Shown: one piece after another, positions 1-42,222 of the stretch
How positions within the stretch are numbered: the stretch's first letter is position 1
Layout: each line of letters opens with the position of its first letter
Source: Desulfobulbaceae bacterium
GTDB taxonomy: Bacteria > Desulfobacterota > Desulfobulbia > Desulfobulbales > Desulfobulbaceae
Assembly (NCBI GenBank): GCA_015489765.1
Contig: WFZC01000054.1
Location: 1 to 42,222 of the forward strand
Length of the DNA stretch: 42,222 nt
Direction of reading: 5' to 3'
Notes under the pieces: model-generated
The model's input: the letters and a program-made list of their open reading frames with translations, nothing else
What the model was told of the DNA's origin: nothing
Databases searched by the model: none
Program-made: the position numbers and the translations under genes

Positions 1-25
1 AGCTTTGTTACCTGCGATTTTCCCC

Positions 26-54
26 TTGACATCCGCAGGCAATTTCTCTATTTT
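26..54 (+). promoter_or_regulatory. Sigma-70 promoter of the tRNA-Gln gene
   Basis: A consensus -35 box TTGACA (26-31) and a TATTTT -10 box (49-54) are separated by exactly 17 bases. The predicted transcription start, near 61, lies about 15 bases before the mature tRNA. The match is read directly from the sequence; activity is inferred. Confidence 0.7.
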
Positions 55-75
55 CTCTCTCACCTTCCCGATTGC

Positions 76-149
76 TGGGGGATGGTCTAATGGCAAGACA
101 GCAGACTCTGACTCTGCCTATCGGGGTTCGAATCCCTGTCCCCCAGCCA
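76..149 (+). tRNA. tRNA-Gln (anticodon CUG)
   Basis: The cloverleaf can be folded by hand. The acceptor stem TGGGGGA (76-82) pairs with TCCCCCA (139-145). The D stem is GTCT/AGAC. The anticodon stem GCAGA (101-105) pairs with TCTGC (113-117) around the loop CTCTGAC, giving anticodon CTG at 108-110, which reads the Gln codon CAG. The T arm has the TTCGAAT loop. The discriminator is G146 and the CCA end is encoded (147-149). The gene has its own promoter and no adjacent tRNA. Confidence 0.96.
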
Positions 150-831
150 CCTCTGTCATAGCCCCGCTGTTTTTCCATACCGTAGAGTTTCTGTTTAATA
201 ATATTCCGCCGATTTTACAGGGAAGGGCATTGCCTGCTGATCCCCAGTTATATTATTATGGCGGGAATATTATTATGGCGGGAAAAATGAAAAAAAGGCG
301 AAAAGCAAGTCCGGGCCCCGACTGCAAACAAATTGCCTGTCCAACAGCTTCGGAACCGTTTGGACCGATTGCTGCAACAGGGCAGGAACCAGGATGTCCC
401 GCGACCGGCCCAAGAACTGTTCTGAAGCGGGAAGATGGTCCGGAGATCCGGCATATGCTCTCGCTTGCCTGCCAGGGGCACATCCGCTGTCTTGCCGATC
501 ATTGATAATGTCCTGTCAGGTTTTTCTGATGATGAACCTGGGCGAGCAAGAGACCGGGGCAACCGCTTGTTTGCAGATACGGCTGAAGCAAATGAAGCGA
601 TGGACGGCAAGCGCGAGGCCGGTGATGGAGATTCCGCCGATATCATAAAGGCTCGACAGTTGCCGGATCGGACCCGGAATATGCTGGATGTGGTAACGGA
701 CGATGATAGAGAAGACATGATCGATTTTGATGGAATCCGTGGAAACCGCTCTTTCTTTATCCGGTGGCAGCGCTCTGGGGGCAGCAGTGGAAGAGCGAGC
801 TGAACTCCTCTTTTATCGTGAGAGTTGAGCC
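150..831. other. No recognisable gene between tRNA-Gln and the zinc-ribbon-like ORF
   Basis: Open frames of up to about 155 codons exist on both strands, but they have shadow-type composition (Ser/Arg/Pro-rich or mixed), lack convincing ribosome binding sites and match no family I recognise. The stretch could be decayed coding DNA beside a tRNA integration hotspot; I see no integrase and no clear attachment repeat. Confidence 0.4.
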
Positions 832-1137
832 GTGGAACGTTGTCCGGTCTGTCGTGCCCGTTGTCGTCCTTATCGATTCGACCTCCTTCCCCTGCAATGT
901 GTCGCAGCCCGGGCCGAACAATTGGCCGGCCTGGCAGTCAGGGAAATCGACACCGGTGAGTATAAGCGGGCCGGTATGCATATCCGGCAGGTCCGCTCCC
1001 TCCATACAACCCCGTTCCTTACCCCTCCCCGACTATTTCGTCGATTGTCTGGAAGAACTATGGCGTGTAGACATGTATTCGTTCACCGTTCTTTCCGGAA
1101 AAACTCTGTCTTTTTAAAATCAGCCGCTATCTGGTAA
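832..1137 (+). CDS. Small hypothetical protein with zinc-ribbon-like N-terminus, possibly decayed
   Basis: This 101-residue frame begins at a GTG. Its N-terminus (MERCPVCRARC) contains a CxxC knuckle like those of small bacterial proteins that carry a zinc ribbon followed by a short helical repeat region. Residues 28-60, including the stretch AEQLAGLAVREIDTGEYKRA, look like that helical part. A second CxxC expected about ten residues later is missing, and the C-terminal 35 residues are Arg-rich and unlike a folded domain, so a frameshift or general decay is possible. No strong Shine-Dalgarno is visible. The next gene, a glycosyltransferase, starts 47 bases downstream on the same strand. Function unknown. 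Confidence 0.35.
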   Translation: MERCPVCRARCRPYRFDLLPLQCVAARAEQLAGLAVREIDTGEYKRAGMHIRQVRSLHTTPFLTPPRLFRRLSGRTMACRHVFVHRSFRKNSVFLKSAAIW

Positions 1138-1184
1138 TATTAATATAAAATGTGAATATCACGGTCCAGAGGGGGATTTCGACA

Positions 1185-2060
1185 ATGCGGGAAGAGAGAA
1201 AGGCTGTAGAAGTCACGGTACTGTTGCCTGCATACAATGAAGAACAAAGTATCGGCTCAACCATTGCGGAGATTAAAAAACGCTATCCTGATTTCGAAAT
1301 CTTGGTGATTGACGACGGTTCAACAGACAATACTCTCCAGGCAGCCATGGAGGCAGGGGCAAATGTATGGCCGCATCCGTACAACATCGGCAATGGTGCG
1401 GCGGTAAAGACAGGTCTGCGGCTCGCCCGTGGCGAGTGGATCATCCTCATGGATGCGGACGGGCAACACAATCCAGCAGATATTGAACGTCTGCTTGAAC
1501 ATAGAGACAGGTATGATATGGTCGTTGGGGCACGGAGCAGAAAGTCCGAGACTGCCATGCACCGTGACATCGCCAATTGGTTGTATAGCCGATTGGCCTC
1601 CTATGTGACAAAGTTCAAAGTTGAAGACTTGACGTCGGGCTTCAGGCTGGTCCGCAACTCGACGGTCCGACAGTTCATCTACCTGCTCCCCAATACCTTT
1701 TCCTATCCAACAACCTTGACCATGGCCTACCTGCGCAGCGGCAGGAGTGTCAGATATGTCCCCATTCACACCAGGAGACGCAAGGGTAAGAGTAAAAGCA
1801 AGATCAGGCTGTTTCGCGACGGAGTCAGATTTTTCCTGATTATCACCAAGATTTCCACCCTGTTTGCACCATTGCGGATATTCTTGCCGATCAGCCTGCT
1901 CTTTTTTTTCACTGGTCTTGGTTATTATATGTACACCTTCATGATCCAAAGTCGTTTCACCAACATGTCCGCACTGCTGTTCAACTCTGCGGTCATTATC
2001 TTCATGATTGGTCTCGTTTCCGAGCAGATCTCCCAGATGCGATATGATGGAGTTGAATAG
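1185..2060 (+). CDS. Family 2 glycosyltransferase with C-terminal membrane anchor
   Basis: This 291-residue protein is a GT-A inverting glycosyltransferase. Its N-terminal domain carries the family signatures LLPAYNEEQSI, VIDDGSTDNT, a GNGAAVKTG loop and the metal-binding ILMDADGQHNP. After the catalytic domain come two hydrophobic segments (near residues 220-245 and 258-280), the arrangement of GtrB/DPM-like enzymes that load a sugar from a nucleotide donor onto a polyprenyl phosphate or growing glycan at the inner membrane. I chose ATG 1185 because an AGAGGGGG ribosome binding site (1168-1175) lies about nine bases upstream; an in-frame GTG at 1152 has none. A TAGAGTG/CACTCTA hairpin follows the stop. 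The acceptor cannot be read from sequence, but the neighbouring glycan clusters suggest surface polysaccharide or glycoprotein synthesis. Confidence 0.88.
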   Translation: MREERKAVEVTVLLPAYNEEQSIGSTIAEIKKRYPDFEILVIDDGSTDNTLQAAMEAGANVWPHPYNIGNGAAVKTGLRLARGEWIILMDADGQHNPADIERLLEHRDRYDMVVGARSRKSETAMHRDIANWLYSRLASYVTKFKVEDLTSGFRLVRNSTVRQFIYLLPNTFSYPTTLTMAYLRSGRSVRYVPIHTRRRKGKSKSKIRLFRDGVRFFLIITKISTLFAPLRIFLPISLLFFFTGLGYYMYTFMIQSRFTNMSALLFNSAVIIFMIGLVSEQISQMRYDGVE

Positions 2061-2080
2061 AGTGCCTGTCCTTCACTCTA
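2058..2080 (+). terminator. Small hairpin after the family 2 glycosyltransferase
   Basis: A perfect 7-bp stem TAGAGTG/CACTCTA with a 9-base loop begins at the stop codon. No clear T tract follows, so it could be a weak terminator or an mRNA 3' end stabiliser. Confidence 0.35.
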
Positions 2081-2269
2081 TAATAAGTTCCCTTGCTTGC
2101 AGGCGATATCCATGCCGGCGATTCCTGGGCAAGCTTGAATCCTTGGTATAGCGTGGAATCTCTCCGCATCTTTCGTAAACTTTTCGTCCGGCTCGGAGGC
2201 CCGGTTTCAGCACGTGAGTGCCGAGGAAGTCATTATAACATCTTGAAATACCATTGATAAAAATAGAAC

Positions 2270-2823
2270 CGGGTCAATTGTTACCTTGACTAGGCCCTGA
2301 AAGGGTTTTGAACTCTGTTGGCCCAGTGAAAGGTGCCCGAGCTCGTCACAGATCAGGAGGTCCGGTTTTTGATACCAGGCCAGATTTTTTGAGCAACGAC
2401 CTGTCGGTCTCGGCGGCGATAAGGCTATTGACATCCATGGTGGTTGAGAACGGATCTGACATTGGCATTGCAGGCGGCCTAGCCAATGGCCTTTGCGTTA
2501 AGGATCTTAGCAGTGCCTGGATTGCCGATGAGAATGATCTTTTTATGTTCTTTGACAAAATCGAGGGAGAGCAGATCGGGGATGCGGTCCTTCTGCTCCA
2601 TCCGGGATTTATGGTGGTGGAAGTCGAACTGGCCGATGGTCAGCTTTCCGATAAGGGCCGACTGCCGCCAGCGCTGCTCGATTTCAAGCTCGGCCTGCTG
2701 GATCAGGATTTATTCCCGGCCATGGTTCCCGGCCGCCTGCCCAAGGATCTCGGTCAGATGGTTTGCCATGGTCTTCATGCGCAGCTGGATCAGTTTTTCC
2801 CTCAGTTTTGCCTGATCAGCCAT
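2270..2823 (-). pseudogene. istB: IS21-family IstB-like ATPase, decayed
   Basis: The reverse strand holds fragments of an IS21 helper ATPase in shifting frames. An ATG at 2823 begins MADQAKLREKLIQLRMKTMA, which resembles the IstB N-terminal helix. Further on a degenerate Walker A (IILIGNPGTAK) lies in one frame, and a Walker B with its typical continuation (YQKPDLLICDELGHLSLG) in another. Stops and frameshifts separate the pieces and the C-terminal third is not recognisable. It starts 51 bases after the end of the IstA remnant, the normal istA-istB order. Non-functional as it stands; family assignment fairly sure, boundaries approximate. Confidence 0.7.
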
Positions 2824-2873
2824 GGTGGCGCATCCTTGCTGTGCGCCGCCAGCCCGATGCGCTGCCGCCGCTG

Positions 2874-3340
2874 TCATGACCGGTCGTGTTGAACCACGCA
2901 TCGCTGATGGTAATAGACCCGGGGCAGACAGTTGTCGGCTTTGATCGTCATACTATTTCCCACCATCCACGGTGGTACGGTATAGGCGTTGTCGTTGCAG
3001 CGGATGCTGTTGTCGAATGGATCCTGGTCCGGGCAATGTCGCGGCAGTCGGGCGGCAGGTCAGGCGGGGGCGCATGACACCGGCGCGGGACCGTTCCGCT
3101 GGCCGCTGACCGGTGGTGGCAGGGACCATGACATTGGCTGCCTTGTCCCGTCACTGGTCGGCCTGCGGCTGCTGGACATTGCAGGGCCTGAGCGTGATTT
3201 TCAGGGGCCGCAGGAACGTGAGAAAGGCGTCGTTGAACCGGACCAGCGGCCCGTCCCGCTTGACGGCCGCAGTGAGCATGTTGTCGTGCATCAGGTTCTT
3301 CTGCGTGCCGCTGACAAAACGAAATCCGTTCAAGATGGCA
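2874..3340 (-). pseudogene. istA: IS21-family IstA transposase C-terminal remnant
   Basis: Two reverse-strand fragments match the IS21 transposase. The first (about 3151-3333) contains LMHDNMLTAAVKRDGPLVRF, which resembles the region around the second catalytic Asp of the DDE domain (D-N in a short strand, followed by a helix and a CRPY-like loop). The second (2874-3023) ends with NAYTVPPWMVGNSM and VYYHQRCVVQHDRS, typical of the beta-rich Mu-transposase C-terminal domain. Its TGA at 2874-2876 lies just upstream of the istB remnant. The two fragments are in different frames, and I could not find the N-terminal helix-turn-helix. The sequence from 3340 to 3700 holds no recognisable gene. Confidence 0.65.
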
Positions 3341-3701
3341 CGATAAAGGGCCTCCTGTCTCTGGGAATGTTTTCGCCTGGATTACTGACGCATGGCGTGC
3401 GTTTGGTGAACCGCATGGGCCTGCGCTGGGACCTGGCTAGCCCGCATATTTTACACCGGTCGTCGCGAAAGGTCTGAAAATGCCATGAATGCAAGGAACA
3501 GCGCGAAAAGGTCCGCCGGCATGTTGTGAAATATTTCGAGGAATCCTTTTTGCGCTGTGACGCAGCAGGCATGGTGTTTTCGGGCCTTGCAGCAGATCGC
3601 TTGTGAAATATGCGGGCTAGGCTCACGTTATCCAGGAAAAGTTGTGGGGAGTTGCCAGGTGAAGACAGTTAAGAAAATTGGTGAGTAGGCGAGAACTGAA
3701 A

Positions 3702-5624
3702 ATGTGTGGAATATGCGGCACCATCGGTTTTGGAGACCCCATCCTGCTGCGGCAGATGGCGGAACAGTTGCATCACCGAGGTCCAGACGAGTACGGCCCC
3801 TTTGTGGACGACTTGGCCCAGGTATTTTTTGCGAACCGCCGTCTCAGCATCATTGACTTAGCCGAGGGGCATCAACCGGTTTATTCCGAGGACGGTGCGG
3901 TGGCCGCGGTGCTGAACGGTGAACTGTACAACTTCCTTGAGTTGCGCAGAGAGCTTTCCAAAAAGGGACACAGTTTTCGAAGTCGGTCCGACACCGAGAT
4001 CATCCCCCATCTCTATGAGGAATTCGGTGAGGATTTTCCTCTGCATCTCGACGGAATGTTCGCCATCGCCCTTTGGGACGCCCATGCTGGCCGTTTTTTT
4101 TTGGTCCGGGATCATATTGGAATAAAGCCTCTCTATATTTGGGAGAATGGTGGCCGCCTCGCCTTTGCCTCCGAGGTCAAGGCCCTGCTCGCCATTCCGC
4201 AGGTCGAGGCAAAACTGGACCGCAATGCCCTCCATTTTCTTCTTAACATCCGGTTTAACCCACTGGAACAGACCCTGTTTGAGGGGATCAGGAAATTATC
4301 GTCAGGAACCATTCTTTGCTTTGAGAACGGTGTTTGTTCGCACCGGCGCTACTGGTCTCCGATATACCGCGCTGATGCCTCGATTCACCGCCCTGAGGAT
4401 TGCATCGACGAGACGAGGCGTCTTCTCGGCCGGGCCGTGCGCAAGCAGCTGGTGAGCGATGTCCCGCTGGGGATTTACCTCTCCGGGGGTATCGACTCAA
4501 GCGCCATCGTTGCCCTGGCCTCCGAGGCGGCGGGCGGCCGACTCAAGACCTATTCGCTCGGCTTCAATGAGCCCACGGACGAGCTTGAGGATGCGGCGGC
4601 AGTGGCCCGTTTTTTTGGCACCGATCATCATGAGGAAACGATCGGTTTCGATGCCCTGTCGGTCTTCCCGGAGGTTATCTATCATGTGGAAGAACCGAAG
4701 GAAAACGCGATCCAGCTCTACCTGCTCTCCCGCTTCACTGCCCGCCATGTCAAGGTCGTCCTTTCCGGTCTCGGCGGGGATGAACTCTTCGGTGGCTACC
4801 GCATTTTTGACCTGATCCGCCCCACCGGACCCTGGCACCGGATCATCGGCCGCACCGGCAACGCATGTCTCCTTTGGCCGCTCCGGAATCTCATCATCGC
4901 TGTGACCCAAAGTTTCGGGCCGATGTCCCTTGATCTGTTCCGCCGGGGGATGGACTATCTCCTCTCCACAGGAGTTCCGGCCCGAGCCTACCCGATCCTG
5001 CGTAACATGTGGGAGCATGACCGGCGTCTGTTTCGCGCGATCTACACGGACGAAGCACAAAGGGGGATGGCGGGGAAGGTTGAGGCCTTTTTCACGCCCC
5101 TTTTCTCTTCTGGCGGGGACGTGCGCGAGGATTTCCTGATCACCGAGTTTTCTTTCAAAATGGTCGATGATTTTCTGATGAACGAAGACCGAACTTCCAT
5201 GGCCCATTCCCTCGAGACGCGGGTTCCGTTTCTAGACAGGGATTTGGTTGAATTCGCCTTCACTATCCCCCCCCATGTAAAGTTCGCCGGCGGTGGACTC
5301 AAGGTCGTGCTAAAGAAGGCGATGGAGGGAATACTCCCCCCTGCGACCTTGCAAAAGCCGAAATGGGGTTTTACTTTCGACTCCTATTACCAGTTCCGGA
5401 AGGATTTACGGAGGGTAGCGGAACGGGAGCTGACCAGGGAGTTTATCGAGGAGCAGGGTATTTTCAACTATGATTTCATCGCCCGGATCCTGAGACATCC
5501 ACCCCGCCACAGCATGCGGTGGCATTATTTTCTTCTCTGGCTTATTCTCGGGGTGAAATACTGGGAAGATATCTTTGTACGGCAGATACCAATGGAGCAA
5601 TTCCGTGAAAGAAAGACCGGGTGA
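3702..5624 (+). CDS. asnB: Asparagine synthase (glutamine-hydrolysing) family amidotransferase
   Basis: This 640-residue protein has the two AsnB domains. The N-terminal class II glutamine amidotransferase begins MCGICGTIGF; Cys2 becomes the N-terminal nucleophile after Met removal, which fixes the start at ATG 3702 rather than the upstream TTG. The synthetase domain carries the PPi-loop signature LSGGIDSSAIVAL and the later LSGLGGDELFGGYR motif. The family transfers glutamine-derived ammonia to an adenylated carboxylate. In polysaccharide loci such paralogues often amidate uronic acids or build modified sugars rather than make free asparagine, and the location here, with an alpha/alpha-barrel protein, a methyltransferase and many glycosyltransferases nearby, favours that role. 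First gene of a plus-strand operon; the next start lies inside its 3' end. Confidence 0.9.
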   Translation: MCGICGTIGFGDPILLRQMAEQLHHRGPDEYGPFVDDLAQVFFANRRLSIIDLAEGHQPVYSEDGAVAAVLNGELYNFLELRRELSKKGHSFRSRSDTEIIPHLYEEFGEDFPLHLDGMFAIALWDAHAGRFFLVRDHIGIKPLYIWENGGRLAFASEVKALLAIPQVEAKLDRNALHFLLNIRFNPLEQTLFEGIRKLSSGTILCFENGVCSHRRYWSPIYRADASIHRPEDCIDETRRLLGRAVRKQLVSDVPLGIYLSGGIDSSAIVALASEAAGGRLKTYSLGFNEPTDELEDAAAVARFFGTDHHEETIGFDALSVFPEVIYHVEEPKENAIQLYLLSRFTARHVKVVLSGLGGDELFGGYRIFDLIRPTGPWHRIIGRTGNACLLWPLRNLIIAVTQSFGPMSLDLFRRGMDYLLSTGVPARAYPILRNMWEHDRRLFRAIYTDEAQRGMAGKVEAFFTPLFSSGGDVREDFLITEFSFKMVDDFLMNEDRTSMAHSLETRVPFLDRDLVEFAFTIPPHVKFAGGGLKVVLKKAMEGILPPATLQKPKWGFTFDSYYQFRKDLRRVAERELTREFIEEQGIFNYDFIARILRHPPRHSMRWHYFLLWLILGVKYWEDIFVRQIPMEQFRERKTG

Positions 5625-6819
5625 AAAGGAACGTATCATCAAGGTATGCGTCGACTCCCTCGGCTGGGCGGCGGCGCGCCAATACCGTGGGTACAACAAG
5701 CACGATGGCCTGAACAGCCCCCTCCTTTCCGCCCTTAGCCTTCGGTTACGCTGGGGGAGGATCTTCTGGATCCAGGCGGTGATGCGCATGCCTTTCAACG
5801 TCCGCCCCCTTCTTGGGGTGCGAAAAGCCGTGAATCCCAAAGGGCTGGCCCTTTTTGCCCGGGCCTTGCTCAACCTGTACAGGGCCACAGGTGAGCCGTC
5901 GTTCCGGCGTCAGGGTCTATCTCTCCTCGACCGGCTTCTCGGTATGGGGGTTAACGATTTTCCCGGTATGTCATGGGGTTATGGCTATCCTTGGCAGGAT
6001 GTAGGCTTCTTTGCCCCGGCCTGGTTCCCGAACCGGATCGTCACCTATTTCGTAGGCCGGGCGATGATAGACGCCTTTGAGGTGACCCAGGAAGAACGTT
6101 ACCTTCATGGCGCCTGCCAAGCGACGAAGTTTATCCTACATGCCCCGCGGGTCCTTTTTGAGACGCAGGAGGAAAAATGCGTCAGTTATGTGCCGGTAGA
6201 CAATATTGAGATGGCGGTGATGGACGTATCCGCCCTCTGCGGCGCTCTCTGCACCATGACCGGCCATCACGCCGGCCGGCCGGAGTGGATAGAAGAGGGG
6301 CAGCGGATGATTCGCTATGTTGTCCGCCGTCAGACCGACTACGGTGCCTGGTTCTACACCGACCCCCCCGGGGACAGCCGTATCACCCATGACAACTATC
6401 ATTCAGGCGAGATACTCGATGCGGTCCTGGATTATATTGAATATAGTGGCGACGATTCCTTCAGGGATGCCCATCGCCGGGGCCTGGAGTTCTACCGGCG
6501 ACATCTCTTTACCGTGCAGGGGGAGCCGAAGTGGATGCACGACCGTACCTATCCCTTTGATATCCACGGCTACGCCCAAGGGATAATCACCTTTTCCCGT
6601 GTGGGTGATGACGACCTTTCCAGCCGGATAACGGAGAACATCCTCCGGGATATGTACGATGCCGATGAGCATCGCTTTTACTACCAGAAAAGGCGTTTTT
6701 ACACCCGGCGGTTCACCCTGATGCGGTGGTGTCAGGCCTGGGCGGTGTTTGCCTTGAGCTACCGTCTTTGCCACCTGGAATCGGCTGGCGATCATGCTCC
6801 GGCAGGGAGATGGGCATGA
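5605..6819 (+). CDS. Predicted (alpha/alpha)6-barrel carbohydrate-active protein
   Basis: This 404-residue protein has the look of six-hairpin alpha/alpha barrels (glycoside hydrolases and N-acylglucosamine 2-epimerase relatives). It consists of repeated amphipathic helix pairs with aromatic-rich loops, such as GMSWGYGYPWQDVGFF, YVPVDNIEMAVMDVSALCGA, HDNYHSGEILDAVLDYIEY and HGYAQGIITFSRV. Acidic and His residues in these loops could line an active site, but no family signature is decisive. Start GTG 5605 is chosen because GGAG lies seven bases upstream, overlapping the end of asnB; a TTG at 5575 is less supported. The stop overlaps the next ATG (ATGA). Related proteins occur beside asnB-like genes in exopolysaccharide clusters, so action on the same glycan or sugar intermediate is a reasonable inference. 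Confidence 0.7.
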   Translation: MKERPGEKERIIKVCVDSLGWAAARQYRGYNKHDGLNSPLLSALSLRLRWGRIFWIQAVMRMPFNVRPLLGVRKAVNPKGLALFARALLNLYRATGEPSFRRQGLSLLDRLLGMGVNDFPGMSWGYGYPWQDVGFFAPAWFPNRIVTYFVGRAMIDAFEVTQEERYLHGACQATKFILHAPRVLFETQEEKCVSYVPVDNIEMAVMDVSALCGALCTMTGHHAGRPEWIEEGQRMIRYVVRRQTDYGAWFYTDPPGDSRITHDNYHSGEILDAVLDYIEYSGDDSFRDAHRRGLEFYRRHLFTVQGEPKWMHDRTYPFDIHGYAQGIITFSRVGDDDLSSRITENILRDMYDADEHRFYYQKRRFYTRRFTLMRWCQAWAVFALSYRLCHLESAGDHAPAGRWA

Positions 6820-7652
6820 TAGGCAGGGAACAGCGTTTTCACCCCGCGTATTCCTTGATCGAGCGGGCCTATATCTCTATATTCGGTGTTCCCGTGGTCG
6901 GGCTGCGGATTCGTGCCCGGAACTTGCTGCGCCTTCTCCCCAAAGGACTCAAGCCAAGCGCCGTGCTCGATGCCGGGAGCGGCCCCGGGGTCATAACCTT
7001 CTTGCTTGCCCGGCGTTATCCGGAGGCGGAAGTGGTGGGGGTGGATATCCTCGAGAGCGAGATCGATGCATCCTGCGCCATTGCCAGGAGGGCAGGGATC
7101 GGCAACGTCTCATTCCAGTCGGGCCGGATCGGCGAACTTTCCTGGAAAGATCATTTCGACCTCATTATTTGTATCGACATCCTGGAGCATATCCAGGACG
7201 ACCGGGCCGCCCTGGCCAATCTCGTTCAATGTCTGCGCCCCGGCGGAACCCTTTTGCTCCATGTCCCCTCTCTTTACCGCCGTTACCCTTTTGCGCGTAA
7301 GCGGATAAACTTCGATGTCCCCACCCACGTCCGCCCTGGATATGAAATGAAACAGGTGCTTGCCATGGCCCGGGAGGTGGGGTTGACAGTCCTGGATTCC
7401 GGCCGGACATTCAGTTTCCTTGAGATGCTGGCGAACAATGTCAGCTACCTCATCACCCGGGCAGAGAAGCGCAACAAGGCCTTTTATGCTCTTGCCTTCC
7501 CCTTCCTCAACCTCATGGCCCTGATCGGAGGATGGATGCCACCTGATCTTTTTGGAGCTGGAACGTGGATCATCGCCGAAAGAAGGATCAGGCGTCGGGG
7601 ACAGTCCCCGGCAATGGCTGTTGAAGGATGCGGGAAACGATGTAGGCGGTGA
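6816..7652 (+). CDS. SAM-dependent class I methyltransferase
   Basis: This 278-residue protein has the Rossmann methyltransferase fold: motif I VLDAGSGPGVITFLLA, the acidic end of strand 2 in EVVGVDILE, motif IV DLIICIDILEHI, and a post-motif LRPGGTLLLHVPS. The C-terminal region has a hydrophobic patch (near residues 220-245) that may touch the membrane. ATG 6816 is preferred because it gives a four-base ATGA overlap with the upstream gene and an AGGGAG site about six bases away; ATG 6810 has the site abutting it. Its last 65 bases overlap the end of the convergent DUF354 gene. The target is probably a sugar or lipid-linked intermediate, judged only from context. Confidence 0.85.
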   Translation: MIGREQRFHPAYSLIERAYISIFGVPVVGLRIRARNLLRLLPKGLKPSAVLDAGSGPGVITFLLARRYPEAEVVGVDILESEIDASCAIARRAGIGNVSFQSGRIGELSWKDHFDLIICIDILEHIQDDRAALANLVQCLRPGGTLLLHVPSLYRRYPFARKRINFDVPTHVRPGYEMKQVLAMAREVGLTVLDSGRTFSFLEMLANNVSYLITRAEKRNKAFYALAFPFLNLMALIGGWMPPDLFGAGTWIIAERRIRRRGQSPAMAVEGCGKRCRR

Positions 7653-8643
7653 CGTCGATCTTCTCAGCCAGCATCCGCGATACCTTCTGACGGAAGGATG
7701 GCGAATCTTTCATGTTTTCGGAGAGGGTCTTGACCGCCTTAGCGATAGCCTCTTCCACATGCCACGGGCGGAAGTTGAAGCAGAGGCCGTAGCGATGTTC
7801 CTGTTCGTCGGTGTAGCCCCGTCCTACCCGGTCGAGATAGATTGCAGGTGTGCCGAGGATGACGCTTTCAGAGGCCATGGTGGCACTTTCGCCGATGAAG
7901 AGATCGGCAAAGGCAAGGAGATGATGGATTTCGTTGGGGGCGACCGGCAGGCGGTGCGACTCCATGTCATGCGGGAGGACGAGTTCGGAGGTGATATAGA
8001 CTTTGCCAAAGGCCGAGAGTTCGCGTACAAGCCGCCGTTTGTCGTCCAGAGAAAAGCCCCGCGCCTTGATATCGTGCATTGCCTGCCAGGAGACGAAGCG
8101 AACCACGCTGAACCGTTCGTCCGGGTTCACTCCCCGGCGGCGCAGGATCTCAGGGTCTGGTGTGAAACGTTCGGGGTGGAGATAGGCGAGCTCGTGGTAA
8201 CCGGGATAGATGACGTGCCGGCCCATGACCCTGCGGTTGTAACAGTCAGGGGTGATGACTTCCGTTGCCAGAGGGTAGCTGAGCAGGTTTGAGAGGGTGG
8301 CGTTTTCCGTGTCGTAGAAGATGAGGTTGCGGGTGCGGGTCAGCAATCCGGCATGGGCGGTGGAGATCCCGCCGATGCTGGCCATGACATCGGTCTTCCA
8401 GTGGAGGGCGAGCCTTGCCAGCCGCAGGTCGCGGCTGGCAAGCTCCCAGGCGAGCCCCTTTCTGGTTCGGGCCTCCCGGCTTATGCAGGTGAAATGGATG
8501 CCGTAGTCCCGTAAAAGTTGCAGGGTTAGGTCCTTGTCCCGGGCGGTTATCCGCACTTCATGGCCTCTGGCACCCAATTCCGCGATGGCGTTACGGAAGA
8601 AATGGACATGGGCCGGATGGAGGATATCGAAGAGCACGTTCAT
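7588..8643 (-). CDS. DUF354 domain protein, GT-B-like (MurG/UDP-GlcNAc 2-epimerase fold)
   Basis: This 351-residue protein begins MNVLFDILHPAHVHFFRN, the hallmark of the DUF354 family. The family has a GT-B-type two-Rossmann fold related to UDP-GlcNAc 2-epimerases and MurG/glycogen-synthase-type glycosyltransferases. Other family features are the strand-turn GHEVRITARDKD, DVMASIGGISTAHAG, and the C-terminal nucleotide-site region HHLLAFADLFIGESATMASES followed by LGTPAIYLD. It is the last gene of the six-gene minus-strand glycan operon, and its start overlaps the sulfotransferase stop by four bases (8640-8643). Its C-terminus runs convergently into the methyltransferase gene. A sugar transferase or epimerase acting on the same polysaccharide is likely; substrate unknown. 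Confidence 0.85.
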   Translation of the reverse strand: MNVLFDILHPAHVHFFRNAIAELGARGHEVRITARDKDLTLQLLRDYGIHFTCISREARTRKGLAWELASRDLRLARLALHWKTDVMASIGGISTAHAGLLTRTRNLIFYDTENATLSNLLSYPLATEVITPDCYNRRVMGRHVIYPGYHELAYLHPERFTPDPEILRRRGVNPDERFSVVRFVSWQAMHDIKARGFSLDDKRRLVRELSAFGKVYITSELVLPHDMESHRLPVAPNEIHHLLAFADLFIGESATMASESVILGTPAIYLDRVGRGYTDEQEHRYGLCFNFRPWHVEEAIAKAVKTLSENMKDSPSFRQKVSRMLAEKIDVTAYIVSRILQQPLPGTVPDA

Positions 8644-9542
8644 GGCTGCGGTTCTATCTGTCTGATTATCCTGTCGTATTCTTTAGTTCTTTGCGCAATG
8701 ACCCGGGCGATTATCTTCTGTTCCCCTGCTGTTAGATCCTGCTGCCATGCGGTGAGCGGGTCATGGGACGAGGCGTTGACCGGTTTGCAGTCAAGATCCC
8801 GGGTCAGGGTGAAGCCGAGGAAAGAATCAAGCTCGGCCACTGTTCCGAGAGGATTCCGGCATAAGGTCTGGTAGTCGAGCCAGCAGACTTCGTCGCAGCC
8901 GAGATCCTGCAGGGACTCGATCAGTTGCAGGTTCATGTCGATCCAGGCGGTGGGAAGGGTCTCGAAATCCGGCATCCGGGGTCGGACATCCGTCATGGTA
9001 AACGACCAGCAGGCTCCGCCCCCCGGATACGCGGCACGGTACCCTTGGCCAGTGATCCGGGCAAGGTGTTTTTTCATGCTGGCCACCTGACCATGGATGT
9101 CCCGAATCAGGACAATAAAGCGGGCCTCCGGGAAGATGGCGCGCAGGTAGGCGACCTTGTTTACAAGGTGGGTGGACTTGTTCAACAGATAGAAGGGATG
9201 GCCGTGTTTCAAAATGCTTTCGTTGCCGTAGCGAATTTTTCGGTACAGGCGGTGCATCTGCCGTCCGGGATAGTTGCGCCGGTGGTGGAAGCGGCCAAAC
9301 TCCCGGCGGACACGTTCACGGATCACCGGTGTTGCAGCAGCTGCGTCAAGAGCGGGACAGGTGGGCACTAGGCCACAGGGCGCCTCTCCTGTGCCGGTCC
9401 AGAAACGATTCAGTTCCGAGCCCAGGACCTCGATCTGTGGGTTGGCGGAGAGGAGGTTGCGAAAAAAGGTTGTGCCCGAGCGCATGAGCCCGAGGAGAAA
9501 AAGGATTTGACAGGGCAGAGGGGGGAGATCCTGGTTCAGCAT
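8640..9542 (-). CDS. PAPS-dependent sulfotransferase
   Basis: This 300-residue protein matches the sulfotransferase family. The 5'-phosphosulfate-binding loop is near residues 15-30 (FLLGLMRSGTTFFRNLLS, a P-loop-like RSGTT) and the 3'-phosphate-binding region is IFPEARFIVLIRDIHGQVAS. Such enzymes transfer sulfate from PAPS to hydroxyls of carbohydrates or small molecules in the cytoplasm. Start ATG 9542 is chosen because the sulfotransferase similarity begins there and it overlaps the flippase stop by seven bases. The frame is open for a further 1.4 kb upstream, but that is the out-of-frame shadow of the flippase. Placement between a flippase and a DUF354 gene suggests sulfation of a lipid-linked oligosaccharide or polysaccharide before export. 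Confidence 0.87.
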   Translation of the reverse strand: MLNQDLPPLPCQILFLLGLMRSGTTFFRNLLSANPQIEVLGSELNRFWTGTGEAPCGLVPTCPALDAAAATPVIRERVRREFGRFHHRRNYPGRQMHRLYRKIRYGNESILKHGHPFYLLNKSTHLVNKVAYLRAIFPEARFIVLIRDIHGQVASMKKHLARITGQGYRAAYPGGGACWSFTMTDVRPRMPDFETLPTAWIDMNLQLIESLQDLGCDEVCWLDYQTLCRNPLGTVAELDSFLGFTLTRDLDCKPVNASSHDPLTAWQQDLTAGEQKIIARVIAQRTKEYDRIIRQIEPQP

Positions 9543-11023
9543 CTTGATTTTTCTTCCCGTGGGGCGGCAGCCCGCTTTCGTGTCAGTCTGGCAAGGTAAT
9601 GGCCTAGGTCTAGATAACGGTAGCCCAGAATCCCGTAGAGCAAAAGGAGGACGATCTCCATCGCCGCCGCCAGGCCACCGCTTACAGGCAGAGAGGCTAA
9701 CGCCATCAGGCCGGCGGCGACCGGGAAGACGAGCAACCGTCCGGGCCGCAGGCGGATTTCTGCTGTGTGCCGCATCGCCAGTATCCAGAGAAAAAAGACC
9801 GCTGCTCCAGTCACCGAGCTGCCGATGGCGATCCCGCCTATCCCGAGAGGGGAGACCAGAGCGAGGCTGAGCCCTAGGTTGATGAACAGGCGGATGGGCG
9901 ACAGTTTCATCACGATATGCGGAAGGCCGATGCTGACAAAGATCGAGCCGACCGATCCCGTCCCTCCCCGCAGTGTCAACCCGACGGCCAGGATGCCGTA
10001 GGGGATGAAGGCCTGCTGAAAAATATCCCGGCCGGGGTAGAGCAGAGAGACGAGAGGATGAAACAGCCACCAGACGATGAGGGCGGTGCCGGACAGGATA
10101 AAAAGGCTTCCGGACATGGTCTTCTCGATGAAATCCTGCAGCTCTCCGATCCGTCCCTCGAGGTACAGTTCGGTGATCACCGGACCGGTCACTTTCTGCA
10201 GGGCTGCAGGGAAGAGGGTGAGCGGTTGCGTCAGCAGGAAGGCCACGCTCAGGACGCCGACCTCCTTGGTTCCGAGGAAAGATCCGGCGATGAGAAAGGC
10301 GATCCGGCCGTCGAGCTCTAGAAAAAGGCGGCTGAGAAGGATCTTGCCCCCGTACCCGGCAAGGTCGTGGGCCGGGCGGGAAATCCCCTGCAGGCGGATT
10401 CTTCTTTGCAGCCGTTCCGTATACAGGAGCAGAAAGAACAGGGCGGCCTCGGTGGCGGCGAGGGCCAGCGCCGCCGCACTCAGGGATGGGCGGATGAGGA
10501 CGAAAACCGCCGTAAGGCCGATGAGGAGCGTGGCGCGGCCGCTTTCGGCGATGGCGAAGGCACGGATCCGGCGCAGACCGCGTAGGTGGGAGAGGATCAT
10601 CTTGTTGGCCGCAAAAAACGGGAGCCCGAACACGGCGATCCTGAGGAGCGTGGCCAGTTCTTGCGTTTGCAGCCAGACCGCGGCCTGCTGCCGGAACAAC
10701 CAGAGGATGAGCAGGAGCAGGCCTGCGCCGGGAATGGACATGAGGAGAGCGGCCGAGAGATAGCGCTCGTTCACGGCCGGGGAGTGCCGGTGCTCGGTGG
10801 CGAATTTGGTCACCGCACCCGGCATGCCGAGGCCGGCCAAGGTTCCGGCGGCGAGATAGACAGTCATGAGCAGGGTGTAGGCCCCAAGCCCCTGGCTGCC
10901 GAAGAAATTGCCGATAATGAGGTTGAGTCCGGCCCCGGCCAGGGCGATCAGTGCTGTGCCGCCAAGGACCCATGCGCTCTCACCCGCGATGGCACGAAAT
11001 GTGTCCTGCGGCCTGTCTTTCAT
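9536..11023 (-). CDS. Oligosaccharide flippase, Wzx/MATE-like
   Basis: This 495-residue, highly hydrophobic protein has about 12-14 predicted membrane segments distributed over its whole length, as in the polysaccharide exporter (MOP) superfamily. The N-terminus (SAWVLGGTALIALAGAGLNLIIGNFFG, then LGAYTLLMTVYLAAGTLAGLG and GMPGAVTKFATE) has the typical Wzx pattern of a first helix followed by GxxGxGxY and a charged cytoplasmic loop. It is predicted to move undecaprenyl-linked glycan repeats across the inner membrane. It is the fourth gene of the minus-strand operon and overlaps both neighbours (ATGA with the upstream gene at 11020-11023). I see no adjacent Wzy polymerase, so the polymerase or ligase must be elsewhere or be one of the multi-membrane proteins near 19-24 kb. 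Confidence 0.87.
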   Translation of the reverse strand: MKDRPQDTFRAIAGESAWVLGGTALIALAGAGLNLIIGNFFGSQGLGAYTLLMTVYLAAGTLAGLGMPGAVTKFATEHRHSPAVNERYLSAALLMSIPGAGLLLLILWLFRQQAAVWLQTQELATLLRIAVFGLPFFAANKMILSHLRGLRRIRAFAIAESGRATLLIGLTAVFVLIRPSLSAAALALAATEAALFFLLLYTERLQRRIRLQGISRPAHDLAGYGGKILLSRLFLELDGRIAFLIAGSFLGTKEVGVLSVAFLLTQPLTLFPAALQKVTGPVITELYLEGRIGELQDFIEKTMSGSLFILSGTALIVWWLFHPLVSLLYPGRDIFQQAFIPYGILAVGLTLRGGTGSVGSIFVSIGLPHIVMKLSPIRLFINLGLSLALVSPLGIGGIAIGSSVTGAAVFFLWILAMRHTAEIRLRPGRLLVFPVAAGLMALASLPVSGGLAAAMEIVLLLLYGILGYRYLDLGHYLARLTRKRAAAPREEKSRC

Positions 11024-11955
11024 TCCTGACCCTCCGGCAACGCAGGTGCCCTGCGACGGTTACCTGTGGAAAGGGCCCGCCAGTGGACCAGGCTTTCGGC
11101 AAAGGTGGGCACCAAGGTCACCTTTGCCGATATCTTCATCAGGAAACGCACCCATCCCCTGAAGGCCTCGTCGGTGGCAAAGTTCATGATATGAGCCATG
11201 TAGTTGTGCGGTTGGAGGGCCTGGTGGCGGTGGAGGAGATACGAAAACGCCCGTGACCTGGCGGTAACGGCGAGTCGCGCCTTCAGCCATTCTGTCCGGC
11301 CCGGCGCGGCCAGATGAGAGGGAATGAGCAGTCCCTGGCGGGGCAGGATGGTCAGCCATGGTGATGAGTCCGGATAGACCAGGTGGGGCTGGAAGATGAG
11401 CGGCCAGGCGCGGGGGGCGGGGAAGCCGGTTTCGCTGAGGGTCCGCTTGAGCCAAAGCACGGCAGAGAGAAAACGGACCCCCTGCGTGGCGTACAGACGG
11501 TCGGTCACACCCGGTTCCCAACCATGGGCCGGGGCCACGAAGATCTCCGGAAAAGGCAGGCCAAGGCTTTGATAGATTCGGGCGCACCACTCGACATGCT
11601 GTTTTTGTTCCGGCTCCGGGCGCCGTTCGTCCCTGCGGTAGTCATGAAACTCGACGTAGCGCTCTCTCCACCGGTGGCTGTAGCCGTGGTCGGCCAGGAT
11701 GATGCGGTCGGTGTGTTTGCCGAGAAAGTCTATCAGTCGGCCTGAGTCTGCATGGGGCTTTGCGCCGGGGGTGACACGCTTGACATCCATGAATGAGGCC
11801 GTGCAGGCCAGAACGATCTGGATGTCGAACTCCTTGGTCAGCCGGAGGATGTTTACGTATGCGGTAAAGGGGATTTCAGTACTCCGTCCGCACGGGTAGA
11901 CATGGCGGAAGGCTCCGTCGTCGACTATCAGGAAGAACGGTTCCCGGTTATCCAT
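11020..11955 (-). CDS. Polysaccharide deacetylase-like protein
   Basis: This 311-residue protein resembles NodB-fold/DUF2334-type deacetylases. The N-terminus FFLIVDDGAFRHVYPCG could supply the first catalytic Asp pair of the fold. DRIILADHGYSHRW provides the H-x-x-x-H-like metal motif, and EIFVAPAHGWEPG resembles the later R/xPP-G loop. There is no signal peptide, so a cytoplasmic location is predicted, unlike peptidoglycan deacetylases. ATG 11955 is preferred over the upstream TTG-type start because it leaves an eight-base overlap with the methyltransferase gene and starts right before the conserved core. Likely role: removal of an N- or O-acyl group from a sugar intermediate of this cluster. 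The specific reaction is not shown by the sequence. Confidence 0.68.
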   Translation of the reverse strand: MDNREPFFLIVDDGAFRHVYPCGRSTEIPFTAYVNILRLTKEFDIQIVLACTASFMDVKRVTPGAKPHADSGRLIDFLGKHTDRIILADHGYSHRWRERYVEFHDYRRDERRPEPEQKQHVEWCARIYQSLGLPFPEIFVAPAHGWEPGVTDRLYATQGVRFLSAVLWLKRTLSETGFPAPRAWPLIFQPHLVYPDSSPWLTILPRQGLLIPSHLAAPGRTEWLKARLAVTARSRAFSYLLHRHQALQPHNYMAHIMNFATDEAFRGWVRFLMKISAKVTLVPTFAESLVHWRALSTGNRRRAPALPEGQE

Positions 11956-12667
11956 CGACGTTTCTTTTCGGAATTGCTGTAAATATAAGGTGTCCGCCCA
12001 GCATTGTCGATCTGAGCAGGCGTTGCTCAAGGGTCATGTGGAAGGGGTATAGCAAACGTTTGAACAACATATCCATCCATCTCTTCGGGAAATACCATAT
12101 GCAGGTCTCCATGGAGATGGGGTGGAAGTAATCCCTGGCAAGTGCAAGCAATTCCCTGCTGTTTACCCAGTCTTCCACTGGCTGCGTATTACGGAAAGCG
12201 GCAGGGATCCGGTGGCGGCGATCGTTGTTTGGAGTCGTCAGTATTAATATACCATTATCTCTCAAACAAGCGGCACAGTTTGCCAGAAAGGTCCGTTTTT
12301 CTTCGCGAGGAATATGTTCAAAAATTTCTACAGCAGTCAGAATGTCATAATGGGGCTCGAGGTCTTGCGGCTTGGAAAAATCTAGTGATATGAAGTCTGC
12401 CTCAGGTATTCTTTTTTTCAGATTTCCAAGGACGCTGTCCGTGATGTCAGCTCCGGTCAGTTTCAATCGGGGATTTCCGGTGAACTGTCTGATCAGATGC
12501 CCCGGACCACACCCTACGTCGAGCATCTCCAGCTTATCTGCCTTGTTCGAGACAAGCTGTTTTTTGATCTTTCGTTGTACTTCGTTGAAGAGGATTCGTT
12601 TGCTGATTGTGGGGCGTTGACTGATTTTGACAGAAAAGAAACGGTCATAATAGCCTTGTTTATCCAT
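11948..12667 (-). CDS. SAM-dependent class I methyltransferase
   Basis: This 239-residue protein has motif I MLDVGCGPGHLIRQF, a second acidic strand KLTGADITD, motif IV DILTAVEIFEHIP and LRDNGILILTTPN, all typical of class I methyltransferases (Methyltransf_11/25-like). The start ATG 12667 has a strong AGGAG about seven bases upstream, and the gene overlaps the preceding GT4 gene by eight bases. The C-terminal part contains WYFPKRWMDMLFKRLLYPF, a possible membrane-facing helix. It probably methylates a sugar of the polysaccharide made by this operon. Specificity cannot be assigned. It is not a close duplicate of the other methyltransferase at 6816-7652; the two share only the fold motifs. Confidence 0.85.
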   Translation of the reverse strand: MDKQGYYDRFFSVKISQRPTISKRILFNEVQRKIKKQLVSNKADKLEMLDVGCGPGHLIRQFTGNPRLKLTGADITDSVLGNLKKRIPEADFISLDFSKPQDLEPHYDILTAVEIFEHIPREEKRTFLANCAACLRDNGILILTTPNNDRRHRIPAAFRNTQPVEDWVNSRELLALARDYFHPISMETCIWYFPKRWMDMLFKRLLYPFHMTLEQRLLRSTMLGGHLIFTAIPKRNVDG

Positions 12668-13742
12668 GGTGTTTCTCCTGTGACGTCGTCGACGTTTTGT
12701 CAGAGCAGGATTTTCCGGCCGTGTCGTTAAAGATCCGGACATACTCCTCCATGAGTCGTAGCGGATGGAAGTGTTGCCGGATATAGTCGGCGCCGCGGTG
12801 GTTTGGGGCTGTGGCCTCCCGCAGCTCCTCTATGGCCCGGGCCGTTTCTTCGTAGTTTATGACGGTGCGCGTCTCCGGTATCGATATGTTGCAGATGACG
12901 TAGCGGCCCAGGGCCAAGGCCTCGAGGATCATTCGCGGCATGCCGTCATGGTAGGTTATCCGCAGCAGTCCCCGGACTTTTTTCAACACGGCTGGGATAT
13001 CGTCGACATAGCCGATGCAACGGATATTCGGCGGGACGTCACCCAAGGCGGCCCCCCGGCCGACCACGTCGATGCGCAGGTCCGGATAGTCAGCGGCCAG
13101 GCGTAGGACTGTCTGCCAGCCATAAAAGTCTCGGGTATCGGCGTTGGCATGGAAACCGATGTAGGTAAGGATGCGCCACTCCGGTGGCAGCGGTTGCGGA
13201 TCAGCCGGAATATGGTGGAGGACGGGGAGGTATGCGGCGCTCACCCCGGCCATATCCAGTTCCTTGACAAGAGTCGGGGCGCAGGCGTAATGCCGAGTGA
13301 CGCAGCGGGCGAGGTAGAAAAGGAAGAGCCGCGGAAAGGCGATAACCATTCCGGCAAAGAGGCGGGGAAGGCCATGGACGCCGCTGAGGCAGGCCGTGGC
13401 CGCGGATATATTCTTGTTTGTGCCCATGTCATTGATCGGCGGCCGTTTTCTTGCCGTAACCTTGAGGACGTCTCCGCCTATCCACTGAAGGATCACTGGT
13501 TTGCCCAGAAGTCGGGCAATGGGCAAAAGGGCTATCCTGAGATTGGCGGGGGAATGGCAGTAAACCAGGTCCGCCGCCGCCATCGCCCGGATTTCCCTGA
13601 TTATCCGCCTCGGCCTGGGAGACCAATCCGAAAGCCAGAGTTGGAGTTCCTTGTGCTTGGCCAGCAGCTTGAAGGCTGGATGAACCTTGGCCGATGCAAG
13701 GGCATGGACCCGCAATGATCTATTATTGGTATGATTTTTCAT
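12660..13742 (-). CDS. Family 4 (GT-B) glycosyltransferase
   Basis: This 360-residue protein shows a GT4-like architecture: an N-terminal acceptor domain with ADLVYCHSPANLRIALLPIARLLGKPVILQWIGGD, a linker with a membrane-attracted segment, and a C-terminal donor domain with RILTYIGFHAN, LRIDVVGRGAALGD, IRCIGYVDDIPAVLKKVRGLLRITYHDGMPRMILEALALGRYVI. The E-x7-E motif of retaining GT-B enzymes is represented in the GMPRMILEALALG region. It is the first gene of the six-gene minus-strand operon. The upstream 0.7 kb separates it from an IS256 remnant, and no clear ribosome binding site precedes ATG 13742, so the start is moderately certain. Confidence 0.8.
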   Translation of the reverse strand: MKNHTNNRSLRVHALASAKVHPAFKLLAKHKELQLWLSDWSPRPRRIIREIRAMAAADLVYCHSPANLRIALLPIARLLGKPVILQWIGGDVLKVTARKRPPINDMGTNKNISAATACLSGVHGLPRLFAGMVIAFPRLFLFYLARCVTRHYACAPTLVKELDMAGVSAAYLPVLHHIPADPQPLPPEWRILTYIGFHANADTRDFYGWQTVLRLAADYPDLRIDVVGRGAALGDVPPNIRCIGYVDDIPAVLKKVRGLLRITYHDGMPRMILEALALGRYVICNISIPETRTVINYEETARAIEELREATAPNHRGADYIRQHFHPLRLMEEYVRIFNDTAGKSCSDKTSTTSQEKHHG

Positions 13743-14430
13743 AAATACTGTGCTACTGCCATCAAGATCGTTTTTTGGGGCAGACGACTATTAAAAGGTG
13801 TTGAAAAGTATCTCGCAGATGTCGATTTTCTGTTATCCTGGGTTGAAAAATCAGCTTTTTTTCGCTTACACTTCCTTGCGGGGGGATTGAGGTCTGAAAC
13901 GTATCAGTTGATTGTTGAATTTCCCCTATGAGCTGTGAATGCTTCCTGATTGCAAGACAAGCTAACCGCCAAGTTCAGCAAGTTTATGGACGGAGGTTGC
14001 TTCTTCTGTAACCGATTACGGGATATCCGATTACCCGGAATCAATACAGGACCTGTAAGCGGTGACAGGGTGCTACAGCTGTGCGTGATCGGACTTCACA
14101 ATTATACATCCCGTATATTGGGAGGCTCGAGCGCGTGCAGAGGGGTGCCCTGTGACCGCTGATCTTCTTCCTGACCCCAGCCATCTTTATCAACAATACA
14201 GCAATAGAGGCAAATGTCATCTGGCCATGGTAGCCCGTTGACTACGCACTCGAACATCTTCAAGGCCGGTCTGATTTTTCAATAGATTGGTTAGTGTACC
14301 ATCTTTTCAGTAAATTCTGAGGAGGCACATTGCCTATAGCAGGTCACTGCTTATCCTGTCGTGATCCGGTTTCAACCTCAAACCAAAGGAAAAAACAAGG
14401 ACCGGCCCAACTCAGAATACCCGGTTCGGG
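13743..14430. other. Non-coding or decayed stretch between glycan operon and IS256 remnant
   Basis: This 690-base gap must contain the promoter of the minus-strand glycan operon. I could not pick a convincing -35/-10 pair. Short open frames (such as 13950-14162 on the plus strand) have no recognisable similarity. The part from about 14280 probably includes the left edge of the IS256-like element, but I could not define its inverted repeat. Confidence 0.4.
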
Positions 14431-15180
14431 TTGGCATTGGAACTACTGACTGATAACGGATTTGACGGTATTGCCAACGCTAAGACTATCTTACTCTATT
14501 CCGCCATGAAAATGGAACGTTCCCTGTATATACAGGCGGCGCCTTATGAGCGGCATGAACATCGTCAAGGCCATGCAAATGATTACAAACCGAAAACGGT
14601 CAAGACCAGAGTCGGGCATATAACCCTTGCTTTACCTCAAACAAGAGGCAGCGGCTTCTTCCCCGGCAGCCTTGTGCGGGGATCAGGGTCGGAACGTGCC
14701 CTGAAGATTGCCTTGGCAGAGAGTTGTGTCCAATGCCTATCACCTCGTAAAGCCGCAGAAATCATAGAGGAGACCCGTGGGCTCGACATCAGCTCCAGCG
14801 AGGTGAGCCGAGATGCCGCAGAACTCGATGAACAGCTCGAAGCCTGGCGTAACAGGGCACTCGGAGCATATCCCTATGTGTACCTGAATGCCAGATAGGA
14901 AAAAAAGACCGTCACGGCGGCATGGTCCTTTCCTGTGCCGTCCTGGTTGCCGTTGGCATTGATTTCATGGGAAAACAGGACGTACAGGGTGTATCGGAGT
15001 CTCTGTCCGGGCAGGAGGTCCATTGGCGGCAATTTCCCGGCTCCTAGAAAGACCGGGGCCTGCGCGGGATAAAACTCGGGCGCCCATAAAGGCCCCGGGG
15101 CGGGCAGGGAAGCCATTTTCCCGACCGTACCCTGGCAGAGGTGCCGGTTCCACCTGCAGCAGAATGCGCTGCGCTATGAT
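14431..15180 (+). pseudogene. IS256 (Mutator)-family transposase, truncated and frameshifted
   Basis: The first 155 codons read well as an IS256-type transposase N-terminal region, with MERSLYIQAAPYERHEHRQG, HANDYKPKTVKTRVGHITLA, SERALKIALAESCVQCLSPRKAAEI, SSSEVSRDAAELDEQLEAWRN and YPYVYLNAR. At that point, where the family has the start of the catalytic domain (a DARYEK-like motif), a TAG stops translation. Similarity continues after the stop in neighbouring frames: VLVAVGIDFMGKQDVQGVS, LSGQEVHWRQF, then PTVPWQRCRFHLQQNAL near 15120-15175. The remaining C-terminal half is missing, and the sequence switches abruptly to a glycosyltransferase fragment. Dead element. Confidence 0.85.
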
Positions 15181-15194
15181 ACACTAACCCTGCG

Positions 15195-15380
15195 TACCCC
15201 GTAGTCACCTTTGATGGCGGCGTTTGCGGCAAGATTGTCCGTGATGGAGTCACGGGATGGGTTGTGCCTCCGGACGACGTGGCAGCGCTTGCCGATCCTG
15301 ATTTGCTTGCGTGCGTATCGCTGGCGGCGTGGGCAGTGGGAAGCGTTTTTTCTCGCCGCGGATGTGCCACAGTATTATGA
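15195..15380 (+). pseudogene. C-terminal fragment of a family 4 glycosyltransferase
   Basis: Directly after the IS256 remnant an open frame reads PVVTFDGGVCGKIVRDGVTG followed by WVVPPDDVAALAD. This is the classic GT4 donor-site signature (a G-G-x-x-x-I-V-x-D-G-x-T-G-x-x-V-P-P-x-D pattern). The frame then drifts into unrelated residues and ends at TGA 15378-15380, 35 bases before the next gene. No start or N-terminal domain exists, so this is a gene end, probably cut off by the IS256 insertion or by later deletion. It lies in the same orientation as the following three-gene operon. Confidence 0.65.
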
Positions 15381-15415
15381 ATTTTTTTTAAGGTTTTGAA
15401 AGGGGAGGGATGTTG

Positions 15416-16522
15416 ATGGGGGATAATATGGCGGCATTAAACAGAAAAAACGTTCTCGTTACCGGGGCTTGCGGCACCGTGGGCCGTGAGCTTGTCCGCC
15501 AGCTTCTCGAGGGTGATTATGGGATCGCCTCCCTGGTTGCACTCGACAACAACGAAAGTGAGCTTTTTTTTCTTGAGCAGCGGTTCATGGCCGATGTGCG
15601 GGCCTCATTCTACCTTGCTGACATCCGTGACCGTGACAAGCTGGCAAGAAAGATGGACGGGGTTGATGTCGTTTTCCATTCGGCTGCGTTCAAGCATGTC
15701 ATTCTTTGTGAGCGTTCCCCATACGAGGCTGTGCAGACCAACATCATTGGGGTGCAGAACGTTATTGCCGCGGCCACTGCTGCCGGGGCGCACCGGGTGA
15801 TTTTCACCAGCTCCGACAAGGCCGTCAACCCCACCAGCGTCATGGGAACCTCAAAACTCATGGGCGAAAGGATCATGACCGCGGCCAACTACCAGTCCGC
15901 CGGCCGGACCGTTTTCACCTCGACACGGTTTGGCAACGTCCTGGGGTCGCGCGGTTCGGTTATCCCCATTTTCATGCGTCAGATAAGGGACGGCGGTCCC
16001 GTGACCCTGACCGACCCGGAGATGACCCGTTTCATCATGAGCGTCTCACAGGCGGTACGGCTGGTCATAGATTCGGCCGGGATCGCCAGAGGTGGGGAGG
16101 TGTTCATCACCAAGATGCCGGTGATTCGTATCGCTGACCTGGCCGCCGTGATGATAGAAGAGTTGGCTCCGGTCTTTGGTCATGATCCAGGCCGTATCGA
16201 GATCAGGATTATCGGTGTCAAACCAGGCGAAAAACTGTACGAGGAACTGATGAGTGACGAGGAAACCAGGCGCGCGATTGAGCTTCCTTCCTATTTCGTG
16301 GTCCTGCCTGCCTTCCGGGGTATCTACCGTCAGGTTGAGTATAGTTATCCCGGCCTGTGCGGTGACGGAGTGGACAGGCCATATATCTCTGCAGGCGAGC
16401 CAGCCATGAGCCGGAAAGAGTTGCGGGAATTCCTTAGGAAAAACGATTTGCTGGACACCTCTCAGGCCGGCCATCCTCCCCAGCGGTACTGGCCCGGCGA
16501 GCGCGAGGAAGGAGGATGCTGA
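15416..16522 (+). CDS. FlaA1/CapD-type NDP-sugar 4,6-dehydratase or epimerase (SDR)
   Basis: This 368-residue protein is an extended short-chain dehydrogenase of the polysaccharide biosynthesis (CapD/FlaA1) family. The NAD(P)-binding motif is VLVTGACGTVGREL. The family-specific stretch IFTSSDKAVNPTSVMGTSK carries the catalytic Lys, with Met replacing the usual Tyr of YxxxK as in FlaA1/PseB-type enzymes. FGNVLGSRGSVIPIF and the C-terminal GVKPGEKLYEELMSDEE are also diagnostic. Such enzymes convert UDP-GlcNAc to 4-keto-6-deoxy sugars, often with C5 inversion; the exact substrate here is not determined. The strong AGGGGAGGG (15401-15409) points to ATG 15416, though ATG 15410 or 15428 are alternatives. 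The stop overlaps the sqdB start (TGATG). Confidence 0.86.
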   Translation: MGDNMAALNRKNVLVTGACGTVGRELVRQLLEGDYGIASLVALDNNESELFFLEQRFMADVRASFYLADIRDRDKLARKMDGVDVVFHSAAFKHVILCERSPYEAVQTNIIGVQNVIAAATAAGAHRVIFTSSDKAVNPTSVMGTSKLMGERIMTAANYQSAGRTVFTSTRFGNVLGSRGSVIPIFMRQIRDGGPVTLTDPEMTRFIMSVSQAVRLVIDSAGIARGGEVFITKMPVIRIADLAAVMIEELAPVFGHDPGRIEIRIIGVKPGEKLYEELMSDEETRRAIELPSYFVVLPAFRGIYRQVEYSYPGLCGDGVDRPYISAGEPAMSRKELREFLRKNDLLDTSQAGHPPQRYWPGEREEGGC

Positions 16523-17670
16523 TGCGGGTTCTGGTCCTTGGCGCGGATGGGTATCTCGGCTGGCCCACAGCGATACGGTTTTCCGCCGCCGGCCACGAGG
16601 TGATGGCGGTTGACAATTATCTCCGTCGCGATCTTTGCCGAAAACATGACGTGGAATCGCTCTTTACCCCGCCGAACCTTCATGAACGGACGCGGATCTG
16701 GGAAGAGAGCGGCGGCGGCAGGATTCGTGTACGGATCGGGGATTGCTGCGATTACGCTTTCCTTTCCGCCGTATTCGCCGAGTTTCGGCCCGAGGCGGTG
16801 GTTCATTACGCCGAGCAGCCCTCGGCTCCATTTTCAATGCTCGATCACGCCGCAGCCAGTCTTACCCTGCGAAACAACCTGCAGGCCACCCAAAACGTGG
16901 CTTGGGCCGTGCGCGAGAACTGCCCCGGGTGTCATATAGTCAAGCTTGGCACCATGGGGGTATATGGCACCCCCAACATCGATATCGAGGAGGGCTGGAT
17001 CGAAATAGTGCACAAGGGGCGTAGGGACCGTTTCCTCTTTCCCCGTCAGGCCAGCTCCTTCTATCACACCACCAAGATCCAGGATACCGACATGCTCTGG
17101 TTCTACGTCCGCACTTGGGGCTTGCGGGTCACGGACCTGCAACAGGGGCCGGTGTACGGTATCGAGACCGATGAGACCGAGAGGGATGAACGTTTACGGA
17201 CGATTTTCAACTACGACGAGATTTTCGGCACCGTGCTCAACCGTTTTGTGGTCCAGGCCGTGGCCGGGGTACCGTTGACGGTGTACGGCAAGGGCGGGCA
17301 GACACGGGGATATATCAACATCCGCGATACAATCCGCTGCATCGAGTTAAGCGTGGCCAATTCAGCCGCGGCCGGGGAGCTGCGGATATTCAACCAGGTG
17401 ACCGAAACCTTCTCGGTTAACGAACTGGCCGAAAAGGTCGCTCGGGTGGGTCGGGCGCGCGGCCACACAGTGCGGATTGACCACCTGGAAAATCCCCGGG
17501 TGGAAAAAGAGAAGCATTACTACAACCCGGTGTACTCAGGGCTGAAAGAGTTAGGCCTTGATCCCCATTTACTCACCGACGAGGTACTTGATTCCATGTT
17601 CGCGGTTGTGGAAGAGAACCAGGACCGCATCCGGCCGGAACGGATATTGAGGGGAATAAAATGGCGTTGA
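16522..17670 (+). CDS. sqdB: UDP-sulfoquinovose synthase
   Basis: This 382-residue SDR matches plant SQD1/bacterial SqdB along its whole length. The enzyme makes UDP-6-sulfo-quinovose from UDP-glucose and a sulfite-level sulfur donor. Diagnostic features are the start MRVLVLGADGYLGWPTA, VVHYAEQPSAPFSM, KLGTMGVYGTPNIDIEEG, QASSFYHTTKIQDTD, LQQGPVYGIETDET, a C-terminal YGKGGQTRGYINIRDT and FNQVTETFSVNELA. The catalytic residues equivalent to plant Thr145, Tyr182 and Lys186 fall at Thr144, Tyr181 and Lys185. ATG 16522 is chosen because AAGGAGG lies six bases upstream and the product then begins with the conserved MRV. No SqdX-type sulfolipid synthase is nearby; the gene sits between two other sugar-nucleotide enzymes in a glycan region, so the product may go into a polysaccharide or glycoprotein. 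Confidence 0.95.
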   Translation: MRVLVLGADGYLGWPTAIRFSAAGHEVMAVDNYLRRDLCRKHDVESLFTPPNLHERTRIWEESGGGRIRVRIGDCCDYAFLSAVFAEFRPEAVVHYAEQPSAPFSMLDHAAASLTLRNNLQATQNVAWAVRENCPGCHIVKLGTMGVYGTPNIDIEEGWIEIVHKGRRDRFLFPRQASSFYHTTKIQDTDMLWFYVRTWGLRVTDLQQGPVYGIETDETERDERLRTIFNYDEIFGTVLNRFVVQAVAGVPLTVYGKGGQTRGYINIRDTIRCIELSVANSAAAGELRIFNQVTETFSVNELAEKVARVGRARGHTVRIDHLENPRVEKEKHYYNPVYSGLKELGLDPHLLTDEVLDSMFAVVEENQDRIRPERILRGIKWR

Positions 17671-18656
17671 ACTGGCTAGTTACCGGTGGTTGCGGATTCC
17701 TCGGCACCGCCTTGATAAAACAGCTTCGGAGTGCAGAGATTGCTGCGTCCATCCGGGTGCTCGACAGTCTGGCCGTCGGCGGCCGGGATGACTTGGGCAT
17801 GGTCTGTTCCTTTCGAGAGGGGCATAAAGGACCGGAGGACGCGGCGGTGGAACTCGTGGTCGGCGATATCCGCGACCCGAACACCTGCGTTTTATGCTGC
17901 CGCGGTATGGATGTGGTCGTCCATTTCGCCGCCAATACCGGGGTGCCGGTCTCCATAGATAATCCCCGGCTGGATATGGAATGCAACGTGGCCGGCACCT
18001 TCAACATGCTCGAGGCGGCAAGGGAGTGCGGTGTTTCCCGGTTCGTTTTTGCATCTTCCGGGGCCCCGGCCGGCGAGGTGGAGCCGCCCATCCACGAGGA
18101 GTTGCCACCGCATCCGGTGTCGCCCTACGGGGCCAGCAAACTGGCCGGGGAGGGGTATTGTTCCGCCTATTACAGAAGTTTCGGGGTGGAGACCGTAGCT
18201 CTCAGGTTTGGTAACGTTTACGGTCCCGGTTCTGTTCACAAGAACAGCGTGGTCGCCAGGTTCATCAGGAAGGCGCTTGCCGGCGAGCCCCTGGAAATAT
18301 ACGGTGACGGCAGCCAGACCAGGGATTTTATCTATATCGACGACCTCATCGACGCCGTCATCCTTGCCGCCACCCGGCAGGGGGTGGGCGGCGAAGTTTT
18401 TCAGATAGCGACCAGTTGCGAAACCACGGTGAACGAGATCGTCGAGGTCATCGCCACGACCCTTGAGTCCATGGGCATAGCCCAGCCGGAAATCGTAAGG
18501 ACCGAGCCCCGCCTCGGCGACGTCAAACGCAACTTCTCAGACACCGCCAAGGCCAAGGCCATGCTAGGCTGGGAATGCCGCTGGCGGTTAGAGGATGGTA
18601 TGGTCGAGACGGTGCGGTATTTTATGGAGAAAATCCGCCGGGGATGCTCCTCCTGA
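17661..18656 (+). CDS. NAD-dependent sugar-nucleotide epimerase/dehydratase (GalE-like SDR)
   Basis: This 331-residue extended SDR has the Rossmann glycine motif WLVTGGCGFLGTAL, VVHFAANTGVPVSIDNP, the catalytic region FVFASSGAPAGEV followed by SPYGASKLAGEGY (YxxxK), LRFGNVYGPGS, IYGDGSQTRDFIYIDDL and the substrate-site LGDVKRNFSDTAKAKAMLGW. It resembles UDP-glucose/UDP-GlcNAc 4-epimerases and related dehydratases; sequence alone does not separate these. It overlaps the end of sqdB by ten bases, with GAGGGG six bases before ATG 17661, so the two are probably co-translated. A role in supplying or converting a UDP-hexose for the same glycan, perhaps related to the sulfoquinovose branch, is inferred from this coupling. 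Confidence 0.86.
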   Translation: MALNWLVTGGCGFLGTALIKQLRSAEIAASIRVLDSLAVGGRDDLGMVCSFREGHKGPEDAAVELVVGDIRDPNTCVLCCRGMDVVVHFAANTGVPVSIDNPRLDMECNVAGTFNMLEAARECGVSRFVFASSGAPAGEVEPPIHEELPPHPVSPYGASKLAGEGYCSAYYRSFGVETVALRFGNVYGPGSVHKNSVVARFIRKALAGEPLEIYGDGSQTRDFIYIDDLIDAVILAATRQGVGGEVFQIATSCETTVNEIVEVIATTLESMGIAQPEIVRTEPRLGDVKRNFSDTAKAKAMLGWECRWRLEDGMVETVRYFMEKIRRGCSS

Positions 18657-18742
18657 GTTGTCATCCCCTTCTGAAAAATCACAGGCTGAGGTTGGGATGT
18701 TTACAGGCGGCATATCGGGGGCATGTGGTGATCGCTCTGGTA

Positions 18743-19213
18743 TGAGCTGAAAGTTTCTATAATTGTGACGTCCCGCTGGACGATATCCCGGTCATCTCGC
18801 GCTGGTTGCCGCCGGAACAGCGCTCACCGGGTGAGGTCAAGCCCGGATCGTGCTTCGTTGGATTCCTTTCGCTCCTCTTTGTCGGCCATCTGATCAGGTG
18901 TAGAGGGGCGGATCTGCTGGCCCCGATTAATGGAATGGCTTGGTGCCGGCTTGCAGTTGCGATTCACCACCGGCTTACGTGCCTGTGCGAGAGGACCTTG
19001 GCCGAAAAGTCGGACCGGTTTTTTTTGTATGCGATCGACGATATCGGTGCCTTTGTCAATGCCTGCTGTTGTCCGGCCGCAGACCGGAAACTGTGCCGCG
19101 AAACGGGCGTGCGGGGCCGGGAGCGGGCCAATGGAGGGTTCGGCGAAGATAAAAAGGTTGCCCCTTACCCTGCAATGTTGCGTAATGTCCTGGCACGCTA
19201 TCGGGGTGGGTGA
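18743..19213 (+). pseudogene. Family 4 glycosyltransferase remnant with internal deletion
   Basis: A plus-strand frame without a convincing start contains recognisable GT4 parts. DDIPVISRWLPPEQRSPGEV precedes LSLLFVGHLIRCRGADLL, the first strand and helix of the donor domain. The frame then runs through unfamiliar sequence and ends with DDIGAFVNA, ETGVRGRERANGGFGEDK and MLRNVLARYRGG, the typical C-terminal helices. The intervening donor-binding segment (the D-G-x-T-G/P-P-x-D region) is missing and the N-terminal domain is absent. It follows the three-SDR operon in the same orientation. The 18657-19273 stretch otherwise holds nothing recognisable. Judged non-functional. Confidence 0.6.
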
Positions 19214-19273
19214 AAATGGGGCGCGAATTTTTCATGAGCGGGGGGTGCCCATCCCTGAAAGAGTTTGGGGCCA

Positions 19274-20971
19274 CTATAGTTTTTTCACCCGGTACAGACT
19301 GTACCCTCCATAGCGGTATAGCAACATTGTATGATGCCGAAAGAAGGCGATTGTCTCTGCGCGTTTCTCAGGGGAGAGGTTTTGCAGCCATGAGGCTGTC
19401 AGGTCGTCGCGTGACAGTATGTGCCCGATTCCCTCACGCTTCAGTGCGGCCACCAGGCCGCTTGTCCCGTCTTCCGGCAGTCCGCCGGGCAGAAGTGAAC
19501 CTCCAGGCCGTACAAACAGGGGCTGGAAGCGCATGTAGTAGCCTCGGTTGCCGAGGAATACGCACAGTACCTTATCCTTGGGGGAGAGAAAACGGTTGGT
19601 GTATTCTATCACCTTGTATTCCGGATAGAAACTGGTGATGTACCTCTCCCGGCTCACCTCGCCTTTGATGTACGGCCATGGTTTGACTATGGAGAATTGC
19701 CTTGTGGTATAGGTGGCGTTGTAGGCGAGCATCGTTCCGGCGACGACGGTGGTGAACAGGGCGGCTGCCCGACGGTTCTTCCAGGAGATGAGGCGGTGGA
19801 GTTCGCACAGCCCGAAGATCGCAAGAATGGCAAGGGGGGGGATTATTGGAATCATGTAACGGATGCGCAGGGCTGACTGGAAAAATGTGAAGAAGAAGGC
19901 CAGAACGCTGAAGGCGAGAAGGACCTTTTTCTCCCGCTGGACCGTAGGGCGCGGATCCCGGCGGATGAAGGCGGCCAACGGCAGGAGGAGAAGAAACGGT
20001 GTGAGCTTGCCGTCGAAGTAACGGGGATCGTCGTCCCGACCCTCAAAGAAGAAACGGACGGGCAGGAGGGCGGTCTGCCACCATTTCTCGTGGTAGAGCA
20101 CTTTTCGGTAAATGAAGACTCTCCGTCCTTGTCCGGTTATTTTTTCGAGCGTCCGGCTGAGGTCGTGGCCGGTCGATTCTCCTCCGGCCGCTTCCCCCCG
20201 GTGGGCCAGATGCCGGGCAGGTGTTCCTCCCAGGGGGTAGATGGGGTTGCCGGTCCAGAGATAGTCGCGGAGCATCCATGGGGAAAAGACGACTCCGGTG
20301 ACAAGGAGGAACAGAAATCCGTACCCCAGCCCCTTGGCCCCGCCCCTGACCCCGGTGGCGTCTTTCCTTCGGACGTAGAGGATCGGGACGAACATGGAGA
20401 GCAGGAACACGGTAATGAGAGCGTTGTACTTGGTTCCGGCGGCAAGCCCCGAGAATACCCCTGCAATCACCAGGTCTATGGTGCGGCAGCCGTTTTCCAG
20501 CCAGCGGAAGATGGCGAGGATGGCTGCGGTACTGAAAAAGGCGAGGCCCAGGTCCACGTAGGCGGTGATCGACAGCTTGACAATGATGGGGATGGAGATG
20601 AAGAACAGCGCGCCAAGCCCCCCCCAGGCCGGGGAGAGACGTTTTCTCAGGTAGCCATACACGAGGCCCGCCGTCATCAGGCCAAAGAGGAGGTGAATGT
20701 ATTTGGGCAGGATGTCATTACCGAAGTACAGCGGGATCATATATAGCATATCCAGGTTCATGGGATAATACGAGAATATGATATCCGGTATTTCATATAT
20801 CCCGCCGTGGCGGAGATAAAGGCTGGGGACGAACAGATGATGGGTCAGAGCGTCACGGCTTACCGGTGGTACGGCCGCAAGCAGGCCCAGTGCGCCGACC
20901 TGGATCAGCAGGAGTAGGATAAGGAAGGGGAGAGAGCGGGATAACCGGGTCCCTGGATGCGTTGCAGTCAT
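19274..20971 (-). CDS. Multi-pass membrane glycosyltransferase, GT39/ArnT-like
   Basis: This 565-residue protein has an N-terminal membrane domain of roughly ten helices and a soluble C-terminal part of about 150 residues. The first extracytoplasmic loop carries VPPVSRDALTHHLFVP, an Asp in the position where GT39/GT83 (PMT/ArnT) enzymes keep a catalytic acid. SPWMLRDYLWTGNPIYPL is another phrase common in this family. Such GT-C enzymes use polyprenyl-phosphate sugars to glycosylate lipids or proteins on the periplasmic side. The start overlaps the stop of the VKOR-DsbA gene (ATGA, 20968-20971), so the two are co-expressed. The acceptor is unknown; pilins encoded a few kb away are one possibility. 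Confidence 0.72.
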   Translation of the reverse strand: MTATHPGTRLSRSLPFLILLLLIQVGALGLLAAVPPVSRDALTHHLFVPSLYLRHGGIYEIPDIIFSYYPMNLDMLYMIPLYFGNDILPKYIHLLFGLMTAGLVYGYLRKRLSPAWGGLGALFFISIPIIVKLSITAYVDLGLAFFSTAAILAIFRWLENGCRTIDLVIAGVFSGLAAGTKYNALITVFLLSMFVPILYVRRKDATGVRGGAKGLGYGFLFLLVTGVVFSPWMLRDYLWTGNPIYPLGGTPARHLAHRGEAAGGESTGHDLSRTLEKITGQGRRVFIYRKVLYHEKWWQTALLPVRFFFEGRDDDPRYFDGKLTPFLLLLPLAAFIRRDPRPTVQREKKVLLAFSVLAFFFTFFQSALRIRYMIPIIPPLAILAIFGLCELHRLISWKNRRAAALFTTVVAGTMLAYNATYTTRQFSIVKPWPYIKGEVSRERYITSFYPEYKVIEYTNRFLSPKDKVLCVFLGNRGYYMRFQPLFVRPGGSLLPGGLPEDGTSGLVAALKREGIGHILSRDDLTASWLQNLSPEKRAETIAFFRHHTMLLYRYGGYSLYRVKKL

Positions 20972-22146
20972 TTGTCGAGCACCGGTTGTAGGATATTGGG
21001 AGGAATGGAACCTGAGTACACCTTACCGTGGACCACAAACGTCGGCGTCCCGGTAATTCCAAGCTTCATTCCCTTGCGGATGTCCCGCAGAAGTAGCCGA
21101 TAGACCAGGTTCCCACGATCTTGAACGGCCATCGCTAACTCTCCAGCCGAAAGCCCTGTCGCTTTGGCCAACATTTTGGTGTTGAATGTTTTTTTGTCCC
21201 GCCCCAATTTGAACAGCGCATCATTCGCCTGCCAGAACTTCCCTCGTAGTGATGCATAAATGGCAAGCAGAGCCATTTTTCCGGAACCAACGTGAAATGG
21301 GGATGGAACCACGATACTGTTGAATTCGTTGTCCAGTGGATATTGATAGTGAACAAGGCGGATACGATCGGGGTATTGCGCGATGAGGCGTCTGAGCATG
21401 TAATGAGCTTTGTAACACTGGAAACACTGGTAATCGGTGAACTCCTCGATGACCAGCTCGGGGTGCTTTGCTCCAATCCATGGGTGTCCGTTATCCGTTA
21501 TTCCGGTAGTGATCCCCTCATCGGTGGGATCAGGAAAGGTATAGAGCCAGTAATGAGGGATAAACAGCCTGACCGCCACGAAGGCCGCCGCGATCAGCGG
21601 AAGAGCGACGCGGGTCAGGCGGTGCCGCCTGATAGAGGCTATGGCCTCGACCGTTCCTCGCATGATGGGGCCACAGTCGAAGCGGCGTCTTATGATCCAT
21701 GGATAGAACAGCAGGGTAAAGCTGACTATGTAACTCAGGATGCAGAAAAGACAGAAGGAATGGATCTCGATCTCAGAAATTGTGCCGAAGTACAGGGACG
21801 CAGCCGAGAATGCCACACCCAGGAGGAGAAGAAGGTTCCATAGCCGCATCCGTTCCGGATCGGGTTCGCGGACACTGGCAAGCAGAAGAGCATAGAGCAG
21901 GTAACCAAACAGTCCCCACAAAGCCACCGGCACCCCCCAGAGTACGGACCACGGACTCTGGGCCACGGTGTCGCAATTCATGGCTCGGGTGAGGGCACAG
22001 AAGCTGCTGTATGATATGTCCGTGTAATTTCGGTAGTGTAGCAGGGCGAGATAGGCGGTGTCGACCAGGCCGATGCAAACTGCCGTCATGGCGGGGTAAT
22101 AGTAATACCTGTAGTCGAGGGTGGAAGAACGCCTGCCGGTACGCAT
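20968..22146 (-). CDS. VKOR-DsbA fusion thiol oxidoreductase
   Basis: This 392-residue protein joins a vitamin K epoxide reductase-like membrane domain to a periplasmic thioredoxin/DsbA domain. The first half has four to five helices with the VKOR cysteines: a loop pair in SSFCALTRAMNCDTVAQSPW and the active-site CxxC in HSFCLFCILSY. After a further helix the DsbA-like part carries EFTDYQCFQCYKAHYML (CxxC) and the cis-Pro loop GITGTPTFVVHGK. Such fusions transfer electrons from folding periplasmic proteins to quinone and so make disulfides. ATG 22146 is preferred over TTG 22164 because GAGG precedes it by nine bases. The nearby pilins each have two conserved cysteines, which makes them plausible clients (inference). 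Confidence 0.9.
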   Translation of the reverse strand: MRTGRRSSTLDYRYYYYPAMTAVCIGLVDTAYLALLHYRNYTDISYSSFCALTRAMNCDTVAQSPWSVLWGVPVALWGLFGYLLYALLLASVREPDPERMRLWNLLLLLGVAFSAASLYFGTISEIEIHSFCLFCILSYIVSFTLLFYPWIIRRRFDCGPIMRGTVEAIASIRRHRLTRVALPLIAAAFVAVRLFIPHYWLYTFPDPTDEGITTGITDNGHPWIGAKHPELVIEEFTDYQCFQCYKAHYMLRRLIAQYPDRIRLVHYQYPLDNEFNSIVVPSPFHVGSGKMALLAIYASLRGKFWQANDALFKLGRDKKTFNTKMLAKATGLSAGELAMAVQDRGNLVYRLLLRDIRKGMKLGITGTPTFVVHGKVYSGSIPPNILQPVLDK

Positions 22147-22276
22147 TGTTGATAACCTCGTCAAATTGGCGTGTTCGGCGTTAGGAAGAACATGTGGTTT
22201 AGCTTAGCGCATAAATAACATGCCGGAAAGCTGGTTTAGAACCTCTGCAGCATAATCCCCCGGCAGATCGTGCTGA

Positions 22277-24337
22277 CTAGGGCGAGAGTGCCGCCTCGCG
22301 CAGGCTCTGCAGAATAACTGGACGTATCAGGGGGATGGCAATGGGGACATTGTGGTATTCGTGCTGCATTTTTTCCAAGTGGTCTCGAATCTGTCTTATA
22401 CTGAAATGTTGAATGAGGTCTTTCGTGTATGCCACAGTCCGTATGTCGTCCCCCGCCCTGATCGCGTTTTCTATCAGGCTAAACAGGATGGTCAGGTCTT
22501 GGGTCGGCCCTTGGCTTAATCTCAGGAACCATTCAGCTTGAGCATAATGGCCCGCTTTTGATAGGGCAACGCCGAGGTTGTAGAAGTATTTTTTCTTGTC
22601 CCGGCTCGCGTGCATTGCCTGACCAAATGTCAATACCGCTTCCTGAGAACGTTTTAACCACAGGAGGATGAGGCCGCGAAGGTTGAGGAAACGGGGGCTG
22701 CCGGGTTCATGGACCAGGCCTCGGTCCACTTCGTCGAGTGCTTCCGGAACCCTGCCTTCGAGCACCAGGGCCTTGGCCAGACCGTAGCGGGAATTGCTGA
22801 AACGAGGGTTCAGGGCCAGTGATTTCCGGTAGTAGACGATGGCATTGTCGTTGAAGCCGTACCTGAACAGAACTCCGCCCATGTTGCCGAGAATCGCCGC
22901 CTTGAAACTCGTTCTCGGGCTGTATGCCTTCAGGGCCTTTTCGTAATAGCCGAGGGCGCGGATCAGGTTTTTCCTGGATTTTTCCGGAGCCCAGCCCGCC
23001 AGCGTGCCCAGTTTGGCATAGGGGCGGGCGTTGTGGGGGGATTTGGTCAAGGCGTCCCGCCATAAGGCATCCTGGGATCGCCAGGCTTGGTTGCGGAGAT
23101 ACGTGCCATGGCCGAGGGATATGAGAAGCAGCGGGACGCAGGCTGTAGCCGTGGCATGAAGCAGACCCGGACGGGGCGCACTTTTCAGAATGTGAAGCAG
23201 GCCCGCGGCCACCGGCATGAAGAGGAACATGGACGGCAGGTAGTTACGATGTTCGAATATGAGTTCCAGGGGAATGATGGTCGATTCCACCAGGTGATTA
23301 ATCAGAAAAAAAAGAATGGCAAATCCTGCAAGCGGGTGGTTTCGAAGCAGTTTCAGGGCAATGACTGTCAGCACGCAGAGCATGATGATCGCCGCCGGGG
23401 TAGTCCATGGTGTGAAAAGAGAATGGGCGATGTGGACCTCGTGGTCGATAGACAGCCGTTGCGGCAGGGGATAAAAGAGGATGCTCAGGTAGAAGACCAT
23501 GATCCTCGCCTCGGTCAGCAGACGTTCGTACGGACTAAAAGGTCGGCTGCCGGTCGTAGAAAAGAAATGGGGTAATATCCGTATGGCTTTGTGGATGGAT
23601 AAGATAAGTATAAGCGCTGTCAGTCCGATGACCACCAGGCGGATATTTTTGCCGAAGCGGTCCGGAGGGCTGGTGAAAAAGGTGAATTCGATCAGCAGGA
23701 CGCTCATGGGCAGGATAGCGGCGTTTTCTTTGGAGCCCACGGCAGCCAGGTAGCACAGCAGGGCAAGAAAAAGGTAGAAAGGCCGCGGTTTCCCCTTGTC
23801 CATGAGCCGGGCCCGGAGATACCAGTATATCGCCAGGACCGAGAACAGCGCCGCGAGCACGGCCATCCGTTGAACGATATAGGTGACAGCCTGGGTCTGG
23901 ACCGGGTTGAGTGCCCACAGCAGGGTCCCGAGCAGGGAGATGAAGAACGCGTCTTCCCGGCTGTACTTTTTCATGACAGGGGTTTGGAACAGCAGCAGGC
24001 CCGTCATCAGGATGAACAGGGCGGTGATAATATGGAGACCAATGTTGACCAGATGGTAGCCGAAAGGATTATTGTTGCCGATGTACCAGTTGAGAGCAAA
24101 GGAGAGGCAGGGGACCGGTCGGTAAAGGTGGCCGGTGGCAAAGGGCCTGGCGAACATGGTGCGCCATAGGGTGGCCGGCATCAGGTTTTTTATGTGCAGA
24201 GGGAGATTGTCGGTGATGTTGGGTGGATCGTCAAGCTGCCAGGGTGCGTGCAGGGTGTTGGAGTAAACGATGAAAATGACCAGGCCGACAAGGATGACGG
24301 CAAGGGCCGGAAGTCTGTTTCGGTTGCCTGGGGACAT
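22277..24337 (-). CDS. TMTC-like multi-pass membrane protein with C-terminal TPR repeats
   Basis: This 686-residue protein has an N-terminal region of about eleven membrane helices and a C-terminal region (about residues 430-640) of tetratricopeptide repeats, for example IVYYRKSLALNPRFSNSRYG, ALDEVDRGLVHEPGSPRFLN and AVLTFGQAMHA. The first periplasmic loop has APWQLDDPPNI; the acidic pair matches the DD motif of TMTC-like O-mannosyltransferases and their bacterial relatives (GT-C fold). Bacterial members are often encoded beside type IV pilin genes in Geobacter and Desulfo-type genomes and are suspected pilin glycosyltransferases. Here it follows the pilin gene after a terminator, and lies 130 bases before the VKOR-DsbA gene. 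No enzyme activity is shown by the sequence itself. Confidence 0.8.
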   Translation of the reverse strand: MSPGNRNRLPALAVILVGLVIFIVYSNTLHAPWQLDDPPNITDNLPLHIKNLMPATLWRTMFARPFATGHLYRPVPCLSFALNWYIGNNNPFGYHLVNIGLHIITALFILMTGLLLFQTPVMKKYSREDAFFISLLGTLLWALNPVQTQAVTYIVQRMAVLAALFSVLAIYWYLRARLMDKGKPRPFYLFLALLCYLAAVGSKENAAILPMSVLLIEFTFFTSPPDRFGKNIRLVVIGLTALILILSIHKAIRILPHFFSTTGSRPFSPYERLLTEARIMVFYLSILFYPLPQRLSIDHEVHIAHSLFTPWTTPAAIIMLCVLTVIALKLLRNHPLAGFAILFFLINHLVESTIIPLELIFEHRNYLPSMFLFMPVAAGLLHILKSAPRPGLLHATATACVPLLLISLGHGTYLRNQAWRSQDALWRDALTKSPHNARPYAKLGTLAGWAPEKSRKNLIRALGYYEKALKAYSPRTSFKAAILGNMGGVLFRYGFNDNAIVYYRKSLALNPRFSNSRYGLAKALVLEGRVPEALDEVDRGLVHEPGSPRFLNLRGLILLWLKRSQEAVLTFGQAMHASRDKKKYFYNLGVALSKAGHYAQAEWFLRLSQGPTQDLTILFSLIENAIRAGDDIRTVAYTKDLIQHFSIRQIRDHLEKMQHEYHNVPIAIPLIRPVILQSLREAALSP

Positions 24338-24364
24338 TGTATCGATATGACCTGGACTTTCCCA

Positions 24365-24397
24365 CGAAAAAACGGAGGGAGATCTCTCTCCCCCCGT
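24365..24397 (-). terminator. Rho-independent terminator after the first pilin gene
   Basis: On the minus strand an 11-position stem with one mismatch (arms 24387-24397 and 24372-24382, four-base loop) is followed by a run of six T (24367-24372 on the complement). It lies 34 bases after the pilin stop and before the TMTC-like gene, so it should end or strongly reduce pilin transcription there. Confidence 0.85.
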
Positions 24398-24430
24398 GGA
24401 CGAGGTAAGGCCGTGGGTTATGTCACAGGA

Positions 24431-24859
24431 TTATGGCTGCACGCGCTTGGTGAAAACGTAGTTGCCGTCCCAGTTCTGCTGTGCTGCCTGGTAGTCAGCC
24501 GGGCAGCGTTGGGATGCGTCGGTTACGGTGATGGTAATGCCATTGTTAGGATTGTCGCCCGTGATGGTCGCGGTGTTCTGAGTGGTCCCTTGGCCACTCA
24601 GTGTGTAGCCTTTACCATTATTCAGTTGGGCCAATGTAGGTGTAGCGGTATGCGAGGGAATGGCGAAGTAGTCAGCAAGAGCGGCAGCGATGCCGTTGGC
24701 GTCGGACTCGGCCCGAGAGCAAAAGCTCTTGTTACGGTAGGCAATGAAGTTGGGGATGGCAATCGCCGCCAGAATACCGATGATGGCGATGACGATCATC
24801 AGCTCGATGAGGGTGAAGCCTTTTTCGTTTGCATTCAGTCTCAGTTTGTTCAGCGTCAT
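24431..24859 (-). CDS. Type IV major pilin-like protein (copy 1)
   Basis: This 142-residue prepilin has a 13-residue leader ending NANEKG, cleaved before [20 protein letters not shown] with Glu5, the PilD/prepilin peptidase signature. The mature N-terminal helix continues [13 protein letters not shown] and has aromatics at mature positions 1, 24, 27, 32 and 51. The globular part has two cysteines (mature Cys33 and one in SQRCPADYQ) that could form the C-terminal disulfide loop. ATG 24859 has GGAGGAA six to seven bases upstream. A sigma-54 promoter at 24921-24937 and a strong terminator suit a highly expressed single-gene unit. It is a divergent paralogue of the neighbouring pilin; which one forms the main fibre is not known. 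Confidence 0.93.
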
Positions 24860-24920
24860 GGTGTCTTCCTCCGTGAGTTGGTTGTGAATGAACACTGTTT
24901 GGTTGGTTTGTCATCTGATC

Positions 24921-24937
24921 AGCATTTTCTGTGCCAA
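24921..24937 (-). promoter_or_regulatory. Sigma-54 promoter of pilin copy 1
   Basis: The minus strand reads TTGGCACAGAAAATGCT, matching the -24/-12 consensus (YTGGCACGrNNNTTGCW) with GG and GC exactly 12 bases apart. The predicted start is about 50 bases before ATG 24859. The sigma-54-dependent regulator encoded at 27.3-28.6 kb is the obvious candidate activator. Confidence 0.82.
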
Positions 24938-24940
24938 TGG

Positions 24941-24970
24941 TATGATTAGGTGCTGTATGATTAGGTGCTG
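24941..24970 (+). repeat. Tandem 15-bp duplication upstream of pilin promoter
   Basis: TATGATTAGGTGCTG occurs twice in perfect tandem, ending three bases from the -24 box of the pilin copy 1 promoter. It may be a replication slip or a protein-binding site; it is closer to the promoter than enhancer sites usually are. Confidence 0.8.
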
Positions 24971-25115
24971 TTTGTTGGTTTATTTCGTTTTTTCGGCCCG
25001 TTGCTGTTCGGTGTGCCAGCCGCTTGGCTCAGAGTATCGGTTTGTCGTTTTTAGGGTACTGACAAATATTGTCAGCCGATCCTCCTGTTCTGTCATTTTT
25101 TGTCAATGTGGTGGA

Positions 25116-25547
25116 TCATTGTAGCGTCTTGGTATAGAACCAGTTGTTCCAGTTGGCACTGCCTGCCTGGTAGGATTGGGGACAGCGTTGGTCCACATCG
25201 TGGACCGTGATTGTCAGGTTTGGCAAAGTTCCTGTAATCGTTGCCGTGTTTGCCCCATTGAGCAGTGGAAATGTAATACCGTTTATTATGTTCTGCAATC
25301 CGCCGCTGTTTTGATTGCCGATGATATTGATCGGTAAAATCAAAGAGTTGTGTGCCGGGGTCGCAAAGTATGAAGCCAGTGCCGCGATGATGTTGTCGGC
25401 GTCATTTTCGGCATGGGTGCAGTAAGCCTTGTCGCGATAGGCAATGAAGTTGGGGATGGCAATGGCGGCGAGGATGCCGATGATCGCGATGACGATCATG
25501 ACCTCGATGAGGGTAAATCCGCTTTCCCTTTTGTGCGCATCATTCAT
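25116..25547 (-). CDS. Type IV pilin-like protein (copy 2)
   Basis: This 143-residue prepilin has a ten-residue leader MNDAHKRESG and the mature N-terminus [20 protein letters not shown] with Glu5. It shares with copy 1 the segment IPNFIAYR, aromatics at mature positions 24, 27, 32 and 51, Cys33 and a second Cys in the DQRCPQSYQ loop. The middle of the globular domain differs strongly, being rich in Asn and Ile (LPINIIGNQNSGGLQNIING). ATG 25547 has GGGAGG upstream. A sigma-54 promoter lies about 48 bases upstream. It could be a major pilin alternative or a minor pilin. The gene pair is tandem, with 256 bases between copy 1 start and copy 2 stop, so copy 2 transcription may read through into copy 1. 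Confidence 0.92.
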   Translation of the reverse strand: MNDAHKRESGFTLIEVMIVIAIIGILAAIAIPNFIAYRDKAYCTHAENDADNIIAALASYFATPAHNSLILPINIIGNQNSGGLQNIINGITFPLLNGANTATITGTLPNLTITVHDVDQRCPQSYQAGSANWNNWFYTKTLQ

Positions 25548-25594
25548 CTCTTCCTCCCGGAATCGTTTCTGCTGGTCGTATTTCGGTTCAGTTA

Positions 25595-25611
25595 TGCAGT
25601 AATAATGCCAT
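25595..25611 (-). promoter_or_regulatory. Sigma-54 promoter of pilin copy 2
   Basis: The minus strand reads ATGGCATTATTACTGCA, with the invariant GG and GC 12 bases apart; the -24 element is good (TGGCAT) and the -12 element fair (CTGCA). The predicted start is about 37 bases before the pilin ATG. The divergent kinase gene begins 83 bases away on the other strand. Confidence 0.72.
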
Positions 25612-25693
25612 AAAAAAACTGTGTTGCAAGGGACGGGTCGGGCTATACTGAGAATGATCCTTCTGGTTTCCGCATCAAGGAGATGGTCTCGCT

Positions 25694-27181
25694 GTGGGTG
25701 CTTCCGGACTCAAGCTGAAAATATTTATGACCTTGGTGGTCCTGCTTGCCGCCGGTATGCTGCTTGTCGATATGGTCGCCATGACCCTTTGGCGACGTGA
25801 CCTGGTCCTGAGAGAACGCCAGCATGTCAGGGCGCTGCTGACGGTTGCCTCGGCAGGGCGCGGGCGGATGCCCGTGGTGGCACGTTTTGTTGATGCCCGA
25901 TGCGGGGTATTTTTTGTGCCTGGAAACGGGGTGAAGGCATTGTCCGGTCTTGAACTGTGCCCCGGTGATCCTGTCCGGGTTGCAGCGCGGAGAGCCGCGA
26001 TCTCCGGACGTGATATATCCCGTGTGGTGGGGAAGGGGGGGCTGCCGTTCTTTCCCGACAGGCGGGGATTGATTGTCGCGGTTCCTGTCAGGGCGCACGG
26101 TCGGATTGCCGGGAGCATCGCGGTAATGATTCCCCTGGCGGCCATTTATTCTTCCATCAGGGGGTATGAACGTATCATCCTGGTGTCGCTGCTGGTCAAC
26201 CTGATTGTTCTCTCTGTGGTCGGACTGTTCCGTTTTCTTCGCTCAACTGTCCGTCCGATTGAAAATCTCGTCAGCCTGGCTGAGTCGTATTCCGAGGATG
26301 ATTCTCTTCCCTTTCTCATGCTCGATGGGGGGGACGAGTTCGGACAGCTTTCCGGCGCCCTGAATCGTATGCTGGGACGGATCGAGGACGACAAGGAAAA
26401 ACTGCGCGCCACGGTCCGTTCACTGGAGGAGGCAAATCGTGAACTCAGAAACACCCAGCAGGAGATGGTGCGGACGGAAAAACTCGCCTCCATCGGCCGG
26501 CTGGCCGCTGGCATGGCCCACGAGATCGGCAATCCCCTGGGTATTGTCCAGGGCTATATGGGGCTGCTGAAGATGAGGAACCTGTCCGTCGAAGAGCGTT
26601 TCGATTACGCCGGACGGGCGGAACAGGAGCTGCAGCGAGTCAATAGCCTGATCCGGCAGTTGCTGGATTTCTCCAGGGCTTCCACCGGCCAGCGACAGCA
26701 GGTCTCTCTTCATGAAATCCTGTCTTCCCTGGAAAGCATGGTCCGCCATCAGCCCTTTCTGGCCGGTGTGGAACTGATCTGTTCCTTTGGTGCTGTACAT
26801 GATACCGTATTGGCAAACCCGGATCAGCTCATGCAGGTTTTTCTGAACTGTCTCATGAACAGTGCAGATGCCATTGTCGCCGCAGGAAGAGAGGAGGGGA
26901 GAATCACGATCAGCACAAGGAGCGGTTCGCAACAGGGATCCGATGCCGCGGCAGACCAGATAGTGGTTTCGATCACTGACAATGGAGAAGGAATACGGGA
27001 GGAAGATCTTGCCAATGTGCTTGACCCGTTTTTCACCACCAAGGCCCCCGGCAAGGGAACGGGGCTAGGCCTGTCCGTGTCCCACTCGATTGTAACTGGT
27101 CATGGAGGCAGCATGGTAATCAGGAGTATATATACTAAGGAAACTACCATTGAGATACGACTGCCCCTCATGGGCAAATAA
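25694..27181 (+). CDS. Sensor histidine kinase, PilS/NtrB-like
   Basis: This 495-residue membrane kinase has an N-terminal helix (residues 8-30), a periplasmic sensing region of about 125 residues, a second helix (about 158-183), a HAMP-like linker and a coiled coil. HisKA follows ([15 protein letters not shown], with phospho-acceptor His276). The HATPase domain has the N box [15 protein letters not shown]1 [10 protein letters not shown] box DPFFTTK and G2 [12 protein letters not shown]. Start GTG 25694 follows AAGGAGA by about ten bases. It lies 69 bases before the sigma-54 regulator gene on the same strand and is divergent from the pilins, so it most likely controls pilin and pilus operon transcription as PilS does. 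The periplasmic signal is unknown. Confidence 0.9.
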
Positions 27182-27259
27182 TCACTTCCTGGCCGTTGAG
27201 AGTGGCAGGCCTTAGGAGTTGCGTGGTGTCTCTGACTATCTGACCTGCAGGTGAGAGCG

Positions 27260-28642
27260 ATGATGGAAGAGGAGAAAAAACGTGTCCTGGTCATCGATGA
27301 TGAGCAGAACATGCAACACATGTTGAGGGCGATCCTCTCCAGGTTTGATTACCTGGTCGAGACGGCCGATGATGGGCAACAGGGCCTGGACAGGCTGCGG
27401 GCCGGAAACCTTGACTTTGTTTTGTGCGACATTCGTATGCCGGTGATGGACGGTATGGAATTTCTGCGCAGGGCTGCAGCGCTGGAACATGGTGCCACCA
27501 TTATCATGATGTCTGCCTATGGTACCGTGGACAGTGCCATCGAGGCCATGAAACAGGGAGCCTACGATTATGTCTCCAAACCTTTCAAGGCGGAAGAGAT
27601 CCTGCTTGTTCTCAAAAAAGCAGAAGAGCGGGAGTTCCTGCAGCGGGAAAATGCAGCCTTGCGCCGGCAGTTGGCGGATATTGGCGGACCAGCCGGGTTC
27701 GGCCGTATGGTGGGTAAGAGTAAAAAGATGCAGGAAGTCTTTCAGCTTGCGACCAAGGTGGCCCAGCATGCGACAACAGTCCTGGTAACAGGTGAATCGG
27801 GAACCGGTAAAGAGCTTGTGGCCCGGGGAATTCATGACCTCAGTCCCAGGGCGGAAAATCCGTTTGTAGCCATCAATTGCGGAGGAATACCGGAAAATCT
27901 GCTGGAAAGTGAACTGTTCGGATACGTGAAAGGGGCTTTTACCGGGGCAGAAAAGAACAAGAAAGGACTGTTCGAAGAGGCTGATGGTGGCACTATCTTT
28001 CTTGACGAGATCGGGGAACTTCCCGTTGCGATGCAGGTGAAGCTGCTACGGGTGCTGCAGGAACAGGAAATCCGACCCGTGGGGGCTGCACGGAATAGAA
28101 AGATCGATGTCCGGGTGATTGCGGCCACAGCCCGTGACCTGGTGAAGGAAGTGAAGAAAGGTGGTTTTCGGGAGGACCTGTACTATCGCCTCAATGTCGT
28201 CAACATTCATATTCCGCCTTTGCGGGAACGAACAGAGGATATCGCGGTTCTGAGTACTCATTTTGCCGAGAAACTGGCCGGTCGGATGGATGTTGAGATC
28301 CTGGGTATTGCACCGGCAGCCATGCAACTCCTCATGGGGCATTCGTGGCCCGGCAATGTCCGTGAGCTGGAGAATGTCATTGAACGGGCTGTTATCCTGG
28401 CGGAAAAGAAGATTATTCTGCCGGAAAACCTGCCGCCTGAGTTCGGAACCAAGCGGCAGGCACGCCGACTTGATGATTTCTTTGCCGGATTTTCCATCAA
28501 GAAAGCACAGAAAATCATGGAAAAAAGTCTCATACGGCGTGCTCTTGACGCCACTGGCGGCAACAAGTCCAAGGCAGCGGAACTCCTGGAAATAAGCTAT
28601 CCCTCCCTTCTGGGAAAGATCAAGGAGTATGGACTTGGGTGA
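27260..28642 (+). CDS. Sigma-54-dependent response regulator, PilR/NtrC family
   Basis: This 460-residue protein has three domains. The receiver carries the acidic pair Asp13-Asp14, phospho-acceptor Asp57 in FVLCDIRMPVMDG and the KPF loop. The AAA+ domain has Walker A VTGESGTGKELVA, the sigma-54 contact loop GAFTGA, Walker B GGTIFLDEIGELP and the arginine-finger region. The Fis-type helix-turn-helix ends GGNKSKAAELLEISYPSLLG. It activates sigma-54 promoters after phosphorylation by its partner, here the kinase 78 bases upstream. Three sigma-54 promoters in the window (two pilins, minor pilin operon) are its likely targets. Start ATG 27260 or 27263 suits the AGGTGA site; GTG 27251 is an alternative. 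Confidence 0.93.
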   Translation: MMEEEKKRVLVIDDEQNMQHMLRAILSRFDYLVETADDGQQGLDRLRAGNLDFVLCDIRMPVMDGMEFLRRAAALEHGATIIMMSAYGTVDSAIEAMKQGAYDYVSKPFKAEEILLVLKKAEEREFLQRENAALRRQLADIGGPAGFGRMVGKSKKMQEVFQLATKVAQHATTVLVTGESGTGKELVARGIHDLSPRAENPFVAINCGGIPENLLESELFGYVKGAFTGAEKNKKGLFEEADGGTIFLDEIGELPVAMQVKLLRVLQEQEIRPVGAARNRKIDVRVIAATARDLVKEVKKGGFREDLYYRLNVVNIHIPPLRERTEDIAVLSTHFAEKLAGRMDVEILGIAPAAMQLLMGHSWPGNVRELENVIERAVILAEKKIILPENLPPEFGTKRQARRLDDFFAGFSIKKAQKIMEKSLIRRALDATGGNKSKAAELLEISYPSLLGKIKEYGLG

Positions 28643-28819
28643 GCACCATGTTGTCTGGAAAATATTTTGATATCCTGCTTTCTTTTTATAAAAAAAATTA
28701 ACATCTTTTCTTCGCGTCTTCCTCTGGCTGTTTCTGGTTTCCTTTTTTCTTCCTCTGTATCTTCTCGATATTCTTCATTATAAAAGCTTCATTCTTTTCA
28801 CGCTCTTTGTGGGCCGTCG

Positions 28820-28836
28820 TTGGCGTATTATTTGCT
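28820..28836 (+). promoter_or_regulatory. Sigma-54 promoter of the minor pilin/PilY1 operon
   Basis: TTGGCGTATTATTTGCT matches the -24/-12 consensus with GG (28822-28823) and GC (28834-28835) 12 bases apart. The predicted transcript starts near 28847, about 36 bases before the first pseudopilin start. It lies 180 bases after the regulator gene. Confidence 0.8.
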
Positions 28837-28882
28837 TTCTTGTCAGAAAGGATAATGGTTTTCCCTGATCAAGAGGATGCAA

Positions 28883-29443
28883 ATGGTTCGCAATCAACAT
28901 GGTATTACCTTGATGGAAGTGATGGTGACACTCGCCATTGTCGGAATTGTCGCAAGTATTGCTATGCCTGCCTACCTGTCCTGGAAACCGGGATACGTGT
29001 ATCGGGGGGCTGTCTCCCGTATCCGGGGTGACATCGACAATGCAAAAATGAAGGCCGTGGAGACCAGGAACCAGTGGCGTATCATGTTTTGCGGAAGCGG
29101 TTATCAGCTGATCGAGGGTGACAAACCCCGGAATTCCCGATGGACTGTGCCACCTGCATATACTGCCAATCCGTCGTGTCCGATGAGTGCAGCCGAAATA
29201 GCGGCTTTTCGGGCAGCCGGTCGCCGGGTAATCATTCGTGACCTGACAGATTTTCCCCAGGTCCTGCTCACGGCGGATTGTAATTCCCCGCCCACCGCCA
29301 TCGCTTCGGGCTCAGAGCCCTGGTTTACTTTTTTGCCCCGCGGCACGGCCACCTCCAGTGGCAGCGTGTCGGTTGCCATGAGTGGTCGTAACGATTGCAG
29401 TACGTTCACAATTTCAACTGCTGGCAGGATATTGATCCAATGA
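28883..29443 (+). CDS. FimT/GspH-family minor pseudopilin
   Basis: This 186-residue protein has a short leader MVRNQHG and the prepilin helix ITLMEVMVTLAIVGIVASIA (Glu5 present; first mature residue Ile instead of Phe). The soluble domain has the GspH/FimT layout, with NAKMKAVETRNQWRIMF after the helix and four cysteines, of which two pairs could form disulfides. FimT-like minor pilins prime or cap type IV pili and can bind DNA in some bacteria. ATG 28883 has AAGAGG six bases upstream; ATG 28877 directly abuts that site. First gene of the operon behind the sigma-54 promoter; its stop overlaps the next start. Confidence 0.88.
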   Translation: MVRNQHGITLMEVMVTLAIVGIVASIAMPAYLSWKPGYVYRGAVSRIRGDIDNAKMKAVETRNQWRIMFCGSGYQLIEGDKPRNSRWTVPPAYTANPSCPMSAAEIAAFRAAGRRVIIRDLTDFPQVLLTADCNSPPTAIASGSEPWFTFLPRGTATSSGSVSVAMSGRNDCSTFTISTAGRILIQ

Positions 29444-30183
29444 AAAGAATTGATTTCTCCCATTCCATGGCTGGCTTTACCCTGATTGAGGTGATGATCG
29501 CCATGGTCATCCTTGGTCTTGTCCTTACCGGTATTGTCAAGATGTTTTCCTCCACTGGTAAGTATCAGACAGCCCAGGAGATGATGGTCGACCTGACCCA
29601 GGATATGCGGGCTGCTAAACAGCTCATGACATACGAGATTCGTGAGGCCGGGTGCAATCCGCGGAGAAAGAAGAGGATTGGTTTCCAGATCAGTACCGAT
29701 GACAGTGCCGATACCGATGCCAACTCCATTCATTTTACCACGGACAGGGATAACGGCGATGGTGATGAGTTCCTTGAGCCCGACGGTGATGCCGATGATC
29801 CGGGCGAGGATATTGCGTTTTACAGGACTTTTGACAACTGTTTCGGCACGGTGGGGGCGGTGATGGCAGCCGGAGACAGACGACCCGGTTGTCTGCGATA
29901 CGCCCAGGGTGGATCGGGACAACCTGTTGCCGCCAATATTATCGATCTGCAATTCAATTATTATGACAGTAACAATAATCCGTTTTATCAGGAAAATGCG
30001 GATGGATCCCTGGTCACGCCTCTTGTTGCCCTTCAATCGCTTGGCAGTGAAACCAACCTGGACAGGATTCGCAGTGTCCAGGTCTTCATGATGGGACAGG
30101 TGGAGAACCCAAGCAGGGTAACAGGTTCAAATCAGACCTGGACTCAGCGATTCAGGATCCGTGTTCGTAATGCAGGAAAGTGA
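29440..30183 (+). CDS. pilW: PilW-like minor pilin
   Basis: This 247-residue protein has a 12-residue leader MKRIDFSHSMAG and the prepilin segment FTLIEVMIAMVILGLVLTGI. Length and soluble domain agree with PilW/GspJ-type minor pilins: MVDLTQDMRAAKQLMTYEIREAGC after the helix, and a C-terminal IRSVQVFMMGQVENP with an RFRIRVRN end typical of PilW. Between them a strongly acidic loop (DNGDGDEFLEPDGDADDPGED) could bind calcium. ATG 29440 gives an ATGA overlap with the preceding gene. Gene name based on family features and operon order; certainty moderate for the exact orthology. Confidence 0.82.
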   Translation: MKRIDFSHSMAGFTLIEVMIAMVILGLVLTGIVKMFSSTGKYQTAQEMMVDLTQDMRAAKQLMTYEIREAGCNPRRKKRIGFQISTDDSADTDANSIHFTTDRDNGDGDEFLEPDGDADDPGEDIAFYRTFDNCFGTVGAVMAAGDRRPGCLRYAQGGSGQPVAANIIDLQFNYYDSNNNPFYQENADGSLVTPLVALQSLGSETNLDRIRSVQVFMMGQVENPSRVTGSNQTWTQRFRIRVRNAGK

Positions 30184-30201
30184 GTTTCGGGTGAGGGCGA
30201 G

Positions 30202-30624
30202 ATGATGGAAATAACAAAAACAAGACGCTCAATGATGTTCGATGCCAAAGGATTCACCCTTATCGAGGTCATGATCGCCATGGTTATCCTGGGGATCGGG
30301 ATTCTGGCCGTTGTGGGGTTGCAGACCCGGAATATGAGCTACAACAGCAGTTCCAAGCGGCAGACCGAAGGATATACCTGGGCCATGGACCAGGTAGAGC
30401 GACTCCTCGCATTGCCATACACATCTGCCCAACTTTCGGTCCAGGGATCTCCAACGGTGGTGGGAGACGGTCACACGGTCACCCGCAGCCCCTATACAGT
30501 CGAGTGGGATGTGGCTGACAACAGCGCCAATATCCCGAATTCGAGAATCGTCAATGTCTTTGTGCGCTGGCAGGGACGCGAAGTAAGCAGGGTGGATTTC
30601 ACAAGGGTTCAGAGTTCGTTTTAA
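30202..30624 (+). CDS. pilV: PilV-like minor pilin
   Basis: This 140-residue protein has a 17-residue leader ending MMFDAKG and the prepilin helix FTLIEVMIAMVILGIGILAV. The phrase VVGLQTRNMSYNSSSKRQTEGYTWAMDQVERLLALPY is typical of PilV, where the helix is followed by a conserved stretch of small residues and a D-x-x-E/R-L-L core. It begins 18 bases after pilW. ATG 30202 and 30205 are both possible behind GAGGG; I report the first. It belongs to the minor pilin complex (FimT, PilV, PilW, PilX, PilY1) that initiates pilus assembly in the inner membrane. Confidence 0.85.
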   Translation: MMEITKTRRSMMFDAKGFTLIEVMIAMVILGIGILAVVGLQTRNMSYNSSSKRQTEGYTWAMDQVERLLALPYTSAQLSVQGSPTVVGDGHTVTRSPYTVEWDVADNSANIPNSRIVNVFVRWQGREVSRVDFTRVQSSF

Positions 30625-30638
30625 TGGGGCGAGAAACA

Positions 30639-31202
30639 ATGAACAGGCACGTGTTTATCAAGAAGTCCATGGTCGCAGCCGTGGACAATGAACAGGGGAC
30701 GGCCATAGTTGCCGCTTTGCTGATCCTTTTGCTGCTTACTTTTGTCGCTATTATGGCCACGGATACCACAACAACAGAAAAGGCCATTGTCCGCAGCGAC
30801 TCCGTGTTTGAACGGAATTTTTACCGTGCAGAGTCAGCCGCTCTCGAAGGCATTCAGAAACTGGCCAATGAAAGTTCTCCACAGGAGCTGTTGGCGCCAC
30901 TTATTACAACCGACGCCAATAACGCAAACCTGCTCCGTGCAGCAGACAGCCAGGATCCTGATAACGATGTGGCGAATCTTGACATCAGCGGCGACAGCGA
31001 AGTGGACAAGAACGATTTTCTGGAAACCTCACAGATCGACAGCGATAACAGTACCTACCGGGCTGTTGTCCAGAAACCGATCCAGAGCGGCAATTCTCTT
31101 GGTATGGAATCAAGCCGGCTCTACGATTATGTCGCCTATGGCTACTCAGAGGGCAACCGCGGAAGGGCCATGGTGAAAATCGGCTTTAAGAAGCGTTTTT
31201 GA
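30639..31202 (+). CDS. pilX: PilX-like minor pilin
   Basis: This 187-residue protein has an N-terminal stretch NEQGTAIVAALLILLLLTFV with an atypical pilin-like helix that lacks Glu5 in favour of Val/Ala, then IMATDTTTTEKAIVRSDSVF and ERNFYRAESAALEGIQKLA. These are hallmarks of the PilX N-terminal family (a helix with the R/T-x2-E and F-x-A-E-S/A signature). The C-terminal soluble domain is acidic. Start ATG 30639 is chosen; ATG 30624, which overlaps the pilV stop, is an alternative. It lies directly upstream of the PilY1-like gene, the conserved order in pilus operons, and PilX partners PilY1 in the tip complex. Confidence 0.83.
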   Translation: MNRHVFIKKSMVAAVDNEQGTAIVAALLILLLLTFVAIMATDTTTTEKAIVRSDSVFERNFYRAESAALEGIQKLANESSPQELLAPLITTDANNANLLRAADSQDPDNDVANLDISGDSEVDKNDFLETSQIDSDNSTYRAVVQKPIQSGNSLGMESSRLYDYVAYGYSEGNRGRAMVKIGFKKRF

Positions 31203-31267
31203 TAGCGTTGCGGCAAGGATATGAGATGCGATCTGAAAAAAGTTGGAAGGCGACCTGGGGAGCTACC

Positions 31268-34200
31268 ATGAAGCGGAATGAAACGATAATCTGTGCAGTG
31301 ACAAGGAGATGGTTTGCAGTATTGTTCGGGTTGCTGTTGCTTATTCCGTCAACGGGCTGGGCCACAACCTATTCTATTTCTGTGGATGATGTCTCCGGGG
31401 CCGAGGATACGGTCGGAACCATAACGTTCACGCTCAGCATAAGCCCGGCGGTCAAGACGGGTGATGCAGTGACCATCGAATATGCCACAGCCGATGGAAC
31501 CGCAACGGCGGACGGGGATTTTCAGGGAATCCCTTCCACAAGCATGACCTTTTTTCCAGGTGATGCCAGCAAAACGGTTTCAGTGACGATTGTTCCGGAT
31601 AGCGCTGTCGAGGGGGATGAAACCTTCACCCTTCAGCTTTCCAATCCTTCGGTTACACCCGCGGCCGGAAACAGCGTCGATCTCTTGACGTCGTCCGGCA
31701 CCGGCACCATCACCAACGATGATATGGCCACCCTTTCAGTTTCGTCCGCTGGAAGGGTTGCAGAGGATGGTGGCGTTTCCGTTTTTACCGTTTCATCCGG
31801 TGGCGTGGAAATCGAATCATCAGCCGCTGTCACTGTATCCTATACGACAAGCAGCGAAGCAGGGGATACCGCCACGGCAGGCAATGATTACCGGGCAACC
31901 ACAACAGGCAGTATCTTGTTCGTCGGCACGTCTGTCGAAATCGATGTTCCCTTGGTAAACGACAGCAACGTTGAAGGAGACGAAACCTTTACTCTGAGCC
32001 TCATCGGCAGTTCCAACTCCGATGTTACGGCCAGTGCCAGCGCCCAGGGAACAATCGCCGATGACAATGATTCCGCGACGTTGAGTATTGTCAGCGATGG
32101 TCCGCAGTCCGAGGATGCGGGTCCGTCGACCTTCACCCTTTCCTCCGACGCCCCGGTGGAGCCGTCGGCCAACCTGACGGTTTCCTACCGTTCAGCCAGC
32201 GAGAGCGGCGACACGGCGACAGCAGGAGATGACTACGTATCCACTGCCAGTGGCAGCATTCCGTTCGTGGGAACCAGTGGATTGATCAGTGTCACCCTCA
32301 ATAACGACAGCAGTGTGGAGGGTGACGAGACCTTCACGGTGACCCTGACCGGTGCGAGCGATGCCGATGTGGTGGCCAGTGCCAGCGCCCAGGCAACGAT
32401 CACCGATGACAATGATTCCGCGACGTTGAGTATTGTCAGCGATGGTCCGCAGTCCGAGGACGCGGGTCCGTCGACCTTCACCCTTTCCTCCGACGCCCCG
32501 GTAGAGCCGTCGGCCAATGTACAGGTTTTCTACACAGTGACCACCGAGGTGGGAGACACCGCCACTGCGGGCAGCGATTATGCGGATACCACTACCGGCA
32601 GCGTGACCTTCAGCGGCAGCTCTGGCACCATCAGTGTACCACTTGTCAATGACAGCAATGTTGAAGGAGATGAGACTTTTACCCTGCAACTAGCCGGTTC
32701 GACCCATCTCTATGTGACTGCGGCCGGAAGTGTGCAGGGTATCATTGTCGATGATGATACGGCATCACTTTCCATAGATGATGTCACTGCCACGGAAGGA
32801 GATGGTACGGTGCTTTTTACAGTGATCTCTGACCGGTATATCGAAGGCAGTGCAGCCGTTACCGTTGATTTCTCCAGCCAGGACGGAAAGGCTGTCGCCG
32901 GGGAGGATTACACCGCCACGACCGGAACACTATCCATCAGTGACGGTGACCGGATCACCTTGTCGGTTCCCATTCTCGAAGACAGTCCACCCATTGTCGA
33001 GGGTGACGAGACGTTCAGCGTTCTTCTGAGCAATACGAGCTCCAACGCGGTTATTGCTGACGGCACAGGGGTTGCCACGATCAGTGATAACGATGTACCT
33101 GACATCACTGTCAGCGATGTTGCTGCCACGGCAGAAGGTAATGGCACTGATACATCGGTTTCCTTTGTTGTGACCAGTTCACTGGATGTGGCAGCCAATA
33201 CGACCATCTCTATCGATTATTCCGTTTCCTCCCTGACCACGGAGCCGGATGATTTTTCAGGCGCCACCTCGGGGACAGTAACCATCAGCAACGGTTCTTC
33301 CGCCTCTCTTCCCCTCGCCTATGCAGCCGACCGGGTGGTGGAAACAGACGAAGAGTACACTGTTGAACTCAGCAATCCTCGCATCTCGTCCAGTTCCGTC
33401 ATTCCCATCCTTGTCGATGCATCAGGAAGTGGTGTTATTCAAAATGATGACAGCCCGCAGTTATCCATCGGCGATGTTTCCAGGTCCGAGGGCGACAGTG
33501 GCACCACCACCATGACCTTCACTGTCACCAGTGATCTTCAGGTAGCCTCGGATGCCGATGTGAATCTTGATTACGTGGTTAACGCAGTTGATACGGAGTC
33601 AGGGGATCTGAGCGGTACCCTGACCGGATCAGTGACCCTGAACAGCGGCAATACGGCACAGATCGAGGTGGACGTGGCCGGCGACACCACTGTCGAGACC
33701 GACGAGACCTATACCGTCGATATCAGTAATGCCACCATCCCCTCCAGTACCGCCGGCGCATCGATTGTCGACAGTTCCGGCCTCGGAACCATCATCAACG
33801 ATGACAGTTTCACCGTGAGCATCGATTCCACCCTCAAATCGGCCCTCGAAGACATGGGGCCTCTTGTCTGGACCGTCACCCTGAGCAATCCCGTGGAATG
33901 GCAGGTCGATGTGCCGTACACCTTCAACGATGCCTCTTCGGATTCCGCCCTCGAGGGTTCCGACTATACGGATGCGGCCTCTTCTCCCCTGGTCTTTGCC
34001 CCTGGAACGACTAGCCGGGATATCACGATAAACCTGGTCAACGATACGGTCATCGAGCCGGACGAGACCTTTACTATCACGCTGGGCCCGCCCAGCCCGG
34101 CCACCGCCGGTTCCCTCGGTACCAGCGTGGGAACAGGCGAGATTCTCAACGATGAACATCTGATTACCATGAGCGCGGGTGGTCCCCAGGGCACTCTGTC

Positions 34201-37200
34201 CACCTCGTACGGTGGCGGTGTTTCCATATCCGACGGCACAACCACTGTCCAGGTGGATCATGATGCAACCCCTGCCTTCGATGTGACCATGACAGACGCC
34301 TGCTACTACATCGACGATCTCTCCGTCGATGGTGTTTCCCTGGGAGGCATTTCCAGTTATACCTTTGATCCTGTGACCACCGATCACAGCATCAACGTGG
34401 AATTTGCTGTCTATACCTATACCATCACTGCCACTGTGCTCGGTTCCCATGGGACACTTACTCCTTCGCAGACGGTCACTTGCGGGACCGGCGGTTATGC
34501 CTACGTCGCCCAGGCCCAGCCCGGCTATCATATCTCGTGGTTGAAGGTCAACGGCGTGGATATATCGGCTGCTGCCGGGCAGGAGAGTTATACCTATACC
34601 TTCGGGTTCGTTACCGAAAATCAGACCATAGAGGTGGCCTATACCCAGTTGATCACCGTAACAGAAGACTCGCCTTTTGGCGATATAACGCCTGCCGGCG
34701 GCAAGGTGCCCATCGAGGTGGATTACGGTGATGATCTGACATTCGATATAACCGCGGCCGCCTCGTGTCCCAATGGTCTTGGCCACGACGGCCAGGTGCA
34801 CCATATTTCCGATGTTATTGTGGATGGCACATCTGTTGCCGGCGTAAAAGGCAGCGGATTGACCACCTATAGCTACACCTTCACCAATATTACCTCCGAT
34901 CATACTATCGAGGCCCTGTTCACCGCATATATCGACTTGACTGTGAACGGCAACGGCACGACGGATCCGCTGGCAGTCACAACGACAGGTTCGCTGGAGG
35001 TGGATGCCCATGACAGCCCGACCATCACCGCTGTCCCTGATTCCGGTTTTCACGTATCAGCAGTCGAAGTGGATGGTGCACCGGTGGGACAGCCTGAGAG
35101 CTACACATTTACCGACATGTATGATGAAGATCATACCTATGAGGTGTGGTTCAGTATCGACACTTTTACCCTGAAACCGGTTTCCAGGTTCGGGACCATC
35201 TATGAAACTGCAGCCCAGGCAGTGGAGGCAACGGAGCGGGAAGTCTCCTACCACGACACCAGTTCCTTTTATGTGGACCTTGATGATCCCGATCACGCGG
35301 TGATGGGAATCCTGGTTGACAACATCTCCTATCCGGTTCCTGCCTCGGGAGATACGGCCACCTATCCGGCTTTCACCCTTGTCAACAATGCAGACGATTA
35401 TCTTGAGGTCAGGTTCACCAACGTCGAGGTCGGGCATCGGCTTGAGGTTCAGGACTATGATACAAGTCCCATCTCCGATGTTCCACTTGATGCCAGGTTG
35501 CGCCCGAAACCGGCGTCCCTGATGTTTGTGCTCGATGATTCGGGCAGTATGGACTGGGAATTCATTGTACCGGGCAATGGGCTGTTCAACGGGAGATATT
35601 ACGTCTACAGCTATCCCTCCGTAGATGCAGCACGGGTGTATTCAAACAACAGCCTTCAGGCCAATGGAGAACAGGATGAGTGGCGGTCCCAGTGGGCCGG
35701 GATCAACAAGATGTTTTATAATCCGGATGTGGAGTATGTTCCCTGGCCGACGTTCACAGGGACGCCCAGCTCAAACCTGCCGGCTCCGGACAGTTCCATT
35801 GCCGGCCAGTCCGACGGGCTTGCCCATGCAAATATCTACCGGCCCCGGTATCACCCGTGGCACAGCCAGGACTGTACCGAGGCGTTGAACAAGGCTCTCG
35901 GCACGACGCCGGACAACCTAGCTTCCTGCAACAACAATGAAACCTTTGATATGGACGGGTCTTTTCTCTCGCTGGGCGGGACAACGGATGACCATGGTGA
36001 TACCACGGGCACGGCCACACCGGTGAGTCTGAACAACAGCTTTACAGCATCGATTGAGACGGCCGGTGACCATGACTTGTTCAGGATCGAACTCACCGGT
36101 TCCGGCGATCTGCTGGTCAGGACCCTTCGCACTTCCCAATGTACGGATACCGAGGCCAGGGTTCTCGATTCGGCCGGCAATACCTACAGGTATTCCGAGT
36201 ATGGCCCGTTCAACCAGTATCTGGACAATCCCTATGCCGATGACTGCGGATGGGCCGGTCACTGCGATCTGAGCTGCGGGCGGGACCAGGATCCTTACAT
36301 CTACCTGACCAACGTACCTGCCGGAACCTACTATATCGATATCCGCGGTTACGGAAACCGCACGGGAACGTATGTTCTGGATCTGGCATTCACCGGAACC
36401 AGCACCACGTATCCGACCCCGCCCCCTCCCTCGAGAGGAATCATCAATGCCCATTATTTCACCTGGGAGGATGTTAATGGCAATGGTGTCATCGATTACG
36501 TGGACAGCAACGGCAATGGTCAACTGGATATCAACGAGACCATCAACGAGTCGATATGGCTGGTCAACCTGACCGATCCCATAGAGTACTACAGGGTTCT
36601 TGATAACAGCCAGAATGTGAGCGCAGGAAACCTGCAGCAGGTTTCCGCAGCCTCGGTGCCGGCAACGGTCAAGACCTTTGCCTCTCCGACTGATCCGGAC
36701 GCCTGGCGTAAGGAACGGCAGAACTGGGCCGACTGGTTCTCTTACTATCGCAAAAGAACCTACTCCGCTACCGCCGCCGTGGCCAGGGTCATCGACCGGA
36801 TGGAGGACATCGAGGTCGGCTACCGGACCATCAACTATTGGGGTGGTGGTTATGAGAATGGCGGCTATGGCTTCAGTCAGCCCGTGTTGCCGGTCAATGT
36901 CTCTGGTGTTGGTGATCAGACCAATCGGTTGCTCGAAATTCTGTATGCCTTCCAAATTGACGCCTACGGAACACCGCTGCGAAACGGCCTGAATGCCGTG
37001 GGCCAGTATTTCGATGATACCGATGGTGCGGATGGTGGTATAGGTGTCTCTCCCTTCCATGCCCGTGAGGACGGCGACGAGTGCAAGCAGGTGTTCACCA
37101 TCGCCATGACCGATGGTTACTGGAACGGCGGCAGCCCGGCTGTCGGTAACAGGGACGGGGACAATGGCGAACCGTATGCCGACTCCTGGAGCAATACCTT

Positions 37201-40200
37201 GGCTGATGTTGCCATGAAGTATTTTGAAAACGATCTCTCAACGCTGGATGACCTGGTCCCTGACGGCACCAATACCCATCAGCACATGGTGACGTACACT
37301 GTGGCCTTCGGCGTTTACGGGACATTGAACCCGGAAGACTATGATCTGAATAATAACATCTATCCCACCTGGCCCGACCCGACGTCCAGCGCACCTGCCC
37401 ATGTCGATGACCTGTGGCATGCTGCTGTCAATGGACATGGCAAGTACATGAATGCGGCCCGGCCGGACGAACTTGTCGCCTCGTTGACGGCTATCATGAC
37501 CGATATCGGCAGCCGCATCGGTTCGGGAGCCTCGGTTTCTGTGAACGGCGATGAGATGTACGAGAACGTCAATGGTCAGATCCGCATGTTCCAGACCACC
37601 TATAACTCTGGCGACTGGCACGGTGATCTGAAGGCGTACCAGCTGAACACGGTCACCGGCGAGGTCCTTACCAACAGTCCGGTCTGGTCGGCAGAGGAGC
37701 AGTTGCGCAGTCTTTTGGCCGACAGCGGCCATGATGCCCGGATCATCGCCACCTATGACGGTTCCAATGGCGTGCCCTTCCGCTGGCAGGACAGCTCCGG
37801 GAATCCATATCTGGCAACATGGCAGCAGAAAATGCTGCAACCCTATTACAGCCAGTCATTGACCGCAGAAGACATGGTGAACTATCTCCGTGGCGATGCC
37901 AGCAATGAAGGAAGTTTCAGGGATCGCGATGCGCAGCATCCGCTGGGTGATTTCGTTCATTCCCTGGCCCGTTTTGAAGATGGCTTCCTCTATGTGGGAG
38001 GAAATGACGGCATGCTGCATGCATTCTGGGCCATTGATTCGGAAGACCTGGATTCCGATGGTGTTCTTGATGCGGGCGTGGAGGACATCGACGGTGACGG
38101 TCATTTTGACACTGTCTACGAGGACCTGGATGGTGACTGTCACCTGGATACGTACAATGAAGATGTCGATGGCGATGGCAAGCTCGACGCCAACGAGGAT
38201 CTCGACGGCGATGGTATCCTCGATATACCGGAAGACCTTGACGGCGACGGCCACCTGGATACCGTAGCCGAGGATCAGGACGGTGACGGCCGGCTCGATA
38301 CCATTGACGAGGACGTCGATGGTGACGGTCGCCTGGATATGGCCGACGAGGACGTGGACGGAGACGGAAAACTCGATCTGGTCAACGAGGATCTCGACGG
38401 CGACGGCCGCCTGGATACGGTGAACGAAGATCTCAATGATAATGGGAGCCTGGACCCCGGAGAGGACCTTGACGGCGACGGTCACCTGGATACGGTGAAC
38501 GAAGATCTTGACAATGACGGCCATCTCGATGTCAACGAGGATCTCGACGGCGACGGCCATCTCGATATCAACGAGGATCTCGACGGCGACGGCCATCTCG
38601 ATGTCAACGAGGATCTCGACGGCGACGGCCACCTTGACGTCAACGAGGACGTGGATGGAGACGGAGTCCTGAACACGGTCAATGAGGACGTTGACGGCGA
38701 TGGTGTGCTCGATATTGACGAGGATCTCGATGGCGACAATCATCTCGATGTCTCCGAGGACCTCGACCATGACGGCCATCTCGACGTGGGTGAGGATGTC
38801 AACTGTAATGGCCTCCTCGACAGCGGAGAGGATGTTGATATGGACGGCATGCTGGACCTCACCGAGGACCTTGATAATGACACCAATTTTGATACGGTCT
38901 CAGAAGACCTGGATAACAACGGTGTTATCTCGACTGGAGGCGAGGAGAGGTTTGCCTACGTGCCCGGCCTGGTCTTTCAGAATCTGCGTGAGCTTGGTGA
39001 TCCGCTCTATGACCACAGGTTCTACGTGGACAATACCCCCTATACCAAGAAGGTCGGTGATACCACCCTCCTGGTCGGTGGCCTCGGCAAGGGCGGCAAG
39101 GGATACTACTGCCTCGATATCACGGATGCCGCCTCCATCAGCAGTGAGACGGAACTTGCCTCACGGGTTCTGTGGGAATACCCCGCTCCTCCCGCCACCC
39201 TGGCTTCCGGATCGACCTTTACGTTTTCCAGTGGCACCGGGACCGGCGGCAATGACGAAATCAAGGACAGCGCCAATCAGTTTGATTCAACCCACGGTTT
39301 TGAGGTGGGTAAGTGGATCACGATCATCGGTGCCAATTACAATGATGGCAGCAACAGCGGCAGCAATGACGGCACCTATCGGATCAAGGCTATCCCGGAT
39401 GCAGGCACCATCGAGCTGGAGGCCGGCAGCCTGATCGATGGTTACGGTGACGGCGAGGATATTACCATTACCGCAGCGACCAGTGACCGGGATATGGGCT
39501 ACTCATTCAGCAAGGCCTATATTGTCCAGACATACGACTCCTCCATCAATGCCGGCACGGATTTCGAGGGGTATGTGGTCATCTTTGGCAACGGATATTC
39601 CAGTGAAAATGGCAATGCGGTTCTCTACATACTCAACCCACTTGATGGTAGCCTGATCAAGAAGATCAAGACCCGGGTCGGGCCGTTCAATGGCCTGTCA
39701 ACCCCCAAGGTCATTGATATGAACAACGATCTGAAGGCTGACTATGTGTATGCCGGTGACCTGCTGGGTAACATGTGGAAGTTCGATCTCACCAGCAGCG
39801 ATCATGCTGACTGGCAGGTTGCCTTCTGTGACAATGCCAGCGCAACTGATCACTGCAGAGATACCGATGACCTGGATGACATCGATGATCCAGTGCCCAC
39901 GATTACGCCGCAGCCACTGTTCGGTGGCCTGGCGAACCAGGCAATTACCGGCGCCCCGGATGTCATGTTCCACGGTAACGGTCCTGGATACATGGTTATC
40001 TTCGGTACCGGCAAGTACCTGGGGGAACCCGATCTCACCAATTTCGAGGTACAGTCGCTTTATGGAATATGGGACTGGGCTCCGGACAACACCGATGATG
40101 GTTATAACGGTGTCCGGGTGGATACGGTGACAACTCCCTCCGTGGCCACTCTCTCCAACTGGCCGGAAACCGATACCAGCGGCGGGCAGGCAACCCATAC

Positions 40201-41095
40201 CCTGCTGAAACAGGTCATCTGGGTCGAGGGTGCGATAACCGAGGATACGGATGGAGACAATAACCTGGATGTCAACGAGGATCATAACAACAACGGTATA
40301 CTCGATGTTGGCGAGGATATAGACGGCGACGGGCACCTCGATGTGGAAGAGGATTCCAACGGGAATGGAGAGATCGATGTCTATTCTTACTACCGTATCC
40401 CGTCGAACTATGGAGGAAACTGGGAAACCGTCGCCACCAAGGATCTGCCTCCAAGCCACCATCTGTACAACAGGGATCTCAATGGTGACGGGTATGTCAA
40501 TTCCCTGGACAAGGTGCCGGCAGCCAATGTGGGATGGTACTTTGATCTGCCCGGAAAGATCGACCTGGACGGAGACGGACAGGACAATGACAAGGACGGT
40601 CTTGTTGACGAAGATGATGACGGAGATGGTGTCATTGACGAGCGCATGCCGGGAGAACGGGTGGTCAACGATACTATTATCCGCGATGGCAAGGCGATCA
40701 TGATCTCCTTCGGTGTCACCGGCACCCGTTGTAATGCCGGTGCCTACTCCTTTGTCAATGAACGTGATCCGGATACCGGCGGTATGCTGGGCCGGCCTGC
40801 CTTTGATGTTGACGAAGATGGCGAGGTTAACGGCAATGACTCCTATTATGTAAGGGTTGATGAAGATGTCGATGGAGACGGAGACATTGACGAAAACGAT
40901 GTCATCCGTGGAAATCCGACTGACAAGGCCTATGAGGGACGGCTCTATAACCCCGCTATTCTGCGCGAGAATCAGCAGTCAGGAGACGATAAGCCGGAAG
41001 AGACCAAGTACTTCAGCTCCTCGGGCGGAACCATTGAGACCCTGACCGAAGAGGCGGAGCGACGTGGTGTCTACTTTTGGCAGCAGGTGGAGTAG
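31268..41095 (+). CDS. pilY1: Giant PilY1-like adhesin with Calx-beta, vWA and calcium-repeat arrays
   Basis: This protein of about 3,275 residues is roughly three times usual PilY1 length. ATG 31268, with GGGGAG five bases before, gives a clean signal peptide (cleavage near Ala32). Next come eight Calx-beta repeats (about residues 35-966) with the VEGDETFT signature, then repeated small beta domains with SYTF/DHTIE phrases (about 966-1410). The von Willebrand A region begins with MIDAS FVLDDSGSMDW (Asp1423); a pre-peptidase-C-like domain (about 1573-1711) sits inside it, and two DxNxNG sites follow that domain. The PilY1 propeller begins with ENVNGQIRMFQTTYNSGDWH and is interrupted by a 24-unit acidic repeat (residues 2259-2558), resuming at ERFAYVPGLVFQNL. 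DMNNDLKADYVYAGD is the conserved PilY1 calcium site. PilY1 sits at the pilus tip and mediates assembly, adhesion and surface sensing. Confidence 0.9.
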   Translation: MKRNETIICAVTRRWFAVLFGLLLLIPSTGWATTYSISVDDVSGAEDTVGTITFTLSISPAVKTGDAVTIEYATADGTATADGDFQGIPSTSMTFFPGDASKTVSVTIVPDSAVEGDETFTLQLSNPSVTPAAGNSVDLLTSSGTGTITNDDMATLSVSSAGRVAEDGGVSVFTVSSGGVEIESSAAVTVSYTTSSEAGDTATAGNDYRATTTGSILFVGTSVEIDVPLVNDSNVEGDETFTLSLIGSSNSDVTASASAQGTIADDNDSATLSIVSDGPQSEDAGPSTFTLSSDAPVEPSANLTVSYRSASESGDTATAGDDYVSTASGSIPFVGTSGLISVTLNNDSSVEGDETFTVTLTGASDADVVASASAQATITDDNDSATLSIVSDGPQSEDAGPSTFTLSSDAPVEPSANVQVFYTVTTEVGDTATAGSDYADTTTGSVTFSGSSGTISVPLVNDSNVEGDETFTLQLAGSTHLYVTAAGSVQGIIVDDDTASLSIDDVTATEGDGTVLFTVISDRYIEGSAAVTVDFSSQDGKAVAGEDYTATTGTLSISDGDRITLSVPILEDSPPIVEGDETFSVLLSNTSSNAVIADGTGVATISDNDVPDITVSDVAATAEGNGTDTSVSFVVTSSLDVAANTTISIDYSVSSLTTEPDDFSGATSGTVTISNGSSASLPLAYAADRVVETDEEYTVELSNPRISSSSVIPILVDASGSGVIQNDDSPQLSIGDVSRSEGDSGTTTMTFTVTSDLQVASDADVNLDYVVNAVDTESGDLSGTLTGSVTLNSGNTAQIEVDVAGDTTVETDETYTVDISNATIPSSTAGASIVDSSGLGTIINDDSFTVSIDSTLKSALEDMGPLVWTVTLSNPVEWQVDVPYTFNDASSDSALEGSDYTDAASSPLVFAPGTTSRDITINLVNDTVIEPDETFTITLGPPSPATAGSLGTSVGTGEILNDEHLITMSAGGPQGTLSTSYGGGVSISDGTTTVQVDHDATPAFDVTMTDACYYIDDLSVDGVSLGGISSYTFDPVTTDHSINVEFAVYTYTITATVLGSHGTLTPSQTVTCGTGGYAYVAQAQPGYHISWLKVNGVDISAAAGQESYTYTFGFVTENQTIEVAYTQLITVTEDSPFGDITPAGGKVPIEVDYGDDLTFDITAAASCPNGLGHDGQVHHISDVIVDGTSVAGVKGSGLTTYSYTFTNITSDHTIEALFTAYIDLTVNGNGTTDPLAVTTTGSLEVDAHDSPTITAVPDSGFHVSAVEVDGAPVGQPESYTFTDMYDEDHTYEVWFSIDTFTLKPVSRFGTIYETAAQAVEATEREVSYHDTSSFYVDLDDPDHAVMGILVDNISYPVPASGDTATYPAFTLVNNADDYLEVRFTNVEVGHRLEVQDYDTSPISDVPLDARLRPKPASLMFVLDDSGSMDWEFIVPGNGLFNGRYYVYSYPSVDAARVYSNNSLQANGEQDEWRSQWAGINKMFYNPDVEYVPWPTFTGTPSSNLPAPDSSIAGQSDGLAHANIYRPRYHPWHSQDCTEALNKALGTTPDNLASCNNNETFDMDGSFLSLGGTTDDHGDTTGTATPVSLNNSFTASIETAGDHDLFRIELTGSGDLLVRTLRTSQCTDTEARVLDSAGNTYRYSEYGPFNQYLDNPYADDCGWAGHCDLSCGRDQDPYIYLTNVPAGTYYIDIRGYGNRTGTYVLDLAFTGTSTTYPTPPPPSRGIINAHYFTWEDVNGNGVIDYVDSNGNGQLDINETINESIWLVNLTDPIEYYRVLDNSQNVSAGNLQQVSAASVPATVKTFASPTDPDAWRKERQNWADWFSYYRKRTYSATAAVARVIDRMEDIEVGYRTINYWGGGYENGGYGFSQPVLPVNVSGVGDQTNRLLEILYAFQIDAYGTPLRNGLNAVGQYFDDTDGADGGIGVSPFHAREDGDECKQVFTIAMTDGYWNGGSPAVGNRDGDNGEPYADSWSNTLADVAMKYFENDLSTLDDLVPDGTNTHQHMVTYTVAFGVYGTLNPEDYDLNNNIYPTWPDPTSSAPAHVDDLWHAAVNGHGKYMNAARPDELVASLTAIMTDIGSRIGSGASVSVNGDEMYENVNGQIRMFQTTYNSGDWHGDLKAYQLNTVTGEVLTNSPVWSAEEQLRSLLADSGHDARIIATYDGSNGVPFRWQDSSGNPYLATWQQKMLQPYYSQSLTAEDMVNYLRGDASNEGSFRDRDAQHPLGDFVHSLARFEDGFLYVGGNDGMLHAFWAIDSEDLDSDGVLDAGVEDIDGDGHFDTVYEDLDGDCHLDTYNEDVDGDGKLDANEDLDGDGILDIPEDLDGDGHLDTVAEDQDGDGRLDTIDEDVDGDGRLDMADEDVDGDGKLDLVNEDLDGDGRLDTVNEDLNDNGSLDPGEDLDGDGHLDTVNEDLDNDGHLDVNEDLDGDGHLDINEDLDGDGHLDVNEDLDGDGHLDVNEDVDGDGVLNTVNEDVDGDGVLDIDEDLDGDNHLDVSEDLDHDGHLDVGEDVNCNGLLDSGEDVDMDGMLDLTEDLDNDTNFDTVSEDLDNNGVISTGGEERFAYVPGLVFQNLRELGDPLYDHRFYVDNTPYTKKVGDTTLLVGGLGKGGKGYYCLDITDAASISSETELASRVLWEYPAPPATLASGSTFTFSSGTGTGGNDEIKDSANQFDSTHGFEVGKWITIIGANYNDGSNSGSNDGTYRIKAIPDAGTIELEAGSLIDGYGDGEDITITAATSDRDMGYSFSKAYIVQTYDSSINAGTDFEGYVVIFGNGYSSENGNAVLYILNPLDGSLIKKIKTRVGPFNGLSTPKVIDMNNDLKADYVYAGDLLGNMWKFDLTSSDHADWQVAFCDNASATDHCRDTDDLDDIDDPVPTITPQPLFGGLANQAITGAPDVMFHGNGPGYMVIFGTGKYLGEPDLTNFEVQSLYGIWDWAPDNTDDGYNGVRVDTVTTPSVATLSNWPETDTSGGQATHTLLKQVIWVEGAITEDTDGDNNLDVNEDHNNNGILDVGEDIDGDGHLDVEEDSNGNGEIDVYSYYRIPSNYGGNWETVATKDLPPSHHLYNRDLNGDGYVNSLDKVPAANVGWYFDLPGKIDLDGDGQDNDKDGLVDEDDDGDGVIDERMPGERVVNDTIIRDGKAIMISFGVTGTRCNAGAYSFVNERDPDTGGMLGRPAFDVDEDGEVNGNDSYYVRVDEDVDGDGDIDENDVIRGNPTDKAYEGRLYNPAILRENQQSGDDKPEETKYFSSSGGTIETLTEEAERRGVYFWQQVE
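32058..32517 (+). repeat. Near-identical direct repeat spanning Calx-beta repeats 3 and 4
   Basis: The 115 bases at 32058-32172 recur at 32403-32517 with about two mismatches, an offset of 345 bases (115 codons). They encode the shared segment SATLSIVSDGPQSEDAGPST and the following strand. Such high nucleotide identity points to a recent in-frame duplication of one Calx-beta unit, while the other six units have diverged. Confidence 0.85.
38042..38941 (+). repeat. 24 in-frame tandem repeats of 36-39 bp (acidic DxDxDG repeats)
   Basis: Exactly 900 bases encode 24 units, 12 of 12 residues and 12 of 13 residues, with consensus E-D-L-D-G-D-G-H-L-D-(V/T)-(N/VN). Each unit has the D-x-D-x-D-G-x-x-D spacing of EF-hand-like, dockerin or thrombospondin type 3 calcium loops. 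Units 13-16 (about 38506-38651) are nearly identical at the nucleotide level, a sign of recent expansion. The array splits the PilY1 propeller between GNDGMLHAFW and ERFAYVPG. There are no unrelated spacers, so this is not a CRISPR array. Confidence 0.95.
40242..40385 (+). repeat. Second, four-unit acidic calcium-type repeat in PilY1-like gene
   Basis: Four 12-residue units of the same type as the main array follow one another (EDTDGDNNLDVN, EDHNNNGILDVG, EDIDGDGHLDVE, EDSNGNGEIDVY). They lie about 1.3 kb downstream, inserted at another position of the C-terminal domain. Further single DxDxDG sites occur around 40480-40650 and 40800-40890. Confidence 0.85.
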
Positions 41096-41105
41096 GGCTG
41101 TGTCC

Positions 41106-41169
41106 GGATCCGGCCCGCCAGGCAGATATGCTTTTTTTCCAGGAGCCTGTCTGCCGGGGAGCCGGATCC
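41106..41169 (+). other. Imperfect inverted repeat downstream of the PilY1-like gene
   Basis: GGATCCGGC (41106-41114) pairs with GCCGGATCC (41161-41169), and inside it GGCAGA (41121-41126) pairs with TCTGCC (41150-41155). The resulting long hairpin, with a T-rich loop, lies between the PilY1-like stop and the next gene. It could act as an mRNA processing or stability element or reduce read-through. Confidence 0.5.
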
Positions 41170-41226
41170 TGGCCTGCTGCGGACAGGCCGGCAAATGTAT
41201 CGTCCAAGAACATGAGAGGTTTTTTT

Positions 41227-41637
41227 ATGAAGAGATACGCATCGTTTTCTATCCTGATCCTTGCAGCGGTGATAACCATTGCCTGGCAGGGGCTCTTGCC
41301 GCAAAGCGGTTATGGCAGGGACGCGGGAGGAACACATCCCGTCCTGATGAAGGGCTGGATAGATCAGGTGGGGACGGGGACCCTGGTTATCGATGATATG
41401 CCCTACCGTGGCACTTCAGAAACCCGGTATTTTGACGGCAACGGCAAGGAAAGCGGGCCCTCCATTCTCCGGGTTGGCCAGTTCGTTGGTTTTCTGGCTG
41501 AAAACAGTGTGTTGACCGAAGTCCATGTCCTCAAGCCGGGTGAAGAGGATATGCGACCGGAGGTGAAGGCACCTTCCCGGTCCAATCCGGGGGAGAATTC
41601 GCAGATAATCCTTGAAGACGGAGTCTGGCGGAATTGA
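41227..41637 (+). CDS. Small secreted hypothetical protein downstream of PilY1-like gene
   Basis: This 136-residue protein starts at ATG 41227 with GAGAGG about six bases before. Residues 1-30 form a signal peptide (MKRYASFSILILAAVITIAW, then a GLLPQSGYG region). The mature part reads HPVLMKGWIDQVGTGTLVID, DMPYRGTSETRYFDGNGKES and ILRVGQFVGFLAENSVLTEV, a small beta-barrel-like (OB/DUF5666-type) pattern in which V-x-G-x-I-x-x-V and T-L-x-I-D strands alternate. The C-terminal 25 residues are polar. It follows the PilY1-like gene by 131 bases, with a long hairpin between, and may be part of the same operon. It may assist the pilus tip protein, but this is inference from position; function unknown. 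Confidence 0.72.
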   Translation: MKRYASFSILILAAVITIAWQGLLPQSGYGRDAGGTHPVLMKGWIDQVGTGTLVIDDMPYRGTSETRYFDGNGKESGPSILRVGQFVGFLAENSVLTEVHVLKPGEEDMRPEVKAPSRSNPGENSQIILEDGVWRN

Positions 41638-41972
41638 GAAAGAGTGGCAGGTCCCGGGAGTCGCCGCCTCAACGCCTCCAGTTCCTGTATTTCGCCACCA
41701 GGGATTGCCAGGGAACCTGTGTCTCCATGGCCTACGGGTTGTATCTCCCGGGCCCGCTGCGTACTGATACCCACCGGCTCACCCAATCCCCTGTTGTGAA
41801 ATTGAGCCGTAATCCCGGATTGTTCCCTGTCCGGTTATGCGGGTGGAAGATGATCCCGCATAACCGGACATCTTTGCGGCGTCCTGCCGTTCAGGCCCTG
41901 CAGCATCCCCTTTCTTCCCTCTATTTATGAAATTTATGGTTATCTTCGATCGGGCAGATGAGGTTTTTTTCC
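41638..41972. other. Intergenic stretch between pilus operon and sat promoter
   Basis: No credible gene is visible. A 98-codon frame at 41634-41930 has low-complexity shadow composition and overlaps a perfect hairpin. The only structured element is the hairpin at 41828-41870. Confidence 0.5.
41828..41870 (+). terminator. Perfect 16-bp hairpin, probable transcription terminator
   Basis: TGTCCGGTTATGCGGG (41828-41843) and CCCGCATAACCGGACA (41855-41870) are exactly complementary around an 11-base loop. No T tract of more than three follows on either strand, so termination might be incomplete or of another kind. It lies after the pilus operon and before sat. Confidence 0.6.
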
Positions 41973-42002
41973 TTGACTTCTCGCAGTACGGGTCTATATA
42001 TA
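41973..42002 (+). promoter_or_regulatory. Sigma-70-like promoter of sat
   Basis: TTGACT (41973-41978) and TATATA (41995-42000, or 41997-42002) are 16-18 bases apart. A start near 42008 would give a leader of about 130 bases before the sat ATG. Confidence 0.5.
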
Positions 42003-42046
42003 TTACTGTTTTTTTCTGAATACCGATTCAGTTCTTTTGGCTGTCG

Positions 42047-42087
42047 GTAAGGCGTAGCCGGGCAACGGGAATCCCGCCGGACTTTAC
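42047..42087 (+). promoter_or_regulatory. Structured leader element upstream of sat
   Basis: Nested complementarity is visible: GTAA (42047-42050) with TTAC (42084-42087), CCGG (42058-42061) with CCGG (42077-42080), and CGGG (42066-42069) with CCCG (42073-42076) around an AAT loop. It lies 53 bases before the sat start. I recognise no known riboswitch class in it; a regulatory role is a hypothesis. Confidence 0.35.
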
Positions 42088-42139
42088 GTATGTAGGTTAT
42101 CTCTTTATTTCGGTAATTTAACACAAGAGAGGGAAAGTT

Positions 42140-42222
42140 ATGGCAAAGTTGGTTGAACCGCATGGTGGTAAAGGTCTTGTCTGTGCCCTGCTGCACGGTA
42201 GTGAGCTGGAGGCAGAGAAGGA
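42140..42222 (+). CDS. sat: ATP sulfurylase (sulfate adenylyltransferase), 5' part
   Basis: The first 27 codons, beginning MAKLVEPHGGKGLVCALLHG, match the N-terminus of the dissimilatory-type Sat of sulfate reducers (family pattern M-x-K-L-V-x-P-H-G-G-K-G-L). The gene runs off the window. GAGAGGGA lies about five bases before ATG 42140. Sat activates sulfate to APS with ATP in dissimilatory sulfate reduction, or works in reverse during sulfur oxidation or disproportionation. In this window it also bears on sulfation, because APS is the precursor of PAPS for the sulfotransferase and sulfite (from APS reduction) is a likely sulfur source for SqdB. Confidence 0.85.
   Translation, partial: MAKLVEPHGGKGLVCALLHGSELEAEK

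Follow-up and report, generated by a model that had tools for sequence, protein, structure and literature searches.

A 24-unit array of EF-hand-type loops in a PilY1-type protein, the longest found among the EF-loop arrays of Desulfobacterota PilY1

The pilY1 locus and its source contig

The window, by which we mean the whole stretch of 42,222 nucleotides analysed here, comes from a bacterium related to sulfate reducers and carries on its forward strand a long ORF for a PilY1-type tip protein (Table 1). In-frame ATG codons lie at 31226 and 31268, the second of them followed by a signal-peptide-like stretch. The product matches the Pfam models for Calx-beta (2.7e-64) and T4P_PilY1 (PF05567; 2.8e-35, 122 bits against a cut-off of 28), and a phmmer comparison with the Pseudomonas aeruginosa PilY1 sequence 3HX6 gives 6e-37; by both the family model and 3HX6, a PilY1 beta-propeller makes up its C terminus. 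The ORF is also encoded with minor pilins, as befits a PilY1 family member, the four prepilin-like genes being GspH/FimT-like, PilW-like, a prepilin with an N-methylation motif and PilX-like. A kinase, a sigma-54 regulator and minor-pilin genes upstream are the usual setting of pilY1.

Within the propeller, the counterpart of the P. aeruginosa regulatory calcium site, DMNNDLKAD, keeps the acidic positions and has Leu in place of Gly-6, and is similar in orthologues. Additional DxDxDG motifs occur elsewhere in the 3298-residue protein, including a 4-unit array that is shared with orthologues lacking the 24-unit array described below. Two further loops (DVNGNGVIDYVDSNGNGQLDINE) lie upstream of the propeller at window positions 36470-36538, where several array-less orthologues also have motifs.

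The window contig was binned in one genus (g1), and its nearest PilY1 relatives are found in another (g5). DNA of the same population is present in two other MAGs labelled as different species, G004 (contig C449, 100% identical) and G030 (contig C150, 99.6% identical). The shared DNA spans 19258-31150 and 32126-42222 of the window, and the contig breaks lie close to the Calx-beta repeats (32029-32676). Given the mismatch of genus and the occurrence of the same population in G030 and G004, the name of the window organism is uncertain. An element of about 153 bp at 14008-14160 is an interspersed repeat: G030 has more than 25 copies of it, 80-88% identical, and the window's own genus has few. Its distribution suggests that the contig may have come from the other genus, and casts doubt on the binning.

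Table 1. Features of the pilY1 locus, in window coordinates
Feature	Position	Strand	Remarks
Histidine kinase and sigma-54 response regulator	25694..28642	+	PilS/PilR-like by position
Four minor-pilin-like genes	28877..31202	+	directly upstream of the pilY1 ORF
PilY1-type tip protein ORF	31199..41095	+	3298 aa; TTG start
Six N-terminal Calx-beta stretches	31400..34150	+	Pfam; limits approximate
Upstream flank GNDGMLHAFW	38000..38029	+	propeller strand; alignment places it immediately ahead of P. aeruginosa residue ~694
24-unit EF-loop array	38042..38944	+	consensus EDLDGDGHLDxxN; 12-13 aa per unit
Cys codon, unit 3	38138..38140	+	conserved in the 20-unit homologue
Units 14-16	38537..38644	+	89-97% DNA identity; most recent tandem copies
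Cys codon, unit 21	38804..38806	+	conserved in the 20-unit homologue (unit 17 there)
Downstream flank ERFAYVPG	38945..38968	+	alignment with 3HX6
DMNNDLKAD	39716..39742	+	alignment counterpart of P. aeruginosa PilY1 regulatory calcium site 851-859
Second EF-loop array, 4 units	40241..40381	+	other propeller loop; absent from the earlier note

An array of helix-less EF-hand-type loops

An earlier note on this DNA had described 900 in-frame bases encoding 24 units, and positions 38042-38941 are indeed 300 in-frame codons of a single ORF. Twelve units have 12 residues and 11 have 13, while the last runs into GGE up to 38944. Counted from its Asp, the 12-residue unit reads D-L-D-G-D-G-H-L-D-V-N-E, after which the next loop begins at once; in the 13-residue units the Glu is shifted one place later. 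The Glu, D1, an Asp or Asn at loop positions 3 and 5, and a Leu, Phe or Ile at position 8 are kept in all 24 units, D9 in 22 and G6 in 21, so that the per-position counts agree with the 12-residue EF-hand loop (ligands at 1, 3, 5, 9 and 12, with Gly at 6). The helices that flank such loops in EF-hands are absent, as the units abut with zero residues left between them and give no Pfam EF-hand match. By sequence, the units are canonical EF-hand calcium loops (D-x-D-G-D-G-x-L-D-x-x-E), devoid of helices. D1 is encoded by GAT in 12 units and by GAC in the other 12, and such mixed codons at constant positions imply that it is the amino acids, and not the DNA, that are conserved. The earlier note had also called the central units near-identical in DNA, which holds for units 14-16 and not for the other central units.

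A chance acidic stretch is ruled out by shuffling the array's own residues 2000 times: the motif occurs 24 times, as against a shuffled mean of 1.3 and a maximum of 7, and the strict phased motif, also observed 24 times, has a shuffled mean of 0.035. No Pfam family was found for the array, TSP_3 being absent at E up to 1, and a PDB sequence search with the array returned nothing significant, the best match being lanmodulin at E 0.011. The GC content of the array (0.568, GC3 0.654) is near that of the gene (0.555, GC3 0.640) and does not suggest a recently acquired foreign cassette. AlphaFold2 gave no usable model, with a mean pLDDT of 29 for the propeller with the array and 43 for eight units. 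The 305-residue insert holds 94 Asp and 25 Glu, for a total of 119 acidic residues, against five Lys and Arg; with such an imbalance, cations would be all but necessary for a compact array. Its only two cysteines are those of units 3 and 21.

Insertion site and its rarity

The blocks that flank the array were said in the earlier note to adjoin in ordinary PilY1, and this proved accurate: they are contiguous in 3HX6 (VYVGANDGMLHGF-DTDGNETFAFIPS), and in orthologues from the same and neighbouring genera they are 6-11 residues apart, about 9 as a rule (for example, GNDGMLHAFSATDANGGEELFAYVPG). The insertion maps to residues ~694-698 of 3HX6, the DTDGNE loop, by arithmetic from the calcium site and the RGD at 619-621. 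The alignment thus puts these DxDxDG loops, whose calcium binding is putative, in a propeller loop, the position that they occupy in calcium blades. Since the array leaves and re-enters the propeller at adjoining segments, it would have to fold back on itself. This makes the single rigid spine proposed in the earlier note unlikely, as the array would leave from, and come back to, one point between neighbouring blocks.

Occupation of this site is rare. A DNA pattern scan of 84,980 genomes, using DGMLHA, a short gap and two DxDxDG motifs, found it only in two relatives; the pattern required CTN leucine codons, so that some cases may escape it. We set aside two further hits of the pattern (L053 and L055), as they lay out of frame. 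With a looser pattern, the window genome, G022 and G030 were the only matches among 258 genomes of the class. A search of viral contigs found no relative, and on plasmids the similarity was confined to part of the acidic repeats and fell for the most part in hypothetical proteins. Close orthologues form a clade that lacks the array, which is presumably dispensable, therefore, for core PilY1 function.

A second species and selection on the array

Over 10.1 kb, contig DRKI01000150.1, from the MAG Desulfobulbus sp. HyVt-437 (G030), matches the window at 99.6% identity; all 24 units recur there, and the two arrays differ by a single substitution. Exact repeats within the array reach 44 bp at most, less than the length of an ordinary short read. 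In a second species, represented by a Desulfobulbaceae MAG of about 80% DNA identity (G022, JALSNC010000007.1), 20 units occupy the same site and are colinear with the window array unit by unit, the window having units 7, 8, 14 and 16 in addition. The two assemblies, the short exact repeats and the colinear second species rule out an assembly artefact. The variation in unit number anticipated in the earlier note is thus seen between species, 24 as against 20, and not between the two contigs of the same population, in which the number is equal. The cysteines fall in the third unit from the start and the fourth from the end in both proteins (3 and 21 of 24; 3 and 17 of 20). In a tree of the flanking sequences, both array species and the array-less G011 and G030b form one fully supported clade, the weak inner branches of which are compatible with one gain and one loss or with two gains.

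Omega for the 20 matched units is 0.046, close to the 0.045 of the propeller after the array. Synonymous sites between the window and G022 are saturated (pS 0.71), and pN is 0.02 at ligand and core positions (E, D1, D3, D5, G6, L8 and D9) versus 0.20 at the others. Ligand positions that are nearly unchanged when synonymous sites are saturated imply that selection keeps the loops, and the array is therefore held by strong purifying selection at its predicted ligand positions. Such constraint bears on two other accounts of the array. The first is a neutral spacer: replication slippage would have lengthened a loop that tolerates additions, in line with the change in copy number, the recent tandem copies among units 14-16 and the lack of the array in close orthologues. 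Nevertheless, the low dN/dS, with change concentrated outside the ligand positions, together with the repeated appearance of such loops at several places in PilY1 and their rarity elsewhere in the same genomes, makes neutral growth very improbable. The second account is a mineral- or surface-binding patch, an acidic, calcium-bridged array that ties the pilus tip to mineral or acidic polysaccharide, its conformation being of minor importance. The extreme acidity of the array would suit such a patch, as would its presence in HyVt-437, presumably of vent origin to judge from the name of the MAG. It would also accord with PilY1 being a tip adhesin (PMC8833165). A patch, however, needs neither the exact 12-residue spacing nor Gly-6 and Leu-8, yet selection keeps both, and we consider this account unlikely.

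EF-loop arrays in other PilY1 proteins

The earlier note described this one array. It does lie inserted in the propeller, but arrays of the same unit recur in other PilY1 loops across the phylum. A six-frame search with a profile of six-unit stretches (E 1e-5) matched 22 of 251 genomes of the class, and in 21 of the 22 the matching ORF is PilY1, as confirmed by Pfam for 15 (all at E <= 2.4e-5, nine of them over the curated cut-off) and as identified earlier for the other six. The lone exception is an array in an invasin-like Big_1 protein. When the search was carried over the phylum (395 genomes, E 1e-8), PilY1 carried the array in three of the four matching genomes outside the class, and in 24 of the 26 profile-matching genomes overall. 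As a control, 284 genomes of Myxococcota gave 11 matches, all short arrays, with PilY1 in none of the 11 (its signatures were absent). The association with PilY1 is therefore no product of the profile itself. In the genomes that carry them, EF-loop arrays are rare outside PilY1.

The arrays are found in several places in the protein. Before the RVIIYFD block of the first blade there are about 16 units in G106, about 11 in G013, seven in G004 and 3-5 in others; arrays before YYRIPS have four units and are common to orthologues without the 24-unit array; an array of five units precedes YFALDITDP in G224; and those of G243 and G064 stand before the LGDIIHS block. The G106 protein (L063/L106), with its about 16 units in a different loop and an additional 5-unit run in its N-terminal half, is an independent long array. 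The 24-unit array, the longest case found, is the extreme of a phylum-wide habit of PilY1 and not a one-off.

Some observations were made in passing. In three proteins (L122, L123 and L124, from G293, G407 and G516), a CxxCH motif, CANCHS, lies in the first blade just before the EF-loop array; it is possibly a c-type haem site in these PilY1 proteins, which come from elsewhere in the phylum. The Myxococcota matches L132-L143 include a recurrent 4-unit array (EDLNGNGVLDPGED...) at a constant place in a protein of about 1100 residues. In the same genome as the window, locus L045 (3-1775 of G000:C123) encodes a 591-residue protein, not PilY1, with DTDGDGxxD repeats at longer spacing, and the contig also has a TonB-dependent-receptor-like gene.

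The open literature that we searched describes calcium sites of PilY1, and Asp-rich variants of one site. We found no description of EF-loop arrays in PilY1 in this literature, the scope of which leaves out subscription papers and preprints, and the array habit of PilY1 in this phylum is apparently undescribed.

Proposed function

PilY1 is a calcium-controlled, force-bearing type IV pilus tip protein, the calcium chemistry of which has hitherto been treated in terms of one to three sites; the window lineage adds 24 predicted sites in a single loop, and its relatives in the phylum add shorter runs elsewhere. Calcium raises the mechanical stability of PilY1 (PMC11891296) and is needed for PilY1.1 stability and for pili in Myxococcus (PMC8833165), and calcium binding by DxDxDG loops is known from many unrelated folds (PMC3123361). 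We infer metal binding, a doubled-back shape, a disulfide and an adhesive or mechanical role from sequence, and the reading that we favour, with somewhat better than even confidence, is that the array forms a stiff appendage of the tip adhesin PilY1, two-limbed and loaded with calcium. With its D1, D3, D5, G6, D9 and E12, each 12-residue unit could bind a single divalent cation. Where calcium is plentiful in the water, the sites would fill, the repulsion among the about 119 acidic residues would be cancelled and the strand would stiffen. As the appendage would leave the propeller and return to the same place, it would have two limbs, perhaps stapled near their base by a disulfide that joins units 3 and 21; the two conserved cysteines fit the doubled-back shape, as far as two sequences and the geometry can indicate. 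Projecting from the adhesin at the pilus tip, the arm would stabilise or make contact, and gain and loss of units would set its length.

Marine calcium is about 10 mM, and the host of the array is presumably marine. At that level the sites would be kept occupied, which favours a structural role over sensing. The earlier note had offered a multi-site sensor as its other suggestion, an enlarged form of the single-site switch that would tune pilus extension and retraction; it takes support from P. aeruginosa PilY1, in which a single calcium site is reported to control both (PMC13190605, PMC11891296). With 24 near-identical sites that seawater should fill permanently, and with a place in the propeller other than that of the blade IV regulatory site, whose counterpart is still present, a sensor appears improbable. 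We give equally little credence to a calcium-driven folding aid, in which the array would stay unfolded in the envelope, fold on external calcium and so help the display of a huge protein. This follows an RTX-like logic, RTX repeats being acidic, folding with calcium and aiding type I secretion. Before its incorporation, periplasmic PilY1.1 is also stabilised by calcium (PMC8833165). The array, however, is internal and not C-terminal, and display presumably succeeds in orthologues that lack it.

Should these arrays stiffen or extend the tip, PilY1 would provide a natural series (0, 4, about 11, 20 and 24 units) for the effects of calcium and length on adhesion and mechanics. The array is, moreover, a clean example of a calcium motif that has multiplied within a folded domain with every copy still under selection. 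More tentatively, PilY1 of the Desulfobacterota may possess modular arrays of bare EF-loops, grown from different loops, as a lineage-specific, metal-stiffened appendage of adjustable length, of which the 24-unit arm would be a doubled-back, disulfide-stapled lever or contact probe, maybe using metals other than calcium. The Asp at EF-loop position 9 recalls lanmodulin.

Comparison with known systems

Among the closest known systems is PilY1/PilC of P. aeruginosa (PF05567, 3HX6), with which the window protein has the propeller and the minor-pilin operon in common, along with a counterpart of the blade IV calcium loop that lacks Gly-6; to these it adds the 24 calcium loops, the 4-unit array and six N-terminal Calx-beta domains. 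The unit itself resembles the 12-residue loop of EF-hands such as calmodulin and lanmodulin (D1, D3, D5, G6, L8, D9 and E12), but the array has no flanking helices, no helix-loop-helix pairing and no Pfam EF-hand match. Thrombospondin type 3 repeats likewise place helix-less DxDxDG loops in tandem within an extracellular protein. Their units are longer and use conserved cysteines, whereas the array has two Cys in 24 units and no Pfam TSP_3 match. Propeller calcium blades, as in integrin, PilY1 and YesW, carry the same motif, Dx[DN]xDG, at blade-tip loops (PMC3123361); the known cases are single loops, in contrast to the 24 that stand head to tail in one blade loop here. Finally, PERCAL motifs are short calcium motifs that occur in variable number in bacterial heme peroxidases, and a PERCAL peptide binds calcium (PMC3396595). 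Like the array, they are inserted in variable number within an unrelated domain, although both the host domain and the consensus differ, GxDGxx[GN][TN]xDD in PERCAL as against EDxDGDGxLDxx in the array unit.
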